Shown here in pieces: positions 1 to 64,000 of a DNA stretch of 64,000 bases. Numbering within the stretch: position 1 is the first letter of the stretch; every line of letters starts with the position of its first letter. The translations under genes were made by a program, and so were the position numbers. Below the pieces are notes generated by a model. The model made no database searches, was not told where the DNA came from, and was given only the letters and a program-made list of their open reading frames with translations. Origin of the DNA: Burkholderia sp. USMB20 (GTDB lineage Bacteria; Pseudomonadota; Gammaproteobacteria; Burkholderiales; Burkholderiaceae); NCBI RefSeq assembly GCF_000949135.2, contig NZ_JTAN02000003.1, forward strand, positions 124,001-188,000, in the 5' to 3' direction.

Positions 1-697
1 CTCCGCACCAGTCGGCGGACGAGAAGCCGGCGGCCGCGACACGCGCCTGCAGGTCGGGTTGCGCGATGAAGCGCAGCCGGCTCGTGTTCCTCACCTGCGT
101 ATCGTCGCGATGAAACCGGTAGACCGTGTCGAACGACACGATCGGACCGTCGACCGCGGTCACCGCATGATGGAGTTCGACGCTGCCGAATTCGGGCGAA
201 TCGATGCGGGTGGCCGACGCCGCCGGAGTCCAGCCGAGCCACGGCTCGACACGCGGATTGCGGGTCTCGAACAGGAAGCGCCCGCCGTCGGCCAGCACGC
301 GCCGCGCGCCGCACAGCGTCGCATCGATCTCCGCGTCGGTCAGCAGGCACTGGAACGCGTGCCCGGTCATCACGACGGCATCGAACGGCGCGCCGGGCGG
401 CAGGCTGCCGAGATCGCACGCGAGCCAGCGCACCGCGCCGGCGCCCGGCTGGCGTCGCGCATGGTCGATCATCGCGGGTGCGGGGTCGATCGCGACGACG
501 TCGTGTCCGGCCGCCGCAAGCCGGCGCGCGAACGTGCCGGTGCCGCAGCCGAGATCGAGAATCCGTTGCCGCGCGGTGCCGAGGCGCGATGAGTAGAACG
601 CGAAGTCGCAATCCCCCGCGTTGAACCGGTCGTAGACCGCGACGAGACGCGGATCGGTATAGAGGATTTCGCCGGCAGCCGCCGCGTCGGACGTCAC
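1..697 (-). CDS. SAM-dependent class I methyltransferase (3' end outside window)
   Basis: The reverse strand is open from a GTG at 697 to the window edge, so the C-terminus is missing. Near residue 50 it has the SAM-binding glycine loop DLGCGTGTFA, followed by an acidic residue in AIDPAP and a later CDLGSLPPG stretch. This order is that of class I (Rossmann) methyltransferases of the methyltransf_11/25 type. The substrate cannot be named. Start: GTG-ACG-TCC follows the preceding lysE-type gene's territory closely (stop of that gene at 710), and no ATG gives a longer plausible frame. It runs in the direction away from the LysE gene. Fold confidence is high; function is general only. Confidence 0.8.
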   Translation of the reverse strand, partial: MTSDAAAAGEILYTDPRLVAVYDRFNAGDCDFAFYSSRLGTARQRILDLGCGTGTFARRLAAAGHDVVAIDPAPAMIDHARRQPGAGAVRWLACDLGSLPPGAPFDAVVMTGHAFQCLLTDAEIDATLCGARRVLADGGRFLFETRNPRVEPWLGWTPAASATRIDSPEFGSVELHHAVTAVDGPIVSFDTVYRFHRDDTQVRNTSRLRFIAQPDLQARVAAAGFSSADWCG

Positions 698-709
698 GCG
701 AAACCCGCG

Positions 710-1336
710 TCAGCGCTGCTGCACCGCGACGCGCAGCCCGAGCGCGATGAAGATCGAGCCGATGATTTTTCCCTGCCAGCGCGTGAGCCACGCAAGACGC
801 TTCACTACGCGGCCGAGCGGGCGGATCGAGCATGCGATCAGCGTCGTATAGAGCGAGCTGAGCACGACGAAGATCAGCCCGAGCACCGCGAACTGCACGA
901 ACGTCGAGCCGCGTTCCGGATGCACGAACTGCGGCATGAACGCGAGGAAGAACAGCGCGGTCTTCGGGTTCAGCACTTCGGCGGGAATCGCCTGCAGGTA
1001 CGCCGTCAGCGGCGTGACGGGCGGCACCTTCGGCAGCGACGGATCGGACGGCCCGTCGAGCAGCGCGCGCACGCCGAGGTAGATGAGGTAGGCCGCGCCG
1101 ACCAGCTTCACGACGTTGAACGCGAGCGCCGACGTCATCAGCAGCGCCGACAGCCCGACGGCGGCAAACAGCGTATGCACGAAGTCGCCGCTCGCGACGC
1201 CGAGGCCGGTCAGGATGCCGGTCTTGCGGCCGCCCTGCACGGTGCGGCTCAGCACGAGCAGCACGGCGGGGCCCGGGATCAGGAACAGGCCCAGGACGAC
1301 GGCGGTGAAGGTGGCCAGCGTGGTCAGGTCGAACAT
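710..1336 (-). CDS. LysE/RhtB-family amino acid exporter
   Basis: 208 residues, the usual length for LysE/RhtB exporters. The N-terminus MFDLTTLATFTAVVLGLFLI is a first membrane helix, followed by the family motif PGPAVLLVLSRTVQGGRKTG (GP in helix 1, then a Gly-rich loop). Other hydrophobic segments lie near 38-65, 70-90, 115-135, 148-170 and 185-205, with the usual FLNPK-like element seen here as EVLNPKTALFFLAF. It would export an amino acid or homoserine-lactone-like substrate through the inner membrane; the substrate is not predictable. It is divergent from the AraC gene at 1508, which is a likely regulator. Confidence 0.88.
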   Translation of the reverse strand: MFDLTTLATFTAVVLGLFLIPGPAVLLVLSRTVQGGRKTGILTGLGVASGDFVHTLFAAVGLSALLMTSALAFNVVKLVGAAYLIYLGVRALLDGPSDPSLPKVPPVTPLTAYLQAIPAEVLNPKTALFFLAFMPQFVHPERGSTFVQFAVLGLIFVVLSSLYTTLIACSIRPLGRVVKRLAWLTRWQGKIIGSIFIALGLRVAVQQR

Positions 1337-1507
1337 GGCGGCTCCGGCAAGGTTGGCGAGGCGGCGGGGGATCGACGCATTGTATTCGGATCGGCGCGCG
1401 TCTGCCGACGCCGGCCGGGAACCGCGCGGCCGCGCCGGCGCCTTTCTGGTATAAGCACGAAAGGCCGCGCGGGCACGCCGTCCGGCCGCTTTCGACACCA
1501 TCGCTCC

Positions 1508-2308
1508 ATGCGCGACCTGCCACCCGTTACCGACCCCGCTGCCGACGCCGACGTCTATCACGTGCCGCGCCCGCTCGTCGTGTTCGGCGGCTCGGTCGTC
1601 GAGCCCGAATGGCGGCTCGAACGGCACAGCCATCCGCAGGCGCAACTGCTGTACACGCTGAGCGGCGTCATCTATTGCGAGATCGACGGCGGCGTGTGGA
1701 GCGCGCCGCCGCAATGCACGGTGTGGATTCCGGGCGGTGTCACGCATTCGGCGCGCGGTTCGGCCGGCGCGACGTTCTACGCGGTGCTGGTCGAGCCCGA
1801 TGCGGCGCCCGGCCTGCCGGCGCGCTGCTGCACGCTGGGCATGTCGCCGCTGTTGCGCGAACTGCTGCTGAAGGCCGCGAGCTTCCCGAGCCTGTACGAC
1901 GTCGATGGTCCGCAGGGGCGGCTGATGGCGACGCTGCTCGACGAACTCGTCGCGGCGCCGGTCGAGGACCTGTATCTGCCGATGCCGGCCGACCGCCGGC
2001 TGCGCAGGCTGATCGATCATCTACTCGACGCCCCGGCCGACAAGTCGCCGCTGCCCGAACTCGCGCGCCGCGCCGGCGTCAGCGAGCGCAGCCTCACGCG
2101 GCTCGCCGCGAAGGAACTCGGCATGAGCCTCGGCGACTGGCGCCGGCGGCTGCACGTCGCGCTGTCGCTGCGGATGCTGACGGCGGGCCGCCGCGTGCAC
2201 CAGATCGCGATCGACCTCGGCTACGAGAGCGCGAGCAGCTTCGTGACGATGTTCCGCAAGGCGACCGGCAAGTCGCCGACCCAATACCTGACCGACCGGC
2301 AGCGCTGA
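1508..2308 (+). CDS. AraC-family regulator with N-terminal cupin domain
   Basis: 266 residues. Residues about 25-110 form an AraC_binding cupin (WRLERHSHPQAQLLYTLSG and an IPGGVTHSA element with the spaced histidines typical of the fold). Residues about 165-265 carry two helix-turn-helix motifs (LARRAGVSERSLTRLAAKEL and the conserved IDLGYESASSFVTMFRKATG). The architecture matches the NimR/YpdC-like subgroup, in which such regulators stand divergent to an MFS or LysE-type exporter. Here the LysE gene is divergent with 171 bp between, so local control of export is the simplest reading. The start ATG at 1508 is chosen because upstream in-frame codons would run into the intergenic space. Confidence 0.85.
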   Translation: MRDLPPVTDPAADADVYHVPRPLVVFGGSVVEPEWRLERHSHPQAQLLYTLSGVIYCEIDGGVWSAPPQCTVWIPGGVTHSARGSAGATFYAVLVEPDAAPGLPARCCTLGMSPLLRELLLKAASFPSLYDVDGPQGRLMATLLDELVAAPVEDLYLPMPADRRLRRLIDHLLDAPADKSPLPELARRAGVSERSLTRLAAKELGMSLGDWRRRLHVALSLRMLTAGRRVHQIAIDLGYESASSFVTMFRKATGKSPTQYLTDRQR

Positions 2309-2419
2309 CCGTGCCGTGCTGAGCCGTGCCGTGCCAGGTCGTCACACGCGCGTGCTTGGCCGGATCGAACAAGCGGTTGGCCGGCACGAGAAATGACGGG
2401 ACGGGCGTCGATCTCTAAC

Positions 2420-2436
2420 ATGAGAATCATTCTCAT
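2420..2436. promoter_or_regulatory. Fur box (17-bp perfect palindrome)
   Basis: ATGAGAATCATTCTCAT is a perfect inverted repeat. Its core TGAGAAT-C-ATTCTCA (2421-2435) fits the 7-1-7 ferric-uptake-regulator consensus TGATAAT-N-ATTATCA with one change per half. It lies 13 bases before the start codon of the next gene, so Fur-Fe2+ binding would block initiation. The assignment rests on the motif match; no Fur gene is in the window. Confidence 0.8.
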
Positions 2437-2448
2437 CTGGAGGCCGAC

Positions 2449-2868
2449 ATGCAGATCGTCACGACTGAATTTCCGTTGGTGTGGTTGCGTTACGCGCGTT
2501 CGCCGTCGAGCGATCCCGCGTACCTGCTGGCCGAGCTCGACGCATTGCTCGCGCGCCGCGAACGTTTCGTGTTCCTGACCGACGATGCCCCGTCCGGCAA
2601 CGATCGCGATGCGCAGGATCAGGAGATGCGCAAGCAGCTCGCGAAATGGAGCAAGGCGAATCGCGCGCAATCGCGCGAATGGATTCCCGCGATGATCGCG
2701 GTCGAGCCCGACGCGCAGCGGCGCGCGGCGCTCGATGCGTTCTCGGCCGCGTTCGAGAAGGTCTGGGGTTATCCGTTGAACGCGGCGGCGAATCGTGACG
2801 AGGCGCTCGCGCTGGCACGGCAGCTGCTCGCCGCGCCGGCCCGCGCGGCCGCGGCCACGCGCGACTGA
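2449..2868 (+). CDS. Unknown protein, probably iron-regulated
   Basis: 139 residues, not recognised as a named family. It has no signal peptide or membrane helix. It starts MQIVTTEFPLVWLRY, has an ELDALLARRERFVFLTDDAP segment, then a charged central helix (MRKQLAKWSKANRAQ) and ends in an Ala/Arg-rich tail. The pattern looks like a small soluble alpha/beta protein. The start ATG at 2449 has AGG 5-7 bases upstream. The palindromic Fur box directly before the gene implies expression under iron limitation, so a role in iron or siderophore handling is a fair inference, but nothing in the sequence shows a reaction. It is the only gene in its transcription unit. Confidence 0.7.
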   Translation: MQIVTTEFPLVWLRYARSPSSDPAYLLAELDALLARRERFVFLTDDAPSGNDRDAQDQEMRKQLAKWSKANRAQSREWIPAMIAVEPDAQRRAALDAFSAAFEKVWGYPLNAAANRDEALALARQLLAAPARAAAATRD

Positions 2869-2967
2869 ACCGGTCGCCGCGCCGGCGGCGCGGCTCGCTC
2901 ACTGACAGGCATGCGCCGCGTCGCGTTCGCGCACGATGCGTGATGCCGTATTCCGCGGGAGTTTCCG

Positions 2968-3969
2968 GTGGACAATCCGATTCGCGCGATGCGCATCTTC
3001 ACGCGCATCGTCGAGATGAACAGCTTTACGCGCGCGGCGCACTCGCTCGGCATTTCGCGCGCGACCGCGACGCGCACCGTGCAGGAACTCGAGGCGGCGC
3101 TCGGCATGCCGTTGCTGGTGCGCACGACGCGCGCGCTGCGGGCGACGCCGGAAGGCGACGCGTATTACCGGCGGTGCCAGCGCATCACCGCGGACGTCGA
3201 CGAACTCGAAGCGAGCCTGCGCAACGCGGCGCGGCATCCGAGCGGGCCGCTGCGCGTCGAGTTGCCGGGAGCGGTGGCGGACGCGATCGTGCTGCCGGCG
3301 CTTGGCGCGTTCCATGCGCGCCATCCGGAACTCGTGCTGATGCTGGGCGTGTCCGGACGCGCGGCCGACCTGATCGGCGATGCGGTCGACTGCAGCATCC
3401 GGCTTGGCGCGCTGCCCGATTCGTCGCTGGTTGCGCGCCCGCTCGGCGCACTCGAGCGCGTGACCTGCGCGAGCCCCGCGTATCTCGAGCGCTGCGGCGT
3501 GCCGCGTTCGCTCGATGCGCTTGCCGGGCATCGCGCGGTCAGCGGCGCGTTCGCGTCGGCCCAGCGCACGGCCGAACTCGAATTCGCGATCGATGGCGCG
3601 GTGCGCAAGATCCGGCTCGACGGCATCGTCAGCGTCGACGACGAGCAGGCGTACCTGGCTTGCGGCGTGCATGGCCTCGGGTTGATCCAGCCGCCGCGTG
3701 TCGTCGCGCAGCCGCTGATCGACGCGGGACATTTGCAGGAAGTGCTGCCGCGGTGGCGGCCGGGCGCGGTTTCGGTGTCGGCCGTCTATGCGAAGCGCCG
3801 GCACGTGTCGCCGGGCGTGCGCGCGTTCGTCGACTGGGTCGCGGAGCGTTTCGAGGATGCCGCGCAGGAGAGGGCCGGTGTGAGCGTGCCTGGGGCAGCG
3901 CTGCGGCAGATGGCAGCGACGGCGATCGCCGCGTGCGAGCCCGACGGGAGGCTGGCGGCAGCGGCGTGA
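2968..3969 (+). CDS. LysR-family transcriptional regulator
   Basis: 333 residues beginning at a GTG (VDNPIRAMRIF). The N-terminal winged helix-turn-helix (about residues 1-60, TRAAHSLGISRATATRTVQE) is followed by the periplasmic-binding-like effector domain (about 90-300), e.g. VELPGAVADAI and the GLGLIQPP turn near residue 235. It belongs to the large LysR group (DmlR/PtxR-like) common in Burkholderia. The C-terminus extends about 35 residues past the usual end and is Ala-rich. It converges on hipA, and no obvious divergent target lies upstream, so its target is unknown. Confidence 0.88.
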   Translation: MDNPIRAMRIFTRIVEMNSFTRAAHSLGISRATATRTVQELEAALGMPLLVRTTRALRATPEGDAYYRRCQRITADVDELEASLRNAARHPSGPLRVELPGAVADAIVLPALGAFHARHPELVLMLGVSGRAADLIGDAVDCSIRLGALPDSSLVARPLGALERVTCASPAYLERCGVPRSLDALAGHRAVSGAFASAQRTAELEFAIDGAVRKIRLDGIVSVDDEQAYLACGVHGLGLIQPPRVVAQPLIDAGHLQEVLPRWRPGAVSVSAVYAKRRHVSPGVRAFVDWVAERFEDAAQERAGVSVPGAALRQMAATAIAACEPDGRLAAAA

Positions 3970-3999
3970 CAGCGGGGCGTCGAATGAATGAACGGGGGC

Positions 4000-5271
4000 T
4001 CAGGTGCTTGCGAGGCGAAACGCGTCGGCCATGCGCTCCTGTTCCCGGGCAGAAAGCGCGAGTCGTGTCGCGAGCGTGCGCCATTGGCCGACGACGCCGC
4101 GGAAATCATCGATGATCTCGTCGGCATCCTTCAGGCTCAGCCGGAAGTATTCACATACCTCGCGAGCGAGTTCGAGGTTCAGCGCGTTGTCCGCTTCCGT
4201 GATGTTGAGCTTGAGACCATCGGCTACGGCGACGGGATTCATATCGTAGGCCGCGGAGAGTCGCCAGCCCGCAGCCGGTTCGAGCATGAACCCGTGATTG
4301 CGAAGATGGTCGTCGGTATTCGAGACGAGAAGGTTGAAGACGATCCGGGTCCATAGTTCGCGCAGGTCGGCATTCGGTTGCGCGCCATGTCGCATGAGAA
4401 CCTCCGCCAGTTCCAGGTAGCTGACACCGGTCGATGCGTCGTCGCCGTCGACATGGCCGGTCATCGTCATGGCCGAGGCAAAATGCAGCCGGCGTCCATC
4501 AGCAGTCCGATCAAAGCGTCGCACCAGGAAGCAATGGTAATCGCTGGCGAATTTTCGCGCTTCGGCGTGGGCGACGTTCAGGCCGCAGCCGACCGCCAGT
4601 GCATTGACGACCATTTCCCAGCCGCCTACGTCATAGTCGTCCCGTGCGCTCGGGAACTTGGCGATATACAGGTGCCCGCGGTCGTCGGCCACGCTGGCTT
4701 TCGGTCTGGCGCCACCGAGCGAGCCGCCGGGTGCGATGAGCATCGATAGCCAGTCGCGACCGTCCGGGTCGACATTGTCGACGTCTTCCTCCAGTGCCCG
4801 ACTGGCTTGCTCCAGTTCGCGAATCTCCGCAAACGGCGGCGCGGCGAGATCGATGCGGTCATCGAGAAATTCTCCGGTGTCGTCGAGCTTGTAGCGCAAT
4901 GCGCCGACTCGATAGAGGTCGTGGACGCCGAGCAGGTAGTCCGACTCATGGAGTCGCGTGCCCTTCGGCCGAAGACCTGCGCGAACGTCACGCTCCAGCC
5001 GGCGATCCATCAGCATGCGGCCCCATCGATCGGGGCTCGAATCGGCGAACGCGCCGAACGCGTGCCGCGGCGGCACCGGATATTGCGGTCCTTCGAAGAG
5101 GCCGATCCCGGGGTCGAGTTGCACGCCGGCGAACTCGGGTGCATCCAGCGCAACCGCGTCGTACTGGAATTCGAACCGTTCGCTGGCACGTGTCTGTCGA
5201 CTGTGCAGAAGACCGAGTTTTCGGGGAGCGGGCAGGCCGTCCCAGTCTGCATAGACGGAGATGGTCGTCAT
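4000..5271 (-). CDS. hipA: HipA-family serine/threonine kinase toxin
   Basis: 423 residues. An N-terminal HipA subdomain (about 1-115) is followed by the kinase-like core. The Gly-rich loop [10 protein letters not shown] (182-191) corresponds to the nucleotide-binding/autophosphorylation loop. The catalytic loop [15 protein letters not shown] (317-330) supplies the catalytic Asp, and AYDMNP (341-346) supplies the metal-binding Asp. All key residues are present, so it should be active. HipA of E. coli phosphorylates glutamyl-tRNA synthetase and induces persistence; substrates of other HipA proteins differ. The start overlaps the upstream antitoxin stop by 4 bases (ATGA), so the two are translationally coupled. 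Confidence 0.9.
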
Positions 5272-5780
5272 TTCCTGGTCGCCCCTCCGTGTCGCTTGCC
5301 CACGGGTTTCAGCAATGCGGTCAGATCCGCGGCGGTCGTGCCGCGATTCTCGTCAGGCACTGCGTGACCGAATGCCGTCGTCGCCGTTCCGTCGGCTTGG
5401 GCGGTGGGGGAAACGCTCGCGCGAGCGCGCTTGCCGGACGTGTGCGGCGCTGCCGCGGCCGGTGTCGAAGCCACTTGCTTCGAGCGCCGCGGCGTGGCGA
5501 GTCGGGCGTCCTGAAGCTGGCGGCCGAGCGGGTCCGCGGCGGCCAGCTTTTCCAGATCACCCTGGAGCCCGAGCGTCTGCATGACGGAAAGATAGGCCCC
5601 CATCGTTACCCCCGAACTGCCCGCCTCGAGTGAGCGAAGCGTCATCGGCGACATGCCCGCGCGTTCCGCGACCTGCTTGGCCGTCAGCTTTCGGCGCAGG
5701 CGCGCCAACTTCAGCCGCTCGCCGAAGTCGACAAGCAGCCGACTGGATGCCGGCAAGAGCGGGGCAGTCTTCTTGGCCAT
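5268..5780 (-). CDS. hipB: HipB-like antitoxin, Xre-family DNA-binding protein
   Basis: 170 residues, first gene of the hipBA operon. An HTH_3 (Xre) domain lies at about residues 20-75 ([20 protein letters not shown], then [18 protein letters not shown]). The Thr/Ala/Arg-rich tail of about 90 residues is longer than in E. coli HipB (88 residues in total) and is of low complexity. The tail may be the part that contacts or shields HipA, but this is not shown. HipB proteins repress their own operon; four operator-like units lie just upstream. ATG at 5780 is the first in-frame start after those units. Confidence 0.85.
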
Positions 5781-5790
5781 GGTCGGAGCT

Positions 5791-5924
5791 AATATTTCAG
5801 CGCTTTTTGTGGAATAACGCCAAAATAATAGCACTTTGGCTTGAGGCAAGCGGCATCCCGATAGTGTCTCATGGGTCAAAGTGTAAATATTTTGGCGTTT
5901 TTTATGAAAAATAGCCGAAATATT
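5791..5924. promoter_or_regulatory. hipBA operator region: four TATTTYRGCGYTTTTT-like units
   Basis: This AT-rich island upstream of hipB contains four related units. Two read on the plus strand: TATTTCAGCGCTTTTT (5793-5808) and TATTTTGGCGTTTTTT (5888-5903). Two read on the minus strand: TATTTTGGCGTTATT (5813-5827) and TATTTCGGCTATTTTT (5907-5922). They form two convergent pairs about 95 bp apart. Together the arms 5791-5827 and 5888-5924 form one long imperfect inverted repeat. HipB-type antitoxins bind paired inverted operators, so autoregulation is the likely role. This is inferred from the repeat pattern. Confidence 0.65.
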
Positions 5925-6028
5925 GGCATCGTGCCGACCTGCCGGTTCAACGCCGCATGCGGTTTGCGCGGGACGTCCGGTGCCTCCTCGCCCGGCAGCG
6001 TGCGGCAGCGCCTTCCGCCCGCCTCCCG

Positions 6029-6937
6029 TCACCCATCCAGCTCCCCCGCCAGAAAATCCACGAACGCCCGTATCCGCGCGGACATCTGATGCCGCTGCGC
6101 ATACACCGCGTAGATATCCGCGCTCGGCGTTTCGTAGTCGGGCAGCACGACGACGAGGCGCCCGTCGGCCAGATAGTCGCGGATATCCCACTCGGCGCGC
6201 ATCAGGATGCCGTGCCCGTCGAGCGCCCATTTCACCGCGATCTCGCCGTCGTTCGTCGTCAGGTTGCCGTTGATCCGCACGGCTTCCGTGTTGCGCGCCG
6301 CGCCGCGTCCGCTCGCCAGCCGCCAGATCCCGTAGCCTTCGTCGCCTTGCCGGATGCCGATGCAGTTGTGCCGCGTCAGTTCGTGCGGCGTGCCCGGCGT
6401 GCCGTGCCGCGCGAGATACGCGGGCGCCGCGCACAGCAGCCGGCGGTTCGGCGCGAGCCGTCGCGCGACGACACGCGTATCGGGCGGCTCGCCGAAGCGG
6501 ATGCACACGTCGAACGCGTCGTCGGTGAGCGGCGGCGGCATCACCGACAGTTGCAACTGCACCGATACCTCCGGAAAACGCGCGACGAAGCGCGAGATCG
6601 CCGGGCCGACGTGGCTGCGCCCGAAGCCGAGCGTCGCGTTCACGCGCAGCAGCCCCTTCGGCCGCTGCCGCGCGCTGCCGAGCAGTTCGCCCAGTTCGTC
6701 CATCTGATCGAGGATCCGGCGCGCGTAGTCGAGATACACGTCGCCCTCGGGCGTCAGCATCATGCGCCGCGTCGTGCGGTTGACGAGCGTCACGCCCGCG
6801 CGCCGCTCCATCTGCGTGAGCCGCTTGCTGACGGCCGCCGCGGTCAGCCCGAGCTCGCGCGCGGCCGCGCTCAGGCTGCCCGCCGCGGCCAGCGTCGAGA
6901 AGAAGCCGAGATCGGCCGGCTGGACGGTATCCGCCAT
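6029..6937 (-). CDS. dmlR: LysR-family regulator, DmlR-like
   Basis: 302 residues. A winged HTH at about 1-62 ([20 protein letters not shown], then [20 protein letters not shown]) and an effector-binding domain (about 90-295) are both complete. It is divergent from the dehydrogenase gene at 7046 with 108 bp between, the same arrangement as dmlR-dmlA in E. coli, where DmlR activates D-malate dehydrogenase. The intergenic region has a short palindrome ATTCGTGAAT at 6944-6953 that could be part of the LysR site. The function as activator of the neighbour is inferred from synteny; the ligand could be D-malate or tartrate. Confidence 0.78.
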
Positions 6938-7045
6938 GACGTGATTCGTGAATTGAAGTTAAAGATGCATTGAGTATAGCCCCGGTTTCTGCACTTCCGG
7001 TTCGGTAAAGTGCGTTCACGCTCACGATCAATCGAGGATGTCAGC

Positions 7046-8128
7046 ATGAAGACCTACCGTATCGCGACCATTCCCGGCGACGGCATCGGCAAGGAAGTGG
7101 TGCCGGCGGCCAAGCAGGTGCTGGAAGCGCTGGCCCGCGGCAGCGACCGCTTTGCGTTCGAGTTCGAGGATTTCGACTGGGGCGCCGATTACTACCGCCT
7201 GCACGGCGCGATGATGCCGGCCGACGGTCTCGACGCGCTGCGCGGCAAGGACGCGATCCTGTTCGGCTCGGCGGGCGACCCCGACGTGCCCGACCACGTG
7301 ACGCTGTGGGGCCTGCGCCTGAAGATCTGCCAGGGCTTCGACCAGTACGCGAACGTGCGGCCGACGCGCATCCTGCCCGGCATCGACGCGCCGCTGAAGC
7401 GCTGCGGGCCGGCCGACCTGAACTGGGTGATCGTGCGCGAGAACTCGGAGGGCGAATACGCGGGTGTCGGCGGCCGCGTGCACCAGGGGCATCCGATCGA
7501 GGCGGCGACCGACGTGTCGATCCTCACGCGTGCCGGCGTCGAACGCATCATGCGCTTCGCATTCCGGCTCGCGCAGTCGCGTCCGCGCAAGCTGCTGACC
7601 GTCATCACGAAGAGCAACGCGCAGCGTCATGCGATGGTGATGTGGGACGAGATCGCGAAGCAGGTCGCGCAGGAATTCCCCGACGTCACGTGGGACAAGG
7701 AACTCGTCGACGCCGCGACCGCGCGCATGGTGAACCGCCCGGCGTCGCTCGACACGATCGTCGCGACCAACCTGCACGCGGACATCCTCAGCGATCTCGC
7801 GGCCGCGCTCGCGGGCAGCCTCGGCATCGCGCCGACCGGCAACATCGATCCCGAGCGCCGCTATCCGTCGATGTTCGAGCCGATCCACGGCTCCGCGTTC
7901 GACATCATGGGCCGGGGCCTCGCGAATCCGGTCGGCACGTTCTGGTCGGTCGTGATGCTGCTCGAGCATCTCGGCGAGACGGCAGCGGCCGCGCGCGTGA
8001 TGCAGGCGATCGAGGCCGTGACGGCCGATCCGTCGCTGCATACGCGCGACCTCGGCGGCAGCGCGACGACCGCGCAGGTGACGGCCGCCGTCTGCGAGCG
8101 CGTCGCACACGCGGCGGCCGCCGCCTGA
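7046..8128 (+). CDS. dmlA: D-malate / tartrate dehydrogenase (decarboxylating)
   Basis: 360 residues of the isopropylmalate/isocitrate dehydrogenase superfamily. It starts with IATIPGDGIGKEV (metal/substrate N-lobe motif), has the substrate loop RENSEGEYAGVGGR (about 131-144), and the NAD-binding end NLHADILSDLAAALAGSLG, GNI, FEPIHGSAFDIMGRGLANP. The SEGEYAG loop in place of an aliphatic-specific loop is typical of tartrate dehydrogenase/D-malate dehydrogenase (TtuC/DmlA). The product of D-malate would be pyruvate and CO2 with NADH. It stands next to a DmlR-type regulator and an MFS carrier of the tartrate-transporter type. ttuC is an equally valid name. Confidence 0.88.
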   Translation: MKTYRIATIPGDGIGKEVVPAAKQVLEALARGSDRFAFEFEDFDWGADYYRLHGAMMPADGLDALRGKDAILFGSAGDPDVPDHVTLWGLRLKICQGFDQYANVRPTRILPGIDAPLKRCGPADLNWVIVRENSEGEYAGVGGRVHQGHPIEAATDVSILTRAGVERIMRFAFRLAQSRPRKLLTVITKSNAQRHAMVMWDEIAKQVAQEFPDVTWDKELVDAATARMVNRPASLDTIVATNLHADILSDLAAALAGSLGIAPTGNIDPERRYPSMFEPIHGSAFDIMGRGLANPVGTFWSVVMLLEHLGETAAAARVMQAIEAVTADPSLHTRDLGGSATTAQVTAAVCERVAHAAAAA

Positions 8129-8329
8129 CAGTAACGAGAACGGCGACGAGAACGGCGACGGCCGCAAGCGCAGCCGGTCGCCTTCCATTCGCCGCCCCCC
8201 GGATTTTTTGCCCGCGACTCGCGCATTCGACGCGAGCCGGGTGCCGGCGCGCACGCTTCGTCGTAATGCCGGCGGTACCCACCGAGCCCGCGCGGACAGC
8301 GCGCGGCTCGACCTCGAAGGAGGAGACAC

Positions 8330-9640
8330 ATGCAAGCGGATCTGGAAACCCGCGTCGCGCGGAAACTGATGTGGCGCATCATTCCGTTCGTGATGCTGCT
8401 TTACTTCGTCAGCTTTCTCGATCGCGTCAACGTCGGCTTCGCGGCGATGACGATGAACAAGGCGATCGGCCTGTCGCCGACCGCGTTCGGACTCGGCGGC
8501 GGCCTGTTCTTCATCGGCTACTTTCTGTTCGAAGTGCCGAGCAACCTGATTCTCCATCGCGTCGGCGCACGCATCTGGATCGCGCGCGTGATGATCACGT
8601 GGGGCATCGTGTCGGCGGTGTCCGCGTTCGCAGCCGGGCCGACGAGCTTCTACGTGCTGCGCTTCCTGCTCGGCATCGCGGAAGCCGGCTTCTTCCCCGG
8701 CATCATCCTGTACCTGAGCCTGTGGTTTCCCGCGAAGCAGCGCGCGGTGGCGGCCGCGTGGTTCATGGCGGCCGCGCCGATCTCGACCGCGATCGGCTCG
8801 CCGCTGTCGGGCGCGATCATGCAGATGCCGCCGCTGTTCGGGCTCGCCGACTGGCAGATGCTGTACATCGTCGAGGCGCTGCCCGCGGTCCTGCTCGGCT
8901 TCGTCGTGCTGAAGTGCCTGACCGATGCGCCGTCGAAGGCCGCGTGGCTGCGGCCGGACGAGCGCGACTGGCTGGTCGCGAAGCTGAAGTCCGAGGCCGA
9001 CGCGCGGCACGCGCATGCCGGGCACACGGCCGGCGCGTGGCAGGCGCTGCGCGACCCGCGCGTGCTGGCGCTCGCGCTGATCTACTTCGGCACGTCGGCG
9101 GGGCTCTATACGCTCGGCCTGTGGGCGCCGCTGATGGTCAGGCAGTTCGGCTTCACCGCGTGGCAGACGGGCCTGCTGACCGGCATCCCGAGCATCGCCG
9201 CGGTCGTCGCGATGATCGGCTGGGCACGGCATTCGGATCGCACCGGCGAACGCACGTGGCATGTCGTGATTCCGTGCGTGCTCGCGTGCATCGGCTTCGT
9301 GTTCGCGGGGCAGGCGAGCACCGCGCTCCTGACCGTGCTCGCGCTGGTCGTCGTCAACATCGGGATCAGCGCCGCGAAGGCGCCGCTGTGGGCGATGCCG
9401 AGCGCGTTCCTGTCAGGCGCCGGCGCGGCCGCGGGGATCGCGATGATCAACTCGATCGGCAACCTCGGCGGCTTCGTCGGGCCGTTCGCGATCGGCTGGC
9501 TGAAGAACGTGACGGGCGGCTACGCGGCCGGGCTGTACGTGGTGGCGGGCACGCTCGCGGTGTCGGCGGTCGTCACGCTCATGCTGAGCCGCAAGGGCGC
9601 GCGCGAGCAGGTCGTGGCGGGGGTGCGGCATCATCATTGA
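8330..9640 (+). CDS. ttuB: MFS transporter, anion:cation symporter family (tartrate transporter type)
   Basis: 436 residues with 12 predicted membrane helices in two six-helix halves and a hydrophilic loop near 215-240. The N-terminal helix ends VSFLDRVNVGFA, the conserved D-R-N-V signature of the ACS family (hexuronate, phthalate, tartrate carriers). A strong Shine-Dalgarno AAGGAGG lies 6 bases before the ATG. It is probably the uptake carrier for the substrate of the dehydrogenase 200 bp upstream. The substrate (tartrate versus D-malate) is an inference from context. Confidence 0.82.
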   Translation: MQADLETRVARKLMWRIIPFVMLLYFVSFLDRVNVGFAAMTMNKAIGLSPTAFGLGGGLFFIGYFLFEVPSNLILHRVGARIWIARVMITWGIVSAVSAFAAGPTSFYVLRFLLGIAEAGFFPGIILYLSLWFPAKQRAVAAAWFMAAAPISTAIGSPLSGAIMQMPPLFGLADWQMLYIVEALPAVLLGFVVLKCLTDAPSKAAWLRPDERDWLVAKLKSEADARHAHAGHTAGAWQALRDPRVLALALIYFGTSAGLYTLGLWAPLMVRQFGFTAWQTGLLTGIPSIAAVVAMIGWARHSDRTGERTWHVVIPCVLACIGFVFAGQASTALLTVLALVVVNIGISAAKAPLWAMPSAFLSGAGAAAGIAMINSIGNLGGFVGPFAIGWLKNVTGGYAAGLYVVAGTLAVSAVVTLMLSRKGAREQVVAGVRHHH

Positions 9641-9767
9641 ACGGCAGGCAGCGCGTGTTGCCGGACGTGGCGACTGTGTGGAGGGTGCCGGCGCTCGCGT
9701 GCGCGAGGCCTTTGCCCACTACGCGGTGTGACGCGACTTCCGCCCGTCGCGCGCGCCGGTTTCCCCG

Positions 9768-10265
9768 CTACACGTTCGGCGACTGCACGCTTCGTGCGAT
9801 CTCCTGCGCACACGCATCGGCCGACGCTTTCGACGTGTCGACGAAGCAATCGCTGAACGCGCGCGCCGCATACCCTTCTCGATACATCTCGGCGATACGT
9901 TGCCGCTCCCAGTCCGTCAGCGCGCGCGTACCGCGATCCGACGCCGCGATCGCTTCCGGCGGCGCGAGCGTCACGACGAAAAGGCGCGCGTCGCGTGCGT
10001 CGCAGGCCGCGCGCAGCCGGTCGAATTCCGCGTCGCCGATCGGATAGGCGATCACCAGATGACGTTCGCGTGCCTGCGCGATCTCTTTGACGAGGCGCGC
10101 CAGCGCGATCGCCCACTGCACGTCGAACGGGGCGTCGTCGGGCGCGTCGTGATCGTCGCCGTCGATGAAGCGTGCATCGGGCAGTCGCTGCGCGAGTGCG
10201 CGACCGATCGTCGTCTTGCCGCTGTTGATCGGGCCGTTCAGGTGGATGACGGTGAGGGAAGTCAT
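9768..10265 (-). CDS. P-loop kinase-like protein
   Basis: 165 residues. Walker A LNGPINSGKTTIGRAL at the N-terminus (GPINSGKT), then FIDGDDHDAP with acidic residues where shikimate/gluconate kinases bind substrate, and a lid-like helix with Arg (LTDWERQRIAEMYREGY). The closest general class is the shikimate-kinase/AAA_33 small-molecule kinase fold. The substrate is unknown. It converges on the MFS gene and lies downstream of argG without being close enough to be clearly in its operon. Confidence 0.72.
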   Translation of the reverse strand: MTSLTVIHLNGPINSGKTTIGRALAQRLPDARFIDGDDHDAPDDAPFDVQWAIALARLVKEIAQARERHLVIAYPIGDAEFDRLRAACDARDARLFVVTLAPPEAIAASDRGTRALTDWERQRIAEMYREGYAARAFSDCFVDTSKASADACAQEIARSVQSPNV

Positions 10266-10376
10266 GAGCCGGGCCGGAAATCGGACGACTGGCAGCTTGC
10301 CACGATTGCCGTAGCCTTGCAGCGCCGTTCGCGCGTGACGCGGTGGCGCGAGTAGAGCAGGGAGAGAAAGAAGCAG

Positions 10377-10410
10377 CAGGCCGCGCATGCACCGATGCAC
10401 ATGCGGCCTG
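10377..10410 (-). terminator. Putative argG terminator hairpin
   Basis: The arms CAGGCCGC (10377-10384) and GCGGCCTG (10403-10410) are perfectly complementary. Read on the argG strand, the hairpin is followed by a pyrimidine-rich stretch (TGCTTCTTTCTC). It sits about 50 bases after the argG stop. Confidence 0.5.
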
Positions 10411-10460
10411 CCCGGCCGAAGCGCGTATCGGCTACGCGCCCCGGCGTCGAACGAAGCGAC

Positions 10461-12053
<1,593 letters not shown>

Positions 12054-12145
12054 TCAGGATGCCGGGCCACCTTTATGAAAGGCTAATGAAAGATGTCCTG
12101 AGGCGCCCGGCGTCCGTCGGCCTTCGAATCGTCAAAGCTCCAGGT

Positions 12146-13216
12146 TCAGATATTCCACGCCTGCGCGGTATCGAGCAGTTTCTCGCGCAACTGATCCACT
12201 TCGCCGGCCAGCTTGGCCGTGATCGACACGTAGCCCGACAACTGCGCCGGCGGGGCGTCGTGCGGCGGCTCGGCCGGCCGGCGGCGCGGTGCGAGCCGGC
12301 TCGGCGTGCCGAACTTGAGCGCGCGGCTCGCGCCGACGAGCGTGTCGCGGATGCGCCGGTTCATCGCCTTCATCTCGATGCGCATGTATTCGCGCGCGGC
12401 GAGGTCGTCGCGGGCCGGCACCGTGCTCGACAGGATCTCCAGGTAGCCGATGCACAGGCGCAGGCCGCGCTGGATCGCCTCGAGCTGCGTGACCGGGATG
12501 TCGCATTCCTTCGACACCGACGGCATCAGCGAGCGCAGCTGCACCAGCAGCGCGCTCAGCGCGGCCATTTCCTTCAGGTGCGCGTCGTCGCTCACGTGGC
12601 GGTCGCCCGCGAGTCGCGCATGCACGGCCGCGCACGCGCGCAGCGCATCGGCGAGCTTGTAGCGCCACGAGTAGGTCGCATAGAGCGGCAGCGCGAACGA
12701 GAACGCCAGCGCGATCGCGATGCCGGTCAGCACGTTCACCGCGCGCCACAGGCCGTCGACGATCTCGTTGTCGCCGTGGCCGGCGACGATCACCATCGTG
12801 ATCGCCGACAGCAGCGCGATGTAGCCGGCCTTGCCGATCGCGTGATACGCGCACAGCCCGCACGCGATCGCCATCAGCAGGTAGATCGCGAGCGGCGCGT
12901 GCAGGACGGAGTAGAGCAGGATCAGCCCGAGCCCCGCGAGCGCGCCGATCGACGTGCCGAGCGCGCGCTCGGCCGCCTTCTTGCGGATGTTGCCGTGGTG
13001 CTGCAGCCCGCCGACGACGATCAGCACGGTGATCGTCGACCATTCGCCGTGCGGCACGCGCAGCCCGGTGGACAAGGCGATCGACACGAGGATCGCGAGC
13101 GCGACGCGTGCCGCATGGATCAGCTTCGCGTGCCGGTAGCGGCGGTACGGGTCCAGCAGCGGACGGAGCGCGTGGCGCAGGAGCGGCGGGAATCGGGCAG
13201 GGAGCTGGGCGGTCAT
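12146..13216 (-). CDS. FUSC-family inner-membrane protein
   Basis: 356 residues. About six hydrophobic segments occupy residues 32-185 (e.g. ARVALAILVSIALSTGL and IYLLMAIACGLCAYHAIG), with the FUSC motif HGEWSTITVLIVVGGLQHHG and the KAAERALGTSIGALAG stretch. A long helical, charged cytoplasmic half (190-356) follows. The family covers fusaric-acid-resistance-like and aromatic-acid-efflux (AaeB-like) proteins; this one is half-length, without the second FUSC repeat. Substrate unknown. The gene downstream of the same strand start is the diguanylate cyclase, 144 bp away. Confidence 0.78.
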   Translation of the reverse strand: MTAQLPARFPPLLRHALRPLLDPYRRYRHAKLIHAARVALAILVSIALSTGLRVPHGEWSTITVLIVVGGLQHHGNIRKKAAERALGTSIGALAGLGLILLYSVLHAPLAIYLLMAIACGLCAYHAIGKAGYIALLSAITMVIVAGHGDNEIVDGLWRAVNVLTGIAIALAFSFALPLYATYSWRYKLADALRACAAVHARLAGDRHVSDDAHLKEMAALSALLVQLRSLMPSVSKECDIPVTQLEAIQRGLRLCIGYLEILSSTVPARDDLAAREYMRIEMKAMNRRIRDTLVGASRALKFGTPSRLAPRRRPAEPPHDAPPAQLSGYVSITAKLAGEVDQLREKLLDTAQAWNI

Positions 13217-13360
13217 GACGGAGCGGGGGTGGCCGGCGGGATGGCCGGAATGCGCGTGCGGCGCGGGCGGGCCGGCGCCGCACGTGCGGCTGACGTAACG
13301 CTAGCCGAACGCGCGCGGGCTGTCCACGGCAGCGCGGCGCGGGTGCCGCCGGCCGCCGCG

Positions 13361-14893
13361 TCACGCGTCGGCCGTATTCGCCTCGGCGTTCGACACGCGA
13401 TTGCGGCCGCCTGACTTCGCGTGGTACAGCGCCGCGTCGGCCTGCCGCAGCAGCGTCGCGGCGTTGACGCGCCCGCCGGCGGTGGTCGCCGCGCCGATGC
13501 TCGCCGTCACGTGCCCGTACGGGCTGCGGACGTGCGCGATGTCGAGCCCGGCGATCGCGCGGCGGATCGCTTCGGCGACGGTCGCCGCGCCCTGCGCGTC
13601 GGTGTCGGGCAGCGTGACGACGAATTCCTCGCCGCCGTAGCGCGCGACGTGGTCGCTGTCGCGGCGCAGGCAGCGCGACGCGGATTGCGCGACGCGGCGC
13701 AGCACGTCGTCGCCGGCGAGGTGGCCGTAGTAGTCGTTGAACGCCTTGAAATGGTCGACGTCGACGAACAGCACCGACAGCGGCCGGCCGCTGCGCGACG
13801 CGCGCTGCGCCTCCTTCGCGAGCACGGCATCGAACGTGCCGCGGTTGTCGAGCCCGGTCAGCGAATCGGTATGCGCGAGCCGGTACAGATTCAACTTGGT
13901 GACCTGCCGGCGCTCGAGTTCGCGCGACAGCGCGAGCGAGCCCCCCAGGATGAACACGGTAAACAGGCCCATCAGCACGGCGGTCCAGATCGCGCGATGG
14001 CGCCACGGCGCGTAGATGTCGATCTCGGCGGGCGCGACGTCGACGATCAGCGGCAGATGCGCGAGATGCTTGTAGACGTAGATGCGCCGCACGTCGTCGA
14101 TCGCGCCCACGCCCGTCAACACGCCTTCGCTGCTGCGCTGCGCCTTGATGAAGAGCGGGGAGTGGTGGAGGTCGAGGCCGACCACGCGCGGATCGTACGG
14201 CAGGCGCGAGACGAGCGCGCCGTTGTCCTCGACGATCGCCGCGCTGCCGTGCTGGCCGACCGCGAGCCCGTCGAGCAGCGCGCGGAAGTAGCCGATGTTG
14301 AGCGTGCCGACGACGATTCCGCCGAAGCGGCCGTCGGCCAGCGTGATCCGGCGGCTGAGCGCGATCGTCAGCGCGCCGCCGCGCAGCCGGGACGCATAGG
14401 GCCGGCTGATATAGAGGCCCTGCACGAGCCGGTCGCGATGCACGGTGAAATACTCGCGGTCGGCGAAATTGCCTTGTCGCGGCGGCGATGCGGCCGAATC
14501 GATCACGATATTGCCGTGCGGATCCATTACGAAAATGGCGCCGAGATACGCGCCGGTCGCGGCGCGGTCGAACAGCAGCCGGTGACGCTGGCGCGGCGGC
14601 AATGCCGTCAGTTCCGGATCGGCGAGCCCGTCGACGACGTTTTGCAGCGAAAGATCATACAGTTCGATATTGCGGGAAATATCGCGCTCGATCAGCAGCA
14701 TCAGGTTGCGCGCATTTTCGACCGCATGGTCATACGCGTCGTGGCGTGCCTCGATTAAAAGCGACGTCGAGAGTCCCCAGCTGAACAGCAGCAGCACGAC
14801 GCCGGCGACGAGCACGCCGCGGGGCGACAGTATGCGTGCCACGGCCGTCGCGGTATGACGGCGCAGCGTAGCGAGCGGCGTGGGTGGCATCAT
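13361..14893 (-). CDS. Diguanylate cyclase with periplasmic Cache-type sensor
   Basis: 510 residues. A membrane helix at about 28-48, a periplasmic dCache-like sensor (50-300; FADREYFTVHRDRLVQGLYIS is a typical Cache stretch), a second helix near 310-330, then the GGDEF domain (about 345-505). The active-site motif is GGEEF at 420-424, so cyclase activity is expected. An RxxD motif (RDSD, 411-414) sits five residues before it, i.e. the product-inhibition I-site is intact. It makes c-di-GMP from two GTP in response to an extracellular ligand. It could in principle feed the MshEN domain of NfrB 20 kb away, but nothing links the two directly. Confidence 0.92.
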   Translation of the reverse strand: MMPPTPLATLRRHTATAVARILSPRGVLVAGVVLLLFSWGLSTSLLIEARHDAYDHAVENARNLMLLIERDISRNIELYDLSLQNVVDGLADPELTALPPRQRHRLLFDRAATGAYLGAIFVMDPHGNIVIDSAASPPRQGNFADREYFTVHRDRLVQGLYISRPYASRLRGGALTIALSRRITLADGRFGGIVVGTLNIGYFRALLDGLAVGQHGSAAIVEDNGALVSRLPYDPRVVGLDLHHSPLFIKAQRSSEGVLTGVGAIDDVRRIYVYKHLAHLPLIVDVAPAEIDIYAPWRHRAIWTAVLMGLFTVFILGGSLALSRELERRQVTKLNLYRLAHTDSLTGLDNRGTFDAVLAKEAQRASRSGRPLSVLFVDVDHFKAFNDYYGHLAGDDVLRRVAQSASRCLRRDSDHVARYGGEEFVVTLPDTDAQGAATVAEAIRRAIAGLDIAHVRSPYGHVTASIGAATTAGGRVNAATLLRQADAALYHAKSGGRNRVSNAEANTADA

Positions 14894-15412
14894 CCTCGGG
14901 GCAGGCGGCGGATATGTGCGTCGTCGACGATTCCGCGCTCTGATTAATTCGCATTAGTCGGCATTATCTCGCGAATTCCCGAAATTCGCCGCTGGATGCA
15001 AAACATGCATGCGCCAATCCGATTCGGAACGATTACGCATCATTACCGTGATCCGGGCGTTCGTTTCGATTTGAATCGCGATTATGGGTGGTCGGTATTT
15101 TGTCTGATTATTAGGGCATATCGATCGATTTTGTCGTTTTAATACAGGATCGGGCTATTGCGCCGGCGCGATTGCGTATTGGGCGGGGAGGTGCACCGTC
15201 GCGGCTCACCCCGCTTCGGCATGCGGCGCCGGGGCGTCCGGATCCGAGCGGTCCCGACGGCGAATCAGGTAGAATCCGCGCTTCGCCGCTGGCGCCCGGC
15301 GCGCAATGCGTATCGGGGCCGCATCGAAGTGCATCGCAGCAGGCGGCGCGACGCGCCCCGACCCCGCATGCGCCGGCCCCGGATGCCGGCCCGCTCAACG
15401 TTCGTCTCGTTT
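14894..15412. other. Intergenic region without a supported gene
   Basis: 519 bp between two divergent genes. The left half, next to the diguanylate cyclase, is clearly AT-richer than the surroundings, as expected for promoters; the right half is GC-rich. I see no RNA gene, repeat or convincing short reading frame. Confidence 0.6.
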
Positions 15413-16948
15413 ATGTCCGCAATCCCGAATTCCGACCAACCCGGTTCGTCCGCGAACCCACCCAAGCTTCATCGCGCGCTGAAGGCGCGCCATCTGACGA
15501 TGATCGCCATCGGCGGCTCGATCGGCACGGGCCTGTTCGTCGCGTCCGGCGCGTCGATCTCGCAGGCCGGCCCCGGCGGCGCGATGGTCGCGTACATGCT
15601 GATCGGACTGATGGTCTACTTCCTGATGACGAGCCTCGGCGAAATGGCCGCGTTCATGCCGGTGTCGGGCTCGTTCGCGACCTACGGCGCGAAATACGTC
15701 GACGAAGGCTTCGGCTTCGCGCTCGGCTGGAACTACTGGTACAACTGGGCCGTGACGATCGCGGTCGAGCTGGTCGCCGCGCAGCTCGTGATGCACTACT
15801 GGTTCCCGGACGTGCCGGGCGTCTGGTGGAGCGCCGCGTTCCTCGGCGTGATGTTCCTGCTCAACGCGCTGACCGTGCGCGGCTTCGGGGAAGCCGAATA
15901 CTGGTTCGCGCTGATCAAGGTCGTCACCGTGGTCGCGTTCATCGGCGTCGGCCTGCTGATGATCTTCGGCATTCTGAAGGGTGCGCCGGGCAACGGCTGG
16001 GGCAACCTGACGATCGGCGATGCGCCGTTCGCGGGCGGCCTGCCGGCGCTGATGGGCGTCGCGATGATCGCGGGCTTCTCGTTCCAGGGCACCGAGCTGA
16101 TCGGCGTCGCGGCCGGCGAATCGGAGAACCCGCGCACGACGATCCCGCGCGCGGTGCGTCAGGTGTTCTGGCGGATCCTGCTGTTCTACGTGCTGGCGAT
16201 CTTCGTGATCGGCGTGCTGATTCCCTACACCGACCCGAACCTGCTGAAGAGCGACGTGACCGACATCGGCGTGAGCCCGTTTACGCTCGTGTTCCGCCAC
16301 GCGGGCCTCGCGTTCGCGGCCGGCGTGATGAACGCGGTGATCCTGACGGCCGTGCTGTCGGCCGGCAACTCGGGCATGTACGCGTCGACCCGGATGCTCT
16401 ACAACCTCGCGACGGAAGGCCGTGCGCCGAAGCTGTTCGCGAAGCTGTCGCCGGGCGGCGTGCCGCGCAACGCGCTGTACGCGACGACCGCCGTCGGTGC
16501 GCTGTGCTTCTTCACGTCGCTGTACGGCGACAAGACGGTGTACCTGTGGCTGCTGAACACGTCGGGGATGACGGGTTTCATCGCGTGGCTCGGCATCGCG
16601 ATCAGCCACTACCGGTTCCGCAAGGGCTACGTGAAGCAGGGCTACGCGGTCGACCAGCTGCCGTACCAGTCGAAGTGGTTTCCGTTCGGCCCGCTGTTCG
16701 CGTTCGTGCTGTGTCTCGTGATCGCGCTCGGCCAGGACTACCAGGCGTTTCTCGCGAACCGGATCGACTGGGCGGGCGTGGCCGCGACCTACGTCGGCAT
16801 TCCGCTGTTCCTCGTCGTGTGGCTCGGCTACCGGCTCCTGAACAAGAGCCGCTTCGTGCGCTACGAGGACATGGAGATCGCGCCGTGGGCGGCCGCGAAC
16901 CGCAGCGCGCAGCTGCAGCGCGTGGAGAACCGCGAAACCGTCGGCTGA
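15413..16948 (+). CDS. lysP: Lysine-permease-like amino acid transporter (APC family)
   Basis: 511 residues with 12 membrane helices. It begins after a short hydrophilic tail with LKARHLTMIAIGGSIGTGLF, the signature start of amino-acid permeases, and includes the GTELIGVAAGESENPRTTIP element of the LysP/AroP group. The long extracellular-loop spacing and the C-terminal hydrophilic tail fit LysP. It would import lysine by proton symport. ATG at 15413 is chosen; no clear Shine-Dalgarno is seen and an in-frame ATG lies further upstream (15369), so the start may be earlier. A strong terminator follows. Confidence 0.82.
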   Translation: MSAIPNSDQPGSSANPPKLHRALKARHLTMIAIGGSIGTGLFVASGASISQAGPGGAMVAYMLIGLMVYFLMTSLGEMAAFMPVSGSFATYGAKYVDEGFGFALGWNYWYNWAVTIAVELVAAQLVMHYWFPDVPGVWWSAAFLGVMFLLNALTVRGFGEAEYWFALIKVVTVVAFIGVGLLMIFGILKGAPGNGWGNLTIGDAPFAGGLPALMGVAMIAGFSFQGTELIGVAAGESENPRTTIPRAVRQVFWRILLFYVLAIFVIGVLIPYTDPNLLKSDVTDIGVSPFTLVFRHAGLAFAAGVMNAVILTAVLSAGNSGMYASTRMLYNLATEGRAPKLFAKLSPGGVPRNALYATTAVGALCFFTSLYGDKTVYLWLLNTSGMTGFIAWLGIAISHYRFRKGYVKQGYAVDQLPYQSKWFPFGPLFAFVLCLVIALGQDYQAFLANRIDWAGVAATYVGIPLFLVVWLGYRLLNKSRFVRYEDMEIAPWAAANRSAQLQRVENRETVG

Positions 16949-16983
16949 TGCCGGTGCGGCCACCGGCCGCGTGGTGCGCGATG

Positions 16984-17014
16984 AAAACGGGAAGCCCGCG
17001 GGCTTCCCGTTTTT
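16984..17014 (+). terminator. Rho-independent terminator after the permease gene
   Basis: A near-perfect hairpin: AAAACGGGAAGCCC pairs with GGGCTTCCCGTTTT, ending in a run of five T. It lies 36 bases after the lysP-like stop. Confidence 0.88.
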
Positions 17015-17311
17015 CGTTGGGCCGTCCGGGGCGACGCGGTGTGCCGCCGACGTCGGTAGCCGACGCGTGCGTCGTTCCCCGATACCGTTCCAGCCGCCGC
17101 CGAACCCGCTTTTTTTGTCGGCTTTGCGCTGCACGGGGTCAAAGCCGGTTATATTTCCCGACCCTACCGGGCCACGGCCCGGCCGGCGCGACGAGCGCGG
17201 CGCGGATCGGGCATCCGGCGCGCGCCTGTTGCGGCGGCCGGCGGCGCCCGGCGTTTCCATCGTTCCGCCGCGGCCGGCCCGGCCCGCGGAGCGCGCAATC
17301 CAGAGGAATCC

Positions 17312-17557
17312 ATGAGCGCATCACCCGCCGAGCGGAAGGCCGGACCCGTTTCCATCGTGCGAATCGAAGCCGCGATCAATGCGTGGCGCGAAGTGTATCC
17401 GCCGGCGCCGGACGGCGAGGACGGCTACGCGCTCGACGCCGGCAGCAACTGCCTGGCCGAGCTGTACGGCACGATGATCTGCTATCGGCTGCCGGACGTG
17501 CCGCTCGACTCGCTGAGCGACGCGCAGCGCGATGCGCTGTACGCGACCGAGGCATGA
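17312..17557 (+). CDS. DUF3717 small protein
   Basis: 81 residues, soluble, acidic. The motif IVRIEAAINAWREVYPPA, followed by ALDAGSNCLAELYGTMICYR, is the DUF3717 pattern, a family found mainly in Burkholderiales. No function is known. An AGAGGA Shine-Dalgarno-like stretch precedes the ATG. The gene is bracketed by two hairpin terminators with the same arm sequence, so it is an isolated single-gene unit. Confidence 0.8.
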   Translation: MSASPAERKAGPVSIVRIEAAINAWREVYPPAPDGEDGYALDAGSNCLAELYGTMICYRLPDVPLDSLSDAQRDALYATEA

Positions 17558-17598
17558 CGCGCGGTCGGGACGCTGCGGCGACGCGGCGTCGATGAAGC

Positions 17599-17624
17599 AA
17601 CGGGAAGCCTGGCGGCTTCCCGTT
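17599..17624 (+). terminator. Rho-independent terminator after the DUF3717 gene
   Basis: The arms AACGGGAAGCC and GGCTTCCCGTT are separated by four bases and followed by T residues. The arms repeat the stem sequence of the terminator at 16984. Confidence 0.82.
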
Positions 17625-17626
17625 TT

Positions 17627-17658
17627 GCTTTGCGGCTTTGCGGCTTTGCGGCTTTGCG
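17627..17658 (+). repeat. Four perfect tandem copies of GCTTTGCG
   Basis: An 8-bp unit is repeated four times without change immediately after the terminator. It is non-coding. Confidence 0.9.
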
Positions 17659-17823
17659 CGGTGCGCCGCCCGCGAGGGCGGGCGCGGCGCGGCTCGCGCC
17701 GGTATCGGCGCGGGCTGAGGTATCGTCATGGCATCGGGAGCAGGCGCTCACGGGACGACCGGCGCGGCACGTGTGTGCGCGGGGCCGAATGAACGTCCGT
17801 GGCCTGTCCGGGAGGGTTCGAAC

Positions 17824-18741
17824 ATGGAGTTGAGACACCTCCGCTACTTCGTCGCGGTTGCCGAGGAGCGGAATTTCACGCGCGCGGCCGAGCGCCTGCA
17901 CATCGCGCAGCCGCCGCTCAGCCGGCAGATCCAGCAGCTCGAGGACGCGCTCGGCGTGCCGCTGTTCGAGCGCAACGCTCGGCCGCTGAAGCTGACCGAC
18001 GCGGGGCGGTTCTTCTATTCGCACGCGGTGCAGCTGCTCGCGCAGACGACCGAGCTCGAATCGATGACGAAGCGGGTCGGCAAGATCGAGCGCAGCATGT
18101 CGGTCGGGTTCGTCGGCTCGACGCTGTACGGGATGCTGCCGAAGATCATCCGGCGCTTTCGCAGCGAGTATCCGGCCGTCGAGCTGAGCCTGCACGAGAT
18201 GTCGACGATGGACCAGATCAAGGCGCTGAAGGAAGGGCGCATCGACGTCGGGTTCGGGCGCATCCGTCACGAGGATCCGAGCGTGCGGCGCGTCGTGCTG
18301 CGCGAGGAGCGGATGATCGTCGCGCTGCCGGTCGGTCACGTGCTCGACGGCGCGAAACCCGTGCTGTCGCTGCACGATCTCGTGAACGACACGCTGATCA
18401 TCTTCCCGAAGGCGCCGCGGCCGAGCTATGCGGACCAGGTGCTCGCGGCATTCCACGATCGCGCGCTGCAGCCGCGCAAGATCTACGAGACGCGCGAACT
18501 GCAGATCGCGCTCGGGCTCGTCGCGATGGGCGAGGGCGTGTCGGTCGTGCCGCACAGCGTGTACGGGCTGAAGCGCGACGACATCAGCTACAAGCCGCTC
18601 GACGATCCGAAACTCGTGTCGCCGATCATCATGAGCATGCGGATGCTCGACGAATCGGAGGACATCCGCGCGATGCAGGCGCTGATCTACCGGCTGTACG
18701 ACGAGTCGCAGATGGAGTATCTGCCGCCGCAGCCCGAATGA
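17824..18741 (+). CDS. LysR-family regulator, CatM/BenM/CatR-like
   Basis: 305 residues. Its N-terminus MELRHLRYFVAVAEERNFTR, then AAERLHIAQPPLSRQIQQLE, is the typical BenM/CatM/CbnR winged helix, and the effector domain (90-300) ends in the usual length. CatR-like proteins respond to cis,cis-muconate or related aromatics, but no cat/ben genes are nearby, so the target is open. The start ATG at 17824 follows GAGGGTTCGAAC, giving a Shine-Dalgarno at suitable distance. Confidence 0.85.
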   Translation: MELRHLRYFVAVAEERNFTRAAERLHIAQPPLSRQIQQLEDALGVPLFERNARPLKLTDAGRFFYSHAVQLLAQTTELESMTKRVGKIERSMSVGFVGSTLYGMLPKIIRRFRSEYPAVELSLHEMSTMDQIKALKEGRIDVGFGRIRHEDPSVRRVVLREERMIVALPVGHVLDGAKPVLSLHDLVNDTLIIFPKAPRPSYADQVLAAFHDRALQPRKIYETRELQIALGLVAMGEGVSVVPHSVYGLKRDDISYKPLDDPKLVSPIIMSMRMLDESEDIRAMQALIYRLYDESQMEYLPPQPE

Positions 18742-18858
18742 GCGCGCGGGCGGTGGGGGCTTGCTTGACGCCGCGCGCGTCGGCGGGCCACCATCGTCGG
18801 CATTCTGCGGTCCGCCCGCGTGCGGCCGCCTTCATGCAGCCTTCATGCAGACGATGAC

Positions 18859-19722
18859 ATGCACATGACTGAAATCGTGACCGAGGAGACCTGGGTCGAG
18901 ACGCCGCAAGGGCGTCTCTTCGCGAAGCGCTGGCGCGGTGTGCCTGCGCAGGCGACGGCCGCGACCGGGCCGGCCGCGCCTGTGCAGGCCGCACCTATGC
19001 CGGCCGCACCTATGCAGGCCGCGCCGATCGTGCTGCTGCACGATTCGCTCGGCTGTGTCGAACTTTGGCGCGACTTCCCCGCGCAACTCGCGCGCGCCAC
19101 GCAACGCGACGTGATCGCATACGACCGGCTGGGCTTCGGCCGGTCCGACCGCCATCCGGGACAGCTCGGTACGACGTTCGTGCGCGACGAGGCCGATCAG
19201 GGCTTCCGCGCGCTGCTCGAACGGTTCGGCATCGATGCGTTCGTGGCGTTCGGGCACAGCGTCGGCGGCGGCATGGCGGTCGGCTGCGCGGCCGCGTATC
19301 CCGCGCGTTGCCGCGCGCTGGTGACGGTCGCCGCGCAGGCGTTCGTCGAGGATCGCACGCTCGACGGCATTCGCGAGGCGGGGCAGCAGTTCGACGCGCC
19401 CGGCCAGCTCGAGCGGCTCGTGCGCTATCACGGCGACAAGGCCGAATGGGTGTTGCGTGCGTGGGTCGGCACGTGGCTGTCGCCGGCGTTTCGCGACTGG
19501 AGTCTCGACGACGCGCTGCCGCGCGTGCGCTGCGCGACGCTCGCGATTCACGGCGAGCAGGACGAATACGGGTCGGACGTGCATCCGAAGCGGATCGCCG
19601 CGCGCGTCGCGGGGCCGTCGTCGTTCCTGCTGCTCGACGGATGCGGACACATGCCGCATCGCGAGCGGACCGGCGACGTACTCGCGGCCGTGGCGACGTT
19701 CCTGCGCGGTGCGCTCGCCTGA
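18859..19722 (+). CDS. Alpha/beta hydrolase
   Basis: 287 residues. The nucleophile elbow is GHSVGGG (near residue 135), the acid is in HGEQDEYG, and the base His is in GCGHMPH near the C-terminus; the triad is complete. The oxyanion region is LLHDSLGC. A spacer near residues 38-55 contains a tandem QAAPMPAAPMQAAP built on a 15-bp DNA repeat and interrupts the first strands; such a low-complexity insert is unusual in this fold. Substrate unknown; it could be an esterase or a C-C hydrolase. ATG at 18859 is selected because MHMTEIV begins the conserved strand region. Confidence 0.83.
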   Translation: MHMTEIVTEETWVETPQGRLFAKRWRGVPAQATAATGPAAPVQAAPMPAAPMQAAPIVLLHDSLGCVELWRDFPAQLARATQRDVIAYDRLGFGRSDRHPGQLGTTFVRDEADQGFRALLERFGIDAFVAFGHSVGGGMAVGCAAAYPARCRALVTVAAQAFVEDRTLDGIREAGQQFDAPGQLERLVRYHGDKAEWVLRAWVGTWLSPAFRDWSLDDALPRVRCATLAIHGEQDEYGSDVHPKRIAARVAGPSSFLLLDGCGHMPHRERTGDVLAAVATFLRGALA

Positions 19723-19773
19723 ACGGCCGGGCGCAGGCGCGCAATGCGACCGGCGGGCCGAGCCCGCCGGCGC

Positions 19774-20127
19774 TCAGAACGACAGCTGGATCGCGAGATC
19801 GAGCGCGAGAATCGCGATCGAGCAGCCGATGCCGAGGACCACGTTCGGCAACCGGTGTTCGAAGTCGCGATTGTCGCGGCGCATCGCGGCGCCGAGCAGG
19901 AAGATCGCCTCGACGACGATCTGCAGCCCGACGAACAGCAGCATCAGCAGGTACTCGTAACCCATCTGCTTGAACGCGGCGAATTGCATCCCGTGATCGC
20001 GGATCCATTGGCCGACGCGCAGCAGTTCGTAGACGAACAGCAAGGCGGGAAACAGGTAGCTGATGAAATACGTCGGCGCCGTGGCGTGCCGTAGTTCGAG
20101 GTGGAAGTGCTGATGCATGGTAGCCAT
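19774..20127 (-). CDS. Small membrane protein of unknown function
   Basis: 117 residues with three hydrophobic segments: about 20-38 (TYFISYLFPALLFVYELL), 57-78 (YLLMLLFVGLQIVVEAIFLL) and 92-114. There is a His-containing N-terminus (HQHFHLELRH). I do not recognise a family. It lies downstream, on the same strand, of the TetR-family gene, with 377 bp between. Confidence 0.6.
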   Translation of the reverse strand: MATMHQHFHLELRHATAPTYFISYLFPALLFVYELLRVGQWIRDHGMQFAAFKQMGYEYLLMLLFVGLQIVVEAIFLLGAAMRRDNRDFEHRLPNVVLGIGCSIAILALDLAIQLSF

Positions 20128-20504
20128 CACGAAGCCCTCCTTGCAAACGCATGATTGCGGTCGCGACGGCGGCGCGACGACGTGCGGACTAAGGGATTGC
20201 CCGAGGCATCGTGCGGGGCCGTACGACATCAGCATACTGCTGCGCGGAAGATTTGGCATCCCGTGCGTGCATGCGTTGTAAAAATCCCGGCGCATCGCGC
20301 GACGCGTGCAGCGGTCTTCGCTCGCGGAGCGCGACGCGTCGGCCGGTTGCGTGTCGCCCGCGTTGCCGGGCAGCAGCGATTCCGGATGGTGTTCCAGATC
20401 GCAGGCCAGCGCGCAGCGCGCCCGGCGTGCGCGTGAATTGCGTGAGCGCCGTGCACGTTCGATGCGCACGCACCTTCCTGCCCGAGCGTCGCTTGGGCGG
20501 CCGC
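20128..20504. other. Intergenic region without a supported gene
   Basis: 377 bp between two minus-strand genes. It is GC-rich, with no clear hairpin, RNA or short gene. It should contain the promoter of the small membrane protein. Confidence 0.5.
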
Positions 20505-21125
20505 TCAGCCTTTCGCTTGCGCGCCTTCGACGAACAGCTTCGCGACCGACCGGAATTCCCGCTTCAGCGACAACCCCGGCACGGTCAGCCAGCGCAGCAT
20601 CGCCGCGAGATACAGATGATGGAACCACGTGGCGAGCTGGTCGGCCGCCAGTGCCGGGTTCAGTTCGCCCGCCTGCTGTCCGGCCGCGATCAGCTGCTGC
20701 CATACGAGCGCGATGTCGCTGCCGCCGTCCTTTCCGCTTTCCGCTTCCGTCACGCCGATGCTCAGGAACCGATGCCGCAGGTACGCGAGCAGGTACACCG
20801 GGTGCTGCTCGCACCACGCGGCCGACGCGTCGAGCACGCAGGCGATCCGCGACGCGAAGGTCTTCCGCCGTGCGACGTCGCGCTGCAGGTGCGCGAGGTC
20901 GCGCGCGAGTTCGTCTTCGAGCCAGTGCGCGAGCACGGCTTCCTTCGTCGGAAAGTGGTTGTACAGCGTTCGTTTCGCGACATCGGCCTGCGCGGCGATC
21001 TGCTCCATCGTCACGGCATCGTAGCCATGCACATCGAACAGGCGGGCGCCGGTGTCGGCGAGATGCGCGAGCATCTGGATGCGCTTGCGTGCGCGGCGGC
21101 CCGGATCGTCGGTCGTCGTCGGCAT
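20505..21125 (-). CDS. TetR-family transcriptional regulator
   Basis: 206 residues. N-terminal TetR HTH at about 14-60 (ARLFDVHGYDAVTMEQIAAQ, then ADVAKRTLYNHFPTKEAVLA), followed by a helical ligand domain of usual length. It is divergent from the glycosyltransferase gene with 95 bp between, which contains an inverted pair TGCACG/CGTGCA, so it most likely represses that gene and itself. Confidence 0.87.
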   Translation of the reverse strand: MPTTTDDPGRRARKRIQMLAHLADTGARLFDVHGYDAVTMEQIAAQADVAKRTLYNHFPTKEAVLAHWLEDELARDLAHLQRDVARRKTFASRIACVLDASAAWCEQHPVYLLAYLRHRFLSIGVTEAESGKDGGSDIALVWQQLIAAGQQAGELNPALAADQLATWFHHLYLAAMLRWLTVPGLSLKREFRSVAKLFVEGAQAKG

Positions 21126-21145
21126 GGTTCGGTATCGAATGAAAG

Positions 21146-21175
21146 TGCACGAATTGCATTAGTATACGACGTGCA
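21146..21175. promoter_or_regulatory. Candidate TetR operator
   Basis: TGCACG (21146-21151) and CGTGCA (21170-21175) form an inverted pair around an AT-rich centre with GTATAC. It lies midway in the divergent promoter region. This is a motif-only call. Confidence 0.35.
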
Positions 21176-21220
21176 TTTTTATGAATCCACTCGCCTGCAT
21201 CGTGCAGGGGGAGTCCACGC

Positions 21221-22462
21221 ATGAAGCTCGTCATCGTCACTTACGGCACCGAAGGCGACACGCGTCCGCTCGCGGCGCTCGGCCGTGCGCTGCTGGATGC
21301 GGGCCACGAGGTCCGGTTGCTGGCCGACGCCGCGACGCTCGGTTCGGCCGCCGCGCTCGGGGTGCCGTGCGCGCCGTTGTCCGGCGATATCCGCGCGGCG
21401 ATCGCGCCGGATGGCGCGTTGTCGGACGCGGTGCGCGGGCGCGGCGGCTTCAACGACACGTCGAAGGCGCTCGCGGCGATCGCGAATGCGAACACGGCGG
21501 CATGGATGCGCGAAGTCGCGGCCGCGTCGGCCGGTTGCGATGCGATCCTGGTGTCGGGGCTGGCGTCGTTCGTCGGGCTGTCGGTCGCCGAGTATCGCGG
21601 CGTGCCGGCGATCGGCACGGGGATGATTCCGATCACGCCGACCGCGGCATTCGCGTCGCCGTTCCTGCCGCCCGGCAAGGTGCCGCGCTGGCTGAATCGG
21701 GCGAGCCATCGGCTCGTGAACGCGCTGCTGTGGCACGCGTTCAGGAAGGCGACCAATGCAGCGCGCGCCAGCGTGTGCGGCCTGCCGGCGCGCCGGCACG
21801 TCTGGACCGATCATCCGATGCTGTACGGCGTGTCGCCCGTGCTGCTGTCCGATCCGGCCGACTGGCCGTCGCACGTGCAGGCCTGCGGTCAGTGGCACGC
21901 CGACGCGCCGGCGTGGACGCCGCCGCCCGCGCTGGCGACCTTTCTCGGCGCGGGCGATCCGCCCGTGTACATCGGCTTCGGCAGCATGGCCGGGTTCGAT
22001 CGCGCCGCGATGGTCGGCGCGCTGCTGCAGGCGCTCGACGGCAGGCGCGCGCTGTTCCACCCGGGCTGGAGCGGCATCGATGCGTCGATGCTGCCGGCGC
22101 ACGTGTGCGTGATCGGCGAGACGCCGCACGACCGGTTGTTTCCGCATGTATCGATGGCGATCCACCACGGCGGATCGGGTACCACGCATTCGGCCGCGCG
22201 GGCGGGCATTCCGTCGGTCGTCGTGCCGTTCGCGGGCGATCAGTTCTTCTGGGCGAACCGGCTGCGACGGCTCGGTGTGGCCGATGCGCCGGTAGCGGGC
22301 CGGCGCGTGGACGCCGCCGCGCTCGCACGCGCGATCGCGTTCGCCGCGCATGCCGACACGCAGGCGCGCGCCGCCGGACTCGGTGTGCGGATCGCGCGGG
22401 AGGACGGGGTGCGGCGGGCGGTCGGCGCGATCGAGCGCTGGGCGCGGCCCGGCATGCGGTGA
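21221..22462 (+). CDS. UGT-type glycosyltransferase (GT1 family)
   Basis: 413 residues. It starts MKLVIVTYGTEGDTRPLAAL, the N-terminal motif of sterol/antibiotic/macrolide-type GT1 enzymes. The C-terminal donor-site motif HHGGSGTTHSAARAGIPSVVVPFAGDQ (about residues 315-341; cited in part) has the His, Gly-rich turn and Asp-Gln of the family. It transfers an NDP-sugar to a small acceptor, with inversion. Rhamnosyl- and sterol-glucosyl-transferases share this layout, and the acceptor cannot be told. Divergent from TetR, which suggests induction by a toxic compound that is inactivated by glycosylation. Confidence 0.83.
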   Translation: MKLVIVTYGTEGDTRPLAALGRALLDAGHEVRLLADAATLGSAAALGVPCAPLSGDIRAAIAPDGALSDAVRGRGGFNDTSKALAAIANANTAAWMREVAAASAGCDAILVSGLASFVGLSVAEYRGVPAIGTGMIPITPTAAFASPFLPPGKVPRWLNRASHRLVNALLWHAFRKATNAARASVCGLPARRHVWTDHPMLYGVSPVLLSDPADWPSHVQACGQWHADAPAWTPPPALATFLGAGDPPVYIGFGSMAGFDRAAMVGALLQALDGRRALFHPGWSGIDASMLPAHVCVIGETPHDRLFPHVSMAIHHGGSGTTHSAARAGIPSVVVPFAGDQFFWANRLRRLGVADAPVAGRRVDAAALARAIAFAAHADTQARAAGLGVRIAREDGVRRAVGAIERWARPGMR

Positions 22463-22478
22463 ACGCGCCGGCGCCGCT

Positions 22479-23174
22479 TCAGAAATGCCCGGTGAACCGG
22501 TAGCGGCTGCCCGGGTGCCACAGGTTGGCTACCGACGCGACCATCCCCTGCGACCACGTGCGCCGATGCAGCAGCAGGCAGGGTTCGCGCTCGTCCATCG
22601 TCAGGTGGCGGCGCGTTTGCGCATCGGGCATCGCGGCCTCGATCCGGTATTCGACCCGCTGCAGCGGCGCGACGCGCGTGAGGTACTGGTTCGGCGTCGT
22701 CGTCGTGAAGTCCTGCAGTGCGTATTCGGGCGCGCAGGCCGGATTGACCCAGCGTTCCTCGAGCTGCACCGGCGTGTCGTTTTCGAAGTGCAGCACGCGT
22801 GAGTGGAAGATCGGGCTGCCGGCGTCGAGCCGCAGCTCGTCGGCGAGCTTCGCGTCGGCGATGGCCGCGCCGACCTCCAGCACCTGCGCGCGATACCCAT
22901 GGCCGCGCGCGGCGACTTCGTCCGAGATGCTGCGGATCGCCACCAGCGTCGATTCGTATTTCGGCGACGCGACATACGTGCCCGAGCCGCGCGTGCGCGT
23001 GAGCACCTGCTCGGCCGTCAGTTCGCGCAGCGCGCGGTTGACCGTCATCCGCGCGACATTGAATTCGCGCGCGAGCTCGTTTTCCGACGGCACCTGGTCG
23101 CCTTCCGCCCACTCGCCCGCATGAATGCGCGCGAGGATGAAGTCCTTGATTTCCTGATAGATCGGTGTGGTCAT
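22479..23174 (-). CDS. hutC: HutC-type GntR regulator (histidine utilisation repressor)
   Basis: 231 residues. GntR winged helix at 1-70 (VPSENELAREFNVARMTVNRAL) and the UTRA effector domain (about 90-228; FHSRVLHFENDTPVQLEERWVNP is characteristic of HutC). HutC represses histidine-degradation and uptake genes and is released by urocanate. The hut catabolic genes are not in this window, but a histidine-type ABC importer begins 500 bp away on the other strand, so here it probably controls uptake. The gene end comes 16 bp after the glycosyltransferase stop (convergent). Confidence 0.87.
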   Translation of the reverse strand: MTTPIYQEIKDFILARIHAGEWAEGDQVPSENELAREFNVARMTVNRALRELTAEQVLTRTRGSGTYVASPKYESTLVAIRSISDEVAARGHGYRAQVLEVGAAIADAKLADELRLDAGSPIFHSRVLHFENDTPVQLEERWVNPACAPEYALQDFTTTTPNQYLTRVAPLQRVEYRIEAAMPDAQTRRHLTMDEREPCLLLHRRTWSQGMVASVANLWHPGSRYRFTGHF

Positions 23175-23384
23175 TGCATTGCTGTTCGAGAGACGGCGGC
23201 CGCGTGCCGTCGCGCGCGGGCCTTCGTGCGGTGTCCGGGCGGAGTGTACCGGGTTCGACGCCGCGCGGGCCCGACTGTGGGCCCGGGATTCGGGTTATTC
23301 CGGCCCGCGTCCGGCGCGCCGGCCAAGGGCCCGCGAGGCCGTACGGGCTGCGGCCGCCGCGCCGGCGAGCCCGGCAAACGAAAA

Positions 23385-23392
23385 GTATAGAC
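23385..23392 (-). promoter_or_regulatory. Candidate HutC operator near hutC
   Basis: On the hutC strand this reads GTCTATAC, an exact match to the HutC-subfamily core GTMTAKAC. It is about 210 bp upstream of hutC in an AT-rich stretch. Confidence 0.4.
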
Positions 23393-23554
23393 AAATGCAT
23401 GGGCGGCGACGATGGGCCGAATCCGCACCGAAACCAGGGGTTCAGCTTCATGTAAGGTGTAGCGAATTGAAATATAAGGAAAATTCGCTCATGTAAACAA
23501 TCCGCCGACAATTAGAGATAAACACGGATTGCTGGCAGTGACCTGAAAAAGGCA

Positions 23555-23572
23555 AAGTTGTATGTACAACTT
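23555..23572. promoter_or_regulatory. HutC-type palindromic operator before the ABC importer
   Basis: AAGTTGTATGTACAACTT is a perfect 18-bp palindrome. Its TTGTATGTACAA core resembles the operators of GntR/HutC proteins. It lies 95 bp before the start of the solute-binding protein gene, where it would overlap or flank the promoter. Confidence 0.68.
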
Positions 23573-23667
23573 GGAGAGTCGTCTGACGGATGACCTCCCG
23601 GTTGGAAGGGTTCGCGGCGGCGACGCCCGACGGGACCCGTGCCCAGTTCGCCTATGACAGGAACGCC

Positions 23668-24441
23668 ATGAAGAAACTCGCGCTCAGTATTGCCCTTGCC
23701 TGCCTCGCGGTCGGTGCCCACGCCAAGGATTGGTCGACGATCCGGTTCGGCGTCGACGCCAGCTATCCGCCGTTCGAATCGAAGGATGCAAGCGGCAAGG
23801 TCGTCGGCTTCGACGTCGATCTCGGCAACGAGATCTGCGCGCGCCTGAAGGCGAAGTGCGTGTGGATCGAGAACGACTTCGACGGGATGATCCCGGCGCT
23901 GAAGGCGAAGAAGTTCGACGGCGTGCTGTCGTCGATGTCGATGACGCCGGCGCGTGCCGAGCAGATCGCGTTCTCCGACAAGCTGTTCAACACGCCGACG
24001 CGCCTCGTCGCGAAGAAGGGCGCGAACCTGCAGCCGACGGCCGAATCGCTGAAGGGCAAGTCGGTCGGCGTCGAGCAGGGCACGATCCAGGAAACCTACG
24101 CGAAGGCCTACTGGGCGCCGAAGGGCGTGCAGGTCGTGCCTTACCAGAACCAGGACGGCGTGTACCAGGACCTGATGTCCGGCCGCCTCGACGCCGCGCT
24201 GCAGGACGCGGTGCAGGCCGATATCGGCTTCCTGAAGACACCGCGCGGCGCGAGCTTCGAATTCGCCGGCAAGGACATCGACGATCCGAAGACGCTCGGC
24301 AACGGCGCCGGCATCGGCCTGCGCAAGGACGACGCCGACCTGAAGGCGAAGATCGACCATGCGATCGCCGACATGATCAAGGACGGCACCTACAAGAAGC
24401 TCGAGAAGAAGTACTTCGCATTCGACGTGTACGGCGGCTGA
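23668..24441 (+). CDS. hisJ: Periplasmic amino-acid-binding protein (HisJ/ArgT-like)
   Basis: 257 residues. A Sec signal peptide (MKKLALSIALACLAVGAHA, cleavage before KDW) is followed by the SBP_bac_3 fold: FGVDASYPPFESKDASGKVV, GFDVDLGNEICARLKAKCVW, and a DALLxD-like element GRLDAALQDAVQADIGFL. HisJ/LAO-binding proteins bind histidine, lysine, arginine or ornithine. HutC context favours histidine. AGGA 7 bases before the ATG at 23668 sets the start; an in-frame upstream ATG at 23590 lacks a signal-peptide N-terminus and is rejected. First gene of a four-gene uptake operon. Confidence 0.88.
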   Translation: MKKLALSIALACLAVGAHAKDWSTIRFGVDASYPPFESKDASGKVVGFDVDLGNEICARLKAKCVWIENDFDGMIPALKAKKFDGVLSSMSMTPARAEQIAFSDKLFNTPTRLVAKKGANLQPTAESLKGKSVGVEQGTIQETYAKAYWAPKGVQVVPYQNQDGVYQDLMSGRLDAALQDAVQADIGFLKTPRGASFEFAGKDIDDPKTLGNGAGIGLRKDDADLKAKIDHAIADMIKDGTYKKLEKKYFAFDVYGG

Positions 24442-24554
24442 CGCCTTCGCGGCGCGCACCGGCCGTGGCGCGCGCCGCCCGCTTCGCGTGATGCCGCTGG
24501 CTTGATGAGCAGACGGCATCAGGTAGTGCGCAGAACTCGTTTGATGCGCGGTTA

Positions 24555-25286
24555 ATGGCTATTGACAATCCAGCCACATCGTTCTGGATCCCTTATATGA
24601 TCTTCCAAGGATTTGGCCCGCTGTTGTGGGCCGGCACGGTCGAGACCGTGAAGCTCGCGGTGCTGTCGCTTGCCGCGTCGCTGATACTGGGCCTCGCGGG
24701 CGCGGCAGCGAAACTCTCGACCAACCGCGTGCTCAAGTCGGTCGGCACGTTCTACACGACGCTGATCCGCGCGGTACCCGATCTCGTGCTGATGCTGCTG
24801 CTGTTCTACGGGATCCAGATCCTGCTGAACGACGCGACCGACCTGCTCGGCTGGGACCAGATCGACATCGACCCGTTCGTGGCCGGCGTCGTGACGCTCG
24901 GCTTCATCTACGGCGCGTACTTCACCGAGACGTTCCGCGGTGCATTCCTCGCGGTGCCGCGCGGCCAGCTCGAAGCGGGCTTCGCATACGGGATGAGCGG
25001 CTGGCGCGTGTTCCACCGCATCCTGTTCCCGCAGATGATGCGCTTCGCGCTGCCGGGCATCGGCAACAACTGGCAGGTGCTCGTGAAGGCCACCGCGCTG
25101 GTGTCGATCATCGGCCTCGCCGATGTCGTGAAGGCGTCGCAGGACGCCGGCAAGAGCACGCTCGATTTCTTCTTCTTCACGCTCGCGGCCGGCGCGATCT
25201 ACCTCGCGATCACGACGGTGTCGAACGTCGTGCTGCACCACCTGGAGAAGCGTTATTCCGTCGGCGTCCGGAGGCTTGCACTGTGA
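24555..25286 (+). CDS. hisQ: Polar amino acid ABC transporter permease (HisQ-like)
   Basis: 243 residues, five hydrophobic segments. The N-terminal TVETVKLAVLSLAASLILGL, the region VPDLVLMLLLFYGIQ, and the EAA loop EAGFAYGMSGWRVFHRILFP (about 138-157) identify the inner-membrane permease of the His/Glu/Gln/Arg class. The stop overlaps the start of the next permease (GTGA), so the two are coupled and form the heterodimeric channel. Confidence 0.88.
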   Translation: MAIDNPATSFWIPYMIFQGFGPLLWAGTVETVKLAVLSLAASLILGLAGAAAKLSTNRVLKSVGTFYTTLIRAVPDLVLMLLLFYGIQILLNDATDLLGWDQIDIDPFVAGVVTLGFIYGAYFTETFRGAFLAVPRGQLEAGFAYGMSGWRVFHRILFPQMMRFALPGIGNNWQVLVKATALVSIIGLADVVKASQDAGKSTLDFFFFTLAAGAIYLAITTVSNVVLHHLEKRYSVGVRRLAL

Positions 25287-25996
25287 TCGAACTCGTCAGC
25301 CAGTACTGGCAAAGCTATCTCTATACCGACGGTTACCGCTTCAGCGGCCTCGCGATCACGCTGTGGCTGCTGGTCGTGTCGATCGCGTTCGGCTTCGCGC
25401 TGGCCGTGCCGCTCGCGATCGCGCGCGCGTCGTCGAACCGCTGGATCTCGGGCCCCGTGTGGCTCTATACGTACGTGTTCCGCGGCACGCCGCTCTACGT
25501 ACAGCTGCTGATGTGCTACACCGGCATCTACAGCCTGCAGGTCGTGCACAACCACGTGCTGCTCGACACGTTCTTCCGCAACGCGATGAACTGCACGCTG
25601 CTCGCGTTCGTGCTGAACGAATGCGCGTATGCGACCGAGATCTTCGCGGGTGCGATCAAGGCCACGTCGGCCGGCGAGATCGAGGCCGGGATGGCCTACG
25701 GGATGTCGCGCTTCAAGCTCTATACGCGCATCATCCTGCCGTCCGCGCTGCGCCGCTCGCTGCCGAGCTACAGCAACGAAGTGATCCTGATGCTGCACGC
25801 GACGACCCTCGCGTTCACCGCGACGGTGCCAGACATCCTGAAGGTCACGCGCGACGTCAACTCCGCGACGTACATGTCGTTCCAGGCATACGGCATCGCC
25901 GCCGTGCTGTACGCCATCGTCGTGTTCACGCTCATCTGGGCGTTCCGCAAGCTCGAGACGCGCTGGCTCGCGTACCTCTCGCCGCGCAGCCACTAA
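25283..25996 (+). CDS. hisM: Polar amino acid ABC transporter permease (HisM-like)
   Basis: 237 residues, starting with GTG that overlaps the hisQ stop. It has five membrane segments, a FRGTPLYVQLLMCYTGIYSL element as in HisM, and the EAA loop EAGMAYGMSRFKLYTRIILP (about 133-152). It pairs with the HisQ-like subunit. The GTG start is set by the overlap; no ATG is available nearby. Confidence 0.88.
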   Translation: MIELVSQYWQSYLYTDGYRFSGLAITLWLLVVSIAFGFALAVPLAIARASSNRWISGPVWLYTYVFRGTPLYVQLLMCYTGIYSLQVVHNHVLLDTFFRNAMNCTLLAFVLNECAYATEIFAGAIKATSAGEIEAGMAYGMSRFKLYTRIILPSALRRSLPSYSNEVILMLHATTLAFTATVPDILKVTRDVNSATYMSFQAYGIAAVLYAIVVFTLIWAFRKLETRWLAYLSPRSH

Positions 25997-26020
25997 TGCA
26001 TTCGCAAGGAAGGACCAAGC

Positions 26021-26788
26021 ATGTACAAGCTCACCGTTGACAACCTGCACAAGAAGTTCGGCGACAACGAGGTGTTGAAGGGCGTATCGATGAAGGCGAA
26101 GGCCGGCGACGTGATCAGCATCATCGGCTCGAGCGGCTCCGGCAAGAGCACGTTCCTGCGCTGCATCAACTTCCTCGAGCAGCCGTGCTCGGGGCAGATC
26201 ACGATCGGCAGCGAGCCGATCCAGACCGCGCGCGACCGTAACGGCGCGCTGCGCGTGGCCGACCAGAAGCAGCTGCAGCGGATGCGCACGAAGCTGTCGA
26301 TGGTGTTCCAGCACTTCAATCTGTGGTCGCACATGACGGTGCTCGAGAACGTGATCGAGGCACCGATGGCCGTGCTGGGGATCGGCAAGGAAGAGGCCGT
26401 TGCGCGGGCACGCAAGTATCTGGAGAAGGTCGGGCTCGCGCCGCGCGTCGAAGGCATGTATCCGTCGCACCTGTCGGGCGGCCAGCAGCAGCGTGTCGCG
26501 ATCGCGCGTGCGCTCGCGATGGAGCCCGAAGTGATGCTGTTCGACGAGCCGACGTCGGCGCTCGATCCGGAACTCGTCGGCGAAGTGCTGAAGGTGATGC
26601 AGAAGCTCGCCGAGGAAGGCCGCACGATGGTCGTCGTCACGCACGAGATGGGTTTCGCGCGCAACGTGTCGAACCACGTGATCTTCCTGCACCAGGGGAA
26701 GATCGAGGAAGAGGGCGATCCGCGGGAGATTCTCGTGAATCCGAAGAGCGAGCGGCTCGGGCAGTTCCTGTCGGGGCGGCTCAAGTAA
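26021..26788 (+). CDS. hisP: Polar amino acid ABC transporter ATPase (HisP-like)
   Basis: 255 residues. Walker [10 protein letters not shown] (near 38-46), Q-loop [10 protein letters not shown], signature [15 protein letters not shown] (about 155-169), Walker [15 protein letters not shown] and the H-loop His in [10 protein letters not shown]. The order and the [14 protein letters not shown] element are typical of HisP/GlnQ. It energises the HisQM permease. 24 bp after hisM, with AAGGA before the start. Confidence 0.92.
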
Positions 26789-26857
26789 GCGGGGCCGCCG
26801 CAGCCTGGAACGCTAAATGCTTGTTTCGGACGACTCTTTCGATCGAGGAGCGCCGCG

Positions 26858-27292
26858 ATGAGCACGCCGACCCCTACCGCGTTTTCCCACGTGAAGCCGC
26901 AGGACACCGCATATCAAGGCGAAGGCCTGCGCGACTTCTTCCTGTATCGCGATCTCGGCATCGCCGCCGCGACGAACGGCAAGGTCGTCGCGCAACTCGT
27001 CAGGGCGAATCATGCACCGGCGGCGGGCACCGGCTGGCACCGTCACGAGGCCGAGTTCCACATCGTGATGATGCTGAAGGGCTGGGCGCGCTTCATGTAC
27101 GGCGAGCGCGAGACGCTGGTGAGCGCCGGCGACTGCGTGCACCAGGCGCCGGGAATCGTGCACTACCTGTTCGACTACTCGCCCGACATGGAGTACCTGG
27201 AGATCGTCGGGCCGGCCGATTTCAAGTCGATCGACGTCGAAGGGCCATGCGACGTGCCTGCGCCGACGCCGTGGGGCGACGCGGGCGCGTAG
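26858..27292 (+). CDS. Cupin-domain protein
   Basis: 144 residues. A single cupin barrel spans about 45-115: motif 1 GTGWHRHEAEFHIVMMLKG (two His, a Glu and a third His in metal-ligand spacing) and motif 2 APGIVHYLFDYS. A metal-binding enzyme or small-ligand sensor is possible. It lies 70 bp after hisP on the same strand with its own GAGGAG Shine-Dalgarno, so it may be read with the importer; a link to histidine metabolism is only suggested by position. Confidence 0.75.
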   Translation: MSTPTPTAFSHVKPQDTAYQGEGLRDFFLYRDLGIAAATNGKVVAQLVRANHAPAAGTGWHRHEAEFHIVMMLKGWARFMYGERETLVSAGDCVHQAPGIVHYLFDYSPDMEYLEIVGPADFKSIDVEGPCDVPAPTPWGDAGA

Positions 27293-27336
27293 CCCTCCGT
27301 CGCATCGGATGCGAGGCATCCGCGTGCCCGAGAAAG

Positions 27337-27358
27337 ACCGCCTTCGGGCGGTTTTTTT
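27337..27358 (+). terminator. Rho-independent terminator after the cupin gene
   Basis: ACCGCC-TTCG-GGCGGT with the stable TTCG tetraloop, followed by seven T. It is a strong end for the hisJQMP-cupin transcription unit. Confidence 0.92.
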
Positions 27359-27586
27359 ATGGATCCTGTCCGGGTTTCGGGTTCTGACCAGGTCATTCGA
27401 CATCCGAAGCATTTGCCGCGTAAGGAAATCGAAAAGACAGGCGGCAATTTGTCAGCTTCGCGTGATGTTTCGTTACACCGTGTCAAAGATCGTCAATTCG
27501 ATGCAGGTGCGGTGCACGGCGCGTCGGCGATCGGCGTTAAGGACGTAACAGCCGGACCACCGGCTGGCCTACCCAGGAGAATGTCC

Positions 27587-27724
27587 ATGACCCGCATCGC
27601 GAAGATCCTGACCGCGACGGCCGTCGCCTGTGCCACCCTCGTGCCGGCGCTGGCCGAAGCCCATTCGCACCGCGTGTGCCATTTCGATCACCACCATCAC
27701 CGCGTGTGCCGCTGGGTCCGTTGA
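27587..27724 (+). CDS. Secreted histidine-rich micropeptide (HHHH-motif type)
   Basis: 45 codons. A classical signal peptide (MTRIAKILTATAVACATLVP, with ALAEA before the cut) leaves a mature peptide of about 20 residues, HSHRVCHFDHHHHRVCRWVR. That peptide holds seven His and two Cys in two similar halves (HRVCHFD / HRVCRWV). AGGAG seven bases before ATG 27587 chooses this start over the ATG at 27581. The composition points to binding of a transition metal in the periplasm, but no function is shown. The next gene, also secreted, begins 68 bp later. Confidence 0.72.
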   Translation: MTRIAKILTATAVACATLVPALAEAHSHRVCHFDHHHHRVCRWVR

Positions 27725-27792
27725 CCCGCGACGCGGTATTCCCGGCAAAGCGTCGGGACGCTTTTCCCGTTCAGGCAAATCAGGAGAGGATT

Positions 27793-28260
27793 ATGAAAAA
27801 GACGATGTTGATCGCCGCGCTCGTCGCGGGCATGGGTGTGTCGATCGGTGCGTTCGCACAGGTTCCGGCCAGCGCGCCGGCCGGTACGACCGGGCTGTGC
27901 AAGGACGGCTCGTTCTACTCGGGCGCGTCGAAGAAGGGCGCGTGCGCCGGCCACAAGGGCGTGAAGACGTGGTATGGCGCAGCGTCGGCAGCCGCGGCGA
28001 GCGCACCGGCCGCGGCCCCCGCGAGCGCGGCTGTCGCTTCCGCCGCATCCGGCGCCGCCCCGGCGAAAAGCGCGCCCGCGACGACCGCCGCGGCGGCGCC
28101 CGGCGGCGGCGCGGGCAAGGTGTGGGCCAACGACAGCACGAAGGTCTACCATTGCTCGACCGACAAGTACTACGGCAAGACGAAGCACGGCAGCTACATG
28201 TCGGAAGCCGATGCGAAGGCGAAGGGCTACCACGCGTCGCACGGCAAGGCCTGTTCGTAA
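27793..28260 (+). CDS. Secreted DUF3761-domain protein
   Basis: 155 residues. Signal peptide MKKTMLIAALVAGMGVSIGA with FA|Q cleavage. The mature N-terminal part has the DUF3761 motif TGLCKDGSFYSGASKKGACA ending HKGVKTWYG. A long Ala/Pro linker (about 62-105) leads to a second Cys-containing domain, VYHCSTDKYYGKTKHGSYMS, ending HASHGKACS. Periplasmic or extracellular. Function unknown. GGAGAGGA precedes the start. It may be cotranscribed with the small His-rich peptide gene. Confidence 0.82.
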   Translation: MKKTMLIAALVAGMGVSIGAFAQVPASAPAGTTGLCKDGSFYSGASKKGACAGHKGVKTWYGAASAAAASAPAAAPASAAVASAASGAAPAKSAPATTAAAAPGGGAGKVWANDSTKVYHCSTDKYYGKTKHGSYMSEADAKAKGYHASHGKACS

Positions 28261-28306
28261 CACCGGCGGAACGCGCGAGCGTGCGCTCGCGCACTGCCCG
28301 GCACCG

Positions 28307-28329
28307 CGCCCCGCCGTGAGGGCGGGGCG
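28307..28329. terminator. Bidirectional hairpin between converging genes
   Basis: CGCCCCGCC (28307-28315) pairs with GGCGGGGCG (28321-28329) around a five-base loop, between the converging DUF3761 and phaZ genes. There is little T-run, so this is a moderate call. Confidence 0.55.
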
Positions 28330-28380
28330 ATTCGAGCGCAACGCCGGGTGCCGCACCGAGCGTTGCCATCCCGCGCGGGC

Positions 28381-29739
28381 TCAGTGCACGTGATCGGATG
28401 GCGCCGCGGCCGTCGTCGCGTCGCGACCGGCCGCGCGCGCGTCGAGCAACGCCCGCAGCGTCACGTAGTGCGCGCCGCTCGCGCTGCCGTCCGTAATGGC
28501 GGTGCGATCGTACGGCTCGTTGTCGTGGATCGTCGCGCGCACGATCGGATAGATCTGCGTTTCCCAGCGGCCGCCGTTGAACACGCCATAATGGCCCGCG
28601 CCCGTCTGCACGTGGTGCGTTTTCAGGTACGGCGGCAAACCCGAACACAGCTCCTGCGCGGCTACCGTCTGGCCCACGGCGCAGATGTCGTCCTTCTCCC
28701 CCTCGATCGTCAACAGCGCGGTGCGGTGGATCGCGGCCGGTTCCACCAGCCGGTCGCCGACCGTCAGCTCGCCGCGCGCGAGCGCGTATTGCTGGAACAC
28801 TTTCTCGACCGTCTCCAGGTAGAACTCCGCGGTGAGGTCGGCCGTCGCGAAGTATTCGTCGTAGAAGTGGCGCAGCGTGTCGGCCTTCGCGGGGTCGCCT
28901 TTCGCGCGCTCGTAGTACAGGTCGGCAAACGACGCCGCATGGCGGTCGGGATTCATCGACATGAACGCGCCGACCTGCACGAAGCCCGGATACACGCAGC
29001 GCTGTGCCCCGACGAAGCCGGCCGGCACCACGCTGATCAGGTTGCGCGCGAACCATTCGATCGGCCGGCTCGTGGCGAGCGCGTTGACCTTCGTCGGATT
29101 CACGCGGCAGTCGATCGGCCCCGCCATCAACGTCAGGCTCGCGGGTTGGGCGGGATCGCCGGCGGCGGCCATCAGCGCGACCGCCGAAAGCGCGGCGACG
29201 GTCGGCTGGCAGATCGCGAGCACGTGCGCATCCGGGCCGATCTGGCGAATGAAATCGATCACGTGCCCGACGTATTCGTCGAAGCCGAAGCGGCCGGCCG
29301 CGAGCGGGATGTCGCGCGGGTTGTGCCAGTCGGTGATGTACACGTCGTGATCGGCCAGCATCGTGCTGACCGTGCCGCGCAGCAGCGTCGCGAAATGCCC
29401 GGACATCGGCGCGACGATCAGCACGCGAGGCTGGCGCGCCACCGGCCGCGCCTTGCGGAAATGCAGCAGCGTGCCGAACGGCGTGGCCGCCGCGGCTTCC
29501 TCGACGATCGGCACCACTTCGCCGTCGACGACGGTCGACGCGATGCCGAACGCCGGACGCCGGTGCGAGAACGCGCAGCATTCGAGCAGTTCGCACAGCG
29601 CGTCGACCATGCGGCCCGTCGGGGTCGACGTGACGGGCGGCCACAGCGACATCGTCGCGCGCGTGGCGGCCGCCCATGCGCGCGCCGGACGCAGGCATTC
29701 GGCAGACCATTGGTAGAAAGGATAGGCAAGCAGGTTCAT
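28381..29739 (-). CDS. phaZ: Intracellular polyhydroxybutyrate depolymerase
   Basis: 452 residues of the PHB_depo_C/PhaZ intracellular family. It starts MNLLAYPFYQWSAECLRPAR, has the strand-turn LIVAPMSGHFATLLRGTV, the region YITDWHNPRDIPLAAGRFGF, and the nucleophile element in AICQPTVAAL, where this family uses Cys in place of the lipase Ser (C-Q-P). C-terminal Asp (GEKDDICAVGQT) and His (GAGHYGVFNG) complete the triad. It mobilises stored PHB granules. ATG 29739 is chosen as the first Met of the conserved start. Confidence 0.9.
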   Translation of the reverse strand: MNLLAYPFYQWSAECLRPARAWAAATRATMSLWPPVTSTPTGRMVDALCELLECCAFSHRRPAFGIASTVVDGEVVPIVEEAAAATPFGTLLHFRKARPVARQPRVLIVAPMSGHFATLLRGTVSTMLADHDVYITDWHNPRDIPLAAGRFGFDEYVGHVIDFIRQIGPDAHVLAICQPTVAALSAVALMAAAGDPAQPASLTLMAGPIDCRVNPTKVNALATSRPIEWFARNLISVVPAGFVGAQRCVYPGFVQVGAFMSMNPDRHAASFADLYYERAKGDPAKADTLRHFYDEYFATADLTAEFYLETVEKVFQQYALARGELTVGDRLVEPAAIHRTALLTIEGEKDDICAVGQTVAAQELCSGLPPYLKTHHVQTGAGHYGVFNGGRWETQIYPIVRATIHDNEPYDRTAITDGSASGAHYVTLRALLDARAAGRDATTAAAPSDHVH

Positions 29740-30072
29740 GGCCGTCGTTCGTTGCGTCGCGTTACGTCGAGCGAGGCAAGCCGTATGCCAGCGTGCGGCT
29801 GGCACGCGCGTTGCACGGGGTTTGCGAATGCGGCGATACGCGTGGCGACGCGCGCGGCGCCTCATGCGGCGATGCATGCGGCGCGTGGGGCCCGACGACC
29901 GAATGCGATGCGCCGCCGTTGCCAACGAGGCTCGGCGTACTCGATGTGTCGCTGCCCCGGGCAGCGCGCTGCGCCACTTCGGCGAATGCTTCGCACAGGC
30001 GTGGTGCGCTTCGCACGGCGCGGTGCGTGCTTTCGGTGCAGGGGTACGAACGGCAATCAGCAGGGGAGCGAC
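29740..30072. other. Divergent intergenic region, no gene seen
   Basis: 333 bp between phaZ and the glutathione-transferase gene. It is GC-rich with irregular GCGGCGATGC-like short words. I see no clear promoter, RNA or short gene. Confidence 0.5.
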
Positions 30073-30735
30073 ATGGACGTTACCGGACAGACGACGTTGA
30101 CCATCAGCAGCCGCAATTACTCGTCGTGGTCGATGCGCGGCTGGCTGCTCGCGAAGCTGAGCGGCCTCGCGTTCGAGACGATCAGCGTGCCGATCGATGC
30201 GGCATCGCGCGCGGAACTGCTGCTACTGTCGCCGTCGATTCTCGTGCCGTGCCTGACGCACGACGGCAGCACGGTATGGGATACGCTCGCGATCGCCGAA
30301 TACCTGAACGAAATCCGGCCGCAGGCGCGGCTGCTGCCCGACGACCGGCATGCGCGCGCGCATTGCCGGTCGATCTGCGGCGAGATGCATTCCGGTTTCA
30401 GTGCGCTGCGCTCCGCGCTGCCGATGAACCTGCGTGCGCATTTTCCCGGCTTCCGGATCTGGTCGCGTGCGCAGCACGACATCGAGCGCATCGTGACGAT
30501 CTGGCGCGCGTGTCTGGCCGCGTATGGCGGCCCCTGGCTGTTCGGCGAGCAGATCGGCATCGCCGATGCGATGTACGCGCCGGTCGTCACGCGATTCCTG
30601 ACGTACGACGTGAAACTCGAACCCGATATCGCCGAGTACTGCATGCGCATGCTCGCGCATCCGTTCGTGGCGGAGTGGATCGATGCCGCGAAGGCGGAGC
30701 ACGAAGACATCGACGAACTCGACATGGAGTTCTGA
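30073..30735 (+). CDS. Glutathione S-transferase family protein
   Basis: 220 residues. The thioredoxin-like N-domain (about 6-85) starts LTISSRNYSSWSMRGWLLAKL, with the Ser-rich helix start used in zeta/YfcF-like transferases, and SPSILVPCLTHDGSTVWDTLAIAEYL contains the cis-Pro and the glutathione-binding residues. The helical C-domain follows (90-215), with IADAMYAPV as the conserved N-capping motif. A cytosolic detoxification or isomerase enzyme; substrate unknown. GGGGAG precedes the start. Confidence 0.88.
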   Translation: MDVTGQTTLTISSRNYSSWSMRGWLLAKLSGLAFETISVPIDAASRAELLLLSPSILVPCLTHDGSTVWDTLAIAEYLNEIRPQARLLPDDRHARAHCRSICGEMHSGFSALRSALPMNLRAHFPGFRIWSRAQHDIERIVTIWRACLAAYGGPWLFGEQIGIADAMYAPVVTRFLTYDVKLEPDIAEYCMRMLAHPFVAEWIDAAKAEHEDIDELDMEF

Positions 30736-30852
30736 CCTGCAACGCACCTTCGCGCGTTCAATCGGATGCCGGCACGTGCATCGAAACGAATCGTCGATGC
30801 GGCCGCGCGTGTCCTGCTCGTGCATTGCCCGCGCAGCATCTGTCGGGCATCG

Positions 30853-30877
30853 CGCCCCGCCGTTTCGGCGGGGCGTT
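30853..30877. terminator. Bidirectional terminator hairpin
   Basis: CGCCCCGCCG pairs perfectly with CGGCGGGGCG around TTT, between the converging transferase and glycosidase-like genes. Confidence 0.75.
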
Positions 30878-30938
30878 GCTTACCTGTTGCCGGGCACTCT
30901 GAGGCTCGCTCCCCGCATTGCAGCACGGCGCAGCAGGA

Positions 30939-31907
30939 TCAGGGACTCGTTTTGGCCGGCTCGGCCGCGGGTGGCTTGGCCGGACGCGTGAGGAGTTCGC
31001 GTGTGAGGTTGTCCGACACATAGTGCGGGCCATCGAACAGATAGACTTGATAGCCACGGTAGGTTGTCAGCTGCCTGCTCAATTCGTCGGCGCTGGCCGA
31101 CCGGAATCCCCCGTGCTCGGCGGGCCGGAAGGCCTCCGCGATTACCCGCACACGTTGCTTTCCGAGGCGCGAGGTCAGCTCGTCGACATAGGCGCGCGCG
31201 ACGTAGGGTTCGCGCGCATAGACGCCGCAGCCGTCCTGGAAGAACACCCCGACGTCCGACGGCAGCCACGACACGAGCCAGTCCGCCAGCGCCTTCCCGC
31301 CGATATTGGTCTGGTCGTAGACGCTCACCCACAGCGGGCGCGGCAGTCGCTTCAGGATATCGGCCAGCTTCGGCGCGTCCTGCCAGGTCGGGTCGATTTC
31401 GACCGGGAAGTAGTAGCCGGTGACATTCAGCGGAACGTGCGTGCGCGCTACCGCCAGGGACTGGTCCGCGAGTGTCGACAGATGGGTGCGTGCTCGCTTT
31501 TCATCCTGGTAACCGGCGAGGCCCAGGATGACGTTTCTGGCCCAGGGTTCGCGGCCGATGCGCCCCCAGTCGGGAAGGTGTGCCGCGGGACGGATGCCGG
31601 CGTCGGGCACGTACGCGGTATCGTCGACGACGCTCCACTGGATCAACAGATCATGTACGCCGAGCATCTGCCAGTTTCCGACGGGATTCGTCGTCGCGTT
31701 GTCCACCTGCCAGACGATTCCGTCGGCATGCACGTCATGCGCCGTCCAGCTGCACGCGGCCACGGCGAGCGATGCACCGACGGCCGCGAGCATCGCCGCG
31801 CGGGGCGAACCCGGCGCGTGCGCGTGCCGGCGTCGCCGGCCTGCGTGTCGGAACCGGCCCAGACGCAGTCGAATCCCGCGCAAGGCCGGGATGGCGTACG
31901 TGAGCAT
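30939..31907 (-). CDS. Putative glycosidase-like lipoprotein (polysaccharide locus)
   Basis: 322 residues from ATG 31907, which has GGGGAGG at good distance. An ATG at 31940 would add 11 residues but lacks a ribosome site. After an Arg/His-rich N-region, a hydrophobic stretch ends in the lipobox LAVAAC, so lipid attachment is likely. The body (about 75-300) alternates strands and helices as in a TIM barrel: GIVWQVDNATT, LLIQWSVVDDTAY, GYYFPVEIDPTW, PLWVSVYDQTN, GVFFQDGCG, VRVIAEAFRP. The Glu residues in PVEID and IAEAF are candidate catalytic acids. Similar to DUF4434-type glycosyl-hydrolase-like proteins. Third gene of the operon started near 34100; it probably trims the exported glycan. Confidence 0.6.
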   Translation of the reverse strand: MLTYAIPALRGIRLRLGRFRHAGRRRRHAHAPGSPRAAMLAAVGASLAVAACSWTAHDVHADGIVWQVDNATTNPVGNWQMLGVHDLLIQWSVVDDTAYVPDAGIRPAAHLPDWGRIGREPWARNVILGLAGYQDEKRARTHLSTLADQSLAVARTHVPLNVTGYYFPVEIDPTWQDAPKLADILKRLPRPLWVSVYDQTNIGGKALADWLVSWLPSDVGVFFQDGCGVYAREPYVARAYVDELTSRLGKQRVRVIAEAFRPAEHGGFRSASADELSRQLTTYRGYQVYLFDGPHYVSDNLTRELLTRPAKPPAAEPAKTSP

Positions 31908-31949
31908 CGCGGCCTCCCCGGAAGCATTCCTGCGCGACATCGTAGCCGA

Positions 31950-33656
31950 TCACATGCAAACGTGCGACCCGCCTTGCTGCTGCGGGTCCGCACGAGGCTT
32001 CCACTGGCTCGCGTCACTTGGCGTCGTGCCGTCCGCCCATGTGTAGCCGAGATTCGTGATGCCCGTCACGATACTCTGGAAGTCCTGGAAGGCGGGCAGT
32101 CCGAGATCGGGCTCGAGCCAGTACGGATGGAAGAAGAACGACGCGAAGCCGTCCCGCACCGCCAGACCGTATTGCGCGTTGGTGACGATTTGCTGCCACG
32201 TGTACGTGATGCACGAGAACGGGTCTTTACTGCAGATGTTGTATTGAAGGCTGCCCAGGTTCTCCGGAATGATTCGTTGCCCGTAGTAATCGGAGTTGAT
32301 GATGTACGGGAAGAATTGCCCGGCCGAAAAGTCCTGGTTGGGCGCGCCCGTCCCGATCTGCGGATTGGTAGACGTGTAGTAGACGGCCCGCTGGAACGTG
32401 GTCGGGAACGTCTGCGCCGTGGCCGTTGATGCCATCGGCGACATCTGGTACTGCGGCGCAGCCCAGCCGACGATCTTGTAGCCGTTGAGCGTGAACTCGA
32501 GCAGGCCGTCGGCCATTCTGCCTTTCGCCCATTGCACCGAGTCCTCGTCGACCGGACGATTCTGGACTGCGTACCAGAACTCGAAGTCGCTGCCGCTCAC
32601 CGCATTCTGAAGATTCGGCGTCGAGTCATACTGGTGCGTATAGCCGTGCATCACGATCGAGCCGCCGCGCAGGAGCGCGTAGTTCAACCCGCTCTTGAGG
32701 CCCGTTGCCTGCGCGAGGTGAATCGTCTCCGGCACGCCGCCGTTGTAATACCCGTTCGGGTCGGTATACAACGGAATGGTCGCCATCGTGAACTTGATCT
32801 TCTTCGAGTACAGATAGTCCGACAGCTGCCTCATCGAGCTCGTCGTCGTGAATGCGTCCAGATCCTCGAGGCGGACCAGCGCACGATGATTCACCGGTGC
32901 ATTGGTCTGCAGGATGTCGTGCAGGATGTCGCATATCACCAGATAGCGATCCGTCGGGCCGATGTAGGAGAACGGCATGTCCGCGAAGTACCAGAACTTG
33001 CCGGAGCGCATGACGTAGGGCGTCGTTGCGCCGCTCTTGCTGTTCTTGATGGTGACGAGCACTTGCGCCTTGGTGGCATCGAGAACCTGGGTCAGGCCGA
33101 CATCCGGGTCCGCGTTGATGGCGCCGGTCGACGCGTCGAACGCGTAGTACTTGACCATCGCCAGGTTCTTGTACGTGACTGTGTCGTAGAAGCCGGGATT
33201 CGGATTGCTGGACGATGGCGTCGCGTTCATCCCGGCAAGGCCCAGGAAGCTGAACCCGAAAGTCTGGTTGAACGTATAGGCCGTGTTCCACGCGAGCTGC
33301 CACAGGTTGTACTTGAACCAGACCACGGTTTTCGTGGCGGTCATCACGTCGCTCATGAACGCCGTCGGAATCGGGTTGTTGTAGTAGTCGCCGATATAGA
33401 ACGTGGCGTCGTGGCTCCCGATCATGCCGGACGTGTAGTTCTGTATCGGTACCAGGTCGACGGTCGTATTGAAGTGGCCGAGCAGGTTCCTCAACATGAT
33501 GCTGTACATCAGGCCGAGCTTCGAAAACGGGTCGTTGGCCGGGTTGTCGTATAACACGAGCGTATGTGCGGTCGTGGTCTGCGCGTGCGCCGTGCCCGGC
33601 AATGTCATTTGCGCGAGTCCGGCAAGCAGGGCTATGACGATCAAGATCTTTTTCAT
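31950..33656 (-). CDS. Secreted DUF2334 polysaccharide-deacetylase-like protein
   Basis: 568 residues with a signal peptide (MKKILIVIALLAGLAQMTLP, cleavage after AHA). The C-terminal half carries the DUF2334 (NodB-like) pattern: VRLEDLDAF near residue 262, in place of the NodB TFDD motif, and VMHGYTHQYD near 340, in place of HxxxH. These give a metal-binding Asp and two His. The N-terminal half (30-240) looks like a separate alpha/beta domain. It probably removes acetyl groups from N-acetyl-hexosamine units of the polymer in the periplasm, as PgaB and PelA do. It sits between a small secreted protein (12 bp upstream) and a glycosidase-like protein (about 40 bp downstream), all one operon. Confidence 0.75.
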   Translation of the reverse strand: MKKILIVIALLAGLAQMTLPGTAHAQTTTAHTLVLYDNPANDPFSKLGLMYSIMLRNLLGHFNTTVDLVPIQNYTSGMIGSHDATFYIGDYYNNPIPTAFMSDVMTATKTVVWFKYNLWQLAWNTAYTFNQTFGFSFLGLAGMNATPSSSNPNPGFYDTVTYKNLAMVKYYAFDASTGAINADPDVGLTQVLDATKAQVLVTIKNSKSGATTPYVMRSGKFWYFADMPFSYIGPTDRYLVICDILHDILQTNAPVNHRALVRLEDLDAFTTTSSMRQLSDYLYSKKIKFTMATIPLYTDPNGYYNGGVPETIHLAQATGLKSGLNYALLRGGSIVMHGYTHQYDSTPNLQNAVSGSDFEFWYAVQNRPVDEDSVQWAKGRMADGLLEFTLNGYKIVGWAAPQYQMSPMASTATAQTFPTTFQRAVYYTSTNPQIGTGAPNQDFSAGQFFPYIINSDYYGQRIIPENLGSLQYNICSKDPFSCITYTWQQIVTNAQYGLAVRDGFASFFFHPYWLEPDLGLPAFQDFQSIVTGITNLGYTWADGTTPSDASQWKPRADPQQQGGSHVCM

Positions 33657-33668
33657 GGCCGTATCTCC

Positions 33669-33965
33669 CTAGTCGCGTTCGACGTTGCCGCCGTGCTTCT
33701 TGACGGAATTTCTGCTGAACTTGGGACGCCCCGTCTCCTTGTATGCCTTGTCCCAATCCTCATCGGACATGCCGGGTTTCACGTTGACTTGGGCAGAGCC
33801 GTTTGGCAATGGCGGGGGCTTGATCTTGCCGCCGGACGACTGGTTCGTCTGCTGCGCACTCGCATGCTGAACCGCGCTGGTGATGACGAGCGCGGGACTC
33901 AATGCAAGGAGTAGCCCAACGGTGCTCAACCCGATTCGAAAAAATCGATTGCGATGCGAGGGCAT
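33669..33965 (-). CDS. Small secreted protein of the polysaccharide locus
   Basis: 98 residues. A signal peptide or N-terminal membrane helix (about 10-37, GLSTVGLLLALSPALVITSA, then HASA|QQ) is followed by a 60-residue hydrophilic segment rich in Lys, Pro and Gly (GKIKPPPLPNGSAQ, ending KKHGGNVERD). No family recognised. First gene of a leftward operon. AAAGG nine bases before ATG 33965 favours this start over the ATG at 33974. It could be an accessory chaperone or anchoring peptide of the deacetylase, but that is speculation. Confidence 0.65.
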   Translation of the reverse strand: MPSHRNRFFRIGLSTVGLLLALSPALVITSAVQHASAQQTNQSSGGKIKPPPLPNGSAQVNVKPGMSDEDWDKAYKETGRPKFSRNSVKKHGGNVERD

Positions 33966-34109
33966 GATTTTCATCCTTTGATATGCAAATTGGATTCTCG
34001 TTAACGAAACGAGCACGCCCCATTGCCGATTTAGAATCGGGTGTTATGTCGTTATTTTTTTCGTTTAATACCCCCGGTTAATGAAACGAAACCGGACAGT
34101 TGGCTTTCA

Positions 34110-34125
34110 AGCTAGTTCTGTACCA
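34110..34125 (-). promoter_or_regulatory. Sigma-54 promoter of the leftward deacetylase operon
   Basis: On the minus strand: TGGTACAGAACTAGCT. Against TGGCAC-R-N4-TTGCW it has the invariant GG and GC at exact spacing, with one mismatch in each element. Transcription would start near 34098, giving a leader of about 130 bases. Confidence 0.6.
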
Positions 34126-34198
34126 TCCGCCGCAAATGGACACCGGGCCGGGACGCCAAAATCGGCGCGTCGAGACGGTCCGAAATTGTCTCGATAAA

Positions 34199-34216
34199 CG
34201 TTTCACGCATGCAACG
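34199..34216. promoter_or_regulatory. Enhancer-type palindrome for the leftward operon
   Basis: CGTTTCACGCATGCAACG has seven of nine symmetric base pairs. It shares the pattern YGWTTCA-N4-TGMAWCR with the sites upstream of nfrB and glmS, and its centre is 82.5 bp from the -24 element. Confidence 0.55.
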
Positions 34217-34489
34217 CGACTGGTTTCGGAAATTGGGTCCGACGAACGCGTAACGTCTGTTTGAGCGATTCAGGTGAAACCGGTTGCGTGCTTCGTTCCG
34301 CCCACGGCAACGCGGCAACCGAGCCGGCGGCGCATCCATCCAACGGCGACCGGAGCACCGGATTTTCGGTTTCATCGTCGATCCGTCCGTCCAGGATCGA
34401 CGGAATCGCGTGACGCGCTCCGGTCGCGATGATCGGGGACGCGGGTAGAGAACCTGCCAAACGTCTCATATTCGGAACGCCGGTCCGCA

Positions 34490-34507
34490 TGTTTCAGCAC
34501 TGAAACA
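34490..34507. promoter_or_regulatory. Enhancer-type palindrome for nfrB
   Basis: TGTTTCAGCACTGAAACA has eight of nine symmetric pairs (only the central C-A pair fails); the symmetry extends one more base on each side. Its centre lies 83.5 bp upstream of the -24 element, a normal position for a sigma-54 activator site. Confidence 0.68.
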
Positions 34508-34581
34508 TTTGGCTTGGTTTCGATTCGCCGATCGTGCGCGGCACACGTCCGGTACCCGGAAGGCGCAAGAGTGGTGGACGA

Positions 34582-34597
34582 TGGCGCACGACTTGCT
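34582..34597 (+). promoter_or_regulatory. Sigma-54 promoter of nfrBA
   Basis: TGGCGCACGACTTGCT matches TGGCAC-R-N4-TTGCW with a single mismatch and exact GG/GC spacing. Start of transcription expected near 34608, about 325 bases before the nfrB start codon. Confidence 0.78.
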
Positions 34598-34931
34598 TGA
34601 AGCGCTGTGTATTGAAAAGAGACGGTGTATGGGGCGCACTGCGTAGCGCTGGATCGGGGGCCGCTGCAAGCGCCGGCGCACGCAGGGACGAACGCAAGCA
34701 AGCGGAGAAACCGGCTGTCAAAAGTCACCCACTGAACACGTTGCATTTTTGGTGATGTTGCGTGGTCGTATCAATAGCGCTCCGGGCAGCCTCGAGTCTT
34801 TTGAGAACGACGAGAACGGATGTGGCGTTAGCCGCAGGAGTGGACGTGACGGGGTCGACGGGGACGGGGCGGTTTCGTCTTCCGTTCGTACGAAGGAAGA
34901 AATACAGACGGACGAAAATCGCGGAAAGGTA

Positions 34932-36890
34932 ATGGATAATATGATATGGAGTGCGTATTTATATGCACTCAACCTTGTCGCCATTGTGACCGCCCTCGTC
35001 ATCCTGGTCAGCACGCTGGATGACCTGACGCTGGATGGCTGTTACTGGTCATTCGAAATCGGGCGCATCCTGCGTCGTGAGAAATCGCAGACCGTCGACA
35101 TCGGCATGCTGCGCGCGCAGGAAGAGCGCCATCTGGCACTCATGGTGCCGGCATGGAAAGAGTACGACGTGATCGCCAAGATGATCGAAAACACGCTGGC
35201 GACCATCGAGTACGAGCGGTATGTCATCTTCGTCGGCACCTATCACAACGACGCCGAAACCACGGCGGAAGTCGAACGGATGGTTCGCCGGTATCCGGGC
35301 AGGGTGACGCGTGCCACGGTCATGAACGACGGGCCGACCTGCAAGGCGGACTGCCTCAACTGGATTCTCGAAGCGATCCTTCGTTACGAAGCAGTCCATC
35401 ATATTCAGTTCGCGGGCGTCGTCATGCACGACTGCGAAGATGTCATTCATCCGGTCGAACTCAAGTACCTCAACCATGCGGTGGCGGAGAGCGATCTGGT
35501 CCAGCTTCCGGTGCTGTCGTTGCCCCGGAAATGGAACGAGTTCGTCGCCGGCTGCTATCTCGACGATTTCAGCGAAACGCACCAGAAGGACGTGCCGGTG
35601 CGCGCACGCTTGACCGGAGTCGTGCCGGGCGCGGGTGTTGCGTCGTGCTACAGCCGGCGTGCGATCGAAGCCGCGATGAAGGCGCGTGACGGCGGCCCGT
35701 TCAACACGCGTTCGCTGACCGAGGACTATGATTTCAGCTTCCGGCTGAGAGACCTCGGCATGAAGGAAACCTTTGCCCGCACGCCGCTTTCGGACATCGT
35801 GCGCGATGCCGGCGGCAAGCGCGCGAAGGACGGTGCCGCCGGTCGAAACCTGCTGGCCACGCGCGAGTACTTTCCCAAGACATTCCGCACCGCCTACCGG
35901 CAGCGCGCGCGCTGGATTCTAGGCATCGCGTTTCAAGGCTGGGAGCAACTCGGCTGGAAGGGCGACTTCCTCACCCGCTACATGTTCTTCCACGATCGCA
36001 AGGGCATCGTGACGTCGCTGTTTTCGGTGATTGCCTATGGTGTGCTGCTCAACTTCGTGTTGCTTTCCGCGCTTCAGAAAGCCGGTCACGTCATTCCCGC
36101 CAGCGCTCAACTCGTGACGGCCGGTGCCTGGGTCACGCCGCTGCTGTGGGTCAACACCCTCATGCTGTTCGCCCGTGCCGGACAGCGTTTCTACTTCGTC
36201 AGCAAGCTGAACGGCCTGCTCCAGGGGCTGCTCTCGATCCCGAGGATGTTCGTCAACAACCTGATCAATTTCTGCGCGGTGAGTCGCGCGTGGCGCATCT
36301 ATGTCGGCCACCTGGTGAGCGGCAGGCCGATCGCGTGGGACAAGACCAGTCACACATACCTGTCCAACGAGGAACTCGGGAAGGCGCGCCGCAAGATCGG
36401 CGAGATCCTGGTCGGCTGGGGCGTGGTTTCCCTGGCGCAACTGGAGGACGGCCTCGAGCGGCAACTGACATGCGGCAAGCGGCTGGGTGAACTGTTGCTC
36501 GAAGGCAGTGCGTTGTCCACCGAATCGCTGGCGGATGCGATCGCCGAGCAGGCGGATCTGCCGCGGGTGAGCCTGGGCAACGTCGCGGTGGGCCACTTCG
36601 CGGACTCGCTGGCATTCGAGCTGCAGTACGCGTATCGTGCCGTTCCGTTTTCGACCGCCGCCGACGGGACGCTGAACGTCGCGGTCGGGCGGCCGCTCAC
36701 GCAGGACGAACAGGACGTCGTGCGGCGCGGCGCCCGAACGAACGTCGCCTATTTCATTGCCTGCGATGCGGAGATCGCCGCCGAACTCGGCCGGCACTCG
36801 CGCTTCGTCGAGATCGCGCGGCTGCGCGTTGGCGACGACGCGACGCAGCAGGCAGTGCCGGTGAAAAAGCCGTCGGGAGAACAGGCATGA
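34932..36890 (+). CDS. nfrB: NfrB-like GT2 polysaccharide synthase with MshEN domain
   Basis: 652 residues. A membrane helix at about 6-29 is followed by a family-2 glycosyltransferase domain with the four synthase motifs: MVPAWKEYD (71-79), HDCED (166-170), TED (263-265) and QRARW (324-328), i.e. a processive inverting synthase. Further membrane segments lie at about 360-440. The C-terminus holds two MshEN c-di-GMP repeats: KIGEILVGWGVVSLAQLEDG (488-507, running to Q511) and RLGELLLEGSALSTESLADA (517-536, to Q540). E. coli NfrB has this same domain order and acts with NfrA in a c-di-GMP-dependent N-acetyl-hexosamine polymer pathway. GGAAAGG before ATG 34932 sets the start; an in-frame ATG at 34749 would add a hydrophilic tail. 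The stop overlaps nfrA. Confidence 0.85.
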   Translation: MDNMIWSAYLYALNLVAIVTALVILVSTLDDLTLDGCYWSFEIGRILRREKSQTVDIGMLRAQEERHLALMVPAWKEYDVIAKMIENTLATIEYERYVIFVGTYHNDAETTAEVERMVRRYPGRVTRATVMNDGPTCKADCLNWILEAILRYEAVHHIQFAGVVMHDCEDVIHPVELKYLNHAVAESDLVQLPVLSLPRKWNEFVAGCYLDDFSETHQKDVPVRARLTGVVPGAGVASCYSRRAIEAAMKARDGGPFNTRSLTEDYDFSFRLRDLGMKETFARTPLSDIVRDAGGKRAKDGAAGRNLLATREYFPKTFRTAYRQRARWILGIAFQGWEQLGWKGDFLTRYMFFHDRKGIVTSLFSVIAYGVLLNFVLLSALQKAGHVIPASAQLVTAGAWVTPLLWVNTLMLFARAGQRFYFVSKLNGLLQGLLSIPRMFVNNLINFCAVSRAWRIYVGHLVSGRPIAWDKTSHTYLSNEELGKARRKIGEILVGWGVVSLAQLEDGLERQLTCGKRLGELLLEGSALSTESLADAIAEQADLPRVSLGNVAVGHFADSLAFELQYAYRAVPFSTAADGTLNVAVGRPLTQDEQDVVRRGARTNVAYFIACDAEIAAELGRHSRFVEIARLRVGDDATQQAVPVKKPSGEQA

Positions 36891-38581
36891 AGCGCTCGAC
36901 ACGTCGGATCGCGGCCGGCCTCAAGCGCTGCGCACGGTCGAGCGCGCTGGCCGTTGCCATGTCGCTCGCCTGGCAGGCGCCGGCATCCGCCGCCCCGCAG
37001 CTCAACCCCAAAGCCTATCGGCTCGCCGATGGCGCCTACAAGGCGATCAACGCAGGCGACCTGCCTCGCGCGGAAGCGTATGCGTTGCGCGCCCTCCGGA
37101 TTCAGCCGGGAAGCGAACAACTCGGGCTGTTGCTCGTGGATGTGTACCGGCGCGAAGGGAAAGTCGACGAAGCGGACGCGCTGCTGGAATCGCTGAGCGT
37201 TCGTTTTCCGAAAAGCGCGGCGGTACTGGCGCAGCATGGCTATCTGGCGCAGCGGCAGATGCGCTACGACGTCGCGTGCAGCAATTTCGCGGCGGCCGTC
37301 GCGACTGGAAACTGGAGCAAGGAGCAGCAGCGCAACTTGCGCCTCGCGTGGTCGGACAGTGCGCTCGCGGCAAAGCGTCCGCACGAGGCCGGCGTCGCGC
37401 TGGCGCCGCTGGCCGATGAAAAATCGGCCGTGATTCAGTTGCGTATCGCGCAGATGAGCTTGCAGGCGGGCGACCACGACAGCGCGCTGCGCGTGGCCGA
37501 GCTGGCGGCCGGCAACGCGTCGACCGATGCCGAGCGGAACATGGCCGCGTCGATCGCGGCACAGGCGCGGCAAGCCGACCAGCCGCCCGAGGTGCCGGTG
37601 GACGATACCGCGCAACGGACCTTGCAGCACGCCTATGATCTCCTGCGCGAACACAAGGATCGCGAGGCGCTCGACGCATTTCAGGAAGGTTTCGCCGGTG
37701 GCGCCGGCAACGCGATGAACTATGCGGACGCCGGCTATGCGGCCAAGCGGATCGGCTTGAACGAGCAGTCCGTCCAGATGTTCGAGCAGAGTCTCGACGC
37801 CGACGAAAACGAACATGCGTTCGACGCGCAGCGCAAGTTCGGCTATCGGCGCGAGGTAGAACAACTCGAGCGCACCTGGGGTTTCGTGCTGAGCGCGCCA
37901 TACCAGTCGGCCGCATTCGGCCCGCAAGGCACGATCAGCGTGCTCCAGCCGGGTATCGAGGCGTATTGGCAGCCGCCGAAGATCGGCTATCGGAACGGCC
38001 GCATTCTCCAGTTCTTCGTGCGTGGATACGGCACGGCCTACGACGGCACGGGCAACGTGACCGGCATGCCGACCGTGCAGGGGTCGGTGGGCGTGCGCTA
38101 CAAGCCGATACCCGATCAGAACGTGGTGGTGACCGCCGAGCGGTTGTTCCATATCGGCAGCCTGTCGATGACGGACTGGCTGATGCGCCTGGGTTACTCG
38201 TCGGAGGCGGGCACCGACCTGCGGGTCACCGAACCGAGCTGGCGCAGCTGGCAGGCCTATGTAGAAGGTGCGTACTTCATCAATGCCGGGCGTTACATCA
38301 TCTATTCGGAGTTGCGTTACGGGCACACGTGGCGCTTGCCGATGATCAGCGACCGGCTGACCGTCTACCCGCACGCTGCGGTGGCGGGCGATCACGACAA
38401 CCGTCAGCCTGACAAGACGGCAATCGGTGCGGGGCCAGGGGTCCAGTTCAGGTACTGGTTTCGCGAAGGCAGGTATACCGCGCCGGCGAGCTATCTCGAC
38501 GTGACGGTGCAATACCGGTTCGGGTTGACGTCAGCGGCACGCGCACGTGGTCTCGTGGTACGCGCGACATTGTGGTTCTGA
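36887..38581 (+). CDS. nfrA: NfrA-like TPR / outer-membrane polysaccharide exporter
   Basis: 564 residues. Signal peptide with cleavage after about residue 35 (APASA|AP). Residues about 40-300 are helical TPR-like repeats (AYALRALRIQPGSEQLGLLL; ALDAFQEGFAGGAGNAMNYA). The C-terminal 240 residues begin FGYRREVEQLERTWGFVL, the NfrA_C pattern, and then alternate aromatic strands up to a terminal Phe (VVRATLWF), as in an outer-membrane beta-barrel. E. coli NfrA (about 990 residues) is the N4 phage receptor; this form is shorter, mainly in the TPR part. ATG overlaps the nfrB stop by 4 bases, so synthase and exporter are coupled. Confidence 0.82.
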   Translation: MKRSTRRIAAGLKRCARSSALAVAMSLAWQAPASAAPQLNPKAYRLADGAYKAINAGDLPRAEAYALRALRIQPGSEQLGLLLVDVYRREGKVDEADALLESLSVRFPKSAAVLAQHGYLAQRQMRYDVACSNFAAAVATGNWSKEQQRNLRLAWSDSALAAKRPHEAGVALAPLADEKSAVIQLRIAQMSLQAGDHDSALRVAELAAGNASTDAERNMAASIAAQARQADQPPEVPVDDTAQRTLQHAYDLLREHKDREALDAFQEGFAGGAGNAMNYADAGYAAKRIGLNEQSVQMFEQSLDADENEHAFDAQRKFGYRREVEQLERTWGFVLSAPYQSAAFGPQGTISVLQPGIEAYWQPPKIGYRNGRILQFFVRGYGTAYDGTGNVTGMPTVQGSVGVRYKPIPDQNVVVTAERLFHIGSLSMTDWLMRLGYSSEAGTDLRVTEPSWRSWQAYVEGAYFINAGRYIIYSELRYGHTWRLPMISDRLTVYPHAAVAGDHDNRQPDKTAIGAGPGVQFRYWFREGRYTAPASYLDVTVQYRFGLTSAARARGLVVRATLWF

Positions 38582-38622
38582 GCAACTGCGCTGACGATCA
38601 GGCGACTCGATGGTGAGGCCGA

Positions 38623-39591
38623 TCAGCTGGGCGACTTGAGCGTGATGATCGTTTGACGCAGCAGCTGGAAGTAGGAGCTCGTCGAATACGGGACCATCTG
38701 CTCGGCGTAGTTCCACCAGAAGAATCCGCCGATGAAACGCGGATCGGTCATGCTGTTGACCATCGGGTAGTAGGTCTTGATCAGGTTCTGCTGCACCGAC
38801 GCCGGCGCCGCGATATCCGACGTGCCGATTTCGCCGAAGCCGACCTTCGCGTTCGGGAAGATGCTTTCCAGCGCCGCGAAGTCGTTTTTCCACGACGGAT
38901 TCAGCCCCGGGCAATCCTGGTACGGGTAGTAGCTGAACAGCGCGTAGTCGGCCTGCTGGCGAACCGTCGCCGGCAGGAACGCGGTCGGCCACGTCTTCCA
39001 GTAATCCTGCGGCTTCGCCCAGCAGTTGGTGCCCTTGCTGTCGTCGTTGTAGTACAGCGTGATCGCGGTCTTGCCGCCGTTCGATTTGACGATCGTGTTG
39101 GCCGCGGCGACCATCTGGCCGATCTGCTGCTCTTCCGAATTGACCACGGTGTTCGTGCCGCTCGGATCGTTGCGCAGCCATTCGCCGTTGATTTCGTTGG
39201 CGATTTCCCACACGTCGACCGTGTTCTTCAGCTGCGACACCAGTTCCTGCGTGCGCGCCTTGTACGTCGTGATATCCGTCGGGAAATAGTACGAATCGTA
39301 GACTTCGCCCATCACGTATGCGACCGAGTGCAGGCGCAGCAGCGGTGCGTAGTAGTCGGCGGCCGACGTGCCCGGATCGAACACGACGCGCACCGTCGGT
39401 CGGTACGGCAGGTTCTGCAGCGACGCGATGATCGCATCCAGTTTCGTCAGGTCATCGAGCGTGACGCCGTAGACCGGATTCTTCAGCGGTTCGACCTGGG
39501 CGTTGGCGGTTTGGGACAAGGGCATCAGCCCGGCATAAGCAACGCATGCGGCAATGGCCGTGCGTGAGATGGTTTTCGTCAGTTTAATCAA
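38623..39591 (-). CDS. Secreted glycoside hydrolase (clan GH-A type)
   Basis: 322 residues. Signal peptide with cleavage after about residue 32 (TANA|QV). The TIM-barrel body has the two clan GH-A glutamates: WEIANEINGEW (acid/base Glu after Asn, near residue 150) and KVGFGEIGTSD (nucleophile Glu on strand 7, near 251). GGFFWWNYAEQM near 290 is the aromatic strand-8 motif. It is secreted and most likely cuts the nfrBA polymer or a related beta-glycan. It converges on nfrA with only 41 bp between, and its promoter lies beside the hexanucleotide array. Confidence 0.78.
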   Translation of the reverse strand: MIKLTKTISRTAIAACVAYAGLMPLSQTANAQVEPLKNPVYGVTLDDLTKLDAIIASLQNLPYRPTVRVVFDPGTSAADYYAPLLRLHSVAYVMGEVYDSYYFPTDITTYKARTQELVSQLKNTVDVWEIANEINGEWLRNDPSGTNTVVNSEEQQIGQMVAAANTIVKSNGGKTAITLYYNDDSKGTNCWAKPQDYWKTWPTAFLPATVRQQADYALFSYYPYQDCPGLNPSWKNDFAALESIFPNAKVGFGEIGTSDIAAPASVQQNLIKTYYPMVNSMTDPRFIGGFFWWNYAEQMVPYSTSSYFQLLRQTIITLKSPS

Positions 39592-39834
39592 AACTTCGGT
39601 TCCGTCCTAAGGTAAGAAGAAGCGCGATTTTAGACGAAAATAAAAGGTAATTATCGGATGATATGCGCAATAAAGGGGCGGATGTCGCGGAATGGAAATT
39701 GCTGCGCGGCTGGCTGGTGATCAAAAACGCAGCATCCCGAAACGTTTGCAAGCGGGCATCGGGACGGCCGGCGGAACGGGGAATCTCCTGACGACCGGGC
39801 GTGGTGGCGCATTCGGGTATACGCGCTGCGATTC

Positions 39835-40150
39835 CGCTTCGGCTTCGCGGTCGGCTTCGACATCGGCTTCGGCTTCGGCATCGACTTCGACTTCGACTTC
39901 GGCTCGGCGCGGCTTCGGCTTCGACATCGGCATCGGCATCGGCATCGGCATCGGCATCGGCATCGGCATCGACATCGACATCGACATCGACATCGACATC
40001 GACATCGACATCGACATCGACATCGACATCGACATCGACATCGACATCGACATCGACATCGACATCGACTTCGACCTCGACTTCGACCTCGACCTCGACC
40101 TCGACCTCGACCTCGACCTCGACATCGGCATCGGCATCGGCATCGGCATC
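39835..40150. repeat. Hexanucleotide microsatellite GRCNTC
   Basis: From 39911 to 40150 there are 40 uninterrupted 6-bp units of form GRCNTC. In order: GGCTTC x2, GACATC, GGCATC x7, GACATC x16, GACTTC/GACCTC/GACTTC, GACCTC x6, GACATC, GGCATC x4. To the left a degenerate set of 11 units (39835-39900) is split off by 10 unrelated bases. Units with the same letter cluster in blocks, as produced by slippage. Hexamers keep all six frames open, giving apparent proteins such as (Asp-Ile)n; these are not taken as genes. It lies in the divergent space between a glycosidase gene and the cyclic-nucleotide/FliG-like gene. Confidence 0.95.
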
Positions 40151-40429
40151 GTCAACACTGCCGTGCTCACGATCGCCCGCATCGTTTGCGATGGCCATGC
40201 GGTGATCCGCTCGCGCCCGGTGGCGCACGAACGCGCACGCATCGAAGAATCTGCTGACGATGCCGGCAATCCGCAAACGTTTCACGTTGATTTTCGTCGG
40301 TAACGCGCAGGATTTCGCTAAAGGATGCCGGCGCCGATGACGTTAAACGGGCACGGGGATGACTGCCGATCGCATGCATGTGACATGCGACGCCCAGTCC
40401 GCAACAACCAGCGCTGCAGGGGAACCAAC

Positions 40430-41665
40430 ATGAATCGTCAGCAATCGTGGACGCGTACGGCCGCGCCCGGCGAGATCATCTACTCGGAGGGCTTCGCCGG
40501 CGAGCCCGTCATCTTTCTGATCGCCGACGGCAAGGTCGAGCTGTCGACGCGCTGCGACGACAAGCGCGTCGTCGTCGCGACGCTCGGGCGCGGCGAGTTC
40601 TTCGGCGAATCGGCGCTGCTCGCCGCCGAGCCGCGCGCACATACCGCGAAGGCGCTGTCGTTCTGCCAGCTCACGGTCGTGCCGGCCGCGACGATCGACG
40701 AGGAAATCGAGCACGTGTCGGCGCTGCTTCGCCACATCGTGCGCACCATGATCCGGCGCGTGAAGCGCAAGGACGACCAGCTCGCGACCTATACGCATGC
40801 CGACTTCATGCCGGGCGTGCTGTCGTATGCGCACGTGCTGTCGCTGATGGCGGGCGCCGACGCGCGCGGCTCCGACGACGCGTGGTCGCGGCGGCCGATG
40901 CAGGCACATGCGGAGGTGTCGGTGCCGCTCGCGGAGGTGATCCGCCGGTGCCGCGCGATTGCCGGCCATTCGCGCCCGCACGTGCTTGCGATGCTGCGCC
41001 GCATGGAGAAGCTCAATCTCGTCACGATCGAAGCCGCGCAGGGCGACCATGCCGGCGGCGCGGCCGATTACCCCGCGTCGTCGGATGCGCGCCAGACCGT
41101 CACGTTCGATGCGGCGCGCGTGGTCGATCGCGCGCAGCAGGTTGCCGATCACGATCTCGACGTGTCGATCAACAGCGAGCTGGAGCTGATCGAGCTCGCC
41201 GATCTCGAAGCGCTGATCGGCGTCGACCGGAAGCTGCTGCTCAACAAGCTGTCGCACGGCGAGATCGCCGACGAGGTGTTCGCGTTCCGCAAGTCGAAGG
41301 TGCTCGGTTACGTCGGGCAGAAAGGCGTCGCGTATTTCTCGCGGCGCAGCCCGCGCGCCGGCGGCGACGTGCGCGCGCTCGAGGATCTCGTGGGGGTCGA
41401 CCAGCGCACGCTGTTCGACGTGATCAGCGCATTCGATACGTACGATCTCGCGAAGCTGATCGCGAGCCTCGACGATCGCGCGGTGGCCGACAAGCTGTTC
41501 TCGGTGATGACGGAAGCGCGGCGCAACGAGGTGTCGTGGGTGATGCGCCGCGAGCTCAAGCTCGACCCGATCGAGATCGAGGAGATCGAGCGACGCGTGC
41601 TCGATGCCGTGCGCGCGGCCAAGGCGCCGGCGGCGTCCGTGCCGCCGGCTTCATCCGCCGCGTGA
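40430..41665 (+). CDS. Cyclic-nucleotide-binding protein with FliG-C-like repeats
   Basis: 411 residues. Domain 1 (about 5-115) is a cNMP-binding fold with a phosphate cassette FFGESALLAAEPRAHTAKAL (Glu60, Arg69). A helix leads to a winged-helix-like segment (about 163-202, VSVPLAEVIRRCRAIAGHSR, then LAMLRRMEKLNLVTIE). The last 155 residues hold two related units, ADLEALIGVDRKLL (257-270) and RALEDLVGVDQRTLFDV (315-331). The second continues into a helix array that aligns by eye with the FliG C-terminal domain (E. coli FENLVDVDDRSIQRLL). The FliG Asp-Asp-Arg is Asp-Gln-Arg here. MotA-like and MotB-like genes follow at once. Start ATG 40430 has CAGGGGAA upstream. A motor-coupling or stator-control role is inferred. 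Confidence 0.7.
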   Translation: MNRQQSWTRTAAPGEIIYSEGFAGEPVIFLIADGKVELSTRCDDKRVVVATLGRGEFFGESALLAAEPRAHTAKALSFCQLTVVPAATIDEEIEHVSALLRHIVRTMIRRVKRKDDQLATYTHADFMPGVLSYAHVLSLMAGADARGSDDAWSRRPMQAHAEVSVPLAEVIRRCRAIAGHSRPHVLAMLRRMEKLNLVTIEAAQGDHAGGAADYPASSDARQTVTFDAARVVDRAQQVADHDLDVSINSELELIELADLEALIGVDRKLLLNKLSHGEIADEVFAFRKSKVLGYVGQKGVAYFSRRSPRAGGDVRALEDLVGVDQRTLFDVISAFDTYDLAKLIASLDDRAVADKLFSVMTEARRNEVSWVMRRELKLDPIEIEEIERRVLDAVRAAKAPAASVPPASSAA

Positions 41666-41687
41666 CGCCCACCCGACGGAGACATCC

Positions 41688-42452
41688 ATGGACCTGTTGA
41701 CCCTGGCCGGCGTGCTGCTCGGCGGCGTGGCGATCGTGTTCGGCTTCGCGCTGGAAGGCGGACATTTTTCGATGTTGTTCCAGTTCGAAGCGCTCGTGAT
41801 CGTGCTCGGCGGCACGCTCGGCGCGGTGATGATCCAGAATACGTGGGCGCGCTTCTTCGATGCGGTGAAGCAGCTGCGGCTCGCGTTCGTGCGCGCGCAG
41901 GAAGTCGATCGCAAGCACCTGACCGACCTGCTGGAGTGGGGCGATCGCGCGAAGCTCGACGGGCTGCTCGCCTTCGAATCGATGGACGTGAGCGGCATCC
42001 ATCCGTTCGCGCGGCGCGGGCTCGAACTGCTCGCGAACGGCGTGTCGACCGCGGTGCTCGAGGACGCGCTGCAGCGCGAGCTCGACGCCTACGAGCGCAG
42101 CCGCCTCGCGGCCGCGCGCGTCTGGCACCAGGCCGGCGGCTATGCGCCGACGTTCGGCATTCTCGGCTCGGTGCTCGGGCTGGTGCAGGTGACGAGCCAT
42201 ATTCTCGAACCGGCGCAGCTCGGGCCGGGCATCGCAGTCGCGTTCATCGCGACGCTCTACGGCCTCGCATTCGCGAACCTCGTGTTCCTGCCGCTCTACG
42301 GCAAGCTGCGCGCGCAGATCGACAGCGAGCTGCGGTTCCGCAAGCTGTATCTCGACGGATTGCTCGCGATCTCGCGCAAGGAGTCGCCTCACACGATCGA
42401 GACGCGGCTGACCGGCGACGTGCGCGGCCGCGCGGCGGAGTCGCTCGCATGA
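41688..42452 (+). CDS. MotA-like proton-channel protein (orphan stator)
   Basis: 254 residues, the length of flagellar MotA/MotC. Membrane helices at about 3-22, 33-50, 145-168 and 183-206; the cytoplasmic loop between helices 2 and 3 (60-140) is charged. GGYAPTFGILGSVLGLVQV carries the conserved proline and glycine residues of helix 3, and FIATLYGLAFANLVFLPL is helix 4. It lacks the long tail of ZorA-type proteins. It should form the outer ring of a stator with the MotB-like protein next door. The gene starts 22 bp after the FliG-like gene with a CGGAG site. No flagellar genes are nearby. Confidence 0.85.
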   Translation: MDLLTLAGVLLGGVAIVFGFALEGGHFSMLFQFEALVIVLGGTLGAVMIQNTWARFFDAVKQLRLAFVRAQEVDRKHLTDLLEWGDRAKLDGLLAFESMDVSGIHPFARRGLELLANGVSTAVLEDALQRELDAYERSRLAAARVWHQAGGYAPTFGILGSVLGLVQVTSHILEPAQLGPGIAVAFIATLYGLAFANLVFLPLYGKLRAQIDSELRFRKLYLDGLLAISRKESPHTIETRLTGDVRGRAAESLA

Positions 42453-42470
42453 CGCACCGGGAGCTTCGAC

Positions 42471-43148
42471 ATGACGGCTCGAACTGACGGCGCGCGTGTG
42501 GGTTCGGCCGCGGCCGGGCGCGACGACGATGAGGCCGAAGGCACGCAGTCCGGGCGCTGGCTGATTTCCTACGCGGATCTCGTCACGACGCTGATGGTGC
42601 TGTTTCTCGCGCTGTACGTGCTGCAGCTCGCGAAATACAACGCGCTCGATGCGCGTTATCAGACGCTAGCTCGGCATGACGGCGGGACGGCAAGCGCGCC
42701 CGACGCAGCGACCGGGCGCATGCCCGCGTGGCTCGCATCGCTCGACGCGCTGAAGACGGCCGGCCGCATCTCGCTCGTGCGCGCGCCGCACGGCATCGAG
42801 ATCGGCATCGACGCGAAGATCCTGTTCAACGTCGGCGATGCGCGCTTGCTGCCGGACGCGACACCGGTGCTGAGCCAGATCGCGCAGGCGCTGAGCGCGC
42901 ATGCGAGCGGCGACATCCTCGTCGAAGGGCATACCGACAGCGTGCCGATCGCGAACGCGAAATACGAGTCGAACTGGGAGCTGTCGTCCGCGCGGGCGGG
43001 CAGCGTCGTGCGCTATCTGGCCGATCGCGGCGTCGCGCCGCACCGGCTCGCCGCGATCGGGCGGGCCGATACGCAGCCGCTCGTCGCGGGCGACGATGCG
43101 GCCGCGCGGGCGCGCAACAGGCGGGTGACGATCTTCGTCGCGTATTGA
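42471..43148 (+). CDS. MotB-like protein with OmpA peptidoglycan-binding domain
   Basis: 225 residues. A short cytoplasmic N-tail, then WLISYADLVTTLMVLFLALY (30-49) with the Asp that carries protons in MotB. The C-terminal OmpA-like domain (about 105-222) has GHTDSVPIANAKYESNWELS and the ARNRRVTI end, the peptidoglycan-binding residues. The linker contains no clear plug helix. It completes a stator pair with the gene 18 bp upstream; because both channel Asp and cell-wall anchor are intact, ion-driven torque generation is possible. What the motor turns or drives here is unknown. Confidence 0.87.
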   Translation: MTARTDGARVGSAAAGRDDDEAEGTQSGRWLISYADLVTTLMVLFLALYVLQLAKYNALDARYQTLARHDGGTASAPDAATGRMPAWLASLDALKTAGRISLVRAPHGIEIGIDAKILFNVGDARLLPDATPVLSQIAQALSAHASGDILVEGHTDSVPIANAKYESNWELSSARAGSVVRYLADRGVAPHRLAAIGRADTQPLVAGDDAAARARNRRVTIFVAY

Positions 43149-43297
43149 GCGCGCGAACCTCGACGGGCACGCGACGGCCGCCCGTCGACGACATATCGGA
43201 TCTCGGATGACGAACATGTGAACCCGGCGATGCGATTCCGCGCGTGCCTGCCGATAACCCAGGCTGGCTCAGACCGAGCGGTTATCGAGGGTTCCCC

Positions 43298-45160
43298 ATG
43301 CATTTCTGGCGCAAGCTGTCCATTCAGAACAAGCTGATTCTCAGCATGACGAGTTGCCTGCTCGTGTTCGTCGCGATTTCGAGCGGGTTGAGCGTCCGTC
43401 TGATCGGCAACGCCGTGCGCGATCGCGTCGTCCGCGAGGAGCTGCCGACGGCCGTGAGCGGCATCCGCGCCGACGTGCAGCGGCAGATGGCCGGGCCGAT
43501 TGCCGCGTCGCGCCTCCTTGCGCGCGATGCGTTCCTGCTGCAATTGGAGGCCGACGGCGAGCCCGATGCCGGCACGCGCAGCTGGATTCAGCTCGCGAAG
43601 AACGTGAAGGACGAGCAGAAGGCGGCGTCCGTGCAGTGGGTGTCGGTGAAGAGCGGCAACTACTACAACGAAGCCGGCCTGCAGCGGAAGGTCACCGACC
43701 AGGATCGATGGCTGACGGATTTCCTCGCGTCGGGCAAGGCCTACGAGGTGAACATGGACCGCGAGGTCACGGCCGGCGGCTACATGATGTTCATCAACAG
43801 CCGGGTGGAGCTGGACGGCACGCCGATCGGTGCGACCGGCATGAGCCTGTCCGTCGACGCGCTCGCGAGGGGGATCGCCGCATACCGGATCGGCAATACC
43901 GGGTTTGCGTACCTCGTACGGCCGGACGGCGCGATCATGATGCATCGCGATGCGTCGCTGATCGACGGCAAGCACTTCCTGAAGGACGAACCGGGCCTGC
44001 CTGGCGACGCATCGTCGACGCTGCTGGCCGGCAAGCCGTATGCGACGCTGAGCTACGACGGCGACGGCGGTGCGCGCTTCATCGCGACATCGTTCGTTCC
44101 GGAGCTGAATGCGTACGTGGTCGTCGAAGTGCCGCAGGCCGAACTGCTCGGGCCGGTTACGCGTGCGATTCGCAGCGCGGCGCTCGTCGCCGCGATCGCG
44201 GGCCTCGGTGTCGCGCTGGTCGTGATCTGGCTGGTCGGGCGCGCGATCGCCGCGCCGATCCGCCGCGCGGCGACGCTGCTGTCGGACATCGCGAGCGGCC
44301 AGGGCGACCTGACGCGCCGGATGACGGTCGAAAGCCAGGACGAGATCGGCCAGCTGTCGGACGCGTTCAACCGTTTCGTATCGTCGTTGTCGACGCTCGT
44401 CCACCGGATCCGCGCGGCGTCCGCGTCGATTGCGACCGGGTCCGCGCAGATCGCGTCGGGCAATGCCGACCTCAGCGAACGCACCGAAGGGCAGTCGGGC
44501 AACCTCGAGCGGACGGCTTCGTCGATGGAGGAGATCACGGCGGTCGTGCGCAACAACACCGAAACCGCGACGACGGCCGCGCAGCTGATCACCGGCGCCG
44601 CCGACACGGCGACGCGCGGCGGGCAGGTCGTCGGCGAAGTCGTGACGACGATGGAGCAGATCAGCGATGCGTCGCGGCGGATCGCCGAGATCATCGTGAT
44701 GATCGACGGCATCTCGTTCCAGACCAACATCCTCGCGCTGAATGCGGCGGTCGAGGCCGCCCGCGCCGGCGAGCAGGGGCGCGGGTTCGCGGTCGTCGCG
44801 GCGGAAGTGCGGAACCTCGCGCAGCGCAGCGCGCAGGCGGCGAAGGAGATCAAGGCGCTGATCGAGCACAGTGCGGGGACGGTGAGCACCGGGTCGCGGC
44901 TCGTCGGCGAGGCCGGCAAGGTGATGCGCGATGTCGTGTCGCAGGTGCAGGGCGTCAGCGCGATGATGAGCGAGATCGCCGAGGCGAGCCTGGAGCAGAG
45001 CGCGGGCATCGACCAGATCGGCGACGCGGTGCAGTCGCTCGATCAGATGACACAGCAGAACGCGGCGCTGGTCGAGGAGAGCGCGGCGGCCGCGGAGAGC
45101 CTGAAGCAGCAGGCGGCGGATCTGACGCGCCTGGTATCGGCGTTCAAGGTAGATGAATAG
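43298..45160 (+). CDS. Methyl-accepting chemotaxis protein with dCache sensor
   Basis: 620 residues. Membrane helix about 13-35, periplasmic dCache domain about 40-280 ([20 protein letters not shown], then [19 protein letters not shown]), second helix near 288-312, HAMP (313-365), and the signalling coiled coil with the conserved tip [20 protein letters not shown] (near 487-506) followed by [21 protein letters not shown]. It ends KVDE, without the NWETF tether for CheR/CheB. Downstream of the MotAB-like genes by 150 bp, same strand. It may signal to the general chemotaxis pathway or to a local output; no cheA/cheW is present here. Confidence 0.9.
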
Positions 45161-45262
45161 CGTCCGCGCGACGTTAGAATGAACGCGTTTCTGGGGGACG
45201 GCTGCCGTGGGGATACGGTAGCCGTTTTCGCTGTCGGCGCGGGAATCGGTGACGTCATAAAA

Positions 45263-46051
45263 ATGAAGCGCATTTCAAGACTGAAGGTCGGGGTGGGGGC
45301 GGTGGTGGTCGCGGCGGTGTTCGCCGCGGTCGGGGCGAAGGTGATCGCATCGCCGGCGGATGCGTATCTTGCCTATCGGAAGCAGGCCGCGGCGGCGGTG
45401 GCGGCGGCCCGGATGGAGGATCGGGCGGGCCTCGACCGGCAGTACACGGCCGACGTGAACGCGCGGCTCGCCAAACTAATTGGCACGGTCAGGGCGCGCG
45501 GGTTCGTCGCGCAGGCCGAGGGCACGGTGCAGAGCGTCGGCCCCGTCGACGGGATGCCGCCGGGGCCGGACGGGTTGTCCTTCAAGTCGGACGACGGCAA
45601 GACGCATCTCGTCGTGACGACCGTTCCGCTGCTGAAAGCCTGGGCGAGCACGGCGGACGCCGGCATCAAGCCGACCGACGACGTCGCCGCGATGTTCGGC
45701 AACGAAACGCTTTACACGCACGTATTCAGCGACGACGCGGCGGCGTTTCGCTTCGCCGAGTTGCCCGTCAAGCGGCAGCCGGCCGACGGCGTGGTGAAGG
45801 CGTGGCTGCTGGGCGAAAGCCAGGACGGCGTGCCGGACGGGCCGAACACGCTGGCCGTGTCGGTCCGGCAGGGCCAACGCGTTTATATCCTGTGGCGGGG
45901 CGTGACGCTGCGCCCGATCGCGGCGTGCGGCGCGGCGCGCGTACCCGAGAACGCGCGGCAGGCGTGTTTCGCCAGGCAGGTGGGGACCCAGCGGATTTAT
46001 CCGCGGCTGGTCGCGCAGGCGCAATCGATGGCCGATGCCGTGGTCCGATAG
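45263..46051 (+). CDS. Secreted or membrane-anchored protein of unknown function
   Basis: 262 residues from ATG 45263. An N-terminal hydrophobic segment (about 8-30, VGVGAVVVAAVFAAVGAKVI) acts as signal or anchor. The rest is soluble with an Ala-rich helix (KQAAAAVAAARMEDRAGLDR) and strand-rich parts, e.g. FKSDDGKTHLVVTTVPLLKA, and two Cys near the end (IAACGAA; RQACFARQ) that could form a disulfide. I do not recognise the family. It follows the chemoreceptor by 100 bp and may be expressed with it or alone. Confidence 0.65.
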   Translation: MKRISRLKVGVGAVVVAAVFAAVGAKVIASPADAYLAYRKQAAAAVAAARMEDRAGLDRQYTADVNARLAKLIGTVRARGFVAQAEGTVQSVGPVDGMPPGPDGLSFKSDDGKTHLVVTTVPLLKAWASTADAGIKPTDDVAAMFGNETLYTHVFSDDAAAFRFAELPVKRQPADGVVKAWLLGESQDGVPDGPNTLAVSVRQGQRVYILWRGVTLRPIAACGAARVPENARQACFARQVGTQRIYPRLVAQAQSMADAVVR

Positions 46052-46140
46052 CGGGATAGCGGGCGGCAGACTCGGGTCGCAGCCGTCGCTCGCACGGCGC
46101 GATTCGACGGCGCTGGACGGAGGTTCGCGTCCGACGAATG

Positions 46141-46171
46141 ACGGTCGGCGACGTCGCGCGTCGCCGACCGT
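46141..46171. terminator. Bidirectional hairpin between converging genes
   Basis: ACGGTCGGCGA (46141-46151) pairs perfectly with TCGCCGACCGT (46161-46171). It lies between the secreted protein gene and wecB. No T-run. Confidence 0.6.
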
Positions 46172-46195
46172 CGGCATGCCGTCCGGCGAGCGACT

Positions 46196-47413
46196 TCAAC
46201 GCGAGCGCAACGCCTGCAACCCCAGGGTGAGCGGGTTGAACGGCATCTCCGCGGCGCCCATCGAAAAGCTCGTCGCCTTTGCGGTCGCCCCGGGCGCGTG
46301 CATCAGCGCATGAACGATCCGCTCGCTCGCATGGCCGTCACCGTACGGATTGCTCGCGCGCGCCATTTCCTCATACGCGCTGTCGCTGTCGAATAGCCGC
46401 GACGCCTCCCAGACGATCCGCTCCTGGTCCGTGCCGACGAGCCGCGCGGTGCCGGCGTGGATCGCTTCGGGACGCTCGGTCGTCTCGCGCGTGACGAGCA
46501 CCGGCTTGCCGAGTGCCGGCCCTTCCTCCTGGATGCCGCCCGAATCGGTGATGATGAAGTGCGAGCGTGACATCAGGAATACGAACGAAAGATATTCCTG
46601 GGGTTCGATCAGGTAGATGTTCGGTACGCTGCCGAGCAGCGCGCGCGCCGGCTCGCGCACGTTCGGATTCAAGTGCAGCGGATAGACGAACTGTGCATCG
46701 GGATAGCGCTTCGCGAGCGTGCAGAGCGCCTCGCAGAAATGCCGGAACGGTTCGCCGAAGCTCTCGCGGCGATGGCCGGTGATCAGCACAACGCGGCGCG
46801 ACGCTTCGAGAAACGGAAAGTGTGCGGCGACCTTGTCGTTAAGCGCGCTATCGTGGTCGAGCATGCGCTTGACGTCGTGCAGCGCATCGATCACGGTGTT
46901 GCCCGTCATCACGACCGCACCCACCGGCACGCCTTCGCTGAACAGGTTGTCGCGCGCCTGGCCCGTCGGCGCGAAGTGCCATGACGACACCGCATCGGTC
47001 ACGCGGCGATTCAATTCCTCCGGCCACGGCGACCAGATGTCGCCGCTGCGCAGGCCCGCTTCCACGTGCCCGACCGGCAGATAGCGGTAGAACGCCGCGA
47101 TACTGACGGCCAGCGTCGTCGTCGTGTCGCCGTGTACCAGCACGACGTCCGGACGCAAGTCGTCGAAGACGGTCCCGATCGCCTGAAGAATGCCGGTCGT
47201 CACGTCGGTCAGCGTCTGGCTCTGACGCATCAGATTGAGATCGTAGTCGGGCTTGATGTCGAACAACGTGAGGACCTGATCCAGCATTTCCCGATGCTGG
47301 GCGGTCACGCATACGCGGGCATCGACATCCTTGCGCGCCTTCAGCGCGCGCACGAGCGGCGCCATCTTGATGGCTTCCGGTCGAGTCCCGAACACAAGCA
47401 AGATCTTTTTCAT
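46196..47413 (-). CDS. wecB: UDP-N-acetylglucosamine 2-epimerase (non-hydrolysing)
   Basis: 405 residues. It starts [20 protein letters not shown], the family signature. Active-site residues are visible: Asp in [12 protein letters not shown], Glu in [13 protein letters not shown] and in WPEELNRR, and His in TGHRRESFG. The C-terminal [19 protein letters not shown] binds UDP. It converts UDP-GlcNAc to UDP-ManNAc. In E. coli the NfrAB polymer depends on WecB, and here the gene lies 9 kb from nfrBA with a glmS between it and nothing else metabolic, so it is probably the precursor enzyme for that polymer. Its promoter is in the 1.3-kb gap toward glmS. Confidence 0.92.
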
Positions 47414-47721
47414 CGTTGTCCTCGTTGAGCATCTTCGCGCCGGAAGATCCGGCGCCTGGCGCCAGGCATGGTTGCAGGCCACCCGTCCCGTCTCCGCATG
47501 TATCGACGCCAGTCGCGCGACATGCAGCGGTATTGCGGGGCGAGCGCGCCGTTTTTGTCCGCGTGGTCTGCGCCACGCAATCGTCGAACTACGACCGTCC
47601 CGTTGCACCTCGTCAATCACGTCATGAGCATTTCTCGCTGTGTCGATCGCCATGTCTGTCGGTCAGGCCGCGTACGTTTCCACGTCGCTGCGCGCCCGCA
47701 CCCGTTCCTCCTTCCGATAGA

Positions 47722-47737
47722 GCAATATTCAAACCAG
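47722..47737 (-). promoter_or_regulatory. Weak sigma-54 candidate for wecB
   Basis: On the minus strand: TGGTTTGAATATTGCT. The GG and GC are at correct spacing and the -12 element is perfect, but the -24 element departs in three positions. A related half-palindrome, CGTTTCACAATTGCTACG, lies at 47789-47806, about 60 bp upstream, i.e. not at the spacing of the other three promoters. Confidence 0.35.
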
Positions 47738-48280
47738 TGGCCCTGTGGCCGGCCCCGCTTCGCGCCGCACCGGTGGAATGCCAGGGAACGTTTCACAATT
47801 GCTACGAGCGCGATTGCGGCGCCCTGCCGCGATGGGGGTAAAAATCCGACCGTTCGCGCGATCGAGCCGGTCACGTCATGCGACGGATGGCGACTTGCGT
47901 CACGCGCTGGCTGCCGATCGAACCGCATGCGCCGTGTCACGCGCCTCGGAGCGTTTCGACATGCGAGTTTTGTCCGGGCAACGTGGGGAACGTCGTCGGC
48001 TGCCACGCATTGCCTCCGTGCGAAGGATGGCCCTCACGCATCGCGGCGCGTGCATCGTCCGCACCGGGCGATGCGAAACGTTGCGTATCTGTAACGACCG
48101 TCCGGAGCCGGCCGGCCATATCCGCAAGGCGGTTGGTCGATGTGTGCCGCGCCGCGCACGGGGCGTGGCCGGACAAGAGCCCTGCAACGACAGCCTGCAG
48201 CGGTCGACCAGCAGAAAGGGTGGCGCGCGACGTTTCGGTTCACTGAAGGCGGAAGATCCCGCTAGGGGGGAGGTGAACCC

Positions 48281-48298
48281 TGATTCACCGGTGAATCA
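48281..48298. promoter_or_regulatory. Enhancer-type palindrome for glmS
   Basis: TGATTCACCGGTGAATCA is a perfect 18-bp palindrome that shares TGWTTCA-N4-TGAAWCA with the nfrB site. Its centre is 84.5 bp upstream of the -24 element. Confidence 0.68.
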
Positions 48299-48373
48299 AA
48301 AACACGCGATCCGTGCCGCGAGCCCGTCGATCGGGTACCCGCAGGCCATTGCATCACGGGGCAGGGCGATCCA

Positions 48374-48389
48374 TGGCTCACCGCTTGCT
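48374..48389 (+). promoter_or_regulatory. Sigma-54 promoter of glmS
   Basis: TGGCTCACCGCTTGCT matches TGGCAC-R-N4-TTGCW with one mismatch and exact spacing. Transcription start expected near 48400, about 290 bases before the coding region. Confidence 0.75.
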
Positions 48390-48687
48390 TGTTTCAGGAG
48401 GACAGGCGTGCCCGTCCGAGTTCGAGCGACGACGGAAGGGCGGGGATACCGATACGACGAACCCGCCAGGCGCGACGACACGTGCCGGGCGGGCGGCGTG
48501 CAGGCCGCGCTTGACCGCGCATCACGGCCGGTTGCCGACGCGACGGAGTGTGTGCCGGCCATTAGGCCGATGCCGACCCGCTCGCTCCCGCCCATGCCGG
48601 TTCACGATGGCGAAGACAACGGTGACCGGATCGCGTTGATACAGCAGCGCACGGTCGATCAACGGAAACAGGGGAAGGAGACGTGTC

Positions 48688-50505
48688 ATGTGTGGCATCG
48701 TCGGCGCGGTCGCGCAACGGAACATCGTTCCGGTTCTGATCGAAGGTTTGCGCCGCCTCGAGTATCGTGGCTACGATTCATGCGGCGTGGCGACCGTCGT
48801 CGACGGCCAGGCGCGCCGCGAACGCAGTGTGTCGCGCGTCGCCGATCTCGACGCGCACGTGCGCAGCGCCGGGCTGTCCGGCAGCACGGGCATCGCGCAC
48901 ACCCGGTGGGCAACGCACGGCGCGCCCGCCACCTGCAACGCGCATCCGATCTTCTCGCGCGACGAAATCGCGCTCGTGCACAACGGCATCATCGAGAATC
49001 ACGAGACGTTGCGCAGGCAACTGTCCGACGAGCATTACCAGTTCGACGGCCAGACCGACACCGAGGTCGTCGCGCACCTGATCCACAGCAAGTATCACGG
49101 CGACCTGCTCGCCGCCGTGCGCGATGCGACGTCGCAGCTGCACGGCGCATACGCGATCGCGGTGTTCAGCAAGCACGAGCCGCAGCGGCTGATCGGCGCG
49201 CGGGTCGGCTCGCCGCTCGTCGTCGGCCTGAAGGACGACGAATGTTTCCTCGCGTCCGACGCGCTCGCGCTCGCCGGCATCACCGACCGCTTCATCTTTC
49301 TCGAGGAAGGCGACATCGTCGAGTTGACGCCGGGCGGCGTGCGCATTCTCGAACGCGGCGGCACGCCGGTCGATCGTCCGATCCAGACCGTCTCGTCGAC
49401 GCAAGGCGCGGTCGAGCTCGGGCCGTACCGGCATTTCATGCAGAAGGAGATCTTCGAGCAGCCACGGGCCGTGGCCGCGACCATCCCCGATGCGGGGTTG
49501 TTCGATCCGGCGGCGTTCGGCCCGGATGCCGCGCGCGCGTTCGAGCAGATCGACAACGTGCTGATCCTCGCGTGCGGCACGAGTCACTATTCCGGCCTGA
49601 CCGCGCGCCGCTGGCTCGAGACGATCGCGCGCCTGCCGGCGCAGGTCGAGATCGCGAGCGAATACCGTTACAGCGACGCGCTCGCGTTGCCGAATACGCT
49701 CGTGGTCAGCGTGTCGCAATCCGGCGAGACCGCCGACACGCTCGCCGCGCTCAAGTATGCGCAGGCGCTCGGGCATATCGATACGCTCGCGATCTGCAAC
49801 GTGCCCACCAGCGCGATGATGCGGCAGACGAGCCTGCGGTTCCTGACGCGCGCCGGCCCGGAAATCGGCGTCGCGTCGACCAAGGCGTTTACCACCCAGC
49901 TCGTCGCGCTGTTCATTCTCGCGGTGACGCTCGGCCGGTTGCGCGGCTACGTCGACGATGCGCAGCTCGCGCGCTATGCGACGCAGCTGCGGCGGCTGCC
50001 GGGCGCGCTCGACGACGTGCTCGCGCTGGAGCCGCAGATCGAGCGCTGGGCCGCGGAATTCTCGCGGCACGAGAATGCGCTGTTTCTCGGGCGCGGGCTG
50101 CATTACCCGATCGCGCTCGAAGGGGCGCTGAAGCTGAAGGAGATTTCGTATATCCACGCGGAAGCGTATCCGGCCGGCGAGCTGAAGCACGGCCCGCTCG
50201 CGCTGGTGACGCACGCGATGCCGGTCGCGACGATCGCGCCGAACGACGCGCTGCTCGAGAAGCTCAAGTCGAACATGCAGGAAGTGCGGGCGCGGGGCGG
50301 TCAGTTGTACGTGTTCGCCGATGCCGATACGCGGATCGACGACAGCGAAGGCGTGTCGGTGATGAGGATGCCGGATTACTACGGGCTGCTGTCGCCGATC
50401 CTGCACGTCGTGCCGCTGCAACTGCTCGCGTATCACGCCGCGTGCCTGCGCGGCGCGGATATCGACAAGCCGAGGAACCTGGCGAAATCGGTGACGGTCG
50501 AGTGA
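48688..50505 (+). CDS. glmS: Glutamine-fructose-6-phosphate aminotransferase (isomerising)
   Basis: 605 residues, close to E. coli GlmS (609). The N-terminal glutaminase begins [12 protein letters not shown], with the nucleophile Cys exposed after Met removal, and has [11 protein letters not shown] and [12 protein letters not shown]. Two SIS domains follow (about 285-420 and 455-595; [36 protein letters not shown]). The last residues [13 protein letters not shown] are the conserved C-tail. It makes glucosamine-6-phosphate, first step to UDP-GlcNAc. The sigma-54 promoter and the location beside wecB suggest it is a specialised copy serving the polymer rather than the housekeeping one. GGGGAAGGAG precedes the ATG. 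Confidence 0.94.
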
Positions 50506-50511
50506 CGGGCG

Positions 50512-50539
50512 GGGCCGGCCGACGATTGCCGGCCGGCCC
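50512..50539 (+). terminator. Hairpin after glmS
   Basis: GGGCCGGCCG (50512-50521) pairs with CGGCCGGCCC (50530-50539), a ten-base-pair stem seven bases after the stop. No T-run follows. Confidence 0.6.
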
Positions 50540-50710
50540 GCGCGGACGGTCAGCGCAAGGCCGCCGCCCCGGGCCTTCACGATCTTGCCCCGCTGCAGCA
50601 CGTACGCGACACGTTCGCCTTCTCCCGCGACGAGGCCGATATCGTCGAGCGGATTTCCGGCGAGCACGACGACGTCGTGGGCGCAGGAAATCGAAGGAGG
50701 CTGTCGACAC
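50530..50710 (-). pseudogene. Decayed C-terminal end of an amidohydrolase
   Basis: Minus-strand translation gives PPSISCAHDVVVLAGNPLDD, then IGLVAGEGERVAYVLQRGKI and VKARGG. This is the typical last beta-sandwich of metal-dependent amidohydrolases (pattern ADLVVLDGNPLEDI, then VMKDGKVVK). There is no start, no catalytic domain and no proper stop, so only about 55 codons of a lost gene remain. Upstream on that strand the sequence passes into unrelated DNA before cspA. Confidence 0.55.
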
Positions 50711-50883
50711 GATACGGGCGGATCGAACGGAAACCGGAAGGCGGGAAAATCGTTGCCGATCGGCCCGTTCGTGCGGAGATCATGTGCAACGCGCGCCCGG
50801 CCAGGCCACGCGCGCCGTCAGTCAGGGCCGCATCGCTTCGCCCGAACAGCGAGTCGCGAGGTAAAACAGTTACAAGTTAGCCG

Positions 50884-50912
50884 TTGACGCGCATCTGCCC
50901 GGCGGTTAGTGT
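50884..50912 (+). promoter_or_regulatory. Candidate cspA promoter
   Basis: TTGACG (50884-50889) and TAGTGT (50907-50912) at 17-bp spacing. It would give a 5' leader of about 130 bases, as is usual for cold-shock genes. The -10 is poor, so this is tentative. Confidence 0.4.
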
Positions 50913-51050
50913 GTGCGTCGAAGTCCAAGAAGTCCGATTGCTGTTCATCAATTGCTCGCTCTCCTCAGCGGTATTCGTTGTCCTCTCCCTCCTTGATGCT
51001 TCACGCGCTCTCCAGCAGGGCAGATCTTCATTTTTTCTCAAGGAATCTTC

Positions 51051-51254
51051 ATGGATACCGGTATCGTCAAGTGGTTCAACGACAGCAAAGGCTTTGGCTT
51101 CATCACGCCGGACAACGGCGGCGACGACCTGTTCGCTCATTTCTCGGAAATTCGTGCCGACGGCTTCAAGACGCTGGCTGAAAACCAGAAAGTGAGCTTC
51201 GAGACGAAGCAAGGCCCGAAGGGTCTGCAAGCGGCCAACATCAAGCCGCTGTAA
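51051..51254 (+). CDS. cspA: Cold-shock protein, CspA family
   Basis: 67 residues, whole length one cold-shock domain. RNP1 is KGFGFI and RNP2 is DLFAHF, with the surrounding [20 protein letters not shown] being typical. It binds single-stranded RNA/DNA as a chaperone. AAGGAATCTTC precedes the ATG. A hairpin follows at 51264. Gene symbol is by family. Confidence 0.95.
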
Positions 51255-51263
51255 AGTCTGAAG

Positions 51264-51293
51264 GGCCCGGCCTCCAACAATGGGCGCCGGGCC
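51264..51293 (+). terminator. Hairpin after cspA
   Basis: GGCCCGGC (51264-51271) pairs with GCCGGGCC (51286-51293), ten bases after the cspA stop. Confidence 0.6.
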
Positions 51294-51533
51294 GCAGCGA
51301 CATCAGCACGGAGCTTGGTCTCGTAAAGTTGGCGCGCTCGTTCCCGGCTGCGTCTGCTCATTGAGCCGCCGACCAGGCGCCATACACCTCGCTGCACTTC
51401 GTTCCCCCTCCGGCCGCAGCGCCGTATTTTCGCTTTCCGACTGCTTCGGGTTCAGCTCGCAATGGCGTTGGATCGGCGTATCCGTGCACATTTCGCACGG
51501 CACGCGCGCAGTCGAACATTATTAAAATTAAAA

Positions 51534-51758
51534 ATGCAAAACACACAAAATCATCAATACAACGGCTATGCCGTCCGGCCCTCGGCGCATCGTTTGCCCG
51601 ATGGCAGTTTTTCAGCCAACCTGCTGCTCGAGCGCATCGATAGCGCGTCTGTCGAAGGCCGCTACCGGTTCTATTCGCTCGATTACTTCGCGAGTGAAGC
51701 GCAGGCATTGCGGCACTCGGAACGCTGGGCACGCAACTGGGTCGATACGCGCGGTTAA
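51534..51758 (+). CDS. Small protein of unknown function downstream of cspA
   Basis: 74 residues from ATG 51534, in a local AT-rich leader (ATTAAAATTAAAA). No signal peptide. The body NGYAVRPSAHRLPDGSFSAN, then LLLERIDSASVEGRYRFYSL, looks like a small beta-rich soluble domain with a C-terminal Trp-rich helix (RHSERWARNWVD). Similar small proteins follow cold-shock genes in Burkholderia, to my knowledge, without assigned role. Followed by a strong hairpin. Confidence 0.7.
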   Translation: MQNTQNHQYNGYAVRPSAHRLPDGSFSANLLLERIDSASVEGRYRFYSLDYFASEAQALRHSERWARNWVDTRG

Positions 51759-51801
51759 AGGCAGCGCTGTAGGACCGGATACCCGACGCATATGAGTCGC
51801 C

Positions 51802-51825
51802 CGGGCGCGCAACAATGCGCGCCCG
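51802..51825 (+). terminator. Hairpin terminator after the small gene
   Basis: CGGGCGCGC and GCGCGCCCG form a perfect nine-bp stem with loop AACAAT. Confidence 0.65.
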
Positions 51826-52036
51826 AACCTCGCGTGCGATCAATTCTGTACCTCCCGACTGGAGCCGCGCGCTCGATTCGGGTTACCGGATTTTCCTTTC
51901 GACGCCGGTGGCGCATGACGCTATCCCGGCGTCGAAATGGGTGGCGTACTTGAGAGGCCTGGCCTGACCGAACGGTGGTGCCGACCTCCGCATCCGTGCG
52001 AAGATTGCACGCACATCACACTCGCCCGAGAACGAC

Positions 52037-52498
52037 GTGACCCGAGCAAATCCTGAGCGCAACCCGGACGCCGCCGATCCGCCGTGGATGGCCGTCGCCC
52101 TGGCCGAACTCGGCATCCGCCGCCATCCGCCCGGCAGCGTGAACCCACGCATCGTCGAGTACAACAACCGGACGAATCTGGTCGGCTACGACGACAAGAT
52201 TTCCTGGTGCTCTTCGTTCGTCAACTGGTGCATGACGCACGCGGGCATTCGCGGCACCGGGTCGGCGCTCGCGCGTTCGTGGCTCGAATGGGGCCGCCCG
52301 CTGGACAGCCCGGTCTACGGCTGCATCGCGATCCTGACGCGCGACGATCCCGCGAGCTGGAAAGGGCATGTCGGGTTCTACTTGAGCCATGACGACGAGC
52401 ACGTGCATCTGTTCGGCGGCAATCAGCTTGAAGAGGTACGCGAGCTTGCGTACCCGCTGAACGAAGTGATCGGTTACCGTTGGCCCGACGCAGGATGA
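52037..52498 (+). CDS. TIGR02594-type NlpC/P60-like peptidase domain protein
   Basis: 153 residues from GTG 52037; no signal peptide. The core PPWMAVALAELGIRRHPPGS and KISWCSSFVNWCMTHAGIRG place the likely nucleophile Cys at the start of a helix, and GHVGFYLSHDDEHVHLFGGN supplies the His. The arrangement is that of the TIGR02594 group in the CHAP/NlpC-P60 clan, often linked to peptidoglycan cleavage or phage/toxin effectors. Stand-alone gene. Without a signal peptide it is either cytoplasmic or an effector carried by another system. Confidence 0.72.
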   Translation: MTRANPERNPDAADPPWMAVALAELGIRRHPPGSVNPRIVEYNNRTNLVGYDDKISWCSSFVNWCMTHAGIRGTGSALARSWLEWGRPLDSPVYGCIAILTRDDPASWKGHVGFYLSHDDEHVHLFGGNQLEEVRELAYPLNEVIGYRWPDAG

Positions 52499-52640
52499 CC
52501 TCGTCCTCCGGCATACGCGAATTCGCAATCGCGTGGTTGGCGGCTTGCTTGATCGCGTTGTCGGTCGAATGCCCGGGATCGTGCGGCTGAAGAGCGGGGC
52601 CCCGGCACGTGTCGAGGCCGGCGCCGTATCGTGATCGCGC

Positions 52641-54077
52641 CTAGTTCTTCGCCACGGCTTCCACCTCGGGCCCACCGGCCGCATCATTCCTGCTCCACCC
52701 GCCCCCGAGCGAGCGATACAACGCAACCGCCGCCAGCGCATGCTCGCGCCTGAGCTGGTTGAGCGCGTCCGAATCCCGCAGATACACCTCCTGCGCCGAC
52801 AGCACGTCCAGAAAATCCGTCGCGCCGCCCTTGTAGAGCTGGTTCGCCAGCCCGAGCGCCTTGTCCGAAGCCGCGAGCGCGCTGCCGAGCCGCTGCGTCG
52901 CTTCATCGCTGCTGACGAGGTTCGCGCGCGCATCCTCGACCTCGCGCAACGCCTGCAGCATCGTCTGCCGCAACCCGAGTTCAGACTCGCGCATCCGGCT
53001 TTCGCTCTGCGAGATATCGGCGGTAATCCGTCCCGCGTTGAAGATCGGGCTCGTCGCGCTCAGCGCCGCGCTGAACAGGTTGTCGGTCAGCGTCGGCAAG
53101 CCGAGATACGACGCGGCCAGAATCCCGTCCGTCAGGTTCAGCGCGAACTTCGGATACCGTTCGGCCTTCGCGACACCGACCTGTGCCGCGCGCCGCTCGA
53201 CCTGCGCGTAGGCGGTCAGCACGTCGGGCCGGCGCAGCAGCGCCTGCGACGGCAGCGTGGCGGGCGAGCCGGCCGGCGGCGCCGGAATCGCGCCGGCCTG
53301 CGCGAGCACGAGCCGGTCGACCGATTCGGGCGTGCGGCCCGAATACACGGCGATCAGGTTGAGCTGATGCGCGATCTGCGCCTGCGTCGGCGGAATCCGC
53401 GCCTCCAGCGCATCGAGCTGGTTCTGCGCGCGCGTGACGTCGAGTTCCGTCGACAGCCCGAACGCCTGCCGCTTGCGCGTGAGTTCGAGCGCATGCCGGC
53501 GGATCGCCGCGTTGTCCTGCAGGATCTTCAGTTCCTGCTGCGCCCAGCGCAGGTCGACATAGGCGGATGCCGCATCGGCGGCGAGCGCGAGCCGCATCGC
53601 GTCTTCCGCATGCTTTTGCCCGACCAGCTCGGCCTGCGCGGCCAGCAGGTCGAGCCGTTCGCCGCCGAACACGTCCGGCGACCAGCTCAGCGCGAGCCCC
53701 GCACCGGCCTGCCGCACGTAGCCGAGCGGCGGCGGCGTGTTCTTGCGCTCGTCGGCCGCATGCGCGGTCGCGTCGAGTTCCGGCAGCAGCACCGCGCGCT
53801 TCTGCACGGTCAGCGCCTGCGCCTGCTTCACGCGTTCGGCGGCGGCCTGCAGATCGAGGTTGCCGTCGAGCACGGTCGCGATCAGGCGGTCGAGCACGGG
53901 GTCGTTGAACTGCGCCCACCACGCGGCGGCGTCGATGTCGGCGCGCGGCACGTCGGTGTCCCACGCGGCCGGCGCGAGCGACTGGACGGAATCGTGCAGC
54001 GCGGGATGCTGCGCGGGCTGCACCGCACACCCTGCGGCGAAGGCGCTGACGGCCAGCGCGACGAGTAGCTTTTTCAT
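52641..54077 (-). CDS. NodT-family outer-membrane efflux lipoprotein
   Basis: 478 residues. Lipoprotein signal peptide with lipobox FAAGC (MKKLLVALAVSAFAAGCAVQ). Two OEP repeats follow (about 60-260 and 270-460), the TolC/OprM fold: LQAAAERVKQAQALTVQKRA, and in the second half GVAKAERYPKFALNLTDGIL. Forms the outer-membrane channel of the tripartite EmrAB-type pump encoded just upstream on the same strand. Stop at 52641; the emrB-like gene ends 17 bp before this start. Confidence 0.9.
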   Translation of the reverse strand: MKKLLVALAVSAFAAGCAVQPAQHPALHDSVQSLAPAAWDTDVPRADIDAAAWWAQFNDPVLDRLIATVLDGNLDLQAAAERVKQAQALTVQKRAVLLPELDATAHAADERKNTPPPLGYVRQAGAGLALSWSPDVFGGERLDLLAAQAELVGQKHAEDAMRLALAADAASAYVDLRWAQQELKILQDNAAIRRHALELTRKRQAFGLSTELDVTRAQNQLDALEARIPPTQAQIAHQLNLIAVYSGRTPESVDRLVLAQAGAIPAPPAGSPATLPSQALLRRPDVLTAYAQVERRAAQVGVAKAERYPKFALNLTDGILAASYLGLPTLTDNLFSAALSATSPIFNAGRITADISQSESRMRESELGLRQTMLQALREVEDARANLVSSDEATQRLGSALAASDKALGLANQLYKGGATDFLDVLSAQEVYLRDSDALNQLRREHALAAVALYRSLGGGWSRNDAAGGPEVEAVAKN

Positions 54078-54093
54078 GATGACGACCTTGGCT

Positions 54094-55668
54094 TCAGTGC
54101 GCGTCCGGCGGCGGCGCGTTGAGGGTGATGGGACGGGAAAACGCGACGGCGACCAGCGCGACCACGAAGCACAGCGACAGCGCGTAGTACGCATCCGCGT
54201 AGGTGAGCGTCAGCGCTTCCCGATAGATCAGGCGGTGCAGGTTCGCGAGGCCGGCCTGCGCGGTATCCAGCGTGTTGCCGGCCACCGAGGTCCAGTACGC
54301 GGCCTGGCGGTCGAGCAGCGACGCGACTTGCGGCTCGCCGGCGCTCACATGCTCGTTCAGGCGCAGGTAGTGGAAGTTCAGCCGGTCGTTGAGCATCGTC
54401 GCGCTCACCGCGATGCCGATCGCGCCGCCGAGGTTGCGCATCAGGTTGAACAGGCCGCTCGCCGATTTCAGCCGCGACTGCGGCAGCGAACCCAACGCCA
54501 TCGTCACGATCGGCGGCACGCTGAACTGCTGGCCGATGCCGCGGAGCGCCTGCGGCAGCAGCAGTTCCCGCCAGCCCCAGTCGTGCGTGATCGGCGTGTA
54601 CAGGTAGCAGCCGAGGCCGAAGCAGATCAGCCCGAACACGAGCAGCGCGCGCATGCTGAAGTAGCGCGCGGCGAATGCATACGCGCAGAGCGCGAGCAGC
54701 TGGAACGCGCCGACCGACAGCAGCGCGATGCCGATCTGCAGCGAACTGAATGCCCGCACCTGCGCGAGAAACAGCGGCGTCAGGAACACGGTGACGAAGA
54801 TCCCGATACCGGTCACGAACGACAGCAGGCTGCCGATCCCGAAGTTGCGCACGGCGAGCGCGCGCAGGTCGACGATCGGGTCTTCCGCGGTCAGGGCGTG
54901 CACGATGAACAGGAAGCCGCAGATGGCGGAGATCCACGCGCAGAACACGATCACATGATCGCCGAACCAGTTCTTGCGCGGGCCTTCCTCGAGCACGTAT
55001 TCGAGGCAGCCGAGGAAGCCCGACATCAGCACGATGCCGAGATAGTCGCCGCGCTTGACGAGGCTCAGGTCCGGTGCGTCGATGTGCACGTAGCGCGGCA
55101 CGAGCGCGGCCACCGCGATGCCCGGCACGAGGTTCAGGTAGAACAGCCAGTGCCACGACCATTGATCGGTGATCCAGCCGCCGATCACCGGCCCGATCGC
55201 CGGCGCGAGCGATGCGAGCGCGCCGATCGTCGTCGACGCGATCAGCCGCTGCTTGCCCGGGAACAGCACGAACGCGGTCGTGAACACGGTCGGGATCATC
55301 GCGGCGCCGAGCGCGCCCTGCATTCCGCGGAACAGGATCATCGAGTTGATGTCCCACGCGAGCCCGCACAGCATGCTCGTGATCGTGAAGCCGACCGCCG
55401 ACGCGGTGAACAGCCAGCGCGTCGACATCACCTTCGACAGCCAGCCCGACATCGGGATCACGATGATCTCGGCGATCAGGTAGGCCGTCTGCACCCACGA
55501 CAGCTCGTCCTGGCTCGCGGAGAGCCCGCCGCCGATGTCGCGCAGCGACGACGCGACGATCTGGATGTCGAGCGTCGCCATGAAGAAGCCGACGCACATC
55601 AGCGCGAACGCGAAGACGCGCTGCCTGGTCGGTTGCGACGCGGGGTCGCCGGAAATCGCGGTGGTCAT
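54094..55668 (-). CDS. emrB: DHA2-family MFS multidrug efflux permease (EmrB-like)
   Basis: 524 residues with 14 membrane helices, as in the DHA2 (14-TMS) family. N-terminal FALMCVGFFMATLDIQIVAS contains the conserved D1 motif (LDIQIV), and motif C appears as APAIGPVIGGWITDQWSW in helix 5. Exports drugs or fatty-acid-like compounds by proton antiport together with the HlyD-type adaptor. 13 bp from the adaptor stop. Second gene of the operon emrA-emrB-nodT. Confidence 0.92.
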   Translation of the reverse strand: MTTAISGDPASQPTRQRVFAFALMCVGFFMATLDIQIVASSLRDIGGGLSASQDELSWVQTAYLIAEIIVIPMSGWLSKVMSTRWLFTASAVGFTITSMLCGLAWDINSMILFRGMQGALGAAMIPTVFTTAFVLFPGKQRLIASTTIGALASLAPAIGPVIGGWITDQWSWHWLFYLNLVPGIAVAALVPRYVHIDAPDLSLVKRGDYLGIVLMSGFLGCLEYVLEEGPRKNWFGDHVIVFCAWISAICGFLFIVHALTAEDPIVDLRALAVRNFGIGSLLSFVTGIGIFVTVFLTPLFLAQVRAFSSLQIGIALLSVGAFQLLALCAYAFAARYFSMRALLVFGLICFGLGCYLYTPITHDWGWRELLLPQALRGIGQQFSVPPIVTMALGSLPQSRLKSASGLFNLMRNLGGAIGIAVSATMLNDRLNFHYLRLNEHVSAGEPQVASLLDRQAAYWTSVAGNTLDTAQAGLANLHRLIYREALTLTYADAYYALSLCFVVALVAVAFSRPITLNAPPPDAH

Positions 55669-55681
55669 CGCAGGCTCCCGT

Positions 55682-56770
55682 TCAGTTCGCGTGGTCGGTA
55701 TGCACGGTCACGACCGCGGAGAGACCGGGGCGCAGCACGTGCTCGATGCCCGGCTCCGGATCGAGATGCACGCGCACCGGCACGCGCTGGACGATCTTCG
55801 TGAAGTTGCCGGTCGCGTTCTCGGGCGGCAGCACGCTGAAGGTCGCGCCGGTCGCGGGCGCCAGGCTGTCGACGCGGCCGTGGAGGCGCGTGCTCGACGC
55901 ATCGAGCGTGACATCGACGCGATCGCCTGAGCGCATCTTGCGCAGCTGGTCTTCCTTGAAGTTCGCGTCGATCCACAGCCCGGCCGCGGGCACGACCGTC
56001 AGCAGCGGCACGCCGACGTTCGCGAGCATCCCGACGCGGCCCGTGCGGTTGCCGACGTAACCGTCGACCGGCGAGCGGATCGTCGTGTACTCGACGTTCA
56101 GCGCCGCGACGCGTTGCGCGGCGAGTGCCGTGTTCACGCGGGCCCGCGCATCGGCGAGCTGCGCGCCGAGCACGTCGAGCTGCCGCTTCGACGCGAGCAG
56201 CGCGGCGTCGCTGCGTGCGACGGCCGCATCCGCCTTCGAGTAATCGGCGTCCGCGCGCTCGACGATCTGGTTCGATACCGCATCGGATTTCACGAGCTCG
56301 CGGTAGCGCACGCGATCGGACGACGCGCGCGTGAGCTCGGCCGACGACGCATTCCGGTCCGCCGCATGCTGACCGATCACCGCGTATTGAAGTTGCTGCT
56401 TCGCTTCGAGTTCGGCCACCGCGGAGCGCGCGCTGTCGACTTCCGCGCTCGCCTGCGCGAGCTTCGCATCGTAGTCGCGCGCATCGAGCTGCACGAGCAC
56501 GTCGCCGGCCTTCACGCGCTGGTTGTCGGTCACGAGGATTTTGTCGACGAAACCGTTCACCTTCGGTGCGAGCACCGTCACGTCGCCGCCGACATACGCA
56601 TCGTCGGTGCTCTCCTGGAAACGCAGCACGAACAGCCAGTCGAGCGCCGCGGCCGCGACCGCGACGACGACGGCGGCCACCGCGATCCGCATCCACGGCA
56701 CGCGGCGCTGCTTTGCCGGCCGGTCGGTTGTGGCTGCCTCGCGGGAGGCAGCGGCTTGGGTCGTTTCCAT
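55682..56770 (-). CDS. emrA: HlyD/EmrA-family membrane-fusion protein
   Basis: 362 residues. Cytoplasmic tail, one membrane helix (about 28-48, IAVAAVVVAVAAAALDWLFV), a beta-barrel/lipoyl half-motif (VTVLAPKVNGFVDKILVTDN), a long coiled coil (about 95-210) and the second lipoyl half (TIRSPVDGYVGNRTGRVG). It bridges the EmrB-like permease to the NodT channel. ATG at 56770 starts METTQAAASR. First structural gene of the pump operon. Confidence 0.9.
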   Translation of the reverse strand: METTQAAASREAATTDRPAKQRRVPWMRIAVAAVVVAVAAAALDWLFVLRFQESTDDAYVGGDVTVLAPKVNGFVDKILVTDNQRVKAGDVLVQLDARDYDAKLAQASAEVDSARSAVAELEAKQQLQYAVIGQHAADRNASSAELTRASSDRVRYRELVKSDAVSNQIVERADADYSKADAAVARSDAALLASKRQLDVLGAQLADARARVNTALAAQRVAALNVEYTTIRSPVDGYVGNRTGRVGMLANVGVPLLTVVPAAGLWIDANFKEDQLRKMRSGDRVDVTLDASSTRLHGRVDSLAPATGATFSVLPPENATGNFTKIVQRVPVRVHLDPEPGIEHVLRPGLSAVVTVHTDHAN

Positions 56771-56831
56771 CGATTCACCTATGTATATGCACTTATTGAA
56801 ACGACCGACGACGCGTCGCCGATCGGGGAAG

Positions 56832-57263
56832 TTAGCGTTCCGGCAGGTTGTGCGTGATCCGGAACAATTCGTCTCTGAGGCGGGCCGCTTGCGCCGGTCC
56901 GAACCGCTGCTCGAACGCTTCCTGCGCGGCGAGCCAGTGCACATGCGCGTCGGCGATCTTCGTTTCGCCGTGCGCGGTCAGCGCGAACGTCTGGCGCCGG
57001 CAACGCGGCTCGAGCCGGCCCGTGACCAGCGCCGCGCCGACCAGCGGCTTCAGCGCGCGCAACAGCGCGGTGCGCTCGATCACCAGCACGGCCGACAGCG
57101 TCGCCATCGTCAGGCCCGGACGCTCCCGCAGCAGCGCGAGAATGCTGTACTGCGACGGCGTGACGCCCGCCCGCGACAGGTAGCGCTCGTAGAACTGCGA
57201 GATTCGCCGGGCGGCTTGCCGGACCGCGAAGCAATCGTCATCGATAAGCGTGGACTTGTGCAT
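56832..57263 (-). CDS. MarR-family repressor of the efflux operon
   Basis: 143 residues from ATG 57263 (a GTG two codons earlier is possible). The winged helix (about 35-100) is GVTPSQYSILALLRERPGLT followed by IERTALLRALKPLVGAALV, with the wing at GRLEPRCRRQTFALT. It lies 61 bp upstream of emrA on the same strand, the standard place for a local repressor (EmrR/MprA arrangement). A TGCACATATT element overlaps its own start region and a TGCACTTATT element precedes emrA, so it probably represses both itself and the pump. Paralogous to the MarR gene at 58404. Confidence 0.87.
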   Translation of the reverse strand: MHKSTLIDDDCFAVRQAARRISQFYERYLSRAGVTPSQYSILALLRERPGLTMATLSAVLVIERTALLRALKPLVGAALVTGRLEPRCRRQTFALTAHGETKIADAHVHWLAAQEAFEQRFGPAQAARLRDELFRITHNLPER

Positions 57264-57370
57264 GTGCACATATTAGGTGCCCACGCGATGCGAAGCGAGC
57301 GGCGAGACAGGATCAGATTGGTGCCGTGGCTGTACCAATCGGCGGTGGAAAGGTGCGTTTGCGCGCCGGA

Positions 57371-58291
57371 TCAGGCCGCGGCCGGAACAATCGAGCCTTC
57401 GCGGTCGTAGTACGCGGCCGTGTAGTCGATGAACGCCTTGACCTTCGCGGGCAGCAGCGCGCGGTTCGCGTAGGCGAGCTTGATTTCCACGAACGCGTCG
57501 ACGAGATCGGCGCCTTCGAGCAACTGCACGAGCGCGCCCGACGCGAGTTCGGCTTCGACGAGCGCTCTCGGCACCACGCCGATGCCGAAGTCGTGCATCA
57601 CCATTTCGCGGTTGAAGACGGGGCTGTTCGACGAGACGTCGAAGCTCAACGGCACGGTCAGCGTGTCGCCGTCGACGCGGAACGACAGCGCGGGCCGGCG
57701 CAGCGACGGCGACATCGGCACGAACATGTGGCCGGCGAGCTCGGCCGGCGTTTCGGGACGCGGATGCGCGCGCAGGTAGGCGGGCGTCGCGACGATCACC
57801 ACCGGAATGCGTTCGATCAGCCGCACGACGGTCGTCTCGCTCGTCAGCATGTACGGCACGACGATGCCGATGTCATAGCCTTCGCCGACGAGGTCGACCG
57901 GGCGCTCGGTCAGCGTGACGTCGAGCCGCACCTTCGGATGCGCGGCCTTGAAACCGGCGATTAGCGGCACGAGCCGGTTCAGCGCGGCCGTCGTGTGCGC
58001 GACGAGCCGCAGCAGTCCCTCGGGCTCGCGCGTGTACGACTGCGCCTGCGCTTCCAGCGAGTCGAGTTCGTCGAGCACCGCCGCGCATCGCTCGTAGATG
58101 CGCTCGGCGGTTTCGGTCAGCGAGACCTGGCGCGTGGTCCGGTGCAGCAGGCGGCTGCCGAAGCGCGCTTCCAGATCCGCGACCGCCCGCGATACGACCG
58201 GCCGCGCGAGGCCGTGCATGTCGGCCGCGCGCGTGAAGCTGCGCATTTCCACCACCGACCGGAAGATGCGCAGCTTGTCGATGTAGTCCAT
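57371..58291 (-). CDS. LysR-family transcriptional regulator
   Basis: 306 residues. HTH about 1-60 (KLRIFRSVVEMRSFTRAADM, then HGLARPVVSRAVADLE), effector domain 90-295 complete. It belongs to the same large DmlR/PtxR-like branch as the gene at 2968. It lies between two MarR genes; its own promoter region (58292-58403) is shared with the divergent MarR gene, so it may regulate it. Target unknown. Confidence 0.88.
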   Translation of the reverse strand: MDYIDKLRIFRSVVEMRSFTRAADMHGLARPVVSRAVADLEARFGSRLLHRTTRQVSLTETAERIYERCAAVLDELDSLEAQAQSYTREPEGLLRLVAHTTAALNRLVPLIAGFKAAHPKVRLDVTLTERPVDLVGEGYDIGIVVPYMLTSETTVVRLIERIPVVIVATPAYLRAHPRPETPAELAGHMFVPMSPSLRRPALSFRVDGDTLTVPLSFDVSSNSPVFNREMVMHDFGIGVVPRALVEAELASGALVQLLEGADLVDAFVEIKLAYANRALLPAKVKAFIDYTAAYYDREGSIVPAAA

Positions 58292-58403
58292 GTCCGTCTC
58301 CTCGAAGCGATGGCGCGGCGCCGGATGCGCGCGGCCGGCGCCGGCCCTTGTTACGGCCGAGTGTACATTGACTTTATGCATATGCACATTTAAATTGCCG
58401 GTC

Positions 58404-58832
58404 ATGAACGACATCCAGATGGCCCAGGCCTGCAATTGCCTCGCGCTGCGTCAGGCGGCGCGCTTCGTCACGCAACTCTACGAGCGGCATCTGGCCCCGG
58501 TCGGCGTCACGGCCGCGCAGTTCTCGATCATGGCGAACCTGTCGCGCCGGCCCGGCCTGTTGATGAGCGAACTCGCCGACCGGCTGGTGATGGACCGCAC
58601 GACGCTGTTGCGCGCGCTGAAGCCGCTGCAGCGCGACGGCTTCGTCGCCGCGGCCGCGTCCGAGCATGACGCCCGCGCGCATGCGCTCAGCCTGACGAAG
58701 CTCGGCGAGCGCACCTACGCGCAGGCGAAGGTCGCGTGGCAAGCCGCGCAGGACGAGTTCGAGACGCAATTCGGCCAGGGTCGCGCCCAGGCGTTGCGCG
58801 ACGAGTTGTTCAGCCTGACGGCGCAGCGCTAG
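58404..58832 (+). CDS. MarR-family regulator (paralogue of the pump repressor)
   Basis: 142 residues. HTH about 37-100 (GVTAAQFSIMANLSRRPGLL; DRTTLLRALKPLQRDGFV). It shares long stretches with the MarR protein encoded at 56832, e.g. the N-terminal C-L-x-L-R-Q-A-A-R, RTxLLRALKPL and the end ARLRDELF / ALRDELFSL, so the two are paralogues. TGCACATTTA lies 12 bp upstream of its start, close to the motif before the other MarR gene and emrA. It may bind overlapping operators. Next gene downstream, same strand, is the aconitase-X subunit, 65 bp away. Confidence 0.85.
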   Translation: MNDIQMAQACNCLALRQAARFVTQLYERHLAPVGVTAAQFSIMANLSRRPGLLMSELADRLVMDRTTLLRALKPLQRDGFVAAAASEHDARAHALSLTKLGERTYAQAKVAWQAAQDEFETQFGQGRAQALRDELFSLTAQR

Positions 58833-58897
58833 GCGCGACGCGCGGTAGTATGACAAAAGCGATCCGGATCCACCGGACGAGACACGAGGAGCCCCCC

Positions 58898-60145
58898 ATG
58901 CTGCAGTTGAGCGAACGCGACGACGCGATGTTGCGCGGCGCATTCGGCGACGGCGTTGCGCGCGCGATGCGGATCGTCGCGCGCACGGCCGAGGTCATGT
59001 CGGCGCCGCACCTGATCGACATCACGTCCGCGCATATCGACGGCTGTCTTTACCACGGCCGGACCAGCCTCGACTTCGTCGAGTATTTCGTCGACACCGG
59101 CGCGCGGGTCGCGGTGCCGACCACGCTGAACGTCGGGTCGCTCGACCTGATCCATCCCGAGCTGTATCACGGCGACCGCGCGATCCAGCGCGACGCGCAG
59201 CGCCTGATGGATGCGCATCTGCAGCTCGGCTGCGAATCGAGCTTCACGTGCGCGCCGTATCAGCTGAAGAATCGTCCGCGCCTGGGCGAGCAGATCGCGT
59301 GGGCGGAATCCAATGCGATCGTGTTCGCCAATTCGGTGCTCGGTGCGCGTACCAGCCGCTACGGCGACTTTCTCGACCTGGCCGCCGCGATCACCGGGCG
59401 CGCGCCGTATGCGGGGCTGCACGTCGAAGCGAATCGCGCGGCGCGGATCGTGTTCAACGCGCCGGACTTCGGCAAGCGGCCCTCGCGCGACATCTATTTC
59501 GCGGCGCTTGGGCTTCTGATCGGCCGGATCGCCGGCGCGACCGTGCCGGCGATCGTCGGGCTGCCCGCGGACACCACCGAAGACGAACTCAAGGCGCTCG
59601 GCGCGGCTGCCGCATCGAGCGGGGCGGTTGCGCTGTTCCATGCGGTGGGCGTCACGCCCGAGGCGCCGACGCTCGACGCCGCGTTGCACGGGCGGGCGGC
59701 GCAGCGCACGGTCGATGTCGCGATGGCCGATCTCGACGAGATCCGCCGCACGCTGAACCACGGCGCGGCCGGCGATGCGCTCGTCGCGGTCGCGCTCGGC
59801 ACGCCGCACTTCTCGCTGGCCGAGTTCCGCACGCTCGACGCGCTGCTCGATCAGTTCGACGGCCGGCCGAAGTGCGATTTCTACGTGAACACGAGCCGCT
59901 TCATCCTGTGGGAGCTGGGCGAGCTCGGGCTCGCCGGCAAGTTCGACGCGCGCGGCATCCAGATCGTCGTCGATACCTGCACGTACATCACGCCGGTCAT
60001 GAAGCAGCTGTCGGGCCTGGTGATGACCAACTCGGGGAAGTGGGCGTCGTATGCGCCCGCGAACATCGGCGTCACGGTGGCGTACGGCAGCATGCGCGAA
60101 TGCGTGCGTTCCGCGTTCGAAGGAAAGGTGCGATTCGATGACTGA
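58898..60145 (+). CDS. Aconitase X, large (catalytic) subunit
   Basis: 415 residues of the AcnX/DUF521 family. Starts MLQLSERDDAMLRGAFGDGV; other conserved blocks are DITSAHIDGCLYHGRTSLDF, TTLNVGSLDLIHPELYHGD, LGCESSFTCAPYQL with a cluster-ligand-type Cys, SNAIVFANSVLGARTSRYGD, and near the end VDTCTYITPVMKQLSGLVM with another Cys. AcnX enzymes are dehydratases; the known bacterial ones act on cis-3-hydroxy-L-proline, an archaeal one on mevalonate-5-phosphate. Here it is split from its small subunit, which overlaps by 8 bases. No proline-metabolism neighbour supports a specific substrate. Confidence 0.87.
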   Translation: MLQLSERDDAMLRGAFGDGVARAMRIVARTAEVMSAPHLIDITSAHIDGCLYHGRTSLDFVEYFVDTGARVAVPTTLNVGSLDLIHPELYHGDRAIQRDAQRLMDAHLQLGCESSFTCAPYQLKNRPRLGEQIAWAESNAIVFANSVLGARTSRYGDFLDLAAAITGRAPYAGLHVEANRAARIVFNAPDFGKRPSRDIYFAALGLLIGRIAGATVPAIVGLPADTTEDELKALGAAAASSGAVALFHAVGVTPEAPTLDAALHGRAAQRTVDVAMADLDEIRRTLNHGAAGDALVAVALGTPHFSLAEFRTLDALLDQFDGRPKCDFYVNTSRFILWELGELGLAGKFDARGIQIVVDTCTYITPVMKQLSGLVMTNSGKWASYAPANIGVTVAYGSMRECVRSAFEGKVRFDD

Positions 60146-60587
60146 TGCAACGATCGGGAAATTGACGGGCGACACGCTCGTGCCGGGCAGCGCATGCGCG
60201 AAGACGATCGTGCTCGACAAGCCGCTCAGCTTCTGGGGCGGCTACGACTCGGGGGCGGGGCGGATCGTCGATCGCGGGCATCCGCAGGCGGGCGCGAGCC
60301 TCGCGGGCCGGATCATGGTGATGCCGCACGCGAAGGGCTCGAGTTCGAGCAGCAGCGTGCTCGCGGAAGCGGTGCGCAACGGCACGGGGCCGGTCGGGAT
60401 CGTGCTGAAGGAGCGCGACCTGATCATCTCGATCGGAGCGATCGTCGCCGCCGAGCTGTATGCGATCGCGGTGCCGGTGGTGTGCGTGACGGACGCGGTG
60501 TACGACGCGATCGTCGCCGCGAACGGCGACGTGCGGATCGAGGCGGGTGAGGGCGACGGCGGCGCGTGGATCTTCGTCGACGGTTGA
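60138..60587 (+). CDS. Aconitase X swivel (small) subunit, DUF126
   Basis: 149 residues. The swivel domain is seen in LDKPLSFWGGYDSGAGRIVD, HPQAGASLAGRIMVMPHAKG and SSSSSVLAEAVRNGTGPVGI, the last being the Ser-rich substrate loop of DUF126. It closes over the active site of the large subunit. ATG 60138 overlaps the upstream stop, so the subunits are translationally coupled. Confidence 0.88.
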   Translation: MTDATIGKLTGDTLVPGSACAKTIVLDKPLSFWGGYDSGAGRIVDRGHPQAGASLAGRIMVMPHAKGSSSSSSVLAEAVRNGTGPVGIVLKERDLIISIGAIVAAELYAIAVPVVCVTDAVYDAIVAANGDVRIEAGEGDGGAWIFVDG

Positions 60588-60607
60588 CGCATCGCGCGCT
60601 CGTCGGC

Positions 60608-61210
60608 TCAGAGGAAGCGGATGTGCGGCGCATCTGCCGCCTTGAGCGACAGCGCGTTTTTTGCCGCATTCATCTCGCGTCTGCCGCCGGGCTGATTGAG
60701 CCGTCGGATTTCGGGCCAGGCAATCACGCCGAACACCGAACGCAGGATGGTGCTTAGCGCGAGGAAGCCGAGCGCGGTTCCGCCAAACCACGCAAAGATG
60801 TCGAGCATGCCGTCCGTGCTGCCTTGTAGCGCGGACATGATACCGATGGCGAACGCGACGGTGATCAGAACGCCGATCGTCACGATGACATCGGTTCGGG
60901 CGCTGGCGACGCGTGCGAGACGAACGAGATAGATCGAACCGTCAGTCACGTTGCGGATGCCGCAGATTGCGAGATTATCGCGCCACGCGGCATACGCGAC
61001 ATCCAGCCGGTCGCCCGCAACGACGAACAGGTCGCGTGTCGCGCCGGTCCGGAGCGTCAGCGGCGCATCGAAAGCGTCGAGTCGAAGCTCGATCTCCTCG
61101 ATGCTTTGCGTGGTCCAGCCGAGGTTGTTGCTCCAGACCTTCGTACTGATCGTCTTCTGACTGACGGACGTCACGCAGCCGGACGCGATTCGCATCGAAC
61201 GATCGGTCAT
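60608..61210 (-). CDS. Membrane protein of unknown function (pair member 2)
   Basis: 200 residues. An N-terminal soluble part of about 100 residues (ending NVTDGSIYLVRLARV) precedes two membrane helices, about 108-128 (VIVTIGVLITVAFAIGIMSA) and 140-160 (FAWFGGTALGFLALSTILRS). C-terminal basic tail. The order soluble-domain then two helices repeats that of the protein encoded just upstream, with which it overlaps (ATGA). Family not recognised. Confidence 0.65.
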   Translation of the reverse strand: MTDRSMRIASGCVTSVSQKTISTKVWSNNLGWTTQSIEEIELRLDAFDAPLTLRTGATRDLFVVAGDRLDVAYAAWRDNLAICGIRNVTDGSIYLVRLARVASARTDVIVTIGVLITVAFAIGIMSALQGSTDGMLDIFAWFGGTALGFLALSTILRSVFGVIAWPEIRRLNQPGGRREMNAAKNALSLKAADAPHIRFL

Positions 61211-61752
61211 ACGTTGCTCCGTTCGAATGTGATCCGGTGCGGCTGGCATTGCCACTTTTCCTGGGCTTCGCGCCGTTGCGGCCGGAACACCAGTTCGGAC
61301 AAGCCGGCGATCGAGAGCAGCGTGCCCAGCATGCTGATGATGCTGACGAACATGGTCAGCGCGAGGACGAGCGCCCAGCCGGATTTGAACGCGGCGCTAC
61401 CGATCAGCAGGCTCAGCGCGAACACGCACGACGCCCATGTGAGCAGCGACAGATTACGTTCCTTTTGCGCGAGCGCGTCGTAGGGCTGAATCGTCAGATC
61501 GTTGCTGGTGATCCACGCGATTCGGCGACGACCATGGTCGTCGAAAACGCACGCGCGCACCGCCATCCCGGGTTTCAACAGATCGACCTGCTTGAACGCG
61601 TCGGCGTCGATATCGTCGGCGCAAAGGAAGTAGCAGGCGTCCTGCATCGTCACGCGATAAATCGGCACCTTCTTGTTGTCGACCGCGATACGGACCAGGT
61701 TCGTATCGATACGGTCGATCGTCGACTCGATCACGGTGGTGTGACTGGACAT
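61207..61752 (-). CDS. Membrane protein of unknown function (pair member 1)
   Basis: 181 residues. Soluble N-domain (about 1-105, with Cys in QDACYFLCADDID and ITSNDLTIQPYDA) then two helices, about 108-127 (LSLLTWASCVFALSLLIGSA) and 132-156 (WALVLALTMFVSIISMLGTL). Its stop overlaps the start of the next gene, and the domain order of the two proteins matches, suggesting an ancient tandem pair or subunits of one complex. Function unknown. Confidence 0.65.
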   Translation of the reverse strand: MSSHTTVIESTIDRIDTNLVRIAVDNKKVPIYRVTMQDACYFLCADDIDADAFKQVDLLKPGMAVRACVFDDHGRRRIAWITSNDLTIQPYDALAQKERNLSLLTWASCVFALSLLIGSAAFKSGWALVLALTMFVSIISMLGTLLSIAGLSELVFRPQRREAQEKWQCQPHRITFERSNV

Positions 61753-61862
61753 GGGTGGAAGCGGGCGTCGGCCCGTATCGCGTTGGCGTGGCATTCATCA
61801 TACCGATGAAAATGAAATGGGGGCCACGCGTATGGCGGTATGGTGCCACCCGCGTTTTCCCG

Positions 61863-62918
61863 TTATTCGTGCGCGGTTCCCGCCGCAGCTTCCCGATACG
61901 CACTCGGCGTCTGCCCGGCCCAGCGCCGGAATGCGCGCGTGAAATTCGCCGGGTCGGTGAACTGCAGCCGCTCGGCGATCGTCTTCAGGTCGAGGTCCGA
62001 CGCGCAGAGCAATTGCTTCGCATCGCGAAACCGCGCTTCGTCGAGCAGTTGCCGATAGCTCGACCCGGCGTCCTCGAGCCGACGCCGCAACGTGCGCGTC
62101 GATACCAGCAGCGCGTCGGCGAGCGCCTCCGGGCTCGAATAGTCGCCGGCCGTTCGCGCCAGTTCCGCGCGCACGCGCTCGACGAGATCGCCTTCCTCCT
62201 GGCGTACCTGCGCATACTCGCGCTCGACCTGCACCAGCGCCTGCCGGTGCGCGACTTCGTCGGCGAGCGGCAGCGGCCAGTCGAGCACGTCGTGCGCGAT
62301 CCACAGCGCGTTCGCCGCGCAGCCGAATTCGACCGGCGGCAACTGGTCGCGATAACGCGCGAAATAACCGGGCTCGGGCCACGTGAAGCGCAGCACGATC
62401 GGCGGCGACGCGCGTCCGGACCACTGCGAGATGTTCTGCGCGAGCCCCGTCAGCACGAACTCGAACATCACGTGATGCTGCAGCACGGGGCTCGCCTGCA
62501 CGCCGTGCAGCTCGAGCGTCGCGCCGTGCGCGTCCTCCGCGTAGGTCAGCCGATATTGGCGGTTGCGCATCCGGAAGTAGCGCTGCGTGACGACCAGCGC
62601 TTCCCGGATGTCCCGCGCGGTCAGCGTCGCATAGCCGAGGAAGCCGTGCACGGTCGGCTTCAGCAGCAGCCCGAACGCGAGCCCGATGCCCGGATCGCCG
62701 CCGATCTCGATTGCGTTGAGCACGAGCCGGCCCCATTGCGACGGCGCGACGCGCGCGTCCGGTTCGGCCAACACTGCATCGCGCAGCCCGGTGCCCGCGC
62801 GCACCGCGGCCAGGTCGACGCCGCGTGCGGCCAGCGCCTGCAGCAGCAGGCGCGTATAGGCGACCGGAATCGTCGGCCGGCGTAGCCCGAGGTGATCCTT
62901 GCGAGACGGGGAGGTCAT
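61863..62918 (-). CDS. AraC-family regulator with arabinose-binding-type N-domain
   Basis: 351 residues. N-terminal domain of the PF12625 type (about 20-210; TRLLLQALAARGVDLAAVRA, HGFLGYATLTARDIREALVV). C-terminal two HTH motifs (250-345): ALADALLVSTRTLRRRLEDA and the TIAERLQFTDPANFTRAFRR second motif. Divergent from the dienoyl-CoA reductase gene (104 bp between), so it is the likely activator of that gene; similar AraC proteins (OruR/ArgR-like group) control catabolic genes. Confidence 0.87.
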   Translation of the reverse strand: MTSPSRKDHLGLRRPTIPVAYTRLLLQALAARGVDLAAVRAGTGLRDAVLAEPDARVAPSQWGRLVLNAIEIGGDPGIGLAFGLLLKPTVHGFLGYATLTARDIREALVVTQRYFRMRNRQYRLTYAEDAHGATLELHGVQASPVLQHHVMFEFVLTGLAQNISQWSGRASPPIVLRFTWPEPGYFARYRDQLPPVEFGCAANALWIAHDVLDWPLPLADEVAHRQALVQVEREYAQVRQEEGDLVERVRAELARTAGDYSSPEALADALLVSTRTLRRRLEDAGSSYRQLLDEARFRDAKQLLCASDLDLKTIAERLQFTDPANFTRAFRRWAGQTPSAYREAAAGTAHE

Positions 62919-62994
62919 GTCGATTTGGCCGGAAATGACAAGCATTATGGCTGTTTGCCCCCTCACGTTCAAGGCGGCGCGCGGCCTACGATGA

Positions 62995-64000
<1,006 letters not shown>

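Follow-up and report, generated by a model that had tools for sequence, protein, structure and literature searches.

The window, by which we mean the whole 64-kb stretch of DNA analysed, carries a glycosyltransferase gene, nfrB (34749..36890, + strand), which could alternatively start at the in-frame ATG of 34629 or of 34755 and whose C-terminal MshEN match was weak (22.0 bits, below the 23.1 cut-off). It is followed by an nfrA-like gene (36887..38581, +) with an NfrA_C match of 177.2 bits and weak TPR matches. Behind nfrBA lie co-directional genes (38653..46051, +) that, on the basis of domain matches, encode two unknowns, a cNMP-binding/FliG_C protein, MotA, MotB, a chemoreceptor and another unknown, and that we infer to form one transcription unit with nfrBA. 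Genes on the opposite strand comprise one for a small predicted secreted protein of 101 aa (33669..33974, -; signal peptide judged by eye), a DUF2334 gene identified by its domain match (31950..33656, -), which is the deacetylase of the preliminary description and whose domain we take to have a deacetylase-like fold, and a UDP-GlcNAc 2-epimerase gene (46196..47653, -); glmS, with glutamine amidotransferase and SIS domains, lies at 48688..50505 (+). The combination of an NfrB-type synthase with an NfrA_C protein is that of the E. coli NfrAB exopolysaccharide system, to which the Burkholderia locus adds the DUF2334 gene, glmS, the stator and chemoreceptor genes and the predicted regulation by the box and promoter pairs described below. 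No Burkholderia study of an NfrB-type exopolysaccharide was found in the open-access literature.

A palindromic box stands at a nearly constant distance from a sigma-54 type promoter at three places in the window. The predicted VpsR-type box of the nfrB promoter, TGTTTCAGCACTGAAACA (34490..34507, +), is centred 83.5 bp from the -24 T of a predicted sigma-54 type -24/-12 promoter, TGGCGCACGACTTGCT (34582..34597, +), recognised from its sequence and conserved columns. The divergent leftward promoter, predicted to be of the same type and to serve the deacetylase operon (TGGTACAGAACTAGCT, 34110..34125, -), has the predicted box CGTTGCATGCGTGAAACG (34199..34216, -) at 82.5 bp, and before glmS the predicted box TGATTCACCGGTGAATCA (48281..48298, +) is centred 84.5 bp from the -24 T of TGGCTCACCGCTTGCT (48374..48389, +), a sigma-54 type promoter predicted from its sequence. 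The six elements and their exact spacings thus agree to the base with those given in the preliminary description. All three promoters have the GG-N10-GC of -24/-12 promoters, and the nfrB, leftward and glmS boxes scored 10/10, 9/10 and 8/10, respectively, against the core TTTCA-N4-TGA(A/G)A. The leftward promoter had been placed before a deacetylase operon; it is present, but the first gene behind it is that of the 101-aa predicted secreted protein. Likewise, the proposal that precursor supply for the polymer is under the same boxes holds for glmS, which has a pair, but not for the UDP-GlcNAc 2-epimerase gene, which has no pair of its own, so that support for precursor supply comes from glmS alone. 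A tblastn search with three bacterial enhancer-binding proteins (bEBPs; E up to 1e-3) found no bEBP in the window, as expected if the activator is encoded elsewhere, which had also been claimed.

The palindrome pattern of the preliminary description matched at only three places in the 64 kb (five strand matches, two places matching on both strands), compared with a mean of 0.04 and a maximum of 2 matches in 100 dinucleotide shuffles. Pairs of the box with TGG-N10-GC at 81-86 bp, of which three were observed, did not occur in 400 first-order Markov sequences. Because the pattern was derived from these very three sites, their conservation is the real test. The nfrB pair was present in all 14 Burkholderia loci with upstream DNA, L033 included (spacing 81.5-84.5 bp), the deacetylase operon pair in 12 of 14 (82.5-83.5 bp; missing in L005 and L033) and the glmS pair in two of three Burkholderia loci (84.5 bp; G005 and G031); the glmS box was found neither in G001 nor at glmS in four loci of other genera. 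Across the 14 nfrB upstream sequences, 11 of the 14 columns in the box arms and 12 of the 16 promoter columns were invariant, compared with 12/74 in the spacer and 4/60 in each of the upstream and downstream flanks, showing conservation of box and promoter but not of the intervening DNA. L012 and L045 (same strain as L033), in which little or no DNA was reached before nfrB, yielded no pair.

Outside Burkholderia, all ten loci with Ralstonia-type nfrB, whose protein identity is 53-57% in the best segment, carry GCGTTCA-N4-TGCAACA 83.5-84.5 bp from TGGTAYGGTCCTCGCG. Conservation in related genomes, the check proposed at the outset, was therefore borne out in Burkholderia and Ralstonia. An nfrB pair was absent from the 11 Paraburkholderia, Trinickia and Pararobbsia nfr loci scanned, despite the box beside VpsR in their genomes, and scanning found no pair in nfr loci L034, L035, L036, L037, L038, L040, L041 and L046. 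Relaxing the criteria to boxes of 9-10/10 and spacings of 40-130 bp gave 10 pairs in 32 nfr loci (L015-L047 minus L033; 628 kb), six of them at 81-86 bp. The nfrB gene of L043 contains a weak pair that looks like chance.

When spacings of 69.5-99.5 bp were permitted, the genome-wide search of 31 Burkholderia genomes returned 68 box and promoter pairs spread over 30 genomes, whereas the reversed pattern gave none and a -24/-12 spacing off by one gave two. Random occurrence of the motif pair throughout the genome, which the preliminary description had named as refuting a regulon, is thereby contradicted, and the shuffles, the Markov sequences and the reversed and off-by-one genome controls together reject a chance origin. 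Both off-by-one matches start from VpsR-gene boxes on the opposite strand. Apart from prp-type sites, every pair (47/47) fell at 81.5-84.5 bp; nfrB-class pairs occurred in 12 genomes, with nfrB adjoining confirmed in 10 and G010 and G022 assigned by sequence. In G001, the nearest genome examined, the promoters 83.5 bp from boxes L064 and L065 are weak, those of L066 (95.5 bp) and L068 (73.5 bp) are about one helical turn off, and L067, which precedes an ABC transporter gene, lacks a promoter near 83 bp. The asymmetric G001 matches L051, L052, L053 and L059 were set aside as chance-like, having no promoter in phase at 83 bp.

The genomic context of the box points to VpsR-family regulators. It adjoins a VpsR-domain gene in 28/31 Burkholderia genomes, with a -24/-12 promoter at 82.5-84.5 bp, and 28 of the 47 non-prp pairs, one per genome, lie 0.36-0.41 kb from a VpsR domain; in G002 the VpsR-linked site is present with one base changed. 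Box and promoter also stand beside a VpsR-family gene in all seven Paraburkholderia, Trinickia and Pararobbsia genomes (G032-G038; loci L178-L181, L186, L187 and L190), and each of the five Trinickia nfr loci (L017-L021) contains a VpsR-family gene, 6-7 kb before nfrB in the three that were mapped (L017, L019 and L021). In Ralstonia, no pair was found in seven 3-kb VpsR loci (L168-L174), a wider look at G039 showed only a weak box (8/10) 0.8-0.9 kb past the VpsR gene end with its promoter pointing back, and no VpsR-domain protein was found in the draft genome G045, though the nfrB box is present there (L042). The activator gene was read in relatives rather than in the source genome: in G001, a VpsR domain, an AAA+ domain with GAFTGA and a Fis-type HTH are present, and the GAFTGA loop is intact in all four VpsR-family proteins. 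In the protein tree, the thyA-linked VpsR proteins form one group across Burkholderia, Paraburkholderia and Trinickia (93/84); because the root and the Ralstonia placement are unsure, the tree was not used for naming the paralogue.

A second link comes from berA, whose transcription is reported to depend on RpoN and BerB (PMC5552954). The berA promoter was found in 27/31 genomes; in 18 of the 20 loci read it carries GTGTCC-N6-GAGAC at 84.5-85.5 bp, and in L196 and L203 this box has one base changed. The analogy drawn earlier with c-di-GMP- and RpoN-dependent control in B. cenocepacia is strengthened by this promoter, which has the same architecture and a sister box. A third is the Vibrio VpsR site, TTTCACAATTGAGA (PMC6890996), which, together with the BrpR palindrome, whose 5th C and 12th G are described as important (PMC8268162), has the C-A-N4-T-G geometry of the window box. 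Taking VpsR-gene adjacency, the berA sister box and the Vibrio site together, the palindrome is most likely a VpsR-family box, as judged from sequence. According to the same two sources, the Vibrio systems also resemble the window in protein family, in TTTCA-N4-TGANA geometry and in serving matrix polysaccharides and adhesins. Vibrio VpsR is described as working without RpoN (PMC5552954), whereas in Burkholderia the boxes lie an enhancer's distance upstream of -24/-12 promoters and GAFTGA is retained in all four activators of G001.

The best reading of these results, and one that they support, is a single sigma-54 activator common to the three promoters, with its gene outside the window and nameable to its family. 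We consider it likely that a VpsR-family activator, probably the orthologue of the protein whose gene lies between thyA and folA in related genomes, acts through the three palindromes on sigma-54 RNA polymerase to express the nfrB operon, the deacetylase operon and glmS together. This enhancer-binding protein would occupy the conserved palindromes and activate sigma-54 RNA polymerase at the -24/-12 promoter paired with each of them, presumably in an RpoN-dependent manner, so that polymer synthase operon, deacetylase operon and glmS would be switched on jointly; by analogy with the BerB, VpsR and BrfA papers, c-di-GMP may gate the activator. Such a regulatory type is already known, and the predicted regulon itself would be new. 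The B. cenocepacia BerB/RpoN/berA circuit, as described (PMC5552954, PMC9684580), likewise combines a VpsR-type bEBP, a sigma-54 promoter, a box at ~84 bp and an exopolysaccharide output, but it uses the box GTGTCC-N6-GAGAC and acts on berA and thereby on the Bep polysaccharide, whereas the window sites stand directly at structural genes. SypG of Vibrio fischeri, also a bEBP acting with sigma-54 for a matrix polysaccharide (UAS TTCTCA-N3-TG), differs in its N3 core and in being a two-component response regulator (PMC10162802).

Which VpsR-family protein binds is less firmly indicated than the family, since coexisting paralogues have near-identical recognition helices and two lie near weaker boxes. 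A C1- or C9-type G001 paralogue, or several paralogues redundantly, could thus be the activator: recognition helices are nearly the same among the G001 VpsR-family proteins, and pairs lie near the C1 gene (CGATACATTCGTGAAACG, 83.5 bp) and the C9 gene (TGTTTCAGTTTCGCAACG, 82.5 bp). We regard this as unlikely, because those boxes score 8/10 against the core compared with 10/10 at the thyA-linked gene, and because Ralstonia G039, G040 and G041, which have the nfrB box, possess a single VpsR-domain protein each, closest by tblastn score to the thyA-linked one of the four G001 proteins. That BerB itself activates the three promoters appears improbable: although it is a VpsR-like, RpoN-dependent activator demonstrated in Burkholderia (PMC5552954) and the box at its target berA is equally spaced, the sequence conserved there is GTGTCC-N6-GAGAC, not GTTTCA-N4-TGAAAC, and none of the three window sites has this berA-type box. 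Moreover, G030, in which the sole VpsR-domain protein groups with BerB, has no pattern match, in a small genome whose BerB-like frame contains a stop.

Binding by the propionate regulator PrpR is scarcely credible, even though prpR and a PEP_mutase/ICL-family gene of G001 flank a TTTCA-N4-TGAAA palindrome that comes with a -24/-12 promoter, and the search returned a similar site in 21 genomes (context read for G001 only). The prp-type sites have spacings of 94.5-95.5 bp and N4 = TTTT in 20/21, the window sites have neither this spacing nor a prpR/prpB neighbour, and nfrB-type sites occur in genomes without a prp-type match (G002, G010 and G031). There is also a very small chance that some unrelated repressor or regulator uses the palindrome as its operator and that the distance is coincidental; the role of the box is predicted from sequence, and in G001 several boxes have no good promoter at 83 bp. 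The spacing is nevertheless fixed in all 47 non-prp matches and also, across five genera, in front of dissimilar genes, which is what an enhancer would be expected to show.

The VpsR-family activator may well reach beyond this locus. Fap-like amyloid genes, an SCPU-type pilin gene and genes for small secreted proteins have the box upstream in other genomes, which suggests a regulon for the biofilm matrix and not one confined to a single locus, and since the arrangement recurs in related genera and beside a VpsR-type gene, the regulator is predicted to switch on the polymer together with matrix parts. BrfA of Pseudomonas fluorescens, described as a c-di-GMP-sensing bEBP that drives a fap operon (PMC13101488), offers a parallel. 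Tentatively, but as a serious possibility, we propose a Burkholderiaceae-wide regulon in which a c-di-GMP-responsive thyA-folA VpsR-family activator, through one box at 81.5-84.5 bp, would fire polysaccharide synthase, deacetylase, hexosamine supply, Fap amyloid and SCPU pili; since its box so nearly matches that of Vibrio VpsR, working with sigma-54 would be ancestral, and Vibrio VpsR would have given this up while retaining the site. Box and protein family are common to sigma-54-using lineages and one non-user, and thus the origin of the RpoN-free VpsR becomes testable. The activator is a predicted master switch for an exopolysaccharide in Burkholderia, and the box and promoter pair provides a search string with which matrix genes can be singled out in the genomes of Burkholderia, Ralstonia and Paraburkholderia. 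Six sites of the genome-wide search fell outside the nfrB, VpsR and prp classes, and the downstream regions of four were read: L141 and L144 are followed after ~0.6 kb by near-identical 168-aa proteins, assigned to SCPU by Pfam (L141) and by eye (L144), and L142 and L150 by a 430-aa protein. The pair in G025 (C1) lies within L233, ~6 kb from another VpsR-family gene.

All six elements in the preliminary description, namely the -24/-12 promoters before nfrB, the leftward deacetylase operon and glmS and the palindrome (box; YGWTTCA-N4-TGMAWCR) upstream of each, were confirmed at their positions in the sequence, with box centers 83.5, 82.5 and 84.5 bp, respectively, from the -24 T. Within the window, the palindrome pattern matched at three places only, with five strand matches in all (shuffle mean, 0.04), and pairs of box and promoter at 81-86 bp occurred three times compared with none in 400 Markov null sequences. 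Because the pattern was derived from the very sites tested, conservation was used as the main test. By sampled words (24%), the closest compared genome to the window was G001; whatever is said of the genome beyond the window is drawn from relatives. The relatives of its nfrB identify the window as Burkholderia DNA. Conservation was evident at nfrB, where the pair was present in 14 of 14 Burkholderia loci with upstream DNA (13 plus L033) at 81.5-84.5 bp, and at the deacetylase operon, where 12 of 14 loci carried it at 82.5-83.5 bp and L005 and L033 had no such pair. It held in two of the three other Burkholderia genomes in which a linked glmS was found: in G005 and G031 the pair persisted at 84.5 bp (with one degenerate arm in G031), while glmS of G001 had none, nor did glmS in four loci of other genera. 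These counts are partly non-independent, as there is some overlap between loci and genomes (G001 and L004, for instance, come from one strain). When 14 nfrB upstream regions, the window among them, were aligned, 11 of 14 box-arm columns and 12 of 16 promoter columns were invariant, versus 12 of 74 in the spacer and 4 in each of the 60-base stretches upstream and downstream.

Ten Ralstonia-type nfrB loci (nine from Ralstonia or near kin and one from a Burkholderiaceae MAG), with NfrB proteins 53-57% identical to that of the window over the best segment, all carried GCGTTCA-N4-TGCAACA at 83.5-84.5 bp from TGGTATGGTCCTCGCG or TGGTACGGTCCTCGCG, such that the distance between box and promoter was unchanged whereas the promoter sequence and spacer were altered. 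Counting against conservation, no such pair preceded nfrB in any of 11 nfr loci of Paraburkholderia, Trinickia and Pararobbsia. The order of nfr genes differed between genera (L017-L023, L043, L044); those of Trinickia were co-directional with the deacetylase and epimerase genes, and the Burkholderia set was arranged in several separate units.

The palindrome pattern matched G001 19 times at 12 places (reversed pattern, 0), with the promoter of some boxes being weak or displaced by about one turn, to 73.5 or 95.5 bp. The proposed genome-wide search for the motif pair, performed in relatives (TTTCA-N4-TGAAWCR, 60-90 bases, TGG-N10-GCT), bore out the association: 68 matches were obtained in 30 of 31 Burkholderia genomes, compared with 0 for the reversed control and 2, in two genomes, for an off-by-one control (N11 in place of N10). 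A separate class of 21 matches (prp class) lay at 94.5-95.5 bp, and its one site read in context, that of G001, had a PrpR_N-bearing bEBP gene on one side and a PEP_mutase/ICL-family gene on the other. The other 47 all lay at 81.5-84.5 bp (1, 30, 12 and 4 at the four successive values) : 28 stood next to a gene with a VpsR domain, 12 belonged to the nfrB class (nfrB confirmed adjoining in 10, the remaining two assigned from sequence), 6 fell in neither group, and G025 had 1 further site. One prpR-linked site (L140:2831-4850), though placed at 94.5 bp, has TTTCA-N4-TGAAA in common with the VpsR-type box, and specificity may be partly shared between the two bEBP families. At L066:3657-4925, the gene for a 422-aa glycine-rich secreted protein followed a perfect box whose -24/-12 element lay at 95.5 bp.

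VpsR-domain matches were detected in all 31 Burkholderia genomes (only one in G030), and the 28 VpsR-linked sites lay 0.36-0.41 kb from a VpsR domain by their coordinates. Where checked (G001, G002, G008 and Paraburkholderia G033), the VpsR-family gene beside the site adjoined thyA, with folA nearby. The G002 site was one base off the pattern (CGTTACATATCTGAAACA, 82.5 bp), the sole match of G029 (94% complete) was of the prp class, and G030 had no match to the paired pattern. Outside Burkholderia, a VpsR-family gene was likewise accompanied by box and promoter, at 83.5-84.5 bp, in all seven genomes of Paraburkholderia, Trinickia and Pararobbsia (L178-L181, L186, L187, L190). It is weaker in Ralstonia: seven 3-kb VpsR loci contained no pair, the G039 box (8 of 10 core bases) lay 0.8-0.9 kb beyond the end of the VpsR gene, facing back toward it, 84.5 bp from TGGCATGGATGTCGCT, and G045 possessed the nfrB box, yet no VpsR-domain protein was detected. 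In Trinickia (L017-L021), a VpsR-family gene resided within the nfr locus itself, 6-7 kb before nfrB and ahead of the deacetylase and epimerase genes in L017, L019 and L021, with a box and promoter nearby at 84.5 bp in L017 and L018 and a weaker box at 83.5 bp in L019.

VpsR itself is not known to have a standard GAFTGA loop. It is described as acting independently of RpoN (PMC5552954). The thyA-linked protein of G001 comprised VpsR, AAA+, lid and HTH_8 domains, and GAFTGA was intact in it and its three paralogues; when the thyA-linked protein was aligned with the solved VpsR chain, the match stopped just short of the GAFTGA loop, which the other four alignments shown spanned. A sister promoter is that of berA, for which PMC5552954 reports mutation of the RpoN site, a BerB footprint and binding of c-di-GMP by BerB. 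We located it in 27 of 31 Burkholderia genomes, and 18 of the 20 upstream regions read carried GTGTCCGNNAATGAGAC(G/A) at 84.5-85.5 bp, a candidate BerB site; L196 and L203 had GTGTCC-N6-GCGAC at that position instead. The distance to the promoter was the same as for the window sites, but the right half-site, TGAGAC, differed by one base from TGAAAC. In Vibrio, one site of VpsR reads TTTCACAATTGAGA (PMC6890996), and the fifth C and twelfth G of the BrpR palindrome are reported as important (PMC8268162), their separation of seven recurring in the window-type box. Box geometry thus tracks the protein family.

From the sites, their spacing and conservation and the protein domains, all directly observed, we infer the binding, RpoN and signal steps as follows: a VpsR-family protein would bind the box as a dimer, oligomerize in response to c-di-GMP and, by DNA looping over ~84 bp, contact sigma-54 polymerase and open the promoter. 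Three starts would follow in the window: one for nfrB and nfrA, probably extending into the stator and chemoreceptor genes downstream, one for a small secreted protein together with the deacetylase and its following genes, and one for glmS.

In Paraburkholderia G033, six genes matched FapA-F in order directly behind the box at the thyA-linked gene (L236:2663-8702; E-values 6e-9 to 4e-108, all below NCBI equivalog cut-offs), and FapB/C-like genes occupied this position in Burkholderia G008 (L235:5420-8035); PMC3792158 gives fap genes as absent from the B. cepacia complex. The same promoter in G001 led instead to a variable small secreted protein (L060:3642-3968) whose VTLWDE motif was common to several relatives (L147, L149, L110 and others). 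Two of four other sites read led to SCPU-type proteins (Pfam on L141). Given these Fap-like and SCPU-type genes and the activation of fapA by the c-di-GMP-sensing bEBP BrfA reported for P. fluorescens (PMC13101488), a matrix regulon is the natural reading of what the box marks.

Within the nfr operon of the window, positions 40325-45160 encoded a motor-like set (a cyclic-nucleotide-binding/FliG_C fusion, MotA, MotB and a dCache chemoreceptor), here within a polysaccharide operon; the set recurred in L003. To the left of the deacetylase gene (22240-31940), none of nine ORFs on the minus strand matched Pfam at an E-value of 1e-3 or lower, although eight of the queries were at least 199 aa long; some of these ORFs were conserved in L003.
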